Part shown: one piece after another, positions 1-64,000 of the stretch
How the letters are laid out: every line of letters begins with the position of its first letter
Position numbering within the stretch: the first letter of the stretch is position 1
Origin: Fennellomyces sp. T-0311
Taxonomy: Eukaryota; Mucoromycota; Mucoromycetes; Mucorales; Lichtheimiaceae
Direction: 5' to 3'
Length of the DNA: 64,000 bases
Assembly (NCBI GenBank): GCA_025266875.1
Contig: JALLLT010000076.1
Span: 1 to 64,000, forward strand
Program-made: the position numbers and the translations under genes
Notes under the pieces: model-generated
Databases searched by the model: none
What the model was told of the DNA's origin: nothing
Seen by the model: only the letters and a program-made list of their open reading frames with translations

Positions 1-116
1 TGAACGCATGTCAAGACAGGGATTTGGCTGTAGATCGGAAAATTAAAGTAACCCGTTGTCAATAAGTAAACAAGGGTAAATGATGCATAAGCCATAATCA
101 TGTTGTGGATACAACA
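1..116 (+). repeat. 3' end of a 317-bp-type LTR (5' part lies outside the window)
   Basis: Positions 1-116 match 28981-29096 almost base for base; that stretch is the 3' part of a complete TG...CA solo LTR at 28780-29096. Here the LTR interrupts the C-terminal half of a Harbinger transposase read on the minus strand (117-481). Whether this is a solo LTR or a full element cannot be told, because the other end is outside the window. Confidence 0.7.
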
Positions 117-481
117 ACGAAGGTGGTAGCAGACTCCTCTGTAAGGTGTTAGAATTTGGGTTGTCAACCTAAATCCAGCACCGCCAAGGAAGTACTTGCC
201 ATGAGGCACAACAAGCTCACCCTTCTGTAGTGCAGCTGCTAAAAGTTGACCATCGTGAGCCGATCCTTTCCAGCCAGCAAGAACATAGTGGAATTGTAAG
301 TCAAATCCACAAGCGATCAAGCAGTTTTGTGACGTGAAGCCTTTGCGGTTTATAAAGGTTGCTGTGGCATATCTTTTATCATAGCCGGGATGTGAGTACC
401 ATCAATTGCACCAACACAGTTGTCAAAGTATGGAGAGAACTTGTTGGGCTTATTGTCGATTTCCTTTGGTATGGTCGTTCC
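117..481 (-). pseudogene. PIF/Harbinger transposase fragment, catalytic half (DDE_Tnp_4-like)
   Basis: Read on the minus strand this encodes a DDE_Tnp_4-type nuclease core: CVGAIDGTH (first Asp), RKGFTSQNCLIACGF, VLAGWKGSAHDGQ (second Asp), GKYFLGGAGF and ending near YRGVCYHL, where the LTR at 1-116 cuts it before the catalytic Glu. A one-base deletion after MPQQ shifts the frame. The N-terminal half lies at 4620-5016; the hAT element 490-4611 sits between, and removing it with one copy of its 8-bp duplication rejoins the frame (LLIQPD to GTTIPKEID). The gene is dead through two insertions and a frameshift. Confidence 0.85.
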
Positions 482-502
482 ATCAGGTTAGGGCTTGCAA
501 TT

Positions 503-643
503 CGGTCAGGCAGACCGGAGGACCAACTGAGCGGGACCGATATTTACGGTCTTCGGTCATGGGTACTTGCCTGAGTAGAGATGCCCGAACGGGCACGGTC
601 CTGAAACCATGACCGACCGTCAGTTCAAGCATGACCGTCGGGC
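503..643. repeat. hAT left subterminal CGGTC/GACCG motif array
   Basis: At least eight copies of CGGTC or its complement GACCG in both orientations within about 140 bp of the left end. A matching cluster lies at the other end. In other hAT elements subterminal motif clusters bind the transposase; that role here is inference. Confidence 0.7.
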
Positions 644-910
644 GCCTATGCATTTAGGGTGTATAATATTAATCAGAAAATCACTTCAAAGAAGCATTAC
701 ATATGTCGATTTCCCCAAATTTAACATGATCATTTGTTGTATGTGCTTTGCACTGATATATTAAGGTACAGTAGCAACTGGAAGTTACTTAGTTTTATTT
801 AAAGAATGTGGTGCTAACTAAGTTCAGAGACCCTAATTTTTATGATAGACTGTGTTACATTTTCGTCAAAAACGATACAGTAATGCTGAACAGATTGAGT
901 AAAGAAAATA

Positions 911-1203
911 AGAGAAATGAATGTTGCCACAGAAATAAACAACTAAAGGCGCTCCAGACTGCTTGCTTTGCCAGGTAGTTTGGAGCGCCTTTTTTTTATG
1001 ATCGCGTATACTACATCGTTAACTGGAATGGTGCAGAAGTAGACATCAGTTGCGTAGTAAAAAGTGGACCAAGAGAAACGAATGTTGCCAACTAAAGGCG
1101 CTCCAGACTGCTTGCTTTGTCAGGTGGTTTGGAGCGCCTTTTTTTTATGATCGCGTATACTACACCGTTAACTGGAATGGTGCAGAAGTAGAGATCAGTT
1201 GCT
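911..1203. repeat. Tandem duplication with a stem-loop followed by a T run
   Basis: Two near-identical copies of about 130 bp (about 911-1053 and 1074-1202) lie upstream of the hAT transposase. Each holds the inverted repeat GGCGCTCCA...TGGAGCGCC (948-956/981-989 and 1097-1105/1130-1138) followed by seven or eight T, a terminator-like hairpin shape. The function is unknown; it may be part of the leader or promoter. Confidence 0.8.
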
Positions 1204-1732
1204 GTATTCGGAACGGAATGTGAAATGAGTGAAACCAACATCTGGATTATATGGTTCATATTGCATCATACATGCTCAGGATAGAGACTTTGACAGCTGC
1301 TGATATCATGATTGGTGTCACTGAGGTATACGATCCGTAATGACGAGCGATAGTGTGTAGTCGATACTATATATGGGAAAGCGAGAATTTTTTTTCGTGC
1401 TACTGAGTAAAGAAGTGTACACCCTAATGAGCGGAGAAACGTTCTTTAAGCGTGATGATGCGTCTACTGGTTATCATTTTATGCTGCAACATGAAATAAG
1501 GTTGCATGTAGATGGTGGAGTGACATGGTATGATTGTAACAACTGAGTGATAAAGACATAACATCAGGATACCTTGTTAAATTAAGGATGAGAGGAATAT
1601 TAACTTCTTGCAACGCTGATTGTCGGCGACATAAATAATGACACTAGTTCGCGTACTAGTGATTGTTCCAAATTGCAGTATAAAAGGAATAAGATTTAGT
1701 ACTACTGCTCAAATTATAATCGCATAATCAAT

Positions 1733-4199
1733 ATGTCTGCCAACGAAAATCAAGTTACTTTGCCCACTGTTACCCACAGTATCCTCGAGCATACTACATC
1801 TTCGGAATCAGTTGATAGTCATGCCAGAGCCACCACCAGAAGTCGACGTGCGATCATCTGGCAATGGTTTGTGCTGATGGACGAGAATTCCGAAGACGAG
1901 TCGTACAGCGCACAGAGCCTGGTGAGAAGAGCGCGTTGCCTTTTGTGTCAAACGTAAGTATATTGCCGATCCGAGGCCATATTATTTTTTCTAAATTCGG
2001 AAATAGGATACCGTTTAAGACCAACATCCATGATGGAAGCACTCGTAACATGCGCTCGCACATGATGAGACGACATGCAGCTCAGTGGAATCAAGCTACT
2101 GGATCTGGCAACAACACCATCGCGAACTATTTCACGACGTACGCTTGAATTATATGAAAGTATAAAAAGATAAAACTAAAAACTTTATTTTTTTTAGTGT
2201 GCAATTCGATCAAGGCACGTGCCGTAACAGGCTTATGGAATGGATCGTTGCCAGCGATCAGCCATTTAGTGAAGTTGACTCTCCTCACTTCCGACGGTTT
2301 GCAACTTACATGAATCCATCTGCAAATATCCCAACTGCAAACACCTTGCGATCTGATATCCTTGCCAGCTTTGCGAAAAACCGTGAGCTGTTGAAGGGAA
2401 AACTGACAGTAAGAATTAACAACGAAGGGTGAGTGATGTGTATTAAATATATTGTTAGGCTCTCGACTGCAAAATCTCTGTTACTGTTGACATGTGGACA
2501 TCGGCCCATAGAATGCATCCATTTATAGGTATAACAGGTCATTACGTCCATAGAGACTGGAAACTGCAGGAAGTACTCCTCGATTTTGTGCCGATACCTG
2601 GGCGGCACACTGGTGTTGTGTTGGCGGAAGCGTTCATGCAGTCAATGGCCGAGCTCGATATCATGGAGAAGGTATGAGAAAATGCATATTCAGTTGCGTT
2701 GATTAGTGTACTGAGTATTGCTTGTAGATCCTCGCCGTGACATGCGACAATGCATCCAATAATACCACGATGATGACCGAGATTGAACGTATATGGCATC
2801 AGATGGACTTGGTGTTTGATGCACAGGAGCAAGGGCATCGATGCATTGCACATGTCATCAACATCGCTGTCCATGATGCAATGAAGGAACTTGATGTTGT
2901 ACCGTCTGGTGATAGTGACAGTCCCGATGAATCTGATGATGCAATTTTGGGCGAGGCAAATTCAGGAGCGAATCGAAATGCGATTGCGTTGTCTATCTCA
3001 AAGGTAATTTTAGGCATGGATGCGATTGGTCAAATACTGAAGAAACAGCATCATAGATACGAATCGTAATTCGCCTTATCTGTCGTTCACCTATCCGTCG
3101 CGAGAACCTAAAAACGATCATGCATTCGCTTCAGTACCTGCCGCGTGAACTGATCGTCGATTCAAAAACGCTGTGGAATTCCACAGTTGATATGCTTGCG
3201 ACAGCTCTAGAAATGCGCACACCACTCACTATGGTGATTGCTGCAGATTCAACCTTAAGTCCATACGAGCTCAACCCAAGTGAGTGGAATACTTTGAGCG
3301 ATGCACACAGATTTTTTTTGGTAAGTTGTCTAGCAGTTGATGGGCTTCATGTGTGAGTTACTAATGGATACAATAGGCGTTTCGGTCCTCGTCTACCTTT
3401 TTGTCGGGATCGAAGTATGTCACGATTAGCGCTGTCATTCCGGCATACAACATGCTGATGGACGAGCTTGATCATTACCAGTCTACTTCGCCAGACTTGA
3501 GCGCAGCAGTACGTCGTTGCTATGATAAGCTCAAAGTGTATTATGCCGCAACTGACGAGTCGCCTATATGTTCTGTGGCCACTGGTAAGTACTTTCATTG
3601 TTACATACTTTTCTTCAGACCTTTAATACGTATCTGCTGAACTTGTTTAGTGCTTGATCCACGGTTAAAGTTGGATTACCACCAAACGCACCAATGGGGG
3701 GATGAATGGACCCACGCGGTTGAAGAAACTGTTCGAACGGTGTTTGCTGCATATGCTGGCAATGCACAACATCCACCTGAGGCGCATGCAGATGATGGGG
3801 AAGCGGAAATAGCTGGTGCCGCCCCACAAGTGGATGACTTCATTGCACGAATTTTCGGGGAAAGACCAAGGGATGAACAGCAGCAGGTCCCCGAACTGGA
3901 TGTTTATATCAGAGAAGGTCGGGAATACATTACAGACCCACTTTTGTGGTGGCGTGACCGCCAAGTTGTATTCCCGACCCTTTCCCGTATGGCCAGAGAT
4001 TATTTGGCAATCCCTGGTTAGTTTACTTCTTCTTCAATATGATATGGTTAATGAACAGCAGTGGTGAATAGGATCCAGTGCACCTGTAGAGCGTGCATTT
4101 TCTTTGGCAAGAAATTTGATTCCTTGGAATCGTGCGTCTTTACGCCCTGAGATGATTAGAGCATGCGCTCTAGAAAAGGATCGTATCCGCCGTGCATGA
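1733..4199 (+). CDS. hAT transposase (BED zinc finger, hATC dimerisation domain)
   Basis: Nine exons: 1733-1953, 2007-2138, 2198-2408, 2459-2671, 2728-3003, 3057-3320, 3377-3584, 3651-4016 and 4072-4199. All introns are GT-AG and about 50-66 bp; the exons sum to 2,019 nt (672 aa plus stop) with no premature stop. The N-terminus has a BED finger (RCLLC, then HMMRRH) formed across intron 1. The catalytic region shows VTVDMWTS, VTCDNASNN and RCIAHVIN; later come TVLDPRLKL and the hATC motif LLWW...LAIPGSSAPVERAFS. It acts in the nucleus, cutting and rejoining DNA at the element ends. It is the only transposase in the window I can splice into a fully open frame with canonical sites. Confidence 0.92.
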
Positions 4200-4455
4200 T
4201 TGACCCCTCTCCGCCACACTCCTTCCCTAATCCACTTAATTAAAATTAACAGAGCCCAAGCAACACGCATAATTTTAATTGCCACAACACTATCTATTAT
4301 TTTTGCCAGCTGCCAAAATAAATTGTATTTTGTCTCTAAAAGAAAAACCTGAAGTTTTGTAGTGAACATTTATGCTTTGCATCTTAATCATGTTTAGTAA
4401 TGAACGAAGCTTGATCTGGATTAGTCATCACGCCTTCATAGCTCCATCTCAGGCA

Positions 4456-4600
4456 CAATGTCGGTCGGTCTATGCTTTTTCAGGCGCCCGGATTTTCGGG
4501 CACGGTCTAGCAGCCTTGCCCGTTTAGAGATGACCGACGGTTTTCGGTCCTTAGGTATGGACCGACCGATATGCCCGAAGGCCGTCGGTCCACGCCCGTT
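4456..4600. repeat. hAT right subterminal CGGTC/GACCG motif array
   Basis: About eight copies of CGGTC or GACCG lie within 150 bp of the right end, mirroring 503-643. Confidence 0.7.
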
Positions 4601-4611
4601 GCAAGCCTTAC

Positions 4612-5016
4612 ATCAGGTTGGATCAAAAGTGTGCATGTGAACAAGTACAACGCTTTCAGAGACTTATGGAAGTACTCTGAAATAGTTGATCCAGAGTGAC
4701 CAAATTGCTCCTGTGCAATACGATTCGAGGCTGTATTATTGACGATATACAGAAAAACGAAAAGCTGTTCTTCAACTGTAGCTGCCTTGGTGTCTTTCAT
4801 CCCATAATCTTTGAGATGGTTGACTAGTATACCAAAAGCTCGCTTGCTCATACAAGACTGCTCGAAAAAAATCGTGTCGCTATGGCGAGTCAAAAGCTTG
4901 TTGACATATGTTCTGCCTTCATTGGCATCAGGATGCCTTACTTCCTTGACAAAAAATTGGTTCGTGTACCAAGTGTCAGCCAGCATAGCGGCATTAAGAA
5001 GCGTTTCTTGATCCAT
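4612..5016 (-). pseudogene. PIF/Harbinger transposase fragment, N-terminal half
   Basis: The minus-strand frame starts at ATG 5016 (MDQETLLNAAMLADTW) and carries a helix-turn-helix-like segment (EEQLFVFLYIVNNTASNRIAQEQFGHSGSTI, split here by eye into successive helices), typical of the region before the nuclease core in HARBI1-type proteins. It runs to LLIQPD at about 4620, where the hAT insertion begins; beyond that the apparent frame is hAT end sequence, not protein. The catalytic half is at 117-481. I could not place the outer ends of this Harbinger element. Confidence 0.82.
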
Positions 5017-5193
5017 GATAAAGGTAGGCGTTGTTGGGTTGAATGGGCAGTAAGTGAAGAAGATGATAGGAAGAAAAAATTTTGTCCATCACCTCATTTT
5101 TACATAAGTGCATATTAATGAACCCAATTTATTGCTGCTTACGTATTCATACATGAATTGATTTGAAGTAAACAAAAAATTGTCAGTCATTGC

Positions 5194-6218
5194 TAGGGTT
5201 CTCCATTCGGGTTTTCGAGTCGGGTATCTACTGACTCGTACCCGACCTGAAAAAAGTTGACTCGTACTCGTCAAATACCAGAAAAACTCGAAAACTCGTA
5301 CTCGAAACCCGACTCGAAAATGATACAATGGCTTAGGTGCAATCAGCGTAAAAGTAGCAAAGATCACAGAAATCGAGCTCAATGTGACAATGTCAAGCAT
5401 AAAAATAATTATACTGGTATAAAATGGATCTACATTGGCTTGAAACAGATATCAATAAGAGGCAAACACTGAATTGGAGGCATGTGAAAAAGACACAATC
5501 TTCAATATTATGGTGAGAGAGAATGGATCAAGAAAAACAGTAAATTCCGTGAGAGTCGAATATGTCTTTATTATGGTAACGGTTCTCTCTATTTATATTG
5601 CTCGCAATAAAGCTCATAATCAAATAGCCGTGGTCGGGAGGATGCCATATCGTATAGCTGACACAGCGATGTTTCTAGACTTCTTGGAAGATCTAGTTAT
5701 GCCGTAAGGCTGTCAATGTATTATTCAGGTACCATCATACGTTTATCCGGTAGTGCTGACTAGCTAGTACCTTGGATATCACAAATATTGTTTTACTATT
5801 GTTGTTGTTGTAAGTGGCACATATCATGACGATGACAATTGCCAACGGGAAATGAATGGAGGTAGCAGGTAATAGAAGTACAGTTTGGCACAAAAATCAT
5901 TTTCTAGCTTATTTTATAACCAACTTCGTTTGCATATGATTAAGCTTATTCATGAATGACACTGACACACGCCTTTAGTAACCACTCTGTAAATAAAGCT
6001 TAATTATCAAGTGCAGCTATACATTACTTTCCATTGCTATATATCCCGGATACATCCGCCTCCTATGTATTATCTTGTACATATAACTAGCCGAGTCGAG
6101 TCGGGTATTTCAAAAAAACTTGAAAACACAACGAGTCGAGTATCTGTCGACTCGTACCTGACTCGTCATGCCGAGTATCGAGTCGGGTACGAGTATTCGG
6201 GTATATTGGAGAAGCCTA
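5194..6218. mobile_element. Non-autonomous hAT element (1,025 bp)
   Basis: Flanked by an exact 8-bp duplication GTCATTGC (5186-5193 and 6219-6226). The ends are inverted repeats TAGGGTTCTCC and, on the complement, TAGGCTTCTCC. About 100 bp at each end are dense in GACTCGTAC/GTACGAGTC-type motifs in both orientations. There is no transposase; short frames inside are not convincing. Its ends differ from those of the hAT at 490-4611, so it belongs to another family. Confidence 0.88.
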
Positions 6219-6469
6219 GTCATTGCTTCGAGATAATTCTCAATCGAGTGTATATGAAAAAGCATCAGCGTATCACATTTTTTAAATGTACACCTCAGAG
6301 AAAAAAAATGTGGAAAAAATTCGAACGTGCAAAACAAAATCGATTTAACAATTCGAACTTGCAAAATAAATTCAAGCTTTCAAGATAAATATAATAAAAA
6401 TTCACTTATTCAAATTATATTTGGAAACAATGCAAAAAAAGCATTTTGCTGATCTTCTATATGACATTA

Positions 6470-9400
6470 TTACAAATACTCCAAATCATGATCTAGTGGT
6501 AAATCTTCGTTTGAAGAAGTGTTTTGGCGCTTCCAGTAAATGTACTGCCTCGTATTCCATCCTTGGGCACGACTAGCAAAGCCAACGATTGACTTGATGT
6601 CAGCAACAAGGTACTTGGAGCCTCCAGATTCTGTCATGTAAGGATATGGGCTATCAATTTCAACTGTGCCATAGACTTTGACAAATGCAAGAAGCTTTCT
6701 GGAACCATGTAATTCATGTTTAAAAAAAAAACTTGACGGCGCTGAAATACTGGCGATGGATCGGTACAACCACCGTATTCGTACGCTTCTGTCAATTCTC
6801 ATCCACCCAAACATGTAAGACCACGAATGACTCCTTGTTACTTCCGCCATACGTCACTCCATCCATGAACAGCCTACTGCCGGTTTCGAGCAGTTCATCC
6901 ATAGCAATGTGAACACCTGTATACGATCCAGTCTCCCAAGCCCAGAAATGCCTCAGATAGGTGTGGCAATTGAGTTCGCGAACTGTATCACGCGCAAAAG
7001 GACCCTAGATTTCCGGACTATCCTTGTCATTTGACAGGGAAATCACCTGCTGTTTTCGTAGTATTGCCGCGTCAATTTGTTCCTGGTCATCGCCATTGTC
7101 ATCATTACCAATGCCATTGACTTCATTCCGTCTCTTTCACCGTCATATCGCCGCCAAATCAATCAGAACATTGCCAGTGTTGGTCCCTAGATACCTTGTC
7201 GAATTTATGTGACGCTTTAGTGCTCCTATGGCACATTCCATGGCAAACGCAGCAACAAATGGCAACGGCCCCACTCTTTCGATATATTTGTATAGACGTG
7301 ACAAGTAGTGAACGTTAGGAGTAAAGACGGTGGGAGAAATATGACCTTGATCAACGTGCCGCTGTAACCATGAAGTGAACGAAGTCACCATTGCTTTCAA
7401 CTCACCAAGTTGAGCGAGCTTTACCTCGCGACTAAATGCAAGGTGGTACATGTTGGCCAAATCCAGAAGTGCATTTCGAGTGTTGATGTCGTCATAGAAC
7501 TCCAATAAAATCGTAGGCACATAATATCGGACAAAGTGGATCCAATCGACAGCCCTGAAGAAGCTGCTCTGACTAGTAATATCGCCACAATCGCCAGCAA
7601 ATGAAGATGGGATCAAACTTCTCGAAGCTGCAATTCTGGTTCCAAGTAGTTGCTGCTGTTGCGCGTCCAGAAATAGCGGATTGTTGTCGATACCGAAGTC
7701 ACCAGAGATAATGTGCCATAAATGTTTTCCAATGTCTGGCCCAAGAAGATGCATCACATCGATGGAAAAAAATGTAGCGCCGTGGAAAGTTAGCAATGAT
7801 GAAAAAGGAGTGACTTCTTTCTGGTCAGTGTTGTCCATATCAGTAACTACTTTGTGTGAATCTGGAAATCTGATCTTTGGCTTGGGTCGCAATTCTGTAT
7901 AAGTTTACACTATTAGTTACCTAGCTGTGATGTACATATCACAATTTATTACCTCCTTCGTTTCTCTTTTTCATGGGTGGAAATGTCATAGTATGGTTGA
8001 TGAATACGCCTTTCATCGTACAAAAGCGACAACCATGGTAATGGCGGTGTCCTGAGTGACCAGCCATCTTGGATACGGCAGGAATATCACCACCAGCGAA
8101 AAAAGGATGCACTTTTGCAGTAAAATCACCTTCCTCAGCCTTGACAGTGACGCCACGTTGGCAAAGTGTACTGAGATCATCCATAAAAGGTCCAAGAAAG
8201 CTGAAACGATCTTGCGGCTTTCCTGGGCCGGGAGTGACGCACACCTGCAACATATTCCTGTCTTCGTAGCGTACCTTTGAAGGGAGATTGAGAACAGCAA
8301 GATGGACGATTGTCATTGATTGGCCGCCACATCGAAACCGTGTAAAGTCGTCCGTATACAGCCCCGAAGTAATATTCATATCGTCCTTGAACAGCTCACT
8401 ATTTATCGTCATCTCCTTGTACACTTCTTCATCAAACACATCTTTCAGGACAAGATCTGATGCTTCACGGGTAGATCGATGCAATAGCATTTCACGGGTT
8501 TCCTCGTCCTTTATAAGAACAGCCAGCTGTTGATTCAAAGATAACTGTTGCATTCTCTTTATTGGCGTGCCAGTTCCCTCTTTGGAACGTGACTCGGTGC
8601 AGAAATCGCAAGTGCGGTTCGTGTCGCCATCTTTGTACACTTTGCAACCACCAGGGCATAGATCATACAATTTCGGCTTGACAGGATAGTTTCTACGTAG
8701 CTCTTTTTGTGCTCGATGAAAGCTATACAACTTCGGACGCGTGCCAGCAGTAAAGACGTTGATATGTTTGATCATTGCGTTGAATGTCTCTCTCGGTAGC
8801 CCAGCATCAGCCACCATTGCATATAAGTCCATGCTGCACTGTACATGTTCTTCGTCAGTAAGATGATATTCACGCATGTCGATTATTTCCCGAGCATAGG
8901 CATCGGTATCAGTGGCTGGGATGGGCAGATCTATATCCATAAAGTTTTGCAAGAGCGATGCTGGCAATTCTGCATCAAACAAGCTGGTGAATGTAAGTGC
9001 GTTTCGATCCTCATGTAAGCTAAAATCATCCACTTTCATGGTCTCGTGAACAGGACTAGGTGGAGCTTCAACAGTGGGCGGGGTATCCGGGTATTCAGAG
9101 TCATCATAATGGTTGCATTGTTCCGTTTCGTCCAAATCCTGCAGTAGAAACATACACTTGATGAATGTTCGATTATCTAAGAAAATCGTATCGAGAATAT
9201 ACCTGAGTAGAGTATTCACCAGATTGTTCAGAAGAACCATTTTTTATCGCCGCATCAGTTGTGGGTGCTACAAACAGTTTAGGAGTAGTTGAGCTTTCAC
9301 CGGTTGCCTATTGGACAAAACCATGTATTTAGTGTTGTTGGTAGAGATGTGCATTAAAGTTATTATGAGACTAATAAATCCAACGCTTGCACAAGCTAAT

Positions 9401-9500
9401 GCCACTTTCTCCTGCATGCATTTTTCGATGTGGGCATTGATTTCATCCGTTGTACTGGCGATTAGGTAGCCACAACCGTAACAGTCGCATTTGGGCGTGG
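6470..9500 (-). pseudogene. CACTA (Tnp2-type) transposase, decayed
   Basis: Read on the minus strand. An N-terminal C2HC finger (CYGCGYL...HIEKC) lies near 9490-9400; an exon ending at about 9207 (GEYSTQ) splices to DLDETEQC, so the long frame opening at 9240 starts inside an intron. Core motifs are YTDDFTRFRCGGQSM, VCVTPGPGKPQ and HYHGCRFCTMKG, then after an intron at about 7900-7955 the segment FFSIDVMHLLG. The same blocks occur in the CACTA transposase at 45222-48472. After LIDLAAI (about 7143) stops and frameshifts accumulate, although recognisable protein (HTYLRHFWAWETGSYTGVH and a C-terminus ending LPLDHDLEYL) continues to 6470. Element ends were not found. Confidence 0.8.
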
Positions 9501-9603
9501 TGAGATGTGAAAGGTGCAGAAGGTGAAAGGCTATTGGCTGTGACTCCGCTGCTGTACTTTGAGAAAAATGTCTCGAAACAACTTTGTGGCTCTACTATAA
9601 CCA

Positions 9604-10450
9604 ATGAATAACGAAGCTGCATTGAATACGTTCCCCAGCTTTCGTGAGGATATAAGCGAGTTCAAAGCAATCATGGCAACGAATTTTGGAGATACAAATG
9701 CTGCAATCAAGGAGCTAAAGGATACTGTCTCCGAACTCAAGGGTACCGTCGCCGAGTTGGTTGAAACAATCGCAGATATGAAGAAGGAGTGTCAACAATA
9801 TTTGACACAAGCTCAAGAGTCATTCGACAATGGCTTAACGTATCCAGATGTACGACCAGACAAAAACCCCTTCAAAAACTTGATGATCAAGCGCGATGCC
9901 TTACATCTAAAAAAGCCAAACGGTGGCAACAGACCTTGGCATTGGGACTTGTTCAAAATTCTGGGTCAAGAGGTTCTTGGAAGCAAGCCACTGGATGAAA
10001 ATTACTTTGAAACGTTCAAGAAAAACGTACAGTTGTTCTCAAATTCGCTTGCTCGGCGTTATGGGATCAAGACCAGGATGGCAAAGAACGATACCTGGGG
10101 CAATGTCGGTGATGAATCACAGAATATGTTGATGAAGTCCCTGGAGGAAGGCATTGGATCGCAGTATCCTTTGACTGCATGTGTTGAATGATGGGGTGCA
10201 AGGATGTTGATGGCCAAGGCTTTTTACAGAACAAAAGGGCAAGGTGAGTAACGAATGCTATTGACGGCAACAAACTGACTTTTTATATTCAGAACTTCTA
10301 GAAGAAAATGTCGAAAATAAGGAAAATGAGCAAAGGTACTCATATATTATCCTTTCTAAATTCGCAAAAAGGTTGCTAAGAAAGTTTAGCTCAAGCAATG
10401 TACTTTCAACTGCCATGCCCAGTTCAGAAACAAGACCTATTGATGAAAGG
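9604..10450 (+). pseudogene. Second gene of the CACTA-1 element: coiled-coil TnpA-like protein
   Basis: Starts at ATG 9604, about 100 bp from the first zinc-finger exon of the divergent transposase. Residues about 15-65 form a heptad-rich coiled coil (IKELKDTVSELKGTVAELVETI). The rest contains PWHWDLFKILGQEVLG and KNDTWGNVGDESQNMLMKSLEEG. An in-frame TGA follows ACVE (10189-10191), after which the frame continues as WGARMLMAKAFYRTKGQ and crosses an intron (about 10243-10293, GTGAGT...TTCAG). A similar gene sits in the same divergent position in the CACTA element at 43300-48831. I infer a TnpA-like DNA-binding accessory role; there is no close domain match I can name. Confidence 0.6.
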
Positions 10451-10488
10451 TAAATCATATGCAATTAAGCTGGGCTACTTTTTAATTT

Positions 10489-10743
10489 TTAATTTTTTTC
10501 GAACTCAACTGGGAGGAAATAAGAGGATGCCATACTTTGGCACACCACCTGCTTTTTAAAAACTGATGGTGGAACAAATTGCAGAATGCTATGCTCATGT
10601 TTTTCCTCCTTAACTGAAGAAATGACAGAAGTGAGATCCGATTCGAGCTGGTAAAACTGTTCGTCAAAAGAGCTGCCTGAATTGTTGCTCGAACTGAATA
10701 TGGATGAGGGGACAGAGTAGGGTGTAGAGCTGGAATAAGACAT
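10489..10743 (-). pseudogene. Ty3 element D, truncated ORF4
   Basis: Starts at ATG 10743, 47 bp downstream of a TATAAATA box. The N-terminus is Ser-rich (MSYSSSTPYSVPSSIFSSS) and the segment YQLES...SVKEE matches ORF4 of Ty3 element B at 40558-41283 (YQLES...SDVKVEP). A frameshift then occurs: another frame reads GVPKYG, the start of the PKYIPG block conserved in ORF4 of A and B. The sequence then stops matching, so the 3' part and the LTR of element D are missing. Confidence 0.6.
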
Positions 10744-10789
10744 TTGGATAAGATGTTGAATGAGAAAAACTCAAGCTTCCTAGTCCTTA

Positions 10790-10797
10790 TATTTATA
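10790..10797 (-). promoter_or_regulatory. Internal TATA box upstream of element D ORF4
   Basis: TATAAATA on the minus strand, 46 nt before the ATG at 10743. The other two Ty3 elements have the same box at the same place before ORF4 (24422-24429 and 40590-40597). Confidence 0.6.
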
Positions 10798-10910
10798 TTT
10801 GACTACGCCCTTATTTTCTACTGATAATACGCTCTGCTGAAATGAAGAAGGTCTTCTTTTTAGTGGTATGTCATAGTATTGCAAACAGTCTCTTTCCAGA
10901 TACTTTTTTG

Positions 10911-11000
10911 TTTCCAGACAATTTAAGGTTTCCAGACAATTTAAGGTTTCCAGACAATTTAAGGTTTCCAGACAATTTAAGGTTTCCAGATAATTTAAGG
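10911..11000. repeat. 18-bp minisatellite, five units
   Basis: Four identical units of TTTCCAGACAATTTAAGG and a fifth with one C-to-T change; a partial unit precedes them. The array lies between ORF3 and ORF4 of Ty3 element D, about 115 bp upstream of the ORF4 TATA box. Confidence 0.9.
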
Positions 11001-11402
11001 TTCACAAGGCTGGCATTCTGAGAGCTATATCAATCTCCTGAAGGCGTGATCTTGCTATACCTCACAATACAGATTTTGACTTAGTCAACCATTAAATCGA
11101 TAGTATGTTTGCTGAATAATTTATGATAATATAGGTCAGTCTTCATAATACTCTTAATACTACTCTTTCGTTAGCAGATTTTCGCAACCTTGTAAAAAAA
11201 TGATATAGTCCTATAGTATTCATTCTGAGATATATCTTTGACATTTGAAATTAACGCCTTGAATGTGTTTTTGTAGCCATGATCCAATGGTTCAGTAAAT
11301 TTGTAATGTTCAGTCTTTAAAACCAATATATATACATTTTATTATTGTCACAAATTACTACCATGGCAACATCATGAGCAATGGTTGCCGCCTGTTCTCC
11401 TC

Positions 11403-11820
11403 CTATTTCTTCCTATATTCTTGAAGACGAATCCTCAACTTGTTGTGGAAGAGATGTCGTACTTCCAATGTATCTGTGCTAATGCCACTGTCTCTGAACC
11501 ATTGCCGGAGTATGGTCATTTGCGCAGTATTTTTTTTCCGACTTCCTTTCCTCTTAAAAGTCGGGGCTGCTATATACATAGTAAGCCAAGCAATCACATA
11601 AATCTGCTCGGCCACTCATAATCTCCAGGTACAGTAGTTCCCGACTTGATTGCACATTGGCACTATTCAATAAAAGCCTTCTGACAGATTGAGCGGGCGA
11701 AGGGAGTGGTAATGGCGATGAGATGGAGGCTAATGATGGAGGTTGCTCCAAGAAGGCCAAAACCTCGTCATAATCGACAGGGGCAGAGAACTAAGTTTGT
11801 TGTTCGTTGAATGGATTCAT
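11403..11820 (-). pseudogene. Ty3 element D, ORF3
   Basis: Starts MNPFNEQQT at 11820, directly continuing the integrase frame, then an in-frame TAG (11791-11793), then FSAPVDYDEVLAFLEQPPS. After a frameshift near 11600 it continues in another frame to LEVRHLFHNKLRIRLQEYRKK. The C-terminal pattern (a basic helix after HxFHxxLRxxL) matches ORF3 of element B (39780-40160: QENHPFHTRLRRELLRERL). No membrane segment or known domain is visible. Confidence 0.6.
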
Positions 11821-11876
11821 AGTAGTAGTAGGAAGAAAAGGCTTAGAAGTGAAGCTTGGTCTAAAATTTATATCTA

Positions 11877-13745
11877 GAGGTGCGGAAAAAAAGATCCACT
11901 CCCCTTTTCAAATTAAAAAACTGCACCATTTCTACTATGAAGCCTACTTGAAATTTATACAGATCATAGCCTACACCTAGAGTAATTGCTCTTGTAAATA
12001 TCTTTGTGATCGAGCAACATTCTATGTGCATTGCATATAGGTGAACTCTTAACAAAAATATTTGAGCAAAGAAATTGATTACTCCGAAATTTTTCCAAGT
12101 TCAAAATTTATTGCTCATCTTGTTCGTCATCTTCGCTACCTTCTCCTACACTTGCATCCGCCATATCAGACTCGTCTGGCTCAATTCCTTGATCTCTACC
12201 TTCTCCACGCAAGGTCTGGTAAGTGTTGCACTAATCGACAGACTTGCGATACAGAGAGATGAGGGTTTGTTCAAGCACTTCAGCAAAAGTTTCCATTAGA
12301 CAGTTTCATAGTCTTAACATGGTATCTTTAGCACTAGAGTGCCTTACTTTCACATTCTCTTTTACAACTCCCCATAGACCTTTGATAGGTTGCAGCTCGC
12401 AATGGTATGGAGGAGCTTTCATGATGGTATGCCCATACTTGCGAGCGATTTCATATGATGCATATGTAATCCGGTCTTGATACCGCTTGGCATGATCAAC
12501 CAACTGTTTCTTGTGACTTGGCACCTCGTCGCATTGTTGCGTGTCTCACATAATCTTGGGAACCGTACCATTTATTGATCTTCGTTATGTTTCAAGACAT
12601 TGCAGGAATGGTGTTTTCCTTTCGCATGTGGTACTTTGCACCATCCATATGGCTATGACATGCGCCATGCCTTTCAGAAGTGTTTGGCATAGATCTTCGA
12701 ATATTGATTCAAATAATTTGGCGTTGAAGTTCCTGTGGTAGTCATGTAGATCGGGCGTTATATTGGCTTCACGAACAGCCTCAGGAAGATCTTTCCAAGC
12801 ATCATTGTCAGCTACAGGTCTACCAACTTGCTTAGTCGTTTTGCCGCGAGGCAGTCCTTTAACTGGCCACATAAGTAAGCCTTTCTCGCCCTTCACTATT
12901 TCAGCACGCAGCTTGTTGTCCTGCCGCTCAACAACGAAGGCACCGAAGATCACCATCATCTGTTTCTTCCAGCATCCTTTACTCTTCCACCATGAGACAA
13001 CTAGGTCAGCTTTTGCTGGTGGAAAAGATGATAGTAGGACTCGTCCAAAAAAACCTCGGGCTGAATTGGAAGACCATTGCTGTTCAAGTTTGTTAGTCGT
13101 TTTTCAAGGTAAATGTGTTGAAACTGAACATTGGCCACGGTGTCATGCAGGATGTTCTGCCTATGACCTTTCCAATAGTATAATCCCATACGACGAAGGT
13201 GGTTGCGCAACGTTCGCTCTCCAACAACGTGCCCTTGTGCAAGGAGCAGCTTGCTAAGACTAATCGCAGACATAGGCTCTGCCTTACGGTTGGCCTCGAG
13301 CACGATCTCCCAAATTGTCCTTGTGTACTCATGTTCGAGTTCCAATTTTGGACGCCCGATTGCTGATGTGCTGGTAGGTGATTGTTGATGATTGTACATA
13401 TGAATGGCGTGTTGCGCAACGTCGAGTGACACGCCACAGACCATAGCAAGTAGCTTGCGTAGTTTCGTGCCACGCGTTACATTTGGTAAAACCGTTTTTT
13501 GCTTCAAAGAATGAAGTACTTGCATAACGATGCAGTATTCATTGGCCGACATGGCTGCTGCATTACGCTTGGGAGGTGTCCAATCTTCGTTTTACATGAT
13601 GTTCTTAAGTGGAAGTACTGAAACAAGGTGTCAGGAACACGCTTTACTAAGCTCAAATTTGTGGCTACCTTAGTAAAAAACCATAAAAAACTAGGTAAAG
13701 TACTTGTCAGACAAAAAGGGGAGTGTATCTTTTTTTCCGCACCTT
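11877..13745 (-). mobile_element. Tc1/mariner-type element (1,869 bp)
   Basis: Flanked by TA duplications (11875-11876 and 13746-13747). Terminal inverted repeats of about 30 bp share AGGTGCGGAAAAAAAGAT followed by a CACTCCCCTTTT block with one mismatch. It holds one degenerate transposase on the minus strand and is inserted in the integrase of Ty3 element D. Confidence 0.9.
12108..13552 (-). pseudogene. Tc1/mariner transposase, decayed
   Basis: Starts at ATG 13552 (MSANEYCIVMQ). An N-terminal HTH region and linker are followed by the catalytic motif EVFLDESYYH (first Asp), a long insert AAFVVE/AFVVERQD...LPRGKT typical of a fungal mariner-like subfamily, and the third-acid block PPYHCELQPIKGLWGVVKE. 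The second acidic motif is ruined (AIWMVQSTTCERK). The frame shifts near 13000 and near 12560, and there is a stop inside the acidic C-terminal tail (SDMADASVGEGSEDDEQ), which ends at TAA 12108-12110. Non-functional. Confidence 0.83.
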
Positions 13746-15224
13746 TATGGTCAAATAGCTTTTTAATCTATTACCATGAGTTCTGCCTTTTACTAGAACT
13801 CCCTTTTCCGTTTTCAATTCATAAGTGCTGTTGTCATGAACCCGATGAATGTAGTAAGCCCCAGTCCAAGTCCATAAAATCTTCCCTGACCAAGAAGTTT
13901 CAATTGAATTCCGGTATAGTAACACTTTATCACTGATGTTAAAACCTGGCTGTATTAGATGTCGACGTCTTGCATTTAACTTCCTATCTATTGTTCGCCT
14001 TTGTGTTTCTTGTGCTTGGGCAATAGCAACTGAAGCTTCTTGACGTATTTTTGATAATTTGGCTAAAAATTCTTTTACATATTCATTAAACTGTTTCTCG
14101 TTCATTTCTTCCGGCATAAATTCAGGTATGTCTTCCATTGTCCTATCAAATGGCGTTACTGCCTTCCTTCCATAGACTAGCTCGAAAGGGGTACGTTTGT
14201 GTGACGAATGGACTTTTGTGTTGTAGCTAAAAGTTAAACCTGGCAGATAGCTGTCCCAATCTTTCTTTTGTTCTTTCGTACACTTTTTTATCATTAAGCC
14301 AATCGACCTATTGGTGACTTCGCAGAGGCCGTCTCCACTTGGATGGAAACATGTTGTGTAACGGTGGGTAATCGAGAAATTTTTGCATACGGATTCAACT
14401 ATTTTACTCCTCATGTTCATACCATTATCAGTCAACAAGATCCGAGGTGTCAAATGGACACAAATAATGTTTTCAAAGATAAAAATGGCCAACTCTGAGG
14501 CGTTGGCAAGCCTGGTAGGCTTCATGATAACATATTTTGTAAATAAATCACAACAAACAAAAATGTACTGACGCCCTGACCTACTTGGTTGTAAATGTTT
14601 AACGTCTATTGATATAAACTCAAACGGCGTGATCGGGGCTGTTATAGGGTGCAAAGGTTCATTTATACTGCGAGGCTTACCAACAACTTGACAATGATGA
14701 CATGCCTTCAATTTACGTTCTATGTCTACGCGCATACCTTCCTTGTAATATTTTGCTCTAATCCTGTTGTATGTTGCTAGGGGAGAAAAATGTCCTCCTA
14801 AAGTATGAAAATGGTATTGATATATAGCATCATCAGCCTGCTGCCGATTCAATACCAGGCATGGTCCTAGAGTGTGACGTCGATATACACGATTATTGTG
14901 TGAAAAATAATGCTTGATTTGTGTGGCGACGTAACGTTGTTGTTGTTTGGTAATACTGGGTGGGTATTTCAAAGTATCAAGATAGTACTGTAGCAGACTC
15001 AATTTAGTGGGATCCATAATTTTTTTATCTACTGATCACCTAGTAGTACGTTGGCCTCCGCCTTAATTTCACGTTCAAAAAATTCTTGTTGTCGGGTAGT
15101 TTTCCCACAACAATAACTGCTCGCAACACAACAAAAACCTGTCGGGCCCCAAAATACAGTGGATATCAAACCCAGGAACCTGGGCATCGCCGTCATATTT
15201 GTTTGTTTCCATAATATTTCTACT

Positions 15225-16577
15225 ATGCCATCGTTATCTCTCGAGCAGCTTCTCCTCCTCCGTGGCGCCCTTTGTAAACCTGTGAACCTGAGAACTGACT
15301 TGGAAAATGGCATCGTGGCAAGTGATGACCTCGAAGTAATCGAGATCCTTGGCTTCAGCATGGATCCCATTATGGTCATCCGTGCAAAGATTGACGAGTT
15401 GCGGCAGCCCGACGCCAATGGTACGTTGGAGACGGAGCTTTCTGTCCTTCGCACCAAAGTCGAAGATCAACTCAGTATGATCGCCGAGAAGCACAACGTC
15501 CCAGTTGGCTCTTTGAGCAAGAAGGTGACTGTGCCGCACCTTCACGGCAATAAGCACAAGTGAACAAAGCTTACGCAGGTCTTGTTGACGCGGTACACCG
15601 ACGCTGGTATGTCTGCTAGATGTAACTATAAATACCTACAACTAATACATATGTATCCATGATATTAGACAAAGAAGAGCTGCGTGCTGACTGAAGCAAG
15701 ATCAGTCAGATTATGTCAGCGAAGATTGCAGAGTACAGTGCGTTGCCAGATGAGGAGCTGCAGGCTTTGCAGGAAGATGCAGACCTTGTAAATCTGCAGC
15801 GTAATGTAAATGGCCCCAACTATACCAATTCGTTGAGGGACATTTATACACAGCTGTACAAAAGTCTCGACCGCAACTTCAACATATTGAAGCAAATGTG
15901 CGGTCTGGATGCAATCTGCTTCGTGGTTCTGAAGAAGCTTGGTGGCTACGTGCCTGAGATCTTTCTCCATGGTTCAGGTGATTTGATGGATCATTCTAGA
16001 TATATAAGAGCTTTTAACTTACAATATATAGACCGAGCACTTCCTTTTTACGCCCTTATGGAAAAAAAACGAAGTGCTCATTACTGGTCGGACTATGGTA
16101 GAAAGATTCAAGATGTATTGCTACAAACAGACAGAAAAAGAAGGTTGAAATCTATTTTCACTATATATGCTACGTAAACTCATAACGTTTCTCCAAAAGA
16201 AAAAGAAGCAGAAACTGCTGTCAACGTTCTGGTGTCCTCTGCTCCACTCCTCGCACCTGTTTCTTCGGCAGCATCTGCCCTGATTTCTGTTCCCGTTTCC
16301 TAGGGCCAAAGAAGTTACATGGCGAAAAAACAGGATCTTGAAAACAAGATTCTTGCGAGGTTGACTGGCCTGTACAGTAAGTGCTTTTAAGATGGACTAG
16401 ACAATTACTTACTATGATATAGACGCGCTTGATCAAAGCCAGGCTCCTCGCAAGAAATTTCCTTGGAATCTTGTTCACCAAGGGAAGGTCAAGCTTGAAG
16501 GTTGGCCCGAAGGTGTTCCCAAAATGACTCCTTCGGCTTGGCCAGCACCTTCGGTAGAGTATGGTGACCTTCGCTAG
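15225..16577 (+). pseudogene. Decayed multi-exon gene of unknown function
   Basis: Exon 1 begins MPSLSLEQLLLLRGALC; after an intron (about 15607-15669) it continues DKEELRAD, an in-frame TGA (15692-15694) and SKISQIMSAKIAEYSALPDEELQALQEDADLVNLQ. Exons to the C-terminus read PRKKFPWNLVHQGKVKLEGWPEGVPKM and end GDLR, stop at 16575-16577. The layout (a helical, possibly HMG-box-like middle and a WK/WP-rich C-terminus) resembles repeat-associated hypothetical proteins I have seen in fungi, but I cannot name a family. The stop codons and an unclear segment at 16025-16300 mark it as broken. Confidence 0.45.
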
Positions 16578-17091
16578 GAGATTTTTGTGTTGGTTGAAAG
16601 CAATCGGATTGTGATTACTTCTTGTGAAGATTCATAAGAATAAGTAAGATATTTCATAAGATCTTTTATGTAGCTTTGCTAATCGATTGACAGAACAAGC
16701 AACATTTTTTGCAAATCATTTTAGTATGCGTTTCTCAATCAAATTTGAAGTTACAGGATGCACATGCTTTCTGATGGTTAGCGAGTGCAAGTTATGATGG
16801 AGTATACGTGTTGGATTACTTGATACCGCTGTTATACTATCTTACTGAACTCCTGGTATTAATTACATTAGCCCTCGATATATAAACGAACAGTCGTAAT
16901 CAAGGCTAAGTATAAAGAAGGTAGTTATGTGAAAATCTGAACTGTTTCTTGGGATATGCTCTCGGGATATTATGCATACTATCTCAAAATATTTGTATAC
17001 AATTGTTTACACATGGACACGGGTTTAACAACTATATGGGACGATCACTTCAGCTCTTTTTCACCACAGCACCATATTTATTTTAGGAATA
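16578..17091. other. No gene seen
   Basis: AT-rich sequence with no coding frame, repeat or element end that I can recognise. The last bases (through about 17060) are the former continuation of the Gln-rich gene at 19891-20821 before Harbinger insertion. Confidence 0.5.
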
Positions 17092-17455
17092 TAAGAGCAT
17101 CCCCAACAGTTGCGCCAAATCCTAAATTTAGCGCTCCGAAATAGAATATTGTTTTCCAACGGTGTGCTCTATCCTATATCCTAATCTTAAATTTGGGATT
17201 TTTGAGGCCGCTCACAGCAAATATAGCGTCAAGCCAGAGAGCGTTCCAAATTTTAAAATCACAGTCAGACCAACCTTGATAGCCACAAAACGCTCTTATC
17301 AGTAGTAGTATACTCCCCTTTTCTTTATCAGTATCTGTGACATTTTTTCTTATCGGTATCAGTGACAGTATCGTTATCAGTGGTAATAGCAATGAGTTTA
17401 TAATTCATTTTTTCTTGGCCGTAATAAAGTTCTTTCTTCATCTTTATTCATCAAA

Positions 17456-18332
17456 ATGTCCACCGCTCCTCACACCACTGCTACCAACGCTACCAACGCT
17501 ACCACTACCGCACCCATGCCTACCAGAAGATCCACTTGTGGATTCAACTGGACTCTAGGTGAGGACGAGCTTCTTTGCAAGTCCTGGGTCGCAGCATCCA
17601 ACGATGCCATCGACGGCACTGACCAAGACTCCTCCGCCTTCTGAGGCAAAGTTTACGCTGAATTCCTCGAGAGAGGTGGCGACGCTTCCCGCCGCGATGG
17701 CAACCGTTCCTTGTCAAGCAGATGGGGAACCATCCATCGAGAGGTGTCCCGTTTCTACGGCTGCCTTGCGCAGATCCAGAGACAGAACGAGAGTGGCAAG
17801 TCCGAGGACGACCAGGTAAAAAAGGGTTAGAATCTAATACCAAAGATGTCTGTACTTACTAGCATTATGAAATAATTGCTTAGTTCAAGGACGCCAAGGA
17901 GAAGTATCAGAAGGACACGGGCAGTGTGTTCAAATCGAGCACTGCTACGCCCTTCTGTTTAACCAACAGAAGTTCCTTGTGCAGTACATCAACAAGACGG
18001 ATGACACCGATGGTGACAGCGACACTGCTGCCGACACTCCTCGCCCAGAAGGCCGCAAAAAAGCCAAGGCTCAGGCCACTGAAGAGCAAGCGTGGAAGCG
18101 CAAGCTGGACGAGCTCCTGGAGCTGGAGCAAGAGCAGGTCCGGCTCATGTGCGAAAGAAACCGCTTGGAGTGCGAGCTCGTTGACCGCGGCTATATGCAG
18201 CTACGTTTGGCCGACCTCGATGAGGATGCCCGCGAGTACGTCATGACGAAGAGGGCACAGATCCTTGCTTCTGAGCGCGCTTCGCTCGCAGATGCCGCCA
18301 CAAGAAGAGCTAGAGAAACTTCTGACGAATAA
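17456..18332 (+). pseudogene. Harbinger E second gene: Myb/SANT-like, NAM-associated type protein
   Basis: Starts MSTAPHTTATNATN. The trihelix-like block FNWTLGEDELLCKSW and SRWGTIHREVSRFYGCLAQI fits the DNA-binding partner of plant-type PIF elements; the C-terminal half is a charged coiled coil (WKRKLDELLELEQEQVRLM) ending TRRARETSDE. An intron lies at 17817-17884. An in-frame TGA follows DSSAF (17642-17644) and a one-base deletion near 17935 shifts the frame before HCYALLFNQQKFL. The protein would help transposase recognise the element ends; this copy is dead. Confidence 0.78.
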
Positions 18333-18353
18333 ACTTTTTTTTTATAAAAATAC

Positions 18354-19767
18354 TCACAAAGTACTTTGCTTGACGTGACGATAAACGTGTTCGATAAGAT
18401 CATTCTTGAGCCTATGATGAAGTGAACCATCCTTGATTTCGTCATAGTGCTCCAAGAACTCGCCGATCGTGTTGACTTCCTTGCGTACTACCAACGGAGG
18501 TTCTGGTCCTTCGCATTCTAAACCATCGATATCCTCCCTCTCGTCTTCTTGAAGTGTGCGCTCATGCACAATGATCATATTATGCAAGATGATGCACGTA
18601 GTCATGACCTTCTTCAGTGTCGACAGCTTCCATAGCTTTGCTGGATGTCGGACAACTGCGAATCTTGCTTGTAGTACATCAAAAGCACGTTCAACATCCT
18701 TGCGTGCTGCTTCTTGCATTTTCGCAAAGATCTACATATTGTATTAGAATGTTTGTGTTATTTGGGATGACTATTATTACCTTCTTCTTTTCACCAAATG
18801 GATGTGGAATCGTATCGATGAACGCACCCCATGGCGGATAGATACCATCAACCAAGTAGTATCCCTGGTTATATTCCTTGCCATTTACAGTGTAATTAAC
18901 TGGTGGCAAGAGGTCGGAAGCCATATCACTGAACAACGGCGAACGTTGCAGGACGTTGATGTCATTCAGGGAGCCAGGAAGACCAAAGTACGCGTGCCAG
19001 ATGTAAGTATCGTAGTCGGCGACGGCCTCGAGGATTATGGTTGCCCCTTTTTCCTTGCCTTGGTACTGGCCTTTCCAAGCCGAAGGACAGTTCTTCCAAC
19101 TCCAGTGCATACAATCCAAGGAGCCAAGCATCCCCGGAAAGCCTCGTGCCTTGTTCTGCTCCAGAATTCTCTCCAGATCCGCTTCGTTGGGTGGGGAGGT
19201 ATTCGTTGCCATAGATATGAATAATGGCATCACAGAACTCCTTTAAGCATTCCATGGCGGTGGACTCGCCAAGACGGAGATACTCGTCGACGGCGTCTGC
19301 TGTAACACCATACGCAAGCTGTCGGATCGCTGCTGTGACTTTCTGATATGGTGAAAGACCTGGCTTGCGGGTTGCATCGTACTTCTTTTGAAGTAGTTGT
19401 TTCCACCGGGTCGTTCTTCTTTCTCTAACTCCGTGACGATTGAGACAAAAAGAGCCCTGTTCATCCGGAAACGGCGACGAAAAGTCTCAGAAGGATACAT
19501 TGGAGGATCGAGAAAGTAGTCCTTCATTAGTCGATGATGACCAAGGACACGTTCACGATCTGTGACCCGATGGCCAGAAACAGAGCCGCCTCGGCGTCTT
19601 GGAATGTCATCATTGTCGCGTATCTTCTGAATGATGCGTCGAACATTGCGCAGGTGAATGCGCTGTAGCTCAGCATCTTCTCTGAACATCTTCATGAGTT
19701 TTTCTTCGTCAAGCATGTTGAGGGAACAGATAAGCGGGAAAGATAAAATAGAAAGTCCATCTATCAA
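18354..19767 (-). pseudogene. Harbinger E transposase (plant-type PIF family), decayed
   Basis: The minus-strand frame passes MLDEEKLMKMFREDAELQ, then PRRRGGSVSGHR and the N-terminal helical region. The catalytic Asp residues are in LGSLDCMHWSWKNCP and GLPGSLNDINVL, and Glu in KDVERAFDVLQARF; the YYLVDGIYPPWGAFI block is also clear. One-base deletions near 19382 and 19195 break the frame. An intron (about 18732-18782) lies just before IFAKMQEAARKDVERAF. The match is to the plant transposon protein family (PF04827 type), by recognition only. Confidence 0.85.
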
Positions 19768-19890
19768 CGTAGCACAGTGATTTTTATTATAGCGCGAACC
19801 GTTGGAAAACCGGTGCTTTCTATGGTCCTGCTATGATAGCGGTGTACCAAATAGAAAATAGAATAGCGCAAACCGTTGGGGATGCTCTAA

Positions 19891-20821
19891 CCTCAGCTTT
19901 AGCCTGTACAGCCTCCCGTTTTGCCATCTTTTGAGCTCTTTCATTCTTTCTCTCAGGAGTCCAGAACTCATGCTCATCAGGGTGATCCATATGGTAGCCT
20001 AAGCATATGGAGAGAAGTCTACCGCACATGGCATCACACTCTTTTACGAGTTCGTCAACCAAGGTACGTTCCTCAAGAGAAGTTGGTGTGCTCTGTGCAG
20101 TCAATCAGGCAATGCGCGTTGTAAGAGCATCATGCTCCTCCCTGAGACGCGTAACACTCTGGACCTTCAAGACCTTTGGATCGGCATGAATTGAATGAAG
20201 AGACGAACTCAAGGGTGCAAGCGGCATATCGACATCCGTATCCGCAACCTGATGGTTTTGGACTGGCGTCATAACGGTGGGTCCAGCACCGTGGAGAATG
20301 CGCGCTGCGTTCACGGCAATGTTCAAAGCGTCCCCATCCCCATTTAGGTTCAGGTTCTGCATCAACGGTCGCAAATTGCTAACTGTCGTAGCCTGGTTGG
20401 CTTGCTGCTGAAGCTGCTGGAGCTGCTGCTGGAGCTGTTGTTGCTGCTGTAGCTGCTGTTGGGCGAACTGCTCCCAAGCGGGTTGCTGTTGCAGCTGCTG
20501 TTGCACAAACTGCTCCCAGACGTCATGGACGACTTGAGGGTCAGCTGCTTGCTGTTGCAACGGTTGCTGTTGAGGCGACGGTTGCAGCGAGGCTTGCTGC
20601 TGCTGGGTGGCCTGCTGCCCACCAAAGTACATTGGTTGCTGTACCATGGGTGGCAAGGCAGTGTTGAGGGAAAACTGCCCAACAATGAGTGGGGTGGCGA
20701 CCAGATTGGGGGTGCCGTTGGCGTGGAAACCGTTGGCATTGTTGGTGTTGGCGGTGGCAGAAGTGTTGACAAGATCGTTGACGTTCATGTTGGTATTGGG
20801 TGTTGAGGTGAGAGAATTCAC
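19891..20821 (-). pseudogene. Gln-rich protein gene, truncated by Harbinger E
   Basis: Starts MNSLTSTPNTNMNVNDL at 20821. Residues about 65-145 are dominated by Gln with runs of QQLQQQ, followed by VLKVQSVTRLREEHDALTTRIA, an in-frame TGA (20103-20105) and a helical tail (LVDELVKECDAMCGRLLSICLGYHMDH, charged helix AQKMAKREAVQAKAEV). The frame meets the Harbinger E insertion at 19891; across the element it would add a few codons and stop. It is transcribed in the same direction as the Myb-like gene just upstream, so the two may be parts of one element. No family recognised. Confidence 0.5.
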
Positions 20822-20945
20822 GAAAAAAATGAAGTGTTTGGTGTGGTTATGTGTGTGTGTGGACGAAGTAATTCATGAGACTCTTTATAGGAGAGATTTA
20901 TTCCGGAAAAGAGAGAGAGAAACACAAATTGAAAATAGTCTATTC

Positions 20946-22261
20946 TTAAGCTACCGCATGTTCCACCAGATACAACTCATTTGTCTCTCGATACCACTGG
21001 ATACAACACTCTTCCTCCCGATCAAACCGAAATTGTTGAGCATCCTTCTCAATGTTCAACCGTTTTTCTTCCAGCTCAAGACGCCTAGTCTCCAAGTTCA
21101 ACTGATCAGTTTGAACGTCAACGTATGAGCTTGCAAAATCACGCTTTCTGGTCCATTTCGGTTCATCGTCATCATGCATAACTGGTGTTTCCGTTCTCGA
21201 ACGTGCTTGTCTTCCAGTTACGATCAGTTCATCAGCTGTCAATCCATCAGTTGGCTCAACAGCTGCTGCTTCTTCATCTCTGATACGTTGAACATAAGCG
21301 TAGAAATCATCCACAAGCTCATCTAGATCCTCCGGTTGACGATAGCTAGGACGCTGGGACAAACTGTTCGCTTCAGTCAGTTGACCAGCTGCTTCGTTGG
21401 GAGTTTCCAAGTCTGCTGAAGAATGAAGAGGAGCTAAAGTAGATTGCTGAACACTGCCGAATTCTCTTTCAGCTACTGGAACTACGTTGTGCTTGAACTC
21501 GAATAAGTCGAACATGTCTTCGAAGAAAGGGCACTCATATTCCTTCCTTTGCATAATGAGTGTCAGTCCAGCCTTTACGTGGGTTTCTGTTAACCCGTAT
21601 CCAGTTCCCCACTTCATGGCATCCAGTTCGTTTTTAAACTTCCTCAGATATCCAGCGAAGTGATTGCCGGCTGATTTTCGTCCCAAAGAATGTAATTATT
21701 GGGGATGTTGACTTTTTCGTTGACGTACTCGGCAAGTTGGTTATGTGCATCGTTTTTTTTTTCAGGCTTTGGCCACCAACTGGCTTGCCACTTGCCGCAC
21801 TTCCTGTAATCAATTTCAAATTGATAGGGACCTGTAGCCACTCAATCATTGCTTGGTAGTGTGCTCAAACGGTGCGATTATAGGCGCTCAGCTTTTTCTT
21901 CTGACCGCTCGCTTTCTGCGCATCATCCTGCGCATCATCCTTGGGATTCACATCCTCCTCCTCAAAATGAACCCTGTCATTCTACTTTCAGTATTTGGAA
22001 ACAAACCGCGAAATAAACTTTCTTCGACAGTAAACAATACCTTTTCTGCTTACTAGTAGACTTACGACGAGCAGCAGGTTTAGCGTGCTTATTAGAAGAA
22101 TCTGAAGAAACAGTGGCATCGGATGCACTGACAATGGTATAAGTTAATTGTTCTTGGCATGCCTCAGAAATGGATCATTCGTTTGAATCCAACCTTGAAG
22201 CAGAGTGTCTTGCCGAGTGTTTGCGAGAATTAGTCGCACTTTGTTTTCGGGTTTGTGTCAT
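20946..22261 (-). pseudogene. Myb/SANT-like domain protein, decayed
   Basis: Probable start at ATG 22261 (MTQTRKQSATNSRKHSARHS). After stops and frameshifts the core reads AHYQAMIEWLQVPINLKLITGSAASGKPVGGQSLKKK, then in another frame AHNQLAEYVNEKVNIPN and SAGNHFAGYLRKFKNELDAMKWGTGYGLTETHV with ECPFFEDMFDLFE, a Myb/SANT-like arrangement common in repeat-associated fungal proteins. The C-terminus is a charged coiled coil (LETRRLELEEKRLNIEKDAQQF). In-frame TGA codons sit after DSNE and after AYNRTV. Probably a transposon-borne DNA-binding protein, but the host element is not defined. Confidence 0.6.
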
Positions 22262-22308
22262 GACGAGGATGAATTAAGCGTAAAAAAGATATATCAAGCA
22301 GAAGATCT

Positions 22309-22382
22309 CAACTAGCAAAAAATAATCCCAACTAGCAAAAATGGACCCAACTAGCAAAAATTTCCCAACTAGCAAAAATCAG
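22309..22382. repeat. Four direct repeats of CCAACTAGCAAAAA
   Basis: Four copies spaced 17-19 bp apart lie just upstream of the ATG of the Myb/SANT-like gene, in its presumed leader. They could be binding sites for the neighbouring DNA-binding protein or a small minisatellite. Confidence 0.75.
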
Positions 22383-22806
22383 GGCTCAACTTTGAAACCC
22401 CCTATTATGTCTATACATTTGTACCGCAAGGAAGCATCCATATACCTATAGGAGCAGGCCAATAAGTTGTCAAACTAAACCTCGTACCTTTTCAACTAAG
22501 CGAGTCTATGTACGAAATGTATTGCATAAAGCAGTGAATTAACGCTTACATCGCTGAGACATCTCTGTACAAATCTACATGGTTAGCATTATCTGTTAAT
22601 ACTAGCTTCAAGTATCCTACATAAAATGAGATTATTGAAGATTATAACATTTTGTTTATGGTACTACGTATAATCGAGTTATCATGCTACTACGTATTTA
22701 GGAAAGTAACAGCGCAAAACTTGGTAAGTTATCTTCCATATTTTGCCGATGCAAATTATAGCAGATTTAACTCTGGATATAGGCATACTGTACATGCAAC
22801 ATAGTT
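22383..22806. other. No gene seen
   Basis: AT-rich DNA between the Myb-like gene and Ty3 element A. The final CTAG at 22807-22810 is the target duplication of element A. Confidence 0.6.
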
Positions 22807-22810
22807 CTAG

Positions 22811-23685
22811 TGTTGTGGTGTAGTCGTGTTATGAAGCTACCACAAACTGTTGTTACTGCGACAAGAACTTATAGGGAAGTTGCTATTGAAATGTAAAAAG
22901 GAAATTTAAAATATAAAAGAAAAGGGTTAGTTCGTTCTATAAGGCGTTAATATGTCACGCAGGAGTTTTCGATTGGGCTTATGTAATGCCAACTGCGATG
23001 TGGTTTTTAGTCCTACGTGTTGAGAACAGCAGTTCCTCGGAACAAGCTTATGAGTCTCGGTAGGATATAAGAGTCTTAAAAAGGATAGTCCGGTGATCGG
23101 AACACAAGAAAAATAAACAATTGCAAACTAATTGTCAAAAAGTGAAAGAGAAAGAGAACTTGGTTTTATTGAAAAATCAGAATTTGGCTATTTATATGGT
23201 CTAACTAATGTAATGTCTAACTATGCATCGTAGCTGAGTACATTGCAGGGTGAATTTGGATATCTTTTCGTTGCCTGGCTAAGGGCATTGTTACTGTCTA
23301 TATTGTGAAGTTACTTGTGAAGAGGTCGCGTAATTTTTAATGGCATTGCGTTACCATGGACGGTGCGTTGTAATGGTGCACTGTGATCTGTTCTGCTCAA
23401 CGGGGCGGTGTTTATTTTTACAAGCTAAATGTAAATTTCGAAGAATGGTTCTAAGTAAACTCTTGCCTTGGTATTAACCTTTTTTAGTCACTTGTTGAAG
23501 TCTTGTCAATGTGTATACTAGAATATCCACTGCCTTAAGTACTGCTATTTATTGTTCGTAACAATATATTTGAATCTTTTTTTTTTGTACTAATAGTTAT
23601 ATATATCCTTGATAACTTTGAAGAGGGAGCAAAGAAGAAAGTCAAGAGGGCTATTTTCCCATGCCGTTCAAAAAGCGGCGCCACA
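22811..23685 (-). repeat. Ty3 element A, 3' LTR (875 bp)
   Basis: TG...CA boundaries; pairs with 54675-55546. The differences I compared by eye in the first 250 bp are mainly transitions. On the element strand it is preceded by a purine tract at 23696-23686 (CCCAGGGGAGA). Confidence 0.93.
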
Positions 23686-23696
23686 TCTCCCCTGGG
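23686..23696 (-). other. Polypurine tract of Ty3 element A
   Basis: Read on the minus strand, CCCAGGGGAGA abuts the 3' LTR: the plus-strand primer position of an LTR element. It follows the ORF4 stop by only a few bases. Confidence 0.7.
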
Positions 23697-23699
23697 TAA

Positions 23700-24368
23700 T
23701 CAAAAGTGCACGTCCCGTGCAGCAAGCTCGGCAGGCAATCCTTTACCAACCGTGGTATTGAAATAGTTGTTCACTAGGGTTCTCAATTGGACATCTTGTG
23801 CAGCGTAAACGTCATGTAGGTGGTTGGCTATATACAAAAAGATCGTCTGTTGTCGGACCACTTCTTCAGGAATGGCGAGCAGGACTGGATATAATCATTC
23901 AGAGATGCGAACGGCGAGTAAACGACATGTGGTTCCGAGGTCGCGGTTACATTTGCATAGCCATTGGTGTTGTAATGCGATTTTATGAATCAAATCGTAA
24001 TAATAGGTGTTTTCAAGCTCATATTGTGTGACTTCTGGATATAGAGGAGGTGGAGTAAAGTTAGAATCGTATCTTCTCTCGATTACGACTCCAGCTTGGT
24101 ATTCCGGTGACAAGTTCGGTTGGTTAACTCCAGGAATATATTTTGGAATGGCATCATTGGCCAACATATCGTCATCCACATCCATGGATCGAGCTTCGGT
24201 TGATGGTGGTGTGGGATATGGAGATAGATTGTAATTGGGTGGTTGTTTGTATGGCATATCCAAGGTGGGTGTTTCAGATACACGAGAGTCTAGGAATAGA
24301 AATGACTCGGAGGCTCTGGATACAGGAGAATAGACAGAGCTAGACAAAGGTGTTTTAATGTGATTCAT
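23700..24368 (-). pseudogene. Ty3 element A, ORF4 (conserved accessory gene, one nonsense codon)
   Basis: Starts MNHIKTPLSSSVYSPV at 24368. The conserved part starts with PKYIPG, then PEYQAGVVIERRYD, FTPPPLYPEV, ENTYYYDLIHKIALQHQ and CRLLAVRI; after a TGA (23895-23897) the frame continues LYPVLLAIPEE, then IANHLHDVYAAQDVQL, VNNYFNTTVGKGLPAELAA and stops at 23700-23702. Element B ORF4 matches block for block (RIAARLYPVL; YIATHLHD; INNYFNTMLREGLP), showing that TGA replaced an Arg codon. About 220 aa, no signal peptide or membrane segment, Ser/Pro-rich start. Function unknown; not a known env. Confidence 0.75.
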
Positions 24369-24421
24369 TGTAGAAGTTGAAGGTGGAAATTAATGTTTAT
24401 TTGAGAACTGGGGTGTATCGA

Positions 24422-24429
24422 TATTTATA
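24422..24429 (-). promoter_or_regulatory. Internal TATA box before element A ORF4
   Basis: TATAAATA read on the minus strand, 53 nt before the ORF4 ATG (24368), in the context AAGTATAAATATCG. Matches in sequence and place the boxes in elements B and D. Confidence 0.65.
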
Positions 24430-24912
24430 CTTCTTGATTTTGTGGAAAACAACTCTTCGTTGTGATTATATTTCGTCCATTGTATTATGGAGCTGTTGCT
24501 TGTGTCTTTGAGTGATTCTATGCAGTGTTGAAACATGGATCGTAACAATTGCTATCGCGTTGTAGCAGGGAATGGGGCGATGTAAAAATTTACAATGGGT
24601 TGTTACCATTAATGGAAGTTATAATTGTGGTACCAAGTTGCTATGGTCCCAATAGTTGACCAAGGGAGGTTAGGTCGTTTCTCTTAGTAGTGACAGTTTG
24701 GACAGATATTATGATTTGACACAGATTAAAATGTATCAAAGTAATTTAGCCAAGGTCCTCACTTTCTTGGTAACCATTGTCTGGCCTCGACTCAGATACA
24801 CTTGAGGCAAAGAAGATTTATGTAAACATAGATAGCAACCTTTTATCTTATATACTGCTTTGATAATTAAATATATTTAATATATATAATACTACGTCTC
24901 TTTTTCCTTGAA

Positions 24913-25359
24913 TTATTGGGGACCTTGGCTTTGGCGACGGCAGAGGATCTCCATTTCGATGCTCTCAGAAAGAGCGCGACTGAATCCATGGTTGGAGTTC
25001 ATCATTGGTAATTGTGCTGTGTTGTTTTCGTCCATCATATCGCACAGTATGAGGCGACGCATCTGGTTATCTGCATGATCCACAGTGTTTCGGAATCTTG
25101 GATGTGTGAACATGAGTTGAGCGGCCTTGGAAGCAATATACTTCCTGATTTGTTTGATCTGCTTATAGATTTGTTCATAAATCCCTAGTCGTTGTAGCAG
25201 AAGCTCAACTTCCAAATACTCGAATGTACGAGCCTCATCGGTAGTGGGGGTATCAGAGGGAAGGATTTCCCTCAACAACTGCATAACATCAGGTTGAGTT
25301 CCATCTGCTAATTGGAAGAGTTCTTCTGGGAGTTGGGGAAGTTGCATGTTAAAATCCAT
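24913..25359 (-). CDS. Ty3 element A, ORF3 (conserved accessory gene)
   Basis: A 148-aa frame, MDFNMQLPQLPEELFQLADG, starting 2 nt after the integrase stop (TAA CA ATG), which suggests translation by reinitiation. It is acidic and helical in the first half (VELLLQRLGIYEQIYKQIKQI) with a conserved late segment (HGFSRALSESIEMEIL) that lines up with element B (HPFHTRLRRELLRERLVWEL) and D (HLFHNKLRIRLQEYR). No zinc finger, membrane segment or catalytic motif is visible. This frame is still open in an otherwise decayed element. Function unknown. Confidence 0.7.
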   Translation of the reverse strand: MDFNMQLPQLPEELFQLADGTQPDVMQLLREILPSDTPTTDEARTFEYLEVELLLQRLGIYEQIYKQIKQIRKYIASKAAQLMFTHPRFRNTVDHADNQMRRLILCDMMDENNTAQLPMMNSNHGFSRALSESIEMEILCRRQSQGPQ

Positions 25360-25361
25360 TG

Positions 25362-25909
25362 TTAAAGAGAAGCTGTGAAAGTTGGTTTGAATAAAACGTT
25401 GGGGCTTTTATAATACTTTAATCTGTTCCCATGTATGGTATTTGGAATCGGTTTCCCTTCAAGTGCCTTTAACTTGTATCCACTCTTTTTGTCTATGCTA
25501 GTAATTCTGAATGGTCCCATATAGGTATCCATCAATTTTCCAGAATACGAAGTATCCAAGAAATTTTTATATACTAACACTTCGTCGTTGATTTCGAAAG
25601 GTGGCACTTTGAGGTGTTTGCGTTTACTAAACAATTTCTTTTCAATAGCGCGTTTTTGATTTTCCTGAGATTGAGCAATTGCGTGGGCGGCTTCCTGCCT
25701 AATTTTGTTTAAGGTGTCAATATGACGTTTGAATTGATCTTCCACATATTCAGGTTCAGAGCCTGCAGAATCAGAGTTTTCTGGGGCCACATCTTGTTCT
25801 ATGGCACGGTCAAAGGCAAACATTGAGGTCCTGCCAAAAATTATAAAGAATGGTGATACTTTGTGAGAGGAATGTGGTCGACTGTTGTAAGCAAAAACGG
25901 CTGAACTAA
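25362..25909 (-). pseudogene. Ty3 element A integrase, C-terminal part
   Basis: Reads SSAVFAYNSRPHSSHKVSPFFIIFGR, then the linker AIAQSQENQKRAIEKK and the C-terminal GPFRITSIDKKSGYKLKAL/HGNRLKYY region, stopping at TAA 25362-25364. It is separated from the catalytic core (30303-31077) by Harbinger copy 1; with TTA/TAA counted once the frame reads DNWDSYL then SSAVFAYNSR. The apparent start MWWLLENDF belongs to the Harbinger inverted repeat, not to integrase. Confidence 0.9.
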
Positions 25910-26210
25910 AGTCGTTCTCAAGCAACCACCACACTCTTCTGGACGAAAGTCCAAAAATAGAAATTGACTAGCCTAATTTGTTGGTCATCCGAATGGATGG
26001 CTTGAGAGGCGTTGGGTCGACCAAAATTTCCTAATTCGTGAAGATATCCAAGAAGTCAACAGTTATCGATCAAAAGTAGCCGTTTGGCCGTGAAAAAGAG
26101 GTATATAGACCATATTCTATATATTGATGATGCTCCAGATGTCAGAGAATATAAATAAGATCCAAAAATAAAAGAAACCATACGTTATTATTATTTTTAC
26201 GTTACTTACT

Positions 26211-27478
26211 ATGCGCGACAACTTCATACCCTACGTCTATCCCGTTGCTTCTCAAGGTAACCGTGAAGGTTCATCGAGTTCTTCTGCACCAGTACCCTCT
26301 CAACAAGGAGCCCCATCAACCAATGCTGTCGTTTCGCCGGTGGTTCCCCAACAGCACTCGGTCCATTCGATGTCACTTTCATATCCTGCCAATGGATCTT
26401 GGGATGAACCAAACTCGCTTCAACAGGATCGTCAGTATCCACACTACTCGCCTGGGGAAAGTTCCTCGTCTGTGCCTCCTCCCCATCTGACACTGCCAAC
26501 ACAGCAATCATGGGTGAGCTTGACGCAGCATGACATCGAGCAAAGCATATTCAGCAACGTCGACTCTGACAGCGACAGTGATTCCGGAACAAACCGACAT
26601 CCATGGACGCTTCAAGAAATCAACGAGTTGATCCGGATGAAGCAATTAGAGGAAAGAGCGCTTGTCAGTGCCATAGGAAAAGTGGCGAAGGGGAAGGTTT
26701 GGGAAAGAATAGCCGCCGCGATCCACTTGAAGAACCCCTTTGTATCCCGATCCAATGAATCAGTTCGCAAGAAGTGGGAATCGCTCCTAACAACATACAA
26801 GAGAATTCGTGATGGAGGTTCTACTGGTGTTGGTGGTGGCCCTGCTGGGGAAAGATATCCCTGGTATGATGCTCACTGCAAATAATTTCGATGGTTAAAA
26901 GTGGTTACAGTGGTGAAACATAAGCTTTTTAACCACTTGTACTACCATTTTTAGTAACTCAAGTGGTTAAAAAGCTTATGATTAACCACTTTGAAAAATT
27001 ATTCACCAAAATTCACCAAAAATTATTTGCAGTGGCTATGTTCGCGTATCTTGGTGGTAGTGCAGGTGTCGAGACAAGGTTTACAGTTGACTCTGGTCAT
27101 CAAGGCCCTTTGGTTCGAAGACGTACAGACGGCGACGAGACTGAAGTACAAGCACAGGAACGGCCGGCGCAGTGACGTAAGACCTTTCGGGAAGAGCTAC
27201 TGGAATCCCATGAGCGCTCCAGTGAAATGCTGTTCACGAGGCTCGATGAAATCTTTATGAAGATAACCGAGCAAGAGAAGCAGCTGGATGATGCGCGCGA
27301 GGCCGCTGACGAACGACGCTTCCAGGAGCAAATGCACATGGTAAAGGGGATCGAGATGGAGAAGATCCGCGCCCAAGCTGCCTCAGAGGAAAGGATGCTT
27401 CCCTTAGTTGCAGCACTTAGTGGTAGAAGACGAGTTGATGGGGATGGTGGTGAAGAAGAGCATAACAGTGATGAATAA
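26211..27478 (+). pseudogene. Harbinger copy 1 SANT/trihelix-like protein
   Basis: Starts MRDNFIPYVYPVASQG. After a Ser/Pro/Gln-rich N-terminus comes an acidic DSDSDSDSG stretch and a trihelix-type domain (HPWTLQEINELIRMKQLEERAL; VWERIAAAIHLKN; SRSNESVRKKWESLLTTYKRI). The MITE at 26874-27034 breaks it after YPWYDA. The frame then reads MFAYLGGSAGVETRF to an in-frame TGA after ERPAQ (27173-27175), followed in the same frame by a coiled coil (EQEKQLDDAREAADERRFQEQM) ending EEEHNSDE. Copy 2 has the same TGA, so it predates the copies or marks a real end. Confidence 0.8.
26874..27034. mobile_element. 161-bp CACTA-type MITE with foldback
   Basis: Perfect 15-bp terminal inverted repeats CACTGCAAATAATTT; 3-bp duplication GCT (26871-26873 and 27035-27037). 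Harbinger copy 2 gives the empty site (GATGCTATGTTCGCG). Inside are perfect 20-bp arms CATAAGCTTTTTAACCACTT (26919-26938) and its complement (26961-26980) around a 22-nt loop, so the RNA would fold into a long hairpin. CACTR ends and a 3-bp duplication point to CACTA-family mobilisation. Confidence 0.92.
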
Positions 27479-27918
27479 ACGCGCTTTTTTTGTCATTAAA
27501 ATACTTTCCGTATCTATGTCTATGATAAAAAAAGAAGTTATATAAGTACGTAGCTGTACGAGATCATGATGAGTTGTCAAGATGCATTCAGTAACTTCAT
27601 TCGAAGAGTGTCATTGCATAATTATGAAGTAAAAGAGCTTCTACCCATATACTGAGTACAGACTGACTACACAGCAAGAAATATGTGTGTACGTTTGACA
27701 GAAATAAGTGTGCACTTTTGAAAGGAAGTAGGAGAACTTGAAAGAAAAAAAAAACAAATAGTTGATGACGTGAATTGTGACAACATTTTAAATTCATGCA
27801 GATTACCTGCTATACAAATGCTACTCGGCATAATGCCAATTACATCTTGTTGGATACTGTAGTAATAGTATTTATATTTTATATCTTGCTAATTATAAAG
27901 TATGTATACATATGTGTA

Positions 27919-29869
27919 CTATCTACGTCGTCGAGCCTCGAGATCATCCTTAAGCCTATCTCGCGGGATTTTACCACGCCTTAACAGATCCGCTACTTCC
28001 TCCCTGGAAAGAGAGTCTGGAAAGTCTTGTTCTAATATCGATTCAAAACTGCCTACAAACTCTCGTTCTTGCATCGGTTGGAATACGCCGGCTTGTTCTT
28101 GCAATTGCTGCTGCAATTCACTGCTCGTGCTCGCATTGTCATCGTCATCGTCGTCTACGTTACTGTTGCTGCTCGAGTCAGAGTTTTCGCCTTCAGGATT
28201 ACGGTGGGCGTCGACTTGTTGGACTGTCACACGACTTGAATCATTAAGTGTCTGGTCAACATCGTCGATATTTACAGGAAGATTGTTGCCAGGTCTGTCG
28301 ATACTAATATTGTGTAAGATGCAGCAAACATATATCGTAAGCGTAAGATCGAGTTCGGAATGCTGGTACAGGTAATGCTTCAAGAAACGCCATCGCGCAA
28401 CAAGGCCAGAGAAGGTGCGTTCAATTCGCATGCGTTGCGATGAGTGCATAAAATTGAATTGCTTCTCTGCCGGGTCACTGGTTTCTTTTGCGTATGGGGT
28501 GATCAGATATGGTCGAAGGGGATATGCAGAATCTACACATAAATATACTATATAAATAAATATACACTATTAATATGTTAGTACGTACCAGCAATGATAT
28601 AAGATCCGTTAGGACACTTTTCCTCAGGTCTATTCTTGAGGTCCTCTGCAAGCGAACTTCTGGAAAAAACTCTGGCATCATGAACACGGCCTAGAGTTAT
28701 ACAAAGTAATTAGTGAAGATATATTTATATCATTTATACTAATATGATATACTTTACCTGATTCTCCAGGAAAGGCATATGTGATATTCAACAATAAGAA
28801 GAGGCAGGTAAGTGACGAGACTCAAGTAATGACTGATTTATTTCATATGTTGAATCATCACTTTAAATAATAAAAGCTTATTCTCGAGGGGTTGGATCAT
28901 TGACATGGTTGTAAGGCACATGAACCGCTGTGGTAACCAGGGTTATGTGGGTTTCACTAAGATAGGCAAGGTTATTACGATGAACGCATGTCAAGACAGG
29001 GATGTGGCTGTAGATCGGAAAATTAAAGTAACCCGTTGTCAATAAGCAAACAAGGGTAAATGATGCATAAGCCATAATCATGTTGTGGATACAACAGCAT
29101 ATAAGATGCGCGTATCCGCATCACAGACGGCCAGTAGGTTCATCGAGTTATGGTTCTTGCGATCCATGTAAGCGACATTACTGTGGGCGGGTTTATGAAT
29201 AACAACCAGCTTGCCATCCATTGCCCCGATAACGTTGGTCAACCTCGGTCTCTGGACTATACGAGTCCGATCACTTGGGACCAGTACATTCGCAAATTCG
29301 TCAGCAATTGCTTGGACTTCTTGTGCAGTTGCAGGCCAGCGAATATACCTACCATGAACATTGATCATGGCCTTCACAAAAGTTTTTGTAAAGTTACGGT
29401 ACGATCCTTGGGACAAGCCAAAAAAGTTCTTGAATGCGCGGTACCCAAGATGTGTGTTTGCATATCGCCATAGTACACAGGCAACTTGCATATACACCGG
29501 CGTTGCATTTATGGCAGTGGTCTGGTATAACGGATCAGATGACAAAGTGTTTACCAGCCACTCAAAAGTTGCCTTGTTCATTCGGTAGTGAGCCTTGTAG
29601 CTGTCTCTTGGGTTATCATCGTCTTGAAGGCCGGGGTGCTCAACTGCCCAATAGTGGTAGTTGGCCTCCTTGTTTTGTCGTTCGGCCCGGAAGTGGTGTG
29701 GCGATCCAACGTATGCATACGTTTCAACTATCATGCTCATTGAACGCAATGCCGTTGTTGCCATTCCAACTAACAATCGCATATATACTCGGCGTCTATG
29801 CTGCGCTTGCTGGTGACGACGTTTACGTTGTTGCTGACGGTATGCTTGTAATTGGTTGAGATGATCCAT
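27919..29869 (-). pseudogene. Harbinger copy 1 transposase, split by a solo LTR
   Basis: Starts MDHLNQLQAYRQQQRKRRHQQ at 29869. The N-terminal region has WLVNTLSSDPLYQ and YRAFKNFFGLSQGSYRNFTKTFV (HTH-like); the catalytic acids are in NVIGAMDGKLVVIHKP, GRVHDARVF and RIERTFSGLVARWRFLKHY. Introns are at about 28690-28757 (GTAAAG donor) and 28532-28588. The C-terminus is a low-complexity acidic stretch (SSSNSNVDDDDDD) then ARRRR. The LTR at 28780-29096 cuts it right after ADTRILYA. Copy 2 carries the same protein with other damage. Confidence 0.9.
28780..29096 (+). mobile_element. Solo LTR (317 bp)
   Basis: Starts TGTGATATTC and ends GGATACAACA; flanked by GCATA (28775-28779 and 29097-29101). 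Copy 2 of the Harbinger provides the uninterrupted site. Length, TG...CA ends and a 5-bp duplication fit a solo LTR left by recombination between two LTRs. A related copy runs off the start of the window (1-116). Confidence 0.85.
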
Positions 29870-30302
29870 GATAAAAAAATGTGTATATATTACTTCAAAA
29901 ATAATACCGTATATATATATCTTTTTTTACTGTACAGCGCTTTCCAAAATAAAAACCTCGAGCGTTTACTCATAAGATCTTACTAATGTGATATCGTCCG
30001 CAGCTTAATACCTTTTTCAAGTGATGATACGAGTAAAGACACACACTTTTCAGTTACTAAATACGAGAGGTATGCCGAATCGCTTGCATAATACATGTGT
30101 TACATGTACATTCCTTTTTCGATGAAGTGGATTTCCTTTTTCTCTTTTGACCTCAGTACGGAGCATCGTTTCATTCCTCCGTACTTCTTGCCCAATTTGA
30201 TTCCATCGGCCAACCCCGCTTTGGAAATTTTTCTTCGGTGTCTGAAAAACCTTTCTAAAAACAGCTCTACCGGAAGAGTTTGGTGGATGCTTGAGAACGA
30301 CT

Positions 30303-31077
30303 TAAGGTAACTATCCCAGTTATCCTTTTCTTCTTCTGGAAGCTTCTTTAAAATAGAGTTTATGTTCTTATTCATACGTTCACAAAGACCGTTGCTCTGA
30401 GGGCGATATGGGTGAATTTTGACTAGTTTAATGGAAAGGTTTTTACACACGGCGTCGATAATTTTATTGGATAACGGTAGACCATTGTCATATGTTATGA
30501 CCTTGGGACATCCATGGATACAAAATACATCATCATGCAAAAATTGATATGTTTCACACGCATTTGCAAATCAGGTTGCTTGGGCAACACAGAATTTGGA
30601 AAAGTAGTCAATTGCCACATAAATATACTGCTTGCCAGTGCGGCTGATATGTTGATGTTTGATGTCCAAACCGATGTGTCTAAAGGGTTCAGGTTTATTT
30701 ACTGGAACTGGATGTAAAGGTTCTTGTAATAATTGAGGTCCAGATTTTTGACAGCGTGGGCAGGATTCTATGGCTTCCTTGATGTCTTTCCGCATGGTAG
30801 GCCAGTAGTATTTAACTTTGATACGGTTGTAAGTGGAGAGAAACATCAGATGTCCACCCCACGGATGAAAGTGATATTGATAAATCGCGTTTATGGCTTC
30901 TTGCTCTGAGAGCACAAGGCGGGGAATTGGTAATCCTCGTCTATACAATCTTTCGTTATAGACAAAATAATGCTTCTTTTGAGTGTACAAATAACGTTGC
31001 TGTTGCTTGGTAATTCCAGGTGGGTATTCCAAGGTAGTGAGATAGTATTGTAAATGAGATAGCTTTGTTGGATCCAT
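30303..31077 (-). pseudogene. Ty3 element A integrase, N-terminal and catalytic part
   Basis: Separate frame with its own ATG at 31077 (MDPTKLSHLQYYLTTLEYPPG), 200 nt downstream of the RNase H stop. HHCC region (QYHFHPWGGH...CPRC), catalytic Asp in HIGLDIKHQ, Asp in VITYDNG, Glu in GLCERMNKN. A TGA (30568-30570) replaces Arg where element B has PTRLANA. The frame ends at the Harbinger insertion and continues at 25909. Confidence 0.9.
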
Positions 31078-31277
31078 TGCTTTGATTAATGTTTATTGAT
31101 AGAATTTTGATGCAGAGAATAATTGAATATGGATCGGGTATGTATGTTTTGATTGGTATTGTATAATTAAAATTAGGAAAAGAATATATGGGTGGGTTTA
31201 TGTATCGGCGATGTGAGATAGTTATCGAGGGTTAAGTTTTAAGGTGAGATCTTTATACTAAATGGTCTTGCTTTTCT

Positions 31278-32917
31278 TTAATATCCAAGTCTAGAGAGGA
31301 AATCAGCATTGGTGTTTGACTTACCAGCTTTGTGTTTTACATTAAACGAATATTTGGATAAAAGGGATATTCATCGTGCGTAGATCCCTTCGGGTCTTGG
31401 TGTATTGAGTAATTCTTTAATGCTGGCATGATCGGTGTAAACGGTAAAAGTGTTGGATAGGAGGTAAGGTCGAAGAGTCTTTACTGCCCATACTAGGCCT
31501 AACATTTCAAGCTTTGTGCTTCCATATGAGGCTTCCGCGCCTTTTAATCCTCGACTTTGGTATAATACAACTTGTTCGTGGTAGTTCGTGTCTCTTTGTG
31601 ATAATACGCACCCTAAACCTTGTTTTGAGGCATCAATGGTAATTTCAAATTTCTTTTCAAAATCAGGACGGATAAGGATAGGGCTACTACAGAGACACTT
31701 TTTCAAGGTCTCAAACGCTGTAGTTTCTTTTTCCCCCCATGGAGGTCGATTCTTGGTCTTCATTTGGTTGTGTAGCGGTCTAGCAATTGCTGCAAAATTT
31801 GTGATGAATCTTCGGTAATATGAAGCCATTCCAATGAAGCTTCGGACTTGTTTTACTGTTTTTGGGATTGGTAACTTCACTACCTTTTCTACTTATTCTG
31901 GGTCAGTGTGTATTCCTTGGTCACTGATTACATAGCCAAGAAATCTAAGTTTTCTTTTAAAGAAATGACATTTACTTGGACTAAGTAATAGTCCTGAAAA
32001 TCGTGTGCAGGCAAAAAGTTTAGCGAGATCATGTAGATGTGTCTTTACTGAATTGCTGCAAGTAATTGAATCATCCAAGAAGTTTTGAATTACTTCTGCT
32101 GATAGAAGAGATCTATAGCATATTTCCGCTGCTCTACTATACAGGGCTGGAGATACTGATAATCCCATTGTAGCTGTTTCTTGAGTAAAGGTTCCAAAGG
32201 GGGTTACAAATCCAGTAAGTGGTTTGGATCGTTCCGTTAATGCTATTTGCCAAAATGCTGCTGAAACATCGCATGTACTAAAGATCGTAGCACTGCCTTG
32301 GGCATCCAGGATATCATCGATTCTTCCTATTGGATAGGCATCCTTTCTTAATTGGCTATTAAGTTTTCTGTAGTCCACTACTAATCGATAACTCTTTTTA
32401 TCTTTCTTCTTGACCATTAGGACAGGGGAAGCCTAAGGAGTACTAGAGGGTTTAATTATTCCTAATTTGCATAACTGATCGAGTTCTATTTTCAAGTGTT
32501 GCTTTTCAATTGGCGCTATACAATAAGGTGTAGATCTGATAGATGTAGTACCCTCTTCTACTTCAAGATCATATTCTAGACGGTTACATCTGCCTATTTT
32601 ATCACCTGTCCAGTTAAAAATGTCCTGATACTGGGTAACTAGTGCTATAAATTCTTGATGGGTTTGCTAATCTACTTCTCCTATATTCAGCATATCTTTT
32701 TATTCTTTGGTGAGAGGAGGTTGTTGTATATAGGAAATTTTATGCTTCAGTTGAACTTCCTCAAGATTTGGTACATAATAACCTTGGCAATCTGAAGTGA
32801 CAGGTAGTAAATTACCTAAATGGGTACCTGATGGCAAAAGGCACAATTTATCGGCCATATTTAATATAGTCACCTTGTATGATTTTTCGTTTTCGAATAG
32901 AATTCCACTATAAACGT
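31278..32917 (-). pseudogene. Ty3 element A reverse transcriptase and RNase H
   Basis: Continues the linker region after the element B insertion (VYSGILFENEKSYKVTIL). RT fingers and palm: SPVLMVKKKDKKSYRLVVDYRKLN, FCT-like FGTFTQETATMGLSVSP, and FLDDS where most RTs (and element B) have YLDD. RNase H: FEITIDASKQGLGCVLSQ, STKLEMLGLVWAVK, YTDHASIK and the closing ADFLSRLGY, stop TAA 31278-31280. Premature stops include TAA 32700-32702 (Gln in B), TAG 32433-32435 (Trp in B) and a TGA near 31368 (Trp in B). Confidence 0.9.
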
Positions 32918-33451
32918 TGTTATGACGTTTTTGGTTCTCAAGGGAAGCTGATAGTCGTTGTGACACTAACTTCCTAATTAAGTTCAGATAAATGTCAAGT
33001 CCAGACATATATCAAAATCCAAATACTTGCCAAGATCCAGATTCTGTCCGATATCCAGATATGATCGAAAACCTATATTTTATAAAAAGTCCAGATATAA
33101 GAAATTGTATAGACTAGATAAGTGTCTGAGGAAAGGTATAAATAGAGCGTGTCAGTTATCTGTAAAGCTTAGTTCTTCCCAACATAAAGTTTTCTCTACA
33201 TAAACTTCTTTTTATCTTGACCTTATCTGTCCTATCTCAACGAGAGTCGACAATTTGATAATTCCTTTTTAGGATATTACCGCAGTTTGGCAACGAATAT
33301 AAGACCAATTCTTGAAGAACTCCTGCGTATATTAACACTAACTTTCATAGGTTACTAACTCTTACATAGAATCTTGATAAGAAATAATTTGAGACAATTC
33401 GTTATTGTCAAATTTTAGTTGTGTCCAAGTCATACAAAAACCGACATAACA
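32918..33451 (+). repeat. Ty3 element B, 5' LTR (534 bp)
   Basis: TG...CA ends with a 7-bp inverted terminal TGTTATG/CATAACA. A TATAAATA box lies at 33137-33144, the presumed start region for the genomic RNA. Confidence 0.94.
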
Positions 33452-33454
33452 TCT

Positions 33455-33472
33455 TGGTGCTCACTACAGGGG
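33455..33472 (+). other. Primer binding site of element B
   Basis: TGGTGCTCACTACAGGGG, 3 nt after the LTR. Element A has the same site with one change (54672-54655). It should pair with a tRNA ending CCCCUGUAGUGAGCACCA; I do not assign the amino acid. Confidence 0.75.
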
Positions 33473-33607
33473 CAGTTTAAAAAAGTAAAGTGCTCTTGCT
33501 AATTAAGAATATAACTCGATATTCCGTCACATCGCCGACATCGACATAAATTCAGAATAACCCAAACGAAGGCTAAAACTAAGGCTAAAAAGAAGCGAAC
33601 AAACAGC

Positions 33608-36600
33608 ATGCCAGAATCATCTGAAGAAATTAAGAAAGAAATTGTAACTACAGGACAAGTCACAACAGCACCATCACCTGTGTTGGTTAGCACTAATAGC
33701 GCATGCTTTAAACCTAAGCTGATCGACTTCTGTGGTTATGAAGGCGAAGACTTCCGCCATTTCAAAGAAACGTTAGAATCTTATTTTATAATTACAAATG
33801 TATCGGACAGTGCTCGTAAAGCCGATATTTTAATGGCTCAGTTAAAGAAGTATGCTCGAATTTACCTGCAAGTCAAAACAAGAACCAATCATAAACTCAA
33901 GGTTCAGTACGATGAGCTCATTAAACTTCTCGAAGAAGAATACCTCACCGAAGACATTATCGAGCAATACAAGGATCCGTTCTTCAGATTAAAGCAAGGA
34001 GAAAGTGAATCACCGCGTACCTTTCTTGCTCGAGTTTATCAAGGAGCTGAGCTAGCTAATTTAAGTGGAAGAGAAGGCGCTATTCTAGTAGAAACACAAT
34101 TTAAGAACGGACTTTTGCCACGTGTGAGAAAACACTGCCAAACGCAGAATGCCTCTAGTTTTGATCAATATAAATTATGTGCTTATGGGTATTGGAGAGG
34201 ACAGCATGGAACAGTATTGTATCCTCAAGATAATCCATTTGTACCTATGAAAGAGGAAGAAAAAATACCTCCGGCATGGTATGATAGACTTCCTCCGTCT
34301 AAAGATGCATTAGATCGAGCTAGAGCTCATGCACTTCGAGTACCCGCTTATAATCCAGGAACTGAATCGCCCACAATGGAATCCTTAACCCGACAAATGC
34401 AAAGCCTTGAATTATATCAACATGAATCGACTAATAATGCATATGGTGCCTCTGTCCATCAACGTCCGCAATTGGGTCACCATGGTGATAGTGAACTTGA
34501 AGCGATAATTCGTAGGATAATACAAGAAGAAAATAGGAAATCCGTAGACTTCCGCAATCAGAATTATAATCGCCCACGTCGCTTTAATAACTATAGGCCG
34601 CAATATCAGAACAATTATAGGAATGGTAGAATAAATGAGGAGCCAGTTGCGCGTGACACTCAACCCAACCGTCAAAACAACTATAGAACGAATCACCCAT
34701 CCGGTTTCCAGCAGAATTACTCGCCTAACAGAGAACAGTATCGAGCCCGCCCAAACTCGCCCGCAGGAACTATAGCTGCTTTGGTGGAAGAAGAAGAGTT
34801 CAAGCTTCCACAGCAAAAATATACGTCTTTAGGCTACGGAAGCAATGAAGAATATGACGAATATTTCGAACTTGAAAGGAACGAGTATGACGAAGATGAA
34901 ACTGACGAGTCAGATGACGAAGAATTTTATCAGACAGAAACTGAGGAATTATTTCCTGCTCGTGAATTGCGACCAAGAAATGATTCAGGTAAAGTAAAAA
35001 AGATTGACAATCCGTTAAAGAAAGTAGCCTTCCAAGAATTACCTTTACGACGCAAAAAGAAAAATCGGGACAACTACACAACAACAAATATCGGAAGGAC
35101 AGTTCCGACCGTCACACATGAAATTGCAGCGAATGGAAATACTCCCCCAATTGCTAACATGGAAATAGACCCCAAGGAAAGGGAGAATTTACCACAGCCG
35201 CCTCCAGTAACTGCCTTTGGTAAAACGGGATTTACACGCGAAGAAACGCCTATTTGGCGAGCCACTACTAAAAAGGCGCCTGTTGGTAGGCAATGGACTA
35301 AATTTAGGAACGAATTTGAAAGGATGGATTTAGATTCCCCCTCTTCTGATAATACTACCCGAATAAGTCATAAGACAAATACTGAAGTAGTCGATTTGAC
35401 AAAACCTCAGCGAGGAAAAGATAAGGTTTCACGACCGAAGGCTCCTCAAACATCGAAGAAGACACCGGGTCCAAAGAAAAGTACTAAGGCGCCTGCTAAA
35501 CGACGAGCTGCAGGTGGACGCATATATACAGCGGCACAAAAGAAAATTCCTTATAATATTTCAGCCGACGTTTTAAACAGATCTGCTGATATAAGTGTAG
35601 GACAATTGATTTCTATTGCCCCCTCTTTGAGAAGACACTTAATAACGGCTTGTAAAGAATCAAGGACGTTGGCTGTGTTAGACAATCAAGGGCCAGATCT
35701 TACATCATCATATACAACGGCTCTTTATGCAAACTTTGTGATACACTCCGTCCCAGTCAAGGCGCTTATTGATTCAGGCGCTTCAAAGACTTGCCTTTCA
35801 AAAGCATTCATAGACCGTCTTGGACTACGAATTACGAATCCATCTACTGCAGTATTTTTATTAGGAAATGGCGATCGGCAAGCCTCCTTGGGCTCTATTG
35901 CTAATGTACCACTGAGGCCTAACTCTTCAGACCCAGTGCCCATAACCATTGAGGTACTCCCAGATTGCCCGGTGGATTTGATTGTTGGAAATAATTGGTT
36001 ATCAAAGGCTCGTGCTCGCATTGACTACGAGTCCAAGAAATTATGGATAAATCATGGTATAACACGATCGATTCCTATAAGCTGCGAAAGACAGTCTCCT
36101 AAGGGAATTGCTTATACTTCAGTAGAAAACACAGAGGAAGAATCAGATTCAGAATATTCAACAGACTCATCTAGTGATTCCGAAATTATTATGGGACCAG
36201 ATGTAGAGTTTGAATCTGATAGCAAACATTCTTCACCGTTAGATGAAATGTTGGCTTCAGAATATTGGCTGGGTGAAGAATTATTTACCATAAAAGATGA
36301 TATTCCTTTGGATACCAACTTTTGCGACGATAAAATAAGAGTTGACACCAGAGAAGATATCCACCTAGAGCCAGATTCTTATTATACATATGAGGTTCCA
36401 ATAAGTGAACAAATATATAATACTTATGTGTTCGAAAATAACGGAACCTTAGGACTTGGAATAGATGTGTATAGTGGAATCCTGTACGAAAACGAAAATT
36501 CCTACCGTGTAACGATTTTGAATATGTCAGATAAGCCTGCCACCCTAAAAGCAAATACGTTTTTGGGTAATCTCGTACCTGTTACCAACGATTGTCAAGG

Positions 36601-38113
36601 GTACCACTTACCAAACCTTGAAGACTTGAAACATGGTGATGGAAAGCTAAAGTACAGTTTCCCACCTCTGACTCAAGAACAGGTAGACATGGTCGAAATA
36701 GGAAATGTAGACCCTCAAACGCGACAAGAATTCCTTGCACTACTAGCATCGTATCAGGACATTTTTGATTGGGATGGTCAGACACTCGGAAGAACGACTA
36801 AGCTGACCTATACCATACCCTTAAAAGAGGATGCTGTACCAGTACGAACACGACCATATCGGATGGCTCCAGTAGAAAAAGAATTTTTGAAGAAGGAGCT
36901 TGAGCGCATGTGTAAGATGGGAATTATTAGACCCTCGGCGTCTCCATGGGCGTCTCCCATTATTTTGGTTCCTAAGAAGGATGGTACATACAGGTTGACG
37001 TGTGACCTGCGTTTACTTAATAAGCAGCTTCGTCAAGACAGTTTTTCGTTGGGAAGAATCGACGATTTACTAGATCAATTGGGTAATGCCTCTATATATT
37101 CAGTATGTGATATGTCAAGAGGTTATTCACAAGTCCCTTTATCCCCAGGAATTAGTACTGAATGCACAGGATTCGTATGTTGTTTAGGAAGTTATGAACA
37201 CTTGACACTTCCACAAGGTCTTAGCACCTCAGTCAGCTGTTTTTCACGTTTGGTTAGTATTTGTTACCGTGCATTATTATCATCAGCAAACTCGCCGCAA
37301 ACAATGGTGGCATATTTAGATGACCTGAATGTATTTTCGCACAACAAAAAGCAACATTTACATGCCTTAGCAAAATTATTCGCCTTAACAAGATATGCAG
37401 GCTTGGTATTTAGCCCGCGCAAGTGCGCTTTCTTTAAAGATAAGCTTAAGTTCCTCGGTTATATCGTAAGCAAGGACGGGTTACAAACAGACCCTGAAAA
37501 AATAAAGAAAATTGCATCACTGGAACAACCGAGAACTGTGAAACAAGTAAGGAGCTTCATAGGAATGGCAAGTTACTACCGGCGTTTTGTGGAAGGTTTC
37601 AGTAAGATATGTCGACCGCTGCATAACCAGACAAAAAAGGATCGACCCGCTTGGGGTCCAGAAGAAACCTCTGCATTCGAAGAATTGAAAAGGAAATTGT
37701 GTACAAGTCCAATTTTAGCGCATCCAAACTTCGATGAGAAATTTGAGATTCAAATTGACGCAAGCAAACAAAGTTTAGGTTGTGTCCTATCACAGCGCGA
37801 TAACGAGAACCGAGAAAAGGTTATATTATATTTAAGCCGTGGATTGAAGGGTTCTGAGAAAAATTTTAGTGCAACGAAGTTGGAGATGCTTGCGCTAGTC
37901 TGGAGTATTCGCAAACTTCGACCATATTTGTTGTCAAAACCATTCATTGTGTATACGGATCATGCAAGCATAAAAGGACTACTAAATACGGCACGACCTG
38001 AAGGTATAGTGGCACGATGGTTAGTTACCTTAGGTGAATATATTTTTGAAGTACGGCATCGATCAGGAAAGAAGAATTCCAATGCAGATTTTCTTAGCCG
38101 GTTAGGTTATTAA
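33608..38113 (+). CDS. Ty3 element B Gag-protease-RT-RNase H polyprotein (1,501 aa, open)
   Basis: Gag lies at residues about 35-230 (KLIDFCGYEGEDFRHFKETL; DPFFRLKQGESESPRTFLARVYQGAEL). Instead of a CCHC knuckle, residues about 310-390 are Asn/Arg/Tyr-rich (RPRRFNNYRPQYQNNYRNG), then an acidic stretch. Protease: VKALIDSGASKTCLSK (DSG at about 722) and LIVGNNWLSKARA. RT: PVRTRPYRMAPVEKEF, ILVPKKDGTYRLTCDLRLLN, SVCDMSRGYSQVPL and AYLDDLNVFS (about 1236). RNase H: FEIQIDASKQSLGCVLSQ, TKLEMLALVWSIR, YTDHASIKGLL, ending NADFLSRLGY. Integrase is not part of this frame. The copy looks able to make its polyprotein. Confidence 0.95.
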   Translation: MPESSEEIKKEIVTTGQVTTAPSPVLVSTNSACFKPKLIDFCGYEGEDFRHFKETLESYFIITNVSDSARKADILMAQLKKYARIYLQVKTRTNHKLKVQYDELIKLLEEEYLTEDIIEQYKDPFFRLKQGESESPRTFLARVYQGAELANLSGREGAILVETQFKNGLLPRVRKHCQTQNASSFDQYKLCAYGYWRGQHGTVLYPQDNPFVPMKEEEKIPPAWYDRLPPSKDALDRARAHALRVPAYNPGTESPTMESLTRQMQSLELYQHESTNNAYGASVHQRPQLGHHGDSELEAIIRRIIQEENRKSVDFRNQNYNRPRRFNNYRPQYQNNYRNGRINEEPVARDTQPNRQNNYRTNHPSGFQQNYSPNREQYRARPNSPAGTIAALVEEEEFKLPQQKYTSLGYGSNEEYDEYFELERNEYDEDETDESDDEEFYQTETEELFPARELRPRNDSGKVKKIDNPLKKVAFQELPLRRKKKNRDNYTTTNIGRTVPTVTHEIAANGNTPPIANMEIDPKERENLPQPPPVTAFGKTGFTREETPIWRATTKKAPVGRQWTKFRNEFERMDLDSPSSDNTTRISHKTNTEVVDLTKPQRGKDKVSRPKAPQTSKKTPGPKKSTKAPAKRRAAGGRIYTAAQKKIPYNISADVLNRSADISVGQLISIAPSLRRHLITACKESRTLAVLDNQGPDLTSSYTTALYANFVIHSVPVKALIDSGASKTCLSKAFIDRLGLRITNPSTAVFLLGNGDRQASLGSIANVPLRPNSSDPVPITIEVLPDCPVDLIVGNNWLSKARARIDYESKKLWINHGITRSIPISCERQSPKGIAYTSVENTEEESDSEYSTDSSSDSEIIMGPDVEFESDSKHSSPLDEMLASEYWLGEELFTIKDDIPLDTNFCDDKIRVDTREDIHLEPDSYYTYEVPISEQIYNTYVFENNGTLGLGIDVYSGILYENENSYRVTILNMSDKPATLKANTFLGNLVPVTNDCQGYHLPNLEDLKHGDGKLKYSFPPLTQEQVDMVEIGNVDPQTRQEFLALLASYQDIFDWDGQTLGRTTKLTYTIPLKEDAVPVRTRPYRMAPVEKEFLKKELERMCKMGIIRPSASPWASPIILVPKKDGTYRLTCDLRLLNKQLRQDSFSLGRIDDLLDQLGNASIYSVCDMSRGYSQVPLSPGISTECTGFVCCLGSYEHLTLPQGLSTSVSCFSRLVSICYRALLSSANSPQTMVAYLDDLNVFSHNKKQHLHALAKLFALTRYAGLVFSPRKCAFFKDKLKFLGYIVSKDGLQTDPEKIKKIASLEQPRTVKQVRSFIGMASYYRRFVEGFSKICRPLHNQTKKDRPAWGPEETSAFEELKRKLCTSPILAHPNFDEKFEIQIDASKQSLGCVLSQRDNENREKVILYLSRGLKGSEKNFSATKLEMLALVWSIRKLRPYLLSKPFIVYTDHASIKGLLNTARPEGIVARWLVTLGEYIFEVRHRSGKKNSNADFLSRLGY

Positions 38114-38162
38114 TGCTGTTGCTAACCGATATAATATCGAGTTCCACTTCTGCTATCGACTC

Positions 38163-38187
38163 AAAAAAAAAAAAAAAAAAAAAAAAA
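38163..38187 (+). repeat. A25 tract in the pol-integrase spacer
   Basis: An uninterrupted run of 25 A, 50 nt after the polyprotein stop. It is followed by two imperfect copies of a 45-bp unit sharing CACGGGATGTCGTTAAACTC-like sequence (about 38200-38283). Confidence 0.9.
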
Positions 38188-38443
38188 TATGATTATTTAC
38201 TGACTAGTACGGGATGTCGTTAAACTCACGCGAAAAATATCAACAATGGACCAGCACGGGATGTCGTTAAACTCATGCGAAGCAATTGACAAACTTACCT
38301 TAAATAACTGTTAAATCCGATATAAGCATAATCTGTGTCACCAATACTGTCTACAAGGAATCAATGCAACCTTATAATTAATAACTTGGAAATTGACTTT
38401 TAATCATAGCTCACTCGACTTCAATATCAATTTAAGAGACAGC

Positions 38444-39772
38444 ATGGACCCAGTTAAACTATCATTATTGCAATACTACCTTGATACCTTGGAGTATCCG
38501 CCTGGAATAACTAAACAACAACAACGTTACATTGCTACACAATGCAAGCATTATTTCACGTGTAATGAACGCGTGTATCGACGCCACACATCTGGGCCAC
38601 GTTTAGTTTTGACACGCCAAGAAGCGGATAATGCAATATATCAATACCATTTTCATCCCTTAGGAGGACACTTCTCTCCTTTAGCTACTTATAATAAAAT
38701 CCGCGCCAAATACTATTACGAAGGTATGCGCGTTGATATAGAACGAAAACTAAGAGCATGCCATCATTGCCAAATGGTAGGAAAACCACGTGGGATAAAC
38801 GAACCACTTCATTCTATATCTGTAGTTCCCACGCCATTTGAATTCATATCCATAGATGTCAAGCATCTACAGCCGAGTAGGTCAGGACATCAATATATTT
38901 TTGTTTGCTGCGACCTATTTTCCAAATTTGTTGTAGCAAAACCAACTAGACTTGCAAACGCAACAGAACTCGCCGAATTCCTTTTTGAAAACATCATTTG
39001 TATACATTCGACACCAAAAATATTACTAACCGATAATGGAACGAACATGCGAAGTAAATTGATTGAATCTGTATGTAAAAACTTCTCCATTACACACCGC
39101 TTCACGACGGCTTTCCATCCGCAAGGCAATGGACTCTGTGAAGTCACCAACAAATTCATTGGATTAATGATAAAGAAATGTACAGACGAACAAAAGAAAG
39201 ATTGAAATAAATATTTACCGGCTCTGGTATATGCATACAATAGTAAAGTGCATTCGGCTCATAAGCGTACCCCGTTTGAGATTGTTTATGGACGAAAACC
39301 GTCATCTCCTTTTGATCGGGTCATGGAGGATATACCTGAATCTATATCTGTAGATATGGATGATAAACAATTTGATGAGTATATGCAAAAATTCATTCAC
39401 ACGTTACTAACGATAAGACGAGAGGCTGCTGATGCTATTGCTCAAGCCCAAGAAACGCAAAGACGAACAATAGATAGAAAACTAAATGCAAAGCGGCGAC
39501 ATCTTATTCAACCGGGTTTCAATATTGGAGACAAGGTGCTATTGTATAAGAATTCCATTGAAACGTCTTGGTCTGGAAAAATGCAGTGGAATTGGACTGG
39601 ACCGTTCTATGTACACCATGTTAATGAAAATAGTACATACCAACTTAAGACTGAAAAGGGTATCCCGGTAAAAGGATTCGTGCATGGCAATCGTATAAAA
39701 GGATATAAGTCTATAGATGTGAATTTCAGACCTTCTTTCACTTCATTATCAAGTAACGACTTGGCAATCTGA
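38444..39772 (+). pseudogene. Ty3 element B integrase (separate ORF, one nonsense codon)
   Basis: ATG 38444 (MDPVKLSLLQYYLDTLEYPPG) matches the starts of the A and D integrases, so the separate ORF is a family trait. HHCC: YQYHFHPLGGH...CHHC. Catalytic residues: SIDVKHLQPS, LLTDNGTNM, GLCEVTNKF. TGA at 39203-39205 (codon 254) replaces Trp of KDWDSYL in D. The frame continues KYLPALVYAYNSKVHSAHKR and through the C-terminal domain (GPFYVHHVNENSTYQLKT) to the stop at 39770-39772; length with Trp would be 442 aa. Inserts the cDNA into chromosomal DNA. Confidence 0.92.
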
Positions 39773-39779
39773 CCGTATC

Positions 39780-40160
39780 ATGGATCAAGAAGAACTCATG
39801 GCTCTATTGTCATCTCCTCTAAATTTCTCAGACATATCAGAAGAGCTTGGGAGCCTTCTAGAAGAACTGAGAACGCATGCCATCGAAGAACTCTTGGTTG
39901 CAAGAATACTTCACAACCGGATGACCTTGACTAGGCGTCTCAGCCAAGTAATTTATAGCGATCAGTACTTTGCTTCTGCTTTGGCTCAATGTCGCAATAC
40001 CGGACGCAAGGCTTTACTGGTGCGTCTCTTTGTGGAACGTGCTATTGATATTGCTATTTTGCAAGAAAACCACCCGTTTCATACGAGACTCCGAAGGGAG
40101 CTACTCAGGGAGAGATTAGTTTGGGAGCTGCGTCAAAAGTCAAAGAATAATGACAAGTAA
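39780..40160 (+). CDS. Ty3 element B, ORF3 (126 aa, conserved accessory gene)
   Basis: Starts MDQEELMALLSSPLNF, 7 nt after the integrase stop. Predominantly helical and charged; the C-terminal third is strongly basic (FHTRLRRELLRERLVWELRQKSK). The start (MDQEELMALL against MDFNMQLPQLPEELFQL) and the late HxFxxxLR block are shared with A, and the latter with D. No known domain and no membrane segment. The position downstream of integrase is that of env in retroviruses, but nothing resembles a glycoprotein; nucleic-acid binding or particle assembly are possible guesses. Confidence 0.75.
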   Translation: MDQEELMALLSSPLNFSDISEELGSLLEELRTHAIEELLVARILHNRMTLTRRLSQVIYSDQYFASALAQCRNTGRKALLVRLFVERAIDIAILQENHPFHTRLRRELLRERLVWELRQKSKNNDK

Positions 40161-40589
40161 TAAAGGTCAAACTTTTTACCAAAGGAATATTTAAATCACC
40201 TAAAGATTTAACGCGTAATGAATCGTGACTTATGGGACCACCGTACAATTATTCGTACTTATATTCGTCGCTATGACAGTTGATTACAGATAAGACCAGC
40301 TATAAGTGTCAATAATAACTCTAATGACAGAATGGATCAAATCTCTGAAAATTATTTTGCTGGAAGCAAGCTATACGGAGCCATATCAGGGTTCGATTTT
40401 TATCTGATAGTGACAAAAAAAAAAAAAAAATGTTCTTACTACCGCAATATTATCCCTAATTGGTTGCCTAATACGTTAGATTCTATACGTGTAGAGGAAG
40501 AAGAAAGATTCGTGAAGTAGAGGAAGAAAGATTCGAGCTGTAGAAGAAAAAAGGGTATTGCCGGAAAGTAAGGCCTTCATCTTCCAAAG

Positions 40590-40597
40590 TATAAATA
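40590..40597 (+). promoter_or_regulatory. Internal TATA box before element B ORF4
   Basis: AAAGTATAAATACCGG, 40 nt before an ATG at 40637. The LTR promoter carries the same TATAAATA core (33137-33144), which supports reading this as a second promoter inside the element. Confidence 0.65.
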
Positions 40598-40636
40598 CCG
40601 GTCTTCATCATTCATTTCTCTCCATCAATTCTAATA

Positions 40637-41283
40637 ATGAACTTTTATCCTGTTGGCCCTACTTCTCCTGTTACACCGTTTCCTCTGCTTCGGGATCAGA
40701 CTCAGTCAGCGACTGTATTTACCAGCTGGAGTCTCAGACTTCTGCCAGCGATATTTTGCCATCGGTGGCTTCTGATGTAAAAGTCGAGCCAATTCCAACC
40801 ATTGCACCTTCTCTCATCGACGTTTCTAATGGTGTACCCAAGTACATTCCAGGATATGACCTACCAGTAGTCAAACCTGAATATGCTGCAGGTTCAGTCA
40901 TCGAAAGACGCTTTGACCCTGATTTTGTCCCCCCACCATACTACCCAGCAGTTGATTCATTCACCGTCGAGAATACATTTTTCTACGATCTCAACCATGA
41001 ATTCGCCTACCAGCACCAGTGTATTCGTGTTGCGCAAAAGAATTTGGATGTTGCGAGACGTCTCCTTGCATATCGGATTGCAGCTCGCCTCTATCCTGTG
41101 TTGATGGCTATATCGGCTGAGGATACTCGCCAGCACACCATCCAATCGTATATCGCTACACATTTGCATGATACTCATGTTTCTCAGGATGCTCGTCTGC
41201 TTATACTCATCAATAACTATTTCAATACCATGTTGCGAGAAGGATTGCCTTCCCATCTTGCCGCTACTGAAATTTTTATATAA
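40637..41283 (+). CDS. Ty3 element B, ORF4 (conserved accessory gene)
   Basis: The conserved frame runs to the stop at 41281-41283. Blocks: YQLESQTSASDILPSV, GVPKYIPGYDLPVVKPEY, AGSVIERRFDPDFVPPPYYP, ENTFFYDLNHEFAYQHQ, ARRLLAYRIAARLYPVL, YIATHLHDTHVSQDARL and INNYFNTMLREGLPSHLAA. The ATG best placed after the TATA box (40637, MNFYPVGPTSPVTPF) is in another frame, so a one-base shift lies within the first 40 codons; the open frame itself extends up to 40558. About 210 aa, soluble, no signal peptide. The same protein occurs in A (23700-24368) and truncated in D. Function unknown. Confidence 0.72.
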
Positions 41284-41599
41284 ATTCAGTTGTTGTTGTT
41301 GTGCTACACAACAATTTGCTCCTTGGAATTTTTGGGAGCCTTTGGCAGTTACTTTTCCTTTCTCTTTCGCCTTAGGGCATATATTCTAATTCTTCTTTCC
41401 CACCAATGTATGAAATTATTTTCATAAATAAATCATGTCAGTAATAGCAGTACTCTGTATCGTTGACTCGCCTTTTGCCTTTACCTCAAGAACCATTCAT
41501 CCAAGTATTGTCACCGTCGCATGACCAGTCTTAGGCAATATGCTTGATAAACATTCCTATGGTCAAGTATAATCTTCAATACACGGGACGTGTATTTTA

Positions 41600-41614
41600 C
41601 AAGGGAGGGGCATA
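41600..41614 (+). other. Polypurine tract of Ty3 element B
   Basis: AAGGGAGGGG just upstream of the 3' LTR at 41615. Confidence 0.75.
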
Positions 41615-42145
41615 TGTTACGACGTTTTTGGTTCTCAAGGGAAGCTGATAGTCATTGTGACACTAACTTCCTAATTAAGTTCAGATAAATGTCAAGTCCA
41701 GACATATATCAAAATCCAAATACTTGCCAAGATCCAGATTCTGTCCAATATCCAGATATGATCGAAAATCTATATTTTATAAAAAGTCCAGATATAAGAA
41801 ATTGTATAGACTAGATAAGTGTCTGAGGAAAGGTATAAATAGAGCGTGTCAGTTATCTGTAAAGCTTAGTTCTTCCCAACATAAAGTTTTCTCTACATAA
41901 ACTTCTTTTTATTTAAACCTTCTGTCCTATCTCATCGAGAATCGACAATTGATAATTCCTTTTTAGGATATCACCGCAGTTTGGCAACGAATATAAGACC
42001 AATTCTTGAAGAACTCCTGCGTATATTAACACTAACTTTTATAGGTTACTAACTCTTACATAGAATCTTGATAAGAAATAATTTGAGACAATTCGTTATT
42101 GTCAAATTTTAGTTGTGTCCAAGTCATACAAAAACCGACATAACA
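41615..42145 (+). repeat. Ty3 element B, 3' LTR (531 bp)
   Basis: Pairs with 32918-33451. Visible differences include TAT/TAC, TCG/TCA, CCG/CCA and ACC/ATC (all transitions) plus a few indels near 41910-41950. Confidence 0.94.
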
Positions 42146-42856
42146 ACGTCAATACCATGTCCCAAGGATTCTGCATTTTCAAAGTAATAAGTGTTATGTA
42201 GGCGACGGGGTAGAGGTATGTCATATGTGTAAAAGATATCAGGTTCCAGGGAAATTTCTTCTGTGAGTGTCACTTTGATCCGATCTTGATCTAATTCAGT
42301 TTCCATAGGAACATTTTGCGATAAAGAAAATAATTCTTCTCCTAGCCAATATTCGGCTGTCAACATTTCATCCAGAGGGGATGAAGAGGATGAGTATGAG
42401 CTAGCGGAAGCATCCTCATCATCTGAATTGGGTTCCTTGTTTATTTTGACAAAATCACTGTCCTCTGATGAGCAGTCAGATGTATCCGGGTCACTGCTAT
42501 ATTCGAGGTTATCAGTTGTGGGATGCTCAAAATTCTGCGTAGGTATGTAGCGTTTGCAGGTTATAGGGATGGATGAAGGTATTCCTTTGTTGATCCACAA
42601 TTTGTTTGGTTGATAATCAATTCTTGCACGGGCGCGAGATAACCAATTATTCCCTATGATTAAATCTACAGGACAATCAGGGAGTACTTCTACAGTAATA
42701 GGGATAGGGTTTCTTCCAATAGGTTTTAATGGAACATTAGGAATCAAGCCAAGAGATCGTTGGCGATCCTCATTACCCAATAAGAAAACTGAAGTGGAGT
42801 GGTTAGTAGTACGCAGGTTAAGGCGTTTAGCGAGTTTCTTTGACATACAAGTCTTA
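42146..42856 (-). pseudogene. Ty3 element A protease C-terminal part and linker
   Basis: Begins SKKLAKRLNLRT after the Harbinger insertion, then the protease strand DLIIGNNWLSRARARIDY, an acidic Ser/Asp stretch and SPLDEMLTAEYWLGEELF, closely matching the corresponding part of element B. It ends at GHGIDV where element B is inserted and resumes at 32917. Confidence 0.92.
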
Positions 42857-43607
42857 AGTCGTTCTCAAGCATCCACCAAACTCTTCCGGTAGAGCTGTTT
42901 TTAGAAAGGTTTTTCAGACACCGAAGAAAAATTTCCAAAGCGGGGTTGGCCGATGGAACCAAATTGGGCAAGAAGTATGAAGGAACGAAATGATGCTCCG
43001 TACTGAGGTCAAAAGAGAAAAAGGAAATCCACTTCATCGAAAAAGGAATGTACATGTAACACATGTATTATGCAAGCGATTCGGCATACCTCTCGTATTT
43101 AGTAACTAAAAAGTGCGTGTCTTTACTCGTATCATCACTTGAAAAAGGTATTAAGCTGCGGACGATATCACATTAGTAAGATCTTATGAGTAAACGCTCG
43201 AGGTTTTTATTTTGAAAAGCGCTGTACAGTAAAAAAAGATATATATATACGGTATTATTTTTGAAGTAATATATACACATTTTTTTATCATAGATCATCC
43301 ACTATGGAAACGAAATCTTTTTAGATCGTTTTAGCTCTTGTTGGTTCTGGTGCTTTTTAAGTCTGGTAATTCGATAGGGTCAAAAATTTCAAAAAGTAAC
43401 TCGATTTAAATAGATCAAAAAAGAATTGAAAGATTTTTTTATATTCGAACTATGAGTTTGTTTTCATAATCGTCATGATTTATTGTGATATAAAATATTG
43501 TTGCTAAACTAAAATATACCGAGCTAAGCTAAGATATGTCATCATTGACTACTAACGGTTGCGATTCTATAAAAAAGCATTAAGTTAAACTGCCACTACC
43601 GAAAATC

Positions 43608-45011
43608 TCACCTGCATGTGTACCATTTTGTTCTGACTTTTGTCTTTCCGCTTGCAGTCGCCTTTGTCTTCTTCGTATTTGTCGTAGACTTTGCTTTCTT
43701 CAAGCTTCCATTGTTCTTTGGCTTTTTCACTACCTTACCGCCTTTCACCCTTTCTGGCTCATCGGAATTGTTGACATCGTCACCTTGTTTACGCTTTGAT
43801 TTACGAGTGGTGTCGCCCGCTTTAGTGTTTTTGCCTTTGGATGCAGTCGGCGGCTCGGATGCAGTATCCGTGGGATGAGAATCGTCGCTGTCATTTCCCG
43901 TAGCACAGTTTTATGAAGAAGTATTGATCAGTTTGATGTATTCATCCTACGTATGGGCTTCCTTACCGTGTCAGTTTCGCACAACGACCTCGGCCTAGCC
44001 CGCGTCCTCGTCCTCGACTGTTCTCGCGACCTACACCTTTTCCTTTACTGACACTGTGGGAATCCTCTAGCACCTCATCTTCACTAGTATTGTCACTTGC
44101 ATCGCCATTTGCACTTGCATCGTCATTTTCACTTGCATAATCGTTTTCACTTACATCGTCACTTGTACACACATTATCACTTTCACGTGCATCGTCACTT
44201 GCACTCACACCATCACCTGGTTTCTGACTAGCAACGCGTCTTTGTCCACGTCTGATAACCTGCTTACCCTTTGGAGGGCGATTCTTTAGCAGAGGCGTGT
44301 CACCGTCTGATTCCTCATCGGTTGAATCATCACTATGGCTATAAAACACGTTTTTACTCGTGCTAGCAATATAACATTTAGATAGACATACTTGAGCACT
44401 TCCTCACCCGGAGGAGGCGATGGTGACATTTGCGCGCGTTTCGCTAGTTCGTCCTTGGCTCGCTGTGCCTTCTTCAGTGGACTCACATGATTGTTGTAAC
44501 CCTGATGGAGTGCATGTTTCACTATGAAACTGCCTTCGCAACAGGAAAGGTCAAGCTTGAGAACTTTCAGTGCTCGGCGTTCAAAGCGTTCGATGGCCTT
44601 TTCCAATGGCACCTCAGGAAGATCATTCCAGTTGGTGGTGTCGGGGAGTCCAGCTTCTTTAACTTTCTGAACAAGATATCCCTTAGCAGCTCGCATGAGA
44701 TGGATCGTAATATCGTCGCGTGTTGTTGCCACTTTCTCCTTTGGCACCTTGAATTCCTCCTCAAGGATTTGACTGATTACATCGTTGTTGATCACAGATG
44801 GCTTACTTATACGGTCTGTACATGGAGGTGTAGGATTTTTCTGAGGGAGTGTTTGAGTTGTAGCTGCTTTTAACGCTTCAACGGATTGCTTCAGCACGTC
44901 AACCGTTTGTTTGACTACGTCAACTGATTGCTTCAAATCCAATAGGTGCTGTAGGATTTCACGGCCAACATTTTCAGTCAAAGGCTCATCGCCTAGTAAT
45001 AGATTAGTCAA
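43608..45011 (-). CDS. CACTA-2 second gene: coiled-coil, RG- and Lys-rich TnpA-like protein (423 aa)
   Basis: Three exons on the minus strand, 45011-44392, 44338-43967 and 43887-43608, sum to 1,272 nt with no stop. Domains in order: N-terminal coiled coil with repeats of VDVVKQ/VDVLKQ (residues about 20-45); a central helical region (DDITIHLMRAAKGYLVQKV; LEKAIERFERRALKVLKLD); an acidic tandem-like stretch built from SDDAxE/END repeats; an RG-rich segment (GRENSRGRGRGLGRG); and a Lys-rich tail (KKPKNNGSLKKAKSTTNTKK). The RG and Lys tails suggest nucleic-acid binding. It starts 210 bp from the divergent transposase gene. TnpA-like role is inferred from position and domain style only. Confidence 0.8.
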
Positions 45012-45221
45012 ATCTGGTTGAAGTAATTGCCATTTTCCATACCTGCAGCGGAGGGAATTATCGTCATGGTTGCGGATTCTTTTTATCTTGACGAGAAAAA
45101 AAAACCGTGATCTTATGCTGCGCGTTCAACCTTGATTTTTTTTGCTAAAGTCACACTTTGAAGAACGCGTCGCGAAGTCCCCATAACCACAGTTCAACAC
45201 TCTCCCCAGCTCTCGACTACC

Positions 45222-48200
45222 ATGCCCTTCTGCAGTTTGTGTGGACTGGAAATACCTGACAATCTTGAACGCCACAAGAAATTTTGCTTTGCTCTCGATT
45301 CAGATGAATCTGATGACGAATTAGAAACATATACCTTGAGAAATCCAGGTATACAAAGTGAAACTACAAGCGCGATCCGTACAACCAACCTGCCTGGTAC
45401 ACTTGCCAGCGAAAGGAGCACCTTACGCGAAGACAGGGCGTCAATATTATCCCCTCCACTTGACTATGGTGGCCCTTATGAAACTACCTACGAACTTCGC
45501 CTTGACCCTGACCCTGATCCCGACCCCAAAGAGCTCAGCTACGATCTTTCGGTGTTTTTGGATCAGTATTTCGATAATGAAGAAGAGAACAGCGAGGAAG
45601 ACGAAGAAGATAGTGAACAAGAAGACGATACTTCCGCGACTCCTCCGCGAACGACTCCTCAGACAAAAGGGGGTATCAAAATCGTAGATAACCGAGATTT
45701 GCCTGCAATCAGCAACAAAACATTTTGGAACATACAGCTTGGCAATATTGTTCAGAAGCACAATTTGCCAAGGGAAGCACACGCTGACATGATCAACTTC
45801 TGTAATAGATGGCGAGAAAGCAATGATTTATGTAAGTCAACGATATAGAAAATATTTGACCAGTTTCTAACCGTATCATTTGAAGCCTTCGAATGTTTGG
45901 ATTCTGTGCATGTGGCAGACAAGCAAATGATTCGATCATTCCCGGTTAGCAGCCAAATGTTCGATATCTGCAAGAATGGATGTATGTTATTCGAGGACGA
46001 CGACCAGTGGAGGTGTGATCATTGCCCTGCACTTAGATTCAAGGATGAAGATGGAGAGCACCCCGTCGCCCAAATGAGATACCTTTCCATATCTGATCTG
46101 CTAGAATGCATGTTGGCGAACCCTGCACACCGCGAGATGTTCCGAGAAATGTACAATCGGAATGTTCAAGAAAGCCTTGTTGACTTTTTTGATGGCAGTG
46201 TCTTTACACAGTTCGAGCACTTGTTTAGCAATGAATTCGATGTCGCGCTTGCTCTTCACGTCGATGGCTTTACTCCATTTCGTTATGGCGGGAAATCTTC
46301 TATTTCCATGACAATGGTACACCTGGTTGTGTTAAACTTGCCTAAAGATGAAAGGTAAAGATGCAAAAGAATGCATCAAAAATAGTTTCTAACGTTACTC
46401 TGATTTAGATACAAACTTCGAAACATGCTACAAGTAGTGGTGATACCAGGCCCTACAAAACCGAAGAACATCCACTCTTTCTTATCGCCATTAATGGATG
46501 AATTGCGAAGCCTTGCGACAACGGGCATGATTCTGAAGGTGGATAATGAGGATGATATTACACTGCATGCACACCTCGTTCTGGCGTCAGGAGATATCCC
46601 TGGCGTCGCGGATCTCATTCACCATTCTGGTCATAATTCGGAATATGGCTGTCGGACTTGTCATATCAAGTCCGACTCCCTCATAAGCCCAAAAGGTCGA
46701 GGCAAAGGCAGGTATTATCCTGGTACGGGCGAGCCAAGCGAGGAGCGTACCGAGGCTGATTTCAAAGGAGAACGCCCAGTAAGTGTAAACCTTCAATATT
46801 TTCATGTAAATTTGCTAACCGAAAGTGGATAGCAGTATGGCATTGAGCAATGTAATCCATTTACCGAACTGCCAACCCATCACTCTCCATGCTTTTACGG
46901 TCTCGATGAACTTCACCTAATTGGTCAAAACCTATCAAGACAGATCTGGGGTATGCTCAAAGACGAATATCCCAACCCGGAGACACATACTCCATTTGCC
47001 TTGGATAAAGTACAGCGAGCAAAAATCGGAAAAGCACTAAAGTCATCGCATTTAATAATGCCACTGGGGTTGAACGGAGCCTTAGGAGGTATGCATATAT
47101 TAACCTAATAATTGAGCATGTTTAAATCTATTTTATACAGATATTTTCGCTCATCCAAAAAGCTCGAGGGGCATCGATTGGATTGACTTTTTACTCTACG
47201 CAGTGCCAACGATAGTAGTGGAAAGTTTGGAAAAGAACGGTTGTGAGTCTTTGGGACACTTGGCAAATCTAGTGAGTGCATGCAGCATAGCGTTATCTTG
47301 GGACATTTCGGTGTTACCAGAGCGTGAAGGAAAGGTTCGAATACCGAGTGACATGGAACGACTGGAAAGGTATAGTCATTGGCTACTGGTTCGGATTAAT
47401 TGACTAATATCATTATTCTATTAGCCAATTACAAGAATGGCATATATTTATGCAAGATGAAATGCCTAATAACCTGTACACAATCAACCAACATTACCTT
47501 CAACATCTACCGAAAATCATTGAAAGCCTTGGACCTTTGAGGTCAATCAGTGCACGTAGTATGGAACGCGCGATAGATATGTTAAAACATACTGCTGCTT
47601 TGATCTAAATTAACTTATGGCATATTCCCTATAACATACATAGGCGAAATAAAAAGCTATATCAAGTCGCGTGTCGCGCTGGGTGTCAATGCTTCCAATG
47701 CGTTGTTGAAGGTAGCAGCGTCACGATACTTCACACGTCGGTTCGATGATGATAAGCCAAACCCAAGATCAACATCTGACATTTACTATCTGGGGACTCA
47801 CGAAGACGATCCTGAATATTGGGGCCCTGGAATACGAGATGATGTGAATGTTGAGCAATATCGTGATTATAACTTACGGCTTTACCTCCAGCGGTACTGG
47901 GATCCTGTAACGAAAGCGCCAACTAAAAAGAAAAGGACATCGGCCGAAAAGGCTGCAGCTGCAATCGATCCAACACTTTTAAAAGTTGCTCCAAAACTTT
48001 TACTCAAGAACCAAGTCTATGACTCGCTAACACATCGGAATAATCGAAGCAAAAGGCTAACGCATTTTGTGACCGTAAACATTCCTGTGGATCTGAACGC
48101 CAAGAAACCCAAAGCAAAGGAACTTCTTGTGTTTCGTCGATTTTTCTGCGAGATTATACTTTTTTTTCATGCATACTTACAAAGGTAATGAGTATCAGTA

Positions 48201-48472
48201 TTTGAAGAGAATTGCGAGTGTATGTTAATGATTTAGGAACGACGAAAATGTTGTGTTTGTTAAACATAATTGAGGATGTATATCAAAATTCTGTTGGTGC
48301 GCCATACGGAATCGTGCGCCAAGGGTCAAGGTTGTACGTTACGGATGTTGAACATATCGAAGGGTTTGCAGGAATGATTAAGTCGCCATTTCATCCGCGC
48401 CGAGTATATTACATTTACCCTGGGATGGATATCGGAAAGTTGAAGCTTGGTAATGCGTATGATTCGTTGTAA
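45222..48472 (+). CDS. CACTA-2 transposase (Tnp2 type)
   Basis: ATG 45222, MPFCSLCGLEIPDNLERHKKF: an N-terminal C2HC finger (CSLC...HKKFC) like that of CACTA-1. An acidic region follows, then the conserved core: HVDGFTPFRYGGKSS, MVHLVVLNLP, VVIPGPTKPKN, SGHNSEYGCRTCHIKSDS, FYGLDELHLIGQN. Exons: 45222-45831, 45886-46354, 46409-46778, 46833-47098, 47141-47369, 47425-about 47600, about 47643-48186, about 48239-48472. The junction near 47600-47642 lacks a clear GT donor, and the last intron leaves phase uncertain, so a small defect near the C-terminus is possible. The C-terminal part (YGIVRQGSRLYVTDVEHIEGFAG) is otherwise open. Confidence 0.85.
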
Positions 48473-48834
48473 GCATCATTGTTAAGATACAATTTGTAAG
48501 ATATGCAGTAAGTAATAGCAGCTGGGTTTTATAAAAAGCTATAAACTCAACACGGACTAAAGTGAATTAAAGTGTTTCAATAAGCATCTTATTCCTTGCA
48601 TTTTTCATAACTAGCTTTGAATAGTTTAAAAAAGATATAAAACGAGCAAGATTCACTTAAATCAATTTAAACAGTTTTGAAACGTTTCAACAAGCTCGAC
48701 TTTATGGCATTTTGCTCAACTTTTTTTGCAACTAGTTTGCAATAGTTTAAAAATGATATAAAACGAAGAAAAGAAATTAAAATAGATTTAAATGGATATA
48801 AAATGTTTCAACAAGTTTCGTTCCCATAGTGATC

Positions 48835-50453
48835 TCAACCAATTACAAGCATACCGTCAGCAACAACGTAAACGTCGTCACCAGCAAGCGCAGCATAGAC
48901 GCCGAGTATATATGCGATTGTTAGTTGGAATGGCAACAACGGCATTGCGTTCAATGAGCATGACAGTTGAAACGTATGCATACGTTGGATCGCCACACCA
49001 CTTCCGGGCCGAACGACAAAACAAGAAGGCCAACTACCACTATTGGGCAGTTGAGCACCCCGGCCTTCAAGACGATGATAACCCAAGAGACAGCTACAAG
49101 GCTCACTACCGAATGAACAAGGCAACTTTTGAGTGGCTGGTAAACACTTTGTCATCTGATCCGTTATACCAGACCACTGCCATAAATGCAACGCCGGTGT
49201 ATATGCAAGTTGCCTGTGTACTATGGCGATATGCAAACACACATCTTGGGTACCGCGCATTCAAGAACTTTTTTGGCTTGTCCCAAGGATCGTACCGTAA
49301 CTTTACAAAAACTTTTGTGAAGGCCATGATCAATGTTCATGGTAGGTATATTCGCTGGCCTGCAACTGCACAAGAAGTCCAAGCAATTGCTGACGAATTT
49401 GCAAATGTACTGGTCCCAAGTGATCGGACTCGTATAGTCCAGAGACCGAGGTTGACCAACGTTATCGGGGCAATGGATGGCAAGCTGGTTGTTATTCATA
49501 AACCCGCCCACAGTAATGTCGCTTACATGGATCGCAAGAACCATAACTCGATGAACCTACTGGCCGTCTGTGATGCGGATACGCGCATCTTATATGCCTT
49601 TCCTGGAGAATCAGATAAAGTATATCATATTAGTATAAATGATATAAATATATCTTCACTAATTACTTTGTATAACTCTAGGCCGTGTTCATGATGCCAG
49701 AGTTTTTTCCAGAAGTTCGCTTGCAGAGGACCTCAAGAATAGACCTGAGGAAAAGTGTCCTAACGGATCTTATATCATTGCTGGTACGTACTAACATATT
49801 AATAGTGTATATTTATTTATATAGTATATTTATGTGTAGATTCTGCATATCCCCTTCGACCATATCTGATCACCCCATACGCAAAAGAAACCAGTGACCC
49901 GGCAGAGAAGCAATTCAATTTTATGCACTCATCGCAACGCATGCGAATTGAATGCACCTTCTCTGGCCTTGTTGCGCGATGGCGTTTCTTGAAGCATTAC
50001 CTGTACCAGCATTCCGAACTCGATCTTACGCTTACGATATATGTTTGCTGCATCTTACACAATATTAGTATCGACAGACCTGGCAACAATCTTCCTGTAA
50101 ATATCGACGATGTTGACCAGACACTTAATGATTCAAGTCGTGTGACAGTCCAACAAGTCGACGCCCACCGTAATCCTGAAGGCGAAAACTCTGACTCGAG
50201 CAGCAACAGTAACGTAGACGACGATGACGATGACAATGCGAGCACGAGCAGTGAATTGCAGCAGCAATTGCAAGAACAAGCCGGCGTATTCCAACCGATG
50301 CAAGAACGAGAGTTTGTAGGCAGTTTTGAATCGATATTAGAACAAGACTTTCCAGACTCTCTTTCCAGGGAGGAAGTAGCGGATCTGTTAAGGCGTGGTA
50401 AAATCCCGCGAGATAGGCTTAAGGATGATCTCGAGGCTCGACGACGTAGATAG
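48835..50453 (+). pseudogene. Harbinger copy 2 transposase
   Basis: Same protein as 27919-29869. Exons 48835-49614, 49682-49783 and 49840-50453. The CACTA element separates the first codons (43290-43299, where ATG has become ATA) from QLQAYRQQQRK. Catalytic blocks GAMDGKLVVIHKP, GRVHDARVF and RIECTFSGL are all present (Cys for Arg beside the Glu). The first intron donor reads ATAAAG instead of GTAAAG in copy 1, so splicing should fail. Thus copy 1 keeps the donor and copy 2 keeps the exon intact, and neither is functional alone. Confidence 0.9.
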
Positions 50454-50893
50454 TACACATATGTATACATACTTTATAATTAGCAAGATATAAAATATAA
50501 ATACTATTACTACAGTATCCAACAAGATGTAATTGGCATTATGCCGAGTAGCATTTGTATAGCAGGTAATCTGCATGAATTTAAAATGTTGTCACAATTC
50601 ACGTCATCAACTATTTGTTTTTTTTTTCTTTCAAGTTCTCCTACTTCCTTTCAAAAGTGCACACTTATTTCTGTCAAACGTACACACATATTTCTTGCTG
50701 TGTAGTCAGTCTGTACTCAGTATATGGGTAGAAGCTCTTTTACTTCATAATTATGCAATGACACTCTTCGAATGAAGTTACTGAATGCATCTTGACAACT
50801 CATCATGATCTCGTACAGCTACGTACTCATATAACTTCTTTTTTTATCATAGACATAGATACGGAAAGTATTTTAATGACAAAAAAAGCGCGT

Positions 50894-51997
50894 TTATTCA
50901 TCACTGTTATGCTCTTCTTCACCACCATCCCCATCAACTCGTCTTCTACCACTAAGTGCTGCAACTAAGGGAAGCATCCTTTCCTCTGAGGCAGCTTGGG
51001 CGCGGATCTTCTCCATCTCGATCCCCTTTACCATGTGCATTTGCTCCTGGAAGCGTCGTTCGTCAGCGGCCTCGCGCGCATCATCCAGCTGCTTCTCTTG
51101 CTCGGTTATCTTCATAAAGATTTCATCGAGCCTCATGAACAGCATTTCACTGGAGCGCTCATGGGATTCCAGTAGCTCTTCCCGAAAGGTCTTACGTCAC
51201 TGCGCCGGCCGTTCCTGTGCTTGTACTTCAGTCTCGTCGCCGTCTGTACGTCTTCGAACCAAAGGGCCTTGATGACCAGAGTCAACTGTAAACCTTGTCT
51301 CGACACCTGCACTACCACCAAGATACGCGAACATAGCATCATACCAGGGATATCTTTCCCCAGCAGGGCCACCACCAACACCAGTAGAACCTCCGTCACG
51401 AATTCTCTTGTATGTTGTTAGGAGCGATTCCCACTTCTTGCGAACTGATTCATTGGATCGGGATACAAAGGGGTTCTTCAAGTGGATCGCGGCGGCTATT
51501 CTTTCCCAAACCTTCCCCTTCGCCACTTTTCCTATGGCACTGACAAGCGCTCTTTCCTCTAATTGCTTCATCCGGATCAACTCGTTGATTTCTTGAAGCG
51601 TCCATGGATGTCGGTTTGTTCCGGAATCACTGTCGCTGTCAGAGTCGACGTCGCTGAATATGCTTTGCTCGATGTCATGCTGCGTCAAGCTCACCCATGA
51701 TTGCTGTGTCGGCAGTGTCAGATGGGGAGGAGGCACAGACGAGGAACTTTCCCCAGGCGAGTAGTGTGGATACTGACGATCCTGTTGAAGCGAGTTTGGT
51801 TCGTCCCAAGATCCATTGGCAGGATATGAAAGTGACATCGAATGGACCGAGTGCTGTTGGGGAACCACCAGCGAAACGACAGCATTGGTTGATGGGGCTC
51901 CTTGTTGAGAGGGTACCGGTGCAGAAGAACTCGATGAACCTTCACGGTTACCTTGAGAAGCAACGGGATAGACGTAGGGTATGAAGTTGTCGCGCAT
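50894..51997 (-). pseudogene. Harbinger copy 2 SANT/trihelix-like protein
   Basis: Same gene as 26211-27478 but without the MITE: from ATG 51997 the frame is open through the trihelix domain and MFAYLGGSAGVETRF to the shared TGA after ERPAQ (51197-51199; 266 aa). The coiled-coil part continues in frame to EEEHNSDE at 50894. Differences from copy 1 include Pro/Leu (CCG/CTG), Asn/Asp and Thr/Met (ACG/ATG), all transitions. If the TGA is the genuine end, this gene would be intact. Confidence 0.8.
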
Positions 51998-52298
51998 AGT
52001 AAGTAACGTAAAAATAATAATAACGTATGGTTTCTTTTATTTTTGGATCTTATTTATATTCTCTGACATCTGGAGCATCATCAATATATAGAATATGGTC
52101 TATATACCTCTTTTTCACGGCCAAACGGCTACTTTTGATCGATAACTGTTGACCTCTTGGATATCTTCACGAATTAGGAAATTTTGGTCGACCCAACGCC
52201 TCTCAAGCCATCCATTCGGATGACCAACAAATTAGGCTAGTCAATTTCTATTTTCGGACTTTCGTCCGGAAGAGTGTGGTGGTTGCTTGAGAACGACT

Positions 52299-54562
52299 TT
52301 AGAGGCACTGCTATCAATCAGTGTCTTTACTGGAATGGAATAGATATGAAAGATGGAATATAATGCGGTGGTATGAGATGAGGCGTTGCCATTATCAGTC
52401 TCATCCAATACTGCAACTGTATAGGTTTTTCTTCTACGGGCAGCTATAAGTTGGCGTTTCAAGAATGGCACTAATTGGATAAGTTGCCCGATGGTGATAT
52501 CAGCGGGTTGATTGAGAGTATCCCTTGCAATATCATATGGAGGTTTCGTAGGAGTTCGTTTTACTGGAGCGTTACTTAATCGGCCTTTACGTTTAGATTT
52601 GTCAATATTTTGCTTGGGTGTCATTTTTGTTTTCTTCAGTTTGGTCTGCTGTGGGTTCTCATTTTTCCTTGAAGGGACTTTCCTATATTTCGTTGGTGGT
52701 ATTTTGGTATTATTTGTCATTTTCAAAGAGGTTGTCGGTTGCTGTATCAAATTTTCTTCTGAGGAGGAATCTAAATTCATTTTTTCAAACTGATTACAGA
52801 ATTGGGTCCATTGTTTACCAATAGGTGCTTTTGCTAGGGCAGGCTGCGAAGTAGGAGTCTGTTCGTGTGTAAAACTGGTTTGTCCAAAAGTCGGCGAAGG
52901 AGGAGGAGGTGGAAGTGGAAGATTGTGTACTTCTTCCGTGTCTACACTCATGTTTGCAGGATCTGCGTCTGTGTTACCATGATGATGGTCTGGATCATTA
53001 GTTAAGTCTATAAAGGGTTCCCTGTTTTCAGTGGTTGGCTGAACTTGCTCGATTTTTCTTTTTTCGTCGCAATGGCAAGTCTGGGAAACTCACTCTCTTT
53101 TTCCCATCAACTTTTTGTACCCTGCCCGACTCATTACGTGGACGTAATTCACGAGTTGGGAAGAGTTCCTCGTTTTCGTTCTGATAATATTCTTCATCAA
53201 ATTCGTTGTCAAAATCGTTCTCGTAGTCGTTAAAATCGTCCTCGTCATTGTCATATTCGCTTTTTTCATTTTCGCTGACAGGTTCGTCTATCACATCATA
53301 ACGTTCGACTTCTAAAGGAACCACGAACTCATTTTCTTCAACTAGCGCGGCCAAAGTTCCTGATGGTGCATTGTTCCGAGCTGGAGGGGGTCCTCTATTA
53401 ACATTATTCGGGTAGTTCGAGCGTTGGCTATTTGGGCGATTCAAAGGCTGATTATTCTGGTAATTGTTTTGATAATTGTTCTGGAAGCGTGGAGGGTTAT
53501 TTTGCGCAGGAGGCTCATCATTTCTATTGTTGTTAGATGGAGGTTGCCTTGTTGATCATCGTTGCCTCTTGGTTCTCCGTTATAATGGTTGTAAGGCGGT
53601 CTGTTGTTGAAACGGCGTTGGTTGTTATTTCGGTTTCTATTACGGAATTCTCGAGCTTTTTGATTTTCTTCCTGAACTACTTTATGGATGATGGATTCCA
53701 GGTCAGAATTCTTTCGTTGAGGCGCAATTAGCTCCTCAATTGCAGCTAATTCATGTCTGAATAACTCAAGATTTTGTAGTTGTTGTGATAAGGCTGCTAT
53801 GGATGGTGATTCAAAACCTGATTTCGAAGGTGCGGAAGTACGAGCAGGTATATGAAGAGCTTGTAGTCTTGCTTGCTCAAGAGCTTCTTTAGATGGAGTA
53901 GATTGGTTATATCAGGCAGGAGGAATTCGTTCTTCTTCTTTCGCTGGAATGAAAGGATTGTCTTGTGGATACAACACAGTTCCACGATTACCTCTCCAAT
54001 ATCCGTTGGCACATGATTTATATTGGTCAAAGGTAATTGCGTTCTGGGCTTGGCAATGCTTAATGACTTCTGGCAAAAGTCCATTCTTAAACTGCATCTG
54101 GATTGAATATTCACCTTCTTTTCCGGTAACATCAGCTAGATCGGCTCCTTGGTAAATTCGTGCAAGGAAGGTACGTGGAGATTCATTTTCGCCTTGTTTA
54201 AGACGGAAGAACATGTCTTTATATTGCTCAATGATGTCTTCAGTGAGATACTCGGTTTTGAGCAATTTGATCAGAGTAGAATAACTAGCTTTAAGAGCAT
54301 GGTCATTCTTCGTTCTATTAAACAAGAAGAGTCGCGCGTTTTTTCTCAATTGCGCCATTAGTATATCAGCCTTACGGCTTTCATTGTTCGTGTTTGTGAT
54401 GGAAAAGTATGAGTCTAAAGTGTCTTTAAAATGACGGAAATCTTCTCCTTCATAACCACAGAATTTAATAAGCTTAGGTTTGAAGCAGGTGTTATTGGTG
54501 CTGACCAACACAGGTTGACCTGTGGTAAAATTGTCGCCCTTAGTGGAAGATTCACTGGTCAT
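52299..54562 (-). pseudogene. Ty3 element A gag and protease N-terminal part
   Basis: ATG 54562 (MTSESSTKGDNFTTGQPVLV). Gag matches element B (KLIKFCGYEGEDFRHFKDTL; FFRLKQGENESPRTFLARIYQG). A TGA after RIPPA (53912-53914) replaces Trp; a frameshift lies near 53545; a TGA after RASSANH follows (53028-53030). As in B there is no CCHC knuckle: the basic region is Asn/Arg-rich (FRNRNRNNNQRRFNNR). Downstream the segment ALYSIFHIYSIPVKTLIDSSAS is the protease active site with DSS in place of DSG. It stops at the Harbinger insertion. Confidence 0.9.
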
Positions 54563-54654
54563 TTTGATTTTCGGTTGGTTGATTTGCTGTTGTTTTTCCA
54601 GAGTGCGTCTTTGTCGCTTGTGTAACGGAATGTTGAGAGACTTTTCTTAACGAT

Positions 54655-54672
54655 CCCCTGTAGTGAGTACCA
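54655..54672 (-). other. Primer binding site of element A
   Basis: On the minus strand TGGTACTCACTACAGGGG, 2 nt from the LTR; one base differs from element B. Confidence 0.72.
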
Positions 54673-54674
54673 AA

Positions 54675-55546
54675 TGTTGTGGTGTAGTCGTGTTATGAAG
54701 CTACCACAAACTGTTGTTACTGTGACAAGAACTTATGGGGAAGTTGCTACTAAAATGTAAAAACGAAATTTAAAATATAAAAGAAAAGGGTTAGTTCGTT
54801 CTATAAAGTGTTAATATGTCATGCAGAAGTTCTCGATTGGGCTTATGTAATGCCAACTGCGATGTGGTTTTTAGTCCTAAGTGTTGAGAACAGCAGTTCC
54901 TCGGAACAAGCTTATGAGTCTCGGTAGGATATAAGAGTCTTAAAAAGGATAGTCCAGTGATCGGAACACAAGAAAAATAAACAATTGAAAACTAATTGTC
55001 AAAAAGTGAAAGAGAAAGAGAACTTGTTTTTATTGAAAAATCAGAATTTGGCTATTTATATGGTTTAACTAATGTAATGTCTAACTATGCATCGTAGCTA
55101 GTACATTGCAGAGTGAATTTGGATATCTTTTCATTGCCTGGCTAAGGGCATTGTTACTGTCTATATTGTGAAGTTACTTGTGAAGAGGTCGCGTAATTTT
55201 TAATGGCATTGCGTTACCATGGACGGTACGTTGTAATGGTGCACTGTGATCTGTTCTGCTCAACGGGGTGGTGTTTATTTTTACAAGCTAAATGTAAATT
55301 TGAAAGGATGGTTTTAAGTAAACTCTTGCCTAAGTATTAACCTTTTTTAGTCACTTGTTGAAGTCTTGTCAATGTGTATACTAGAATATCCAGTGCCTTA
55401 AGTACTGCTATTTATTGTTCATAACAATATATTTGAATCTTTTTTTTGTACTAATAGTTATATATATCCTTGATAACTTTGGAGAGGAAGCAAAGAAGAA
55501 AGTCAAGAGGGCTATTTTCCCATGCCGTTCAAAAAGTGGCGCCACA
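54675..55546 (-). repeat. Ty3 element A, 5' LTR (872 bp)
   Basis: Pairs with 22811-23685; TG...CA ends; CTAG duplication at 55547-55550. Confidence 0.93.
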
Positions 55547-55550
55547 CTAG

Positions 55551-56262
55551 TTAAAGCTTATACTTTTGATTGACGAATGCTTTGTTGACTATCTTATATC
55601 CGTTTACATGTTACTCGATATATTAGACAATTGCGTTATTTACATCTAGTATCTAGGATTTTCATATATATATGGATCCACTGTTGCTTCAAAACGTTTG
55701 TCAGGTACATTTGGAATTTTGAGATTTAGTGATTGTTAAAGAGACCTAATACCTTTAGGAGCAGGTCTATTACCTTTCAAAATAAATTATAACTTTTGAA
55801 CCAATAATTGTTAAAAGTGATAGTTCTTCCAGCATATGCAACAGCAGAAGATTTAAGCATCAGAGGACATAAAGTCATTAAATGAACGTGATGCCTTTGC
55901 ATCAGTAATAATGACATAAAAGATAGAAATGGTCAACACAAGTCTGTGCGCATTTGTTTGCTGCTATTTGTGGTGTATGCCTATACATTCTCTGATAATG
56001 TAGAGCTTCTTTACAGCCGGTTTGAGTGTGCTGGCTGCAAAAAAAAGCATCTATGTAGCTAGGATTGAACCTACAGCGAGCGGCAAAAAAAAGTATAGCC
56101 TGACGCTCTTCATGATGAGCAAAACCCAATGTGCTTTGTGGTCGCTGAAAAATTGAGATTTGAAGTGTAGCAGCAGCAACAGCAAATTTTTTTCACAGTC
56201 ACTTAAAAAGCAAGGGTAGTAAACACGCCTGAGCCGCTGCTTCTTTTAGTTCAGCAAATCTA
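55551..56262. other. No gene seen between element A and the MULE
   Basis: AT-rich DNA without a supported frame. A short tRNA-like motif pair at 56055-56120 does not fold into a full tRNA. Confidence 0.5.
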
Positions 56263-56270
56263 TTTCACAA

Positions 56271-56398
56271 GGGTTTTACCTCGCGCACACCAAATTTTTA
56301 CCTCGCGCACACCAAACCACCCAGTCACTTTAGTAAAATGTGCTGAGAATAGAAATCAGCTTGCGCACACCAAATCGTCTCGCGCACACCAAATTCTG
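56271..56398. repeat. MULE left end with GCGCACACCAAA repeats
   Basis: Four copies of CGCACACCAAA(T) preceded by ACCTC, GCTTG or GTCTC, two before and two after the unique block at 56320-56355. Confidence 0.85.
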
Positions 56399-56432
56399 TC
56401 AAAAGTTTTTTGCTTAAGATCATCAGATCAAA

Positions 56433-59400
56433 ATGTCATTAATGGAGTCCATTACCAAAAAAACTTACTTGAACCGGGAGCAACTTTACGCGGACCTTAA
56501 GGCAGTGGCTAAAGAGGGAGGCTTTACTGTAAAAATTGGTGCAAGCAACATGAACCCTAACCAAGGCACGGTGAAAACGAATTTTATTTGTGGTCATGGT
56601 GGTGAGGCTCGTGGTCACCGCACTAAAAAACAGTTGGGAGCCGGGAATGATGAGAAAGAATCGTATGAAGTCAAGAAAATGGTAGTTACGAAAAATAAAG
56701 ATATCTATAAAGCCGCCCATTTATATGTGAATCTGTGTCTGTAGAATGGCGGTGAAAACAAAATTGGCGATACAGCATGTAATGACGATACAGAAGTGCT
56801 CGAGGAGGTTGACATATTTATTATACTATATTATGTATACAAGTCAACGTGACTTTTGTTACTTACTATTACATAATTTAGGGTGTCAAAGAAGGGTCTC
56901 ATAAGTGCAGCAATGGAGTTGTGAAAAAGAACCCCATTCGTCCCTCTAAGAAAATCGGCTGTCCCTGGCTAGTTTATGCATCCCAAAAGAAATCCGACGG
57001 TCTTTGGAGGGCAACCCTTAAATGTTCTGAGCATTCCCATCCTATGGCGACCAGTACGCTGGTCTACCACGAATACCGGAACGATGATCCAGAGAAAAGG
57101 GCTGAGATTATCGAAATGTCTGAAAACATGCTCACACCTGCTCAGATCTTGCACCAAACGGCCGGAGCGAATGGTGAGCAGACACAGATACCCAAAGATG
57201 TGTATAAAATCAGGGAAGAGGTGGCACGAGCGATGAAGCAGTCTGAAGCACGTACTCTTCATGACTATCTTAAAAGCCATGGGTATCTATTGCGTTACAG
57301 CAAAACCGAAGATACGATCGACAAGCTTTTTGTGACGCACAAGAAAAGTATTGAGCGGGCCAGACGGTTTAGTGAGGTCATTGTTCTCGATGCGACCTAC
57401 AAAACTGTGACGAACAAAATGCCTTTGGTCAACATTGTCGGTATCGATAACCTCGCGTCCAACCAATCGTCCAAGTCGCTTCGATCATTTTACATTGGTT
57501 CGGTCTTAATTTCAAACGAAAAAGAGGCGTCCTACGAATGGTTGCTGAGACAGCTAAAGTCTGTCGTTTTCGATAATGGCGCGATCAACCCAGGCATCTT
57601 TGTCACTGACGATGACAAGGCTCTAGGTGCAGCTCTACGTGCAGTGTACCGGGACACTCCTCATACGTTATGTGCATGGCACATTAAAAAAAACTTTGAA
57701 ACCCATCTCTCCAAGGGCTTTACACGCGATTCCGAAGACTATGTAGAGATCCTTGGTGCCGTCGATAACATGATATGGGGACGTTCCACTCAAGATTTCG
57801 ATGACGCTATTGCTACGTTCAGAAGGTTGATTATCGGAAACAAAAGGTTCAAAGAGTTAACCAAGTATATCGACGGGTAAATAACAAACAGTATTTTGCG
57901 CACCAATGAATCTAATACATATAAATGAAAATAGCATGGAAGCTTATAAAGACCGTTGGGCGGTGCATGGACAGAAAAACATGTCCACCTTGGTGCCCGT
58001 ACTACGCAGCGAATTGAAGGTGCACACTGGGGAATTAAACAAGTGCTGAGTACACCTGGTCGATTACTCAAACTCTTCAAGGGAATTCACATATATTTGA
58101 CAAAAAATGTATGATGTCGCGTAGTATTTTTATGACTTTGCTGCTAACATTGCTTTTAAAAAAACCAAGGACTTTTCCGAGGAGTACATTTACAACAAGG
58201 AGCTCCTCAGCTTCTTACCATTTAAAGCTGAAGACGGCTATCTTGACAACGACATGCGTAAGGCTCTCCAGCCACTACAAGGCTCCGTTTGCCATTTTGC
58301 AATTCACCGTATAAAGGCAGAGCTTTATAAGAGCTGGGCACTAGACGAAGATGATCGGAAAAAAGCTCTTGAGGAAGGTTGCGATTGTACATGGAACATT
58401 AACTATTCTCTACCATGTCAGCACACACTTCCAGCAGATCGATCTCAAACTATCTCTTTAAGCTGTATTGGTACCAGATGGCTATTAAAATCAAGAACAG
58501 GTACTTATATCGAGTAGCTCGTAACATATTTTTGGCTCTACTTACCGATCTTTACAGAAAATGTTGACGTTTTGCCGCTTTCTGACGCTGTTGAAGAAGC
58601 GGTAGATACAGAGTTTGCTGAAAGCATGCACTCCATTACAATGCTCTACAAGAGCTTAAGTGATAGCCAGCAGCGTGCAGATCTAATTGCAGCTCTCAAG
58701 TGCACACTCGAGACTTTCACGCCAATCGATGTAGATGACTTGCGCTATCCCGTCCACACTGTCACCAAAGGTAGACCGAAGGGCACTAAAAATGCAAGAC
58801 TACCATCGGCATTTGAGGTCTCCGAGCAACAAGAGAAGCGAAAGCTTCTTGAGAAAGAAAAGAAGGAGATCGGACAAGTGCAGGAAAGCAAGGCCGATCG
58901 AGGGTATACTGCATCAGGCGTCGAAAAGAAACGGAGAAGAGGCGATGAAGCTGATGTCGAAGAGCTCTGGCCAAAGAAGCGAAACTACAGAAAAGAAATA
59001 GCAACTTCTGTGCCATAGTAAGTACGAAAAATGTGATACCTGCTAGCGAGCTTTAACATGTTCCTACTTATTGCTTCAGCTGGGTACATAGCAGCATACC
59101 ACGACATGCAGTATCGGCCACCATCACAGTACACGGTGATGGTTGGTGCGGATGGCGCGCACTTGCTGCGCAGTACCTTAAAGACGAAGATCGCTATATT
59201 GAGATTAAGGAAGCAATGCTCACTCTCGTCATAGGTAATGCAGATGTTTACCGAAAATATGTCTGTATGAATTCCGAAGACGAATACCAGGGGCTTCGGT
59301 CAGTGCTTGAGTATGGCGTCACGCCAGACACTGCGCATAAGCGAACAGCATCTTGCGCAATAAGCTTCTGGTTTGATGCAAGCACCATGGGACAAGTAGC

Positions 59401-59713
59401 AGCAGATGCGCTAGGTACACCGATCGCCTTCTTCGCCACAGGAACTCCTTTCCAGCATACTCCTAAATTGTATTTGCCACTGACGCCTTTGGAGGATAAA
59501 ACAAAGCCCCAACCGATAATTCTACATTTGGTCAACAACCATTACTACTCGATTACGATGCGCCCAGCTATCACAATCAAATGGCCATCAGTTCCACTAT
59601 ATCACGAGAAAGCATGGGATGATTTGAAAATACCAGGGCACTATAAAGCAACATGGAAGTACCTTCACAGAGAGAAAGCTGTTTGTGAACAGTATTTCTA
59701 TGAAATCGAGTAA
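56433..59713 (+). pseudogene. MULE transposase with C-terminal OTU-type protease domain (one frameshift)
   Basis: Exons 56433-56681, 56745-56807, 56882-57876, 57935-about 58109, about 58171-58500, 58558-59017, 59080-59713. The N-terminus has a FAR1/WRKY-GCM1-like DNA-binding region (FICGHGGEARGH; CPWLVYASQKK...KCSEHSHP). MULE core: SEVIVLDATYKTVTNKMP, GIFVTDDDKALGAAL, HTLCAWHIKKNFETH; then RTTQRIEGAHWGIKQ and a SWIM-type finger (CDCTWNINYSLPCQH). The last exon is an OTU cysteine-protease-like domain: HGDGWCGWRALAAQYL (Asp, Cys) and LVNNHYYSITM (His). One indel near 57965 shifts the frame; all else is open. OTU assignment is by motif pattern. Confidence 0.85.
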
Positions 59714-59934
59714 GTGTTGTATTACCTGAGTTTGCGAAGTTAATCATTAACTTCGCATGTGTTAGTTAAAAATCCTAATCAACTCTACCCTGAAGCGTAT
59801 AATTATCTTACATATCTTGTCGTCACATATATTTACCAGCGTACTACATACGAAAGCGAATTAAGGTCATACTCGCATAGTGACAATAAGGTGCTTTACA
59901 TTCCAGCATATCTGATGTGTATCAGATATTCGGT

Positions 59935-60144
59935 ATGCGAAATGTATCTGATGTGTACGCGAGGTGATTTGGTGTGCTTGAGATGATTTGGTGTGCTTGA
60001 GATGATTTGGTGTGTGCAAGGTGATTTGGTGTGCGCGAGGTGAGTTGGTGTACGCAAGGTGAGTTGGTGTGCGCAAGGTGATTTCTATTCTCAGCACATT
60101 TTACTAAAGTAACTGGGTGGTTTGGTGTGCGCGAGGTAAAACCC
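59935..60144. repeat. MULE right end with TTTGGTGTGCGC repeats
   Basis: About seven to eight copies of a 16-18 bp unit GGTGATTTGGTGTGCGCGA (variants GAGATGATTTGGTGTGCTTG, GGTGAGTTGGTGTGCGCAA) inside the right end, more than on the left. Confidence 0.88.
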
Positions 60145-60152
60145 TTTCACAA

Positions 60153-60349
60153 TGGAGTAGAACATCAAGCTTTGCGTCCTTGTTATTTAGGGAATATCTT
60201 TATTCATTTGCAGTGGGTCTCGCCCCAGGTCCCAGCTTGGTGGGGACCCAATCTAGAAAAGTAGAAAAATCCAGAAAAAAAAAATTAACACAGCACTCGC
60301 TTTCTTTTAAGAACTTTTTTTTTCAAAACATCCCTAATCTTCATTCAAC
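60153..60349. other. Leader region of the Crypton gene
   Basis: Contains the interrupted inverted repeat GGGTCTCGCCCC...GGTGGGGACCC (about 60212-60250) and A/T runs, just upstream of ATG 60350. No gene. Confidence 0.45.
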
Positions 60350-60828
60350 ATGGCAAACAGAAGAGGCTGTGGTGGCGCCGCTGCTCGTGGATGTGGCCGT
60401 GGACATGGCCATGGTGCTGCGACAATGAATGGCAGCGGTATGCCACCACTTTCTCTTCCTGTTCCTGCTCCCCTCCTGCAACATTATCCACTGTTGAACA
60501 CACAGATGGACTACAACACTGCTTTAGACAATGCTGCTCGAACAACATTTCTAAATGCTCGGGAAAGTCAGCTTGGCAACACCAACAGAACATACGATGG
60601 GCCTCAAAAGGAATTCATGGCTTGGTGTTGCAGACGTTGCTCTGACGACCATATGAACCAACTTATCGATGATAAGAAGCTGCATTTATTTCTTGTCGAA
60701 GAGGTATGTGTACTTTTCTTGAAATAAACCAATTATTAATGCTGTATGGATATTAGGTTGTATTTAGAGAGCATTGCAAGCCAGGTCCTAAGAAGAGAAA
60801 GCATCCGAAGGATGTTCCATTGTCGCCT

Positions 60829-60990
60829 TCTGCTGCCTTTCCATCGTCGTCCTCTACTGCTGCCTTCCCATCGTCGTCCTCTGCTGCTGCCTTCCTGTCG
60901 TCGTCTTCTGCTGCTGCCTTCCTGTTGTCATCCTCTGCTGCTGCCTTCCCATCATCATCCTCTACTGCTGCCTTCCCATCATCGTCTGCC
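60829..60990 (+). repeat. 30-bp coding minisatellite in the Crypton gene
   Basis: About six units of a 30-bp repeat (GCTGCCTTCCCATCGTCGTC plus CTCTGCTGCT and variants) encode AFPSSSSTAA-type decapeptides. Confidence 0.88.
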
Positions 60991-62538
60991 TCCTCATCCA
61001 TGCCAGATCTTCCAATAAACAATGCCCCTACATATACTGTCGGACAACCTGTCAATCCAGGTCATGGCCGCCATATCAAGCTTAACAGAGTCAAGGTCTA
61101 TGTCACGTCCATCGTAGATCTTCATGTCTGTCAGATCGAACAGGATCCTTGTTTGGCAGCTCGCCCCCATCCCCATGATCCACTTGTTTGTGCATTGTTA
61201 GATTATCTGAAGTATCTGGACAACAAGATCAGTCGTGACAATTATGAGGACAGAGGCGTAAGAACGATGGCCGACGGTTACTCGATGACAGCCAAGATGA
61301 AACGTATTGTAGATTACTTTTTTGTGAAGAACAACCAGGCAGGTCTTCGAAGCTGTACATCATTCCTCCTGCAACACTTTGGTCTGCTTAGGGGCGAGGG
61401 CATTAGGATGATGGAGCTTGCTGATCTACAAACTTTGCATCTCGAGCGTGAAGGAGCCACTGATTGTCACGCACTGTTGATGGTACTGAAGCCAGGAAAA
61501 ACGAATCAGGAAGGTCGCGTGGAGTTTGCCGCTGCTATCTATAATGCCAATGACTTTATCTGTCCGCTCATGTCGCTTTCGCTTTATCTGTTTCACCGTT
61601 GGTATATTGCCGGAGAGCGCTTTCCCAGCTTCAACTGTAATCGTAATTGGTTCGACATCAAGCTCATTAGGAACAACAGATCCAAGACCGACTCCACTTC
61701 ATACGATTACCACCGGGAATGTATCGCTGAAGCATTCAAGGCAGTTGGCATACATAGCAAGGCAATAACCCACGCGATGCGGGGCTCTGGGGCATGCATG
61801 GCTGAACTTCATGGAACGAGTGAAGAATTAATCTGTCGATTAGGTCGCTGGAACAACACTGCACTAACGACCAGTTACTTGACTAACCTTCCTCGAGACA
61901 TCTTGCAAACTATGGCCGGGTTCACTCAAGAGGCTGGTCAATTCTATCTTCCTCGTGCTGTGGTGACTCCTCCCCCTGAACTGTGCAAAAAGGTCTTCCC
62001 TGATGTTGAAAGATGGCAGGAATGTTTGAATTTGGATGGTGGTGTGGAGGAGGCATCAATTTTGGCAGATATCTTTCTTCGTCTTCTTGTCCAGTTGCGC
62101 ATTGTTTTCCTGCAAGATTCGGTTTTGTTGAAAAAAGAGTATCCAGGGCATTGTTTGTGAAACCATCCTTTGTTTGTCGATCCGGACTATTTGGATTTTG
62201 AAAGGTATGAAGCACACAGCATAGTTGCTTGCAATTACTGACGTTTTATTATAGTAACCTGAATTCTGCCTTGAAAACCGAAGTAGAGCCCACTGATCTG
62301 TTGTTGCAACGAGCAGTTCCAATCATCGAAAATCGTCTTGGCACGATACAACAGCAAATTGCAGCACAGTTTGAGCATCAAAATCGTCTGATCCAATCGT
62401 TGACAGATATACTACCTACTCTTCAGCCACTTGCGCAGCTGGCTACGCGGTCTGAAGCTCTTGGTAATCTTATACAACATTGGGGCGCAATTGCTTCTGG
62501 TCAGGCGACGCTCAATGTATTGCTCAATGTTGGTGGGC

Positions 62539-62745
62539 AACAACAACAACAGCAACAAGAAGGCTTTGGGTCTTTCGCGGTGCCTGGTGCCTTGGGCATA
62601 GCAGCAGCAGCAACCACAGCAACAACCACAGCAGCAATCACGGCAACAGCCGCCACAGCAGCAACCACCACAACAACCACGGCAACAACAACCACAGCAA
62701 CAACCGCCACAACAACACCAGCAACACCAGCAACAGCAGTAATAG
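62539..62745 (+). repeat. CAA/CAG-type trinucleotide tract
   Basis: 62539-62562 encodes seven Gln in frame. From 62605 the same type of repeat is read as Ala/Thr in the gene's frame, whereas the neighbouring frame reads an almost pure Gln/Pro stretch. Confidence 0.85.
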
Positions 62746-63002
62746 CACAACCAGCGTATCCAATGATGGACCGTCACCTTGTCAACACTCTTCCTGACTT
62801 ATGGAAGGAATGGTTTAAAGGCATTGGTACGCAGCTATCTGTTGTTGAGATGGAAAGAAAATATGGTACAAGATGGCGACGTGAAAGTCGTGATAAAAAG
62901 TGGTTTCAAAAGCGTGGCAAGGTTATAAAAGGCATTCAACAGTATGTGGAGCGGCACCCGGACTTGGATCATAATGAAGTGTTGGAGCTATTGGAAAACT
63001 GA

Positions 63003-64000
63003 AGGGTAGCGGATCGTGAGCGAAGCATCGATTGGATTTCGAAGCATGTTGACTACTTCTTCGCCTAGTTGTCTAGGTTTTTGTTATTTACATATTCTCT
63101 TTCTGTACCTCATTTTTTTTATATATTTATCCTCTCTGTCTTGCTTTTTTTAAGCAATTTTTTACGTGGTGGCCTTTCCGGCCAAATACAAAGCATTATT
63201 GTTTGTGATTGGCATCTCTGCCACTGCTTGAATGTAATATTTTGCCTTTCAAGTTCTAGTTTAACTTCTCATATGTACATAGCAGACAACACCTAAAGCA
63301 CACCCTCATCTATTTTGCACTTAATGCGTGCCTGGTCCTTCTTAGTAGCAAGCAACAATCGTGTTGAAGCCTTTTTTCGCCTTTAGTTTGACTTACGAAT
63401 TTGAGCTTGTGTAGTAACTCTGAGATTGCATTTTCTGTGTACGTATTTTATGCGAGTGTCAATTCACAGAAGCTATAGCTCTAATGTAATAGAATATAGC
63501 TGTCGCGCTCTTTTTTACTCTGTAAAGCGATCACTTAATCCTACATAAGGTCCTGAAAAATAACGATTATCTGGTTCTTTGAATTCAAATTGATGATGCT
63601 TTCTAAGCTACCTTTTAAGGGTTTGCTTCTGACGCCATAGAGGTACAACTAAGACGTAGTAAAGACGTACATACGAAAATAGTTTCCATTATATGTGCGT
63701 ACTGTGATCTACTGCAATCGCACCTCGCTTAGTACACTGTTACAGCAAGTACTCGATGTAGTACCCTCCACTACAGGGCACCTTTGCAGCTACATAGGTT
63801 AAACCATGCACTTGTTTGAGAGCTGTTATATTACGCTCAGTAGTATTTTGTTTCCAAGAGAGTTATGAAAGCTTGCTTCTTATCTTTCAAAAAGGCAGTC
63901 GACGAGCTCCCTTCAAAACATTATTAAAAGGTCGGATACATATGTTCTTTTCTAACATTGATTACGTATGTAGAGTGGTTGCATAAAATTGATTAAGCTG
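63003..64000. other. No gene seen
   Basis: AT-rich DNA downstream of the Crypton gene. It includes T runs and a GGCCTTTCCGGCC palindrome-like site (63171-63183). No ORF, repeat pair or element end is supported. Confidence 0.5.

Follow-up and report, generated by a model that had tools for sequence, protein, structure and literature searches.

In typical fungal Ty3 elements, as described in PMC3248453, the integrase (IN) usually forms the end of pol. Maize Grande (gene23), Retand, RIRE2 and the Botrytis element Boty (brtn) are known to carry additional ORFs in the interval from pol to the 3′ LTR, and for gene23, transcription from a promoter of its own has been reported (PMC7264820, PMC11963269). 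The window, that is, the whole 64,000-nucleotide stretch of Fennellomyces sp. T-0311 DNA analysed here, shares with the typical fungal elements the LTRs and a succession of protease, RT and RNase H with IN behind them, but unlike in these, IN is an ORF of its own and is accompanied by ORF3 and ORF4 (PMC3248453). As in Grande, Retand, RIRE2 and Boty, a conserved gene lies between pol and the 3′ LTR, although the ORFs described there are antisense (PMC7264820, PMC11963269), whereas ORF4 is sense and belongs to an element with a separate IN. An extra ORF past pol that is kept in families is also described for the LTR elements of bdelloid rotifers, but the ORF3s reported there are of other types (env-like, membrane or coiled-coil proteins, esterases or exonucleases), and spliced messages are given as the source of their expression (PMC5408684). 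Foamy viruses, according to PMC8670036, have a second promoter within the element that feeds accessory genes, as may be the case here; they are animal retroviruses, unlike the present lineage, and we draw this likeness without a claim of homology.

We propose, with a probability of roughly 0.6, that the window samples a Mucorales Ty3 lineage whose proteins come from two or more transcription units. Gag-PR-RT-RNaseH forms one frame and IN starts at its own conserved Met, and ORF4 would come from a further transcription unit with an internal TATA promoter.

Organisation of the nested Ty3 elements

The gene order in the window was read by tblastn, with D taken as a minus-strand element at 15.0-10.5 kb (Table 1). 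The succession of polyprotein, separate integrase, ORF3 and ORF4 that a sequence-only reading had given for A (minus strand), B (plus strand) and D (minus strand) was borne out, and the layout of the lineage is Gag-PR-RT-RNaseH in a single frame, IN in its own ORF, ORF3, ORF4 and the 3′ LTR. That reading had also counted three Ty3 elements; these represent three subfamilies within one lineage, D belonging to the C subfamily, with the correction that B sits inside A. Element A is a single element bordered by the 4-bp repeat CTAG, and B, inserted within it, is bordered by ACGT. The polyprotein domains of the B frame were demonstrated on a close copy (L036).

Table 1. Coordinates of the Ty3 elements and their features in the window
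Feature	Position	Strand	Remarks
Element A	22811..55546	-	A-subfamily Ty3; broken up by B and further insertions
LTRs of A	54675-55546 (5′) and 22811-23685 (3′)	-	96.2% identical
Element B	32918..42145	+	nested in A
LTRs of B	32918-33451 and 41615-42145	+	97.4% identical
Element D (C subfamily)	11361..15035	-	tblastn
Gag-protease-RT-RNase H frame of B	33515..38113	+	terminates after RNase H; Gag assigned by position only
IN of A, from conserved Met	25365..31077 (pieces 31077-30271 and 25910-25365)	-	split by DDE-type DNA transposon; tblastn 31149-30271 and 25910-25365
IN of B, from conserved Met (MDPxKLS)	38444..39772	+	one premature stop; frame spans 38378-39772
IN of D	15035-13740 and 11877-11770	-	tblastn
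ORF3 of A	24916..25359	-	148 aa; ATG 2 nt past IN stop codon; tblastn 25407-24916
ORF3 of B	39780..40160	+	ATG 7 nt past IN stop codon; frame 39723-40160
ORF3 of D	11769-11361	-	two segments in differing frames in D copy
ORF4 of A, from ATG	23700..24368	-	one internal stop codon; tblastn 24368-23703
ORF4 of B	40637..41283	+	frameshift just past start codon; tblastn 40651-41280; conserved part 40834-41280 open
ORF4 of D	10552..10743	-	first 64 residues only; rest without match in window
TATAAATA box of A	24422..24429	-	61 nt before ORF4 ATG; putative internal promoter
TATAAATA box of B	40590..40597	+	47 nt before ORF4 ATG; putative internal promoter

The hallmarks of Ty3/Metaviridae, namely LTRs and the order protease, RT, RNase H and integrase (H2C2 and rve core), are present, and the location of IN inside the pol polyprotein, a usual but not absolute feature of the group, is absent. 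Pfam scans to E 1 of the IN of the three subfamilies, including the ORF3 part in the C type, found no chromodomain at the C-terminus; weak rows for FAF (E 0.015) and SH3_Tf2-1 (E 0.039) were each below the cut-off.

ORF4 as a conserved accessory gene

ORF4 is a genuine conserved accessory gene of this lineage. It has the two marks of an additional ORF, being an extra gene in most copies and conserved as a protein, and it is present in all three subfamilies that were read. The genome holds at least 15 copies, the same 15 loci being recovered with two different ORF4 proteins as queries. The three copies in the window are all defective, by internal stop (A), frameshift (B) or truncation (D), and open copies are present on other contigs; the B frame listed from 40516 contains no ATG ahead of the conserved part, its true start codon lying in another frame. 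The alignment of the A and B proteins noted earlier holds, with 53% identity across 147 residues (E 7e-48). Homologues were identified in another genus, in Zychaea mexicana (P0005), and on one additional contig, and none was found in IMG/VR. Pfam and NCBIfam scans gave no family above the cut-off, in agreement with the sequence-only reading, and no paper on ORF4 or its lineage was among the matches listed from the open-licence PMC literature. That reading had further named ORF3 and ORF4 as its best candidate for an undescribed system. Within the searches made, ORF4 as a family of proteins does seem to deserve the term, but extra ORFs in the interval from pol to the 3′ LTR are already of a known kind (PMC7264820).

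Conservation had also been taken to mean selection, and the dN/dS comparison suggested at that time was run on 8 of the 15 copies. Within subfamilies, values of 0.085, 0.110, 0.019 and 0.291 were obtained with bootstrap upper limits below 1, and between subfamilies pS is 0.79-0.90 against a pN of 0.27-0.42. Where the data can tell, in four of the seven within-subfamily pairs, ORF4 is under purifying selection, as had been claimed. LTR elements are known to capture genes (PMC11963269), and ORF4 could on that account be a captured host gene without a function in the element. However, IN lies upstream on the same strand at 13 of the 15 loci, the other two being remnants (contig end or truncated), and the divergence of ORF4 parallels that of pol, with B and C forming the closest pair for all genes that were compared; together with the selection seen in the four pairs, this makes capture highly improbable.

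A putative internal promoter and a possible role of ORF4

All 14 copies with the 5′ end read have TATAAA about 45-60 nt ahead of the ORF4 ATG, 12 of them as the longer TATAAAT, which in one copy per subfamily lies 47, 53 and 61 nt from the ATG. Of the shuffled controls (5000 each), 1.5, 1.0 and 1.4% had a match within 40-70 nt. The interval between box and ATG is devoid of ATG in four of five loci, and in the fifth (L041) the sole ATG overlaps the box. The flanks of ORF4 are essentially unalignable between subfamilies, and the retention of TATAAA in such DNA suggests that the box is probably ORF4's own internal promoter, for which gene23 of maize Grande and the internal promoter of foamy viruses are precedents. 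We infer with fair confidence that transcription of ORF4 from it would yield a short mRNA of sense orientation whose end lies in the 3′ LTR or close to it. If the accessory gene does have a promoter to itself, the lineage would require another way to time expression. The promoter evidence was not part of the sequence-only reading.

ORF4 could instead be made from a genomic or spliced LTR transcript, like retroviral env, the TATA box being incidental; for the ORF3s of LTR elements, spliced messages are described as the typical route of expression (PMC5408684). We consider this rather unlikely given that the position of the box is conserved in three subfamilies despite the unalignable flanks. 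Splice donor motifs (GTAAG, GTATG, GTGAGT and similar) are also missing from the LTR and leader of A and B and from parts of L041 and L047, in a pattern scan of a kind that cannot exclude splicing.

A TATA box ahead of an accessory gene that lies, in sense orientation, in the 3′ portion of an element also recalls Tas and Bet of foamy viruses, which come from an internal promoter (PMC8670036), and ORF4 might, like Tas, regulate transcription or silencing as an early product of such a promoter. Its N-terminus, predicted to be disordered, is acidic and S/T/P-rich, and in type B its upstream region has 13 9-mers in common with its own LTR, a number reached by 13 of 1000 shuffles. However, the corresponding counts of 12 in type A (reached by 149 of 1000 shuffles) and 7 in type C (548 of 1000; here the sequence between the ORF4 stop and the end of the LTR served as LTR) show no such excess, and a common response element is thus not consistently indicated. 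Moreover, the conserved part has a net charge of -2 to -3 and family searches found no DNA-binding family, which makes this reading rather unlikely; as a guess at function, it ranks a close second to the adaptor discussed below.

The predicted structure of ORF4 is mainly helical over residues 109-210, with pLDDT of 84-92 in blocks from about residue 121 and below 50 for residues 1-93. A PPxY motif within the conserved FxPPPxYP is carried by 14 of the 15 genome copies as well as by the Zychaea homologue (8-14% of shuffled proteins contain it by chance), and it adjoins the disordered part, a placement that probably makes it accessible. PPxY motifs serve as late domains in retroviral Gag, and this, with the location of ORF4 between IN and the 3′ LTR, would suit an env-like or particle protein. 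Against an env-like protein, hydropathy shows no membrane segment, as had been noted earlier (best 19-residue Kyte-Doolittle mean 1.33, three intact copies, hydropathy only), and we regard this reading as very unlikely. Fold searches with ORF4 gave no clear match and are neutral in this respect.

ORF4 might rather be a small accessory protein that is non-structural, is directed at the host and does not depend on genomic RNA for its production. Our leading guess is that it acts as an adaptor that brings a host WW-domain ubiquitin ligase, presumably of the Rsp5/Nedd4 type, to a silencing or restriction factor. At its fullest, such a scheme would have a fungal Ty3 element independently evolve the logic of complex retroviruses: an LTR RNA for Gag-PR-RT-RNaseH, a separate IN with a detachable tail, and an internal sense promoter for an early accessory protein that disarms host defence via a PPxY-recruited ubiquitin ligase. 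This we hold to be unlikely as a whole. Nevertheless, an extra gene with an apparent switch of its own, together with a separate IN, hints at more virus-like expression control than has been assumed for fungal elements. RNAi is reported to act on transposons in Mucor lusitanicus, also of the Mucorales (PMC11943222), and if ORF4 counters host silencing, this order becomes a place to seek counter-defence by fungal retroelements.

ORF3 and the stand-alone integrase

The sequence-only reading had made ORF3 a separate gene in all three elements. This is true for two of the three subfamilies, since in that of D, ORF3 is in frame with IN, forming a single 606-aa frame in four copies. The split form of B and the fused form of C match at E 9e-12. 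Being fused to IN in one subfamily and placed 2 or 7 nt behind it elsewhere, ORF3 can be read as a detachable IN tail, and we infer with moderate confidence that it is a C-terminal IN domain, which, where split from IN, would be translated by reinitiation. An ORF3-like stretch in other IN proteins gave two weak rows among 84 relatives (E 0.048 and 0.39), and the best 19-residue mean of ORF3 is 1.17 (hydropathy only). The idea that ORF3 and ORF4 arose by duplication of a single domain was rejected, with profile comparison probabilities of just 0.2 and 0.3%.

The separate IN Met lies 198-334 nt from the RNase H stop (one copy per subfamily), and the sequence is kept from this Met onward across the three subfamilies; in B, the H2C2 and core domains are in the first part. 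In types B and C, no TATAAA precedes IN. The IN of Ty3 elements is generally taken to enter the particle as part of the polyprotein, and if IN is translated alone, the lineage would need a different route for its packaging. No paper on a stand-alone IN in a Ty3 element was among the matches listed from the open-licence PMC literature.

In a MAFFT alignment of the 84 database relatives of IN, 57 begin at the same Met, 17 reach more than 20 residues further upstream, 9 begin later and 1 is otherwise placed, the search admitting only proteins 0.55-1.75 times the query length, a filter that favours the Met-start count. Judging from these protein records, a stand-alone IN probably has a wider distribution than ORF4. 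This spread had escaped the earlier reading, and since annotations of Rhizophagus irregularis likewise include IN-sized proteins with the same Met start, it should be simple to check for a stand-alone IN elsewhere. The IN profile also matched three loci in IMG/VR.

Stand-alone integrase and ORF3 of the Ty3 lineage

The genome searched comprises 45.6 Mb in 182 contigs, the window being part of contig C157, and the Ty3 elements in the window were sorted by tblastn with proteins of copies L036 (B type), L041 (C type) and L047 (A type) from outside it. A is one element flanked by the 4-bp repeat CTAG, and B, nested inside it, is flanked by ACGT; a third element was taken as the D of the sequence-only reading. 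The Gag part, protease, reverse transcriptase (RT) and RNase H of the L036, L041 and L047 polyproteins lie in a single frame. A Pfam scan of two of these polyproteins recognised protease, RT and RNase H but no gag family, a CCHC zinc knuckle was not found by pattern in the three, and the Gag part was named by position. Visual inspection suggests a stretch rich in Asn and Arg after the N-terminal part. A primer-binding-site-like stretch common to the three subfamilies (TTGGTGCTCACTACAGGGG or nearly so) follows the LTR at window positions 33430-33500 and is also seen in the leaders of A, L041 and L047.

Coordinates and loci of the elements, integrase (IN) groups and ORF4 copies
Feature	Location	Strand	Details
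Element A	22811-55546	minus	one element; LTRs 96.2% identical
Element B	32918-42145		nested inside A; LTRs 97.4% identical
Third Ty3 element	15.0-10.5 kb		located by tblastn
IN group X	C79, C99, C135, C148, C2:1129938		frames 529 aa
IN group Y	C122, C149, C130		frames 487-555 aa
IN group Z	C90, C176, C117		frames 510-517 aa
ORF4, B type	C141, C157-B, C115, C134, C39		
ORF4, C type	C95, C106, C150, C172, C47, C173, C158		
ORF4, A type	C2, C166, C157-A		

In one copy per subfamily, the polyprotein ends after RNase H, the IN starts 198-334 nt further on and its conservation begins at the starting Met (MDPxKLS); the H2C2 and core domains are present in all three subfamilies. As the sequence-only reading had proposed, the predicted IN is a separate protein. 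Its N-terminus has 39 matches in the genome, 35 of them in frames of at most 606 aa (many are fragments), including groups X, Y and Z at 37-40% identity; the other four (C155, C136, C91 and C66; 30-31% identity) lie in polyprotein-like frames of 654-1618 aa. A Met start at the same point is found in 57 of 84 database relatives, Rhizophagus irregularis included, in a set whose length filter favours such proteins.

ORF3, earlier regarded as a separate gene, is best read as a tail of the IN. It has its own ATG after the IN stop in the A type (2 nt past it in L046 and L047) and the B type (7 nt in L036), whereas at four C-type loci IN and ORF3 form one 606-aa frame. The spacing of the IN stop and ORF3 ATG suggests that ORF3 would be made by termination-reinitiation. 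The B and C forms match directly (E 9e-12, 32% identity). The A form is related more remotely: comparing profiles gives P 5.6e-5 and a probability of 66%, and used as a direct genome query it recovers only A-type copies and a remnant on C13 (E 0.07). Within subfamilies ORF3 dN/dS is 0.226 (B, 0.13-0.39) and 0.151 (A, 0.04-0.41). Comparisons across subfamilies are saturated and uninformative; L036 gives 0.55-0.68 when set against A copies. The C13 remnant (L048, 5868-6329) carries an ORF3 relative 38% identical, beside sequence which by eye we take to resemble the IN C-terminus; tblastn in 9.9 kb at this locus did not find IN or ORF4.

Distribution of ORF4 and selection on it

All three ORF4 copies in the window are defective, so the case for this gene depends on those found on other contigs of the genome, in which at least 15 matches fall into three subfamilies. 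At 13 of the 15 loci ORF4 is preceded by an IN in the same orientation; of the others, C115 starts at a contig end and retains an ORF3 fragment, and C158 is a truncated ORF4 remnant. Homologues beyond this genome are P0005 in Zychaea mexicana and P0006 from a 1.5-kb contig, and a genome search with the Zychaea protein returned the identical set of 15 loci and none further. Pfam and NCBIfam searches gave no family above cut-off, in keeping with the initial impression. The ORF4 proteins at C95, C106, C150 and C172 are identical, which suggests recent copying. Judged by percentage identity, B and C are nearer each other than either is to A in the polyprotein, IN, ORF3 and ORF4 alike.

Codon comparisons covered eight of the 15 copies. 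The dN/dS is 0.085 (bootstrap 0.02-0.24) for the A pair and 0.110 (0.034-0.278), 0.019 (0-0.077) and 0.291 (0.114-0.956) for the C pairs. The selection first read from conservation across copies is thus upheld for A and C, with limits below 1; the B pairs (0.254, 0.496 and 0.865; upper limits 1.1, 1.9 and 4.1) are not informative. When subfamilies are compared with one another, synonymous change has reached saturation (pS 0.79-0.90) and pN is 0.27-0.42. Where the data can tell, these ratios indicate that ORF4 is under selection.

Putative promoter and candidate function of ORF4

TATAAA lies shortly upstream of the ORF4 ATG in all 14 copies whose 5' end was read (truncated C158 left out), and TATAAAT in 12 of them. 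The box-to-ATG distance is 47, 53 and 61 nt (one copy per subfamily), and such a box fell within 40-70 nt of the ATG in 1.5, 1.0 and 1.4% of dinucleotide shuffles (5000 trials each), the motif having been noticed before the test. Flanks are essentially unalignable between subfamilies (alignment anchored at the box), and the ORF4 ATG would be the first AUG of a transcript begun about 30 nt downstream of the box. A promoter dedicated to ORF4 is therefore probable. Ahead of the IN ATG, TATAAA was not found in types B and C, and type A carries a single one at a distance of 177 nt. In types B and C the polyprotein stop is followed by long A runs (L036 4694-5028; L041 4784-5098), and another lies ahead of ORF4 in B (window 40410-40430).

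Published work reports additional ORFs in antisense orientation, both in plant elements and in Boty, and transcription of Grande gene23 from its own promoter (PMC7264820; both cited in PMC11963269), as well as the internal promoter and Tas of foamy virus (PMC8670036); in Ty3 elements IN is usually the final part of pol (PMC3248453). Among the papers listed in literature searches, none is on this lineage. It is therefore classed as an unusual form of a known element type, the LTR element that carries an accessory gene: ORF4 is in sense orientation, unlike the plant and Boty ORFs, with a probable promoter of its own, and the IN is separate rather than last in pol.

The AlphaFold model of ORF4 (5 sequences) has pLDDT below 50 up to residue 93, and residues 109-210 are mostly helical; blocks lying between about residues 121 and 200 have mean values of 84-92. 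The N-part is acidic, Ser, Thr and Pro making up 37-38%, and hydropathy agrees with the earlier view in finding no membrane segment. The conserved FxPPPxYP stretch includes PPxY in 14 of the 15 genome copies and in Zychaea; the motif is absent from P0006 and the C39 copy. Because PPxY is a ligand of Rsp5/Nedd4 WW domains, our weak guess is that ORF4 may serve as an adaptor that directs a ubiquitin ligase to a host factor. We rank second, as rather unlikely, a Tas-like regulator. On this point, the LTR and the sequence upstream of ORF4 have more words in common than most shuffles do in type B; types A and C show no such excess.

Neighbouring transposons

The IN of A is split by a DDE-type DNA transposon (window 26150-29930), presumably PIF/Harbinger-like by its layout, in which DDE_Tnp_4 pieces lie on one strand and a Myb/SANT-like protein is encoded on the other. 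By eye, near-identical frames occur at 48790-52040, a stretch that A also spans, and comparable frames adjoin the ORF4 remnant on C158 (L045). Also by eye, we take a 467-aa frame at 60757-62160 to resemble a tyrosine recombinase (Crypton-like) and a frame at 56882-57880 to resemble a MULE/FAR1-type transposase.
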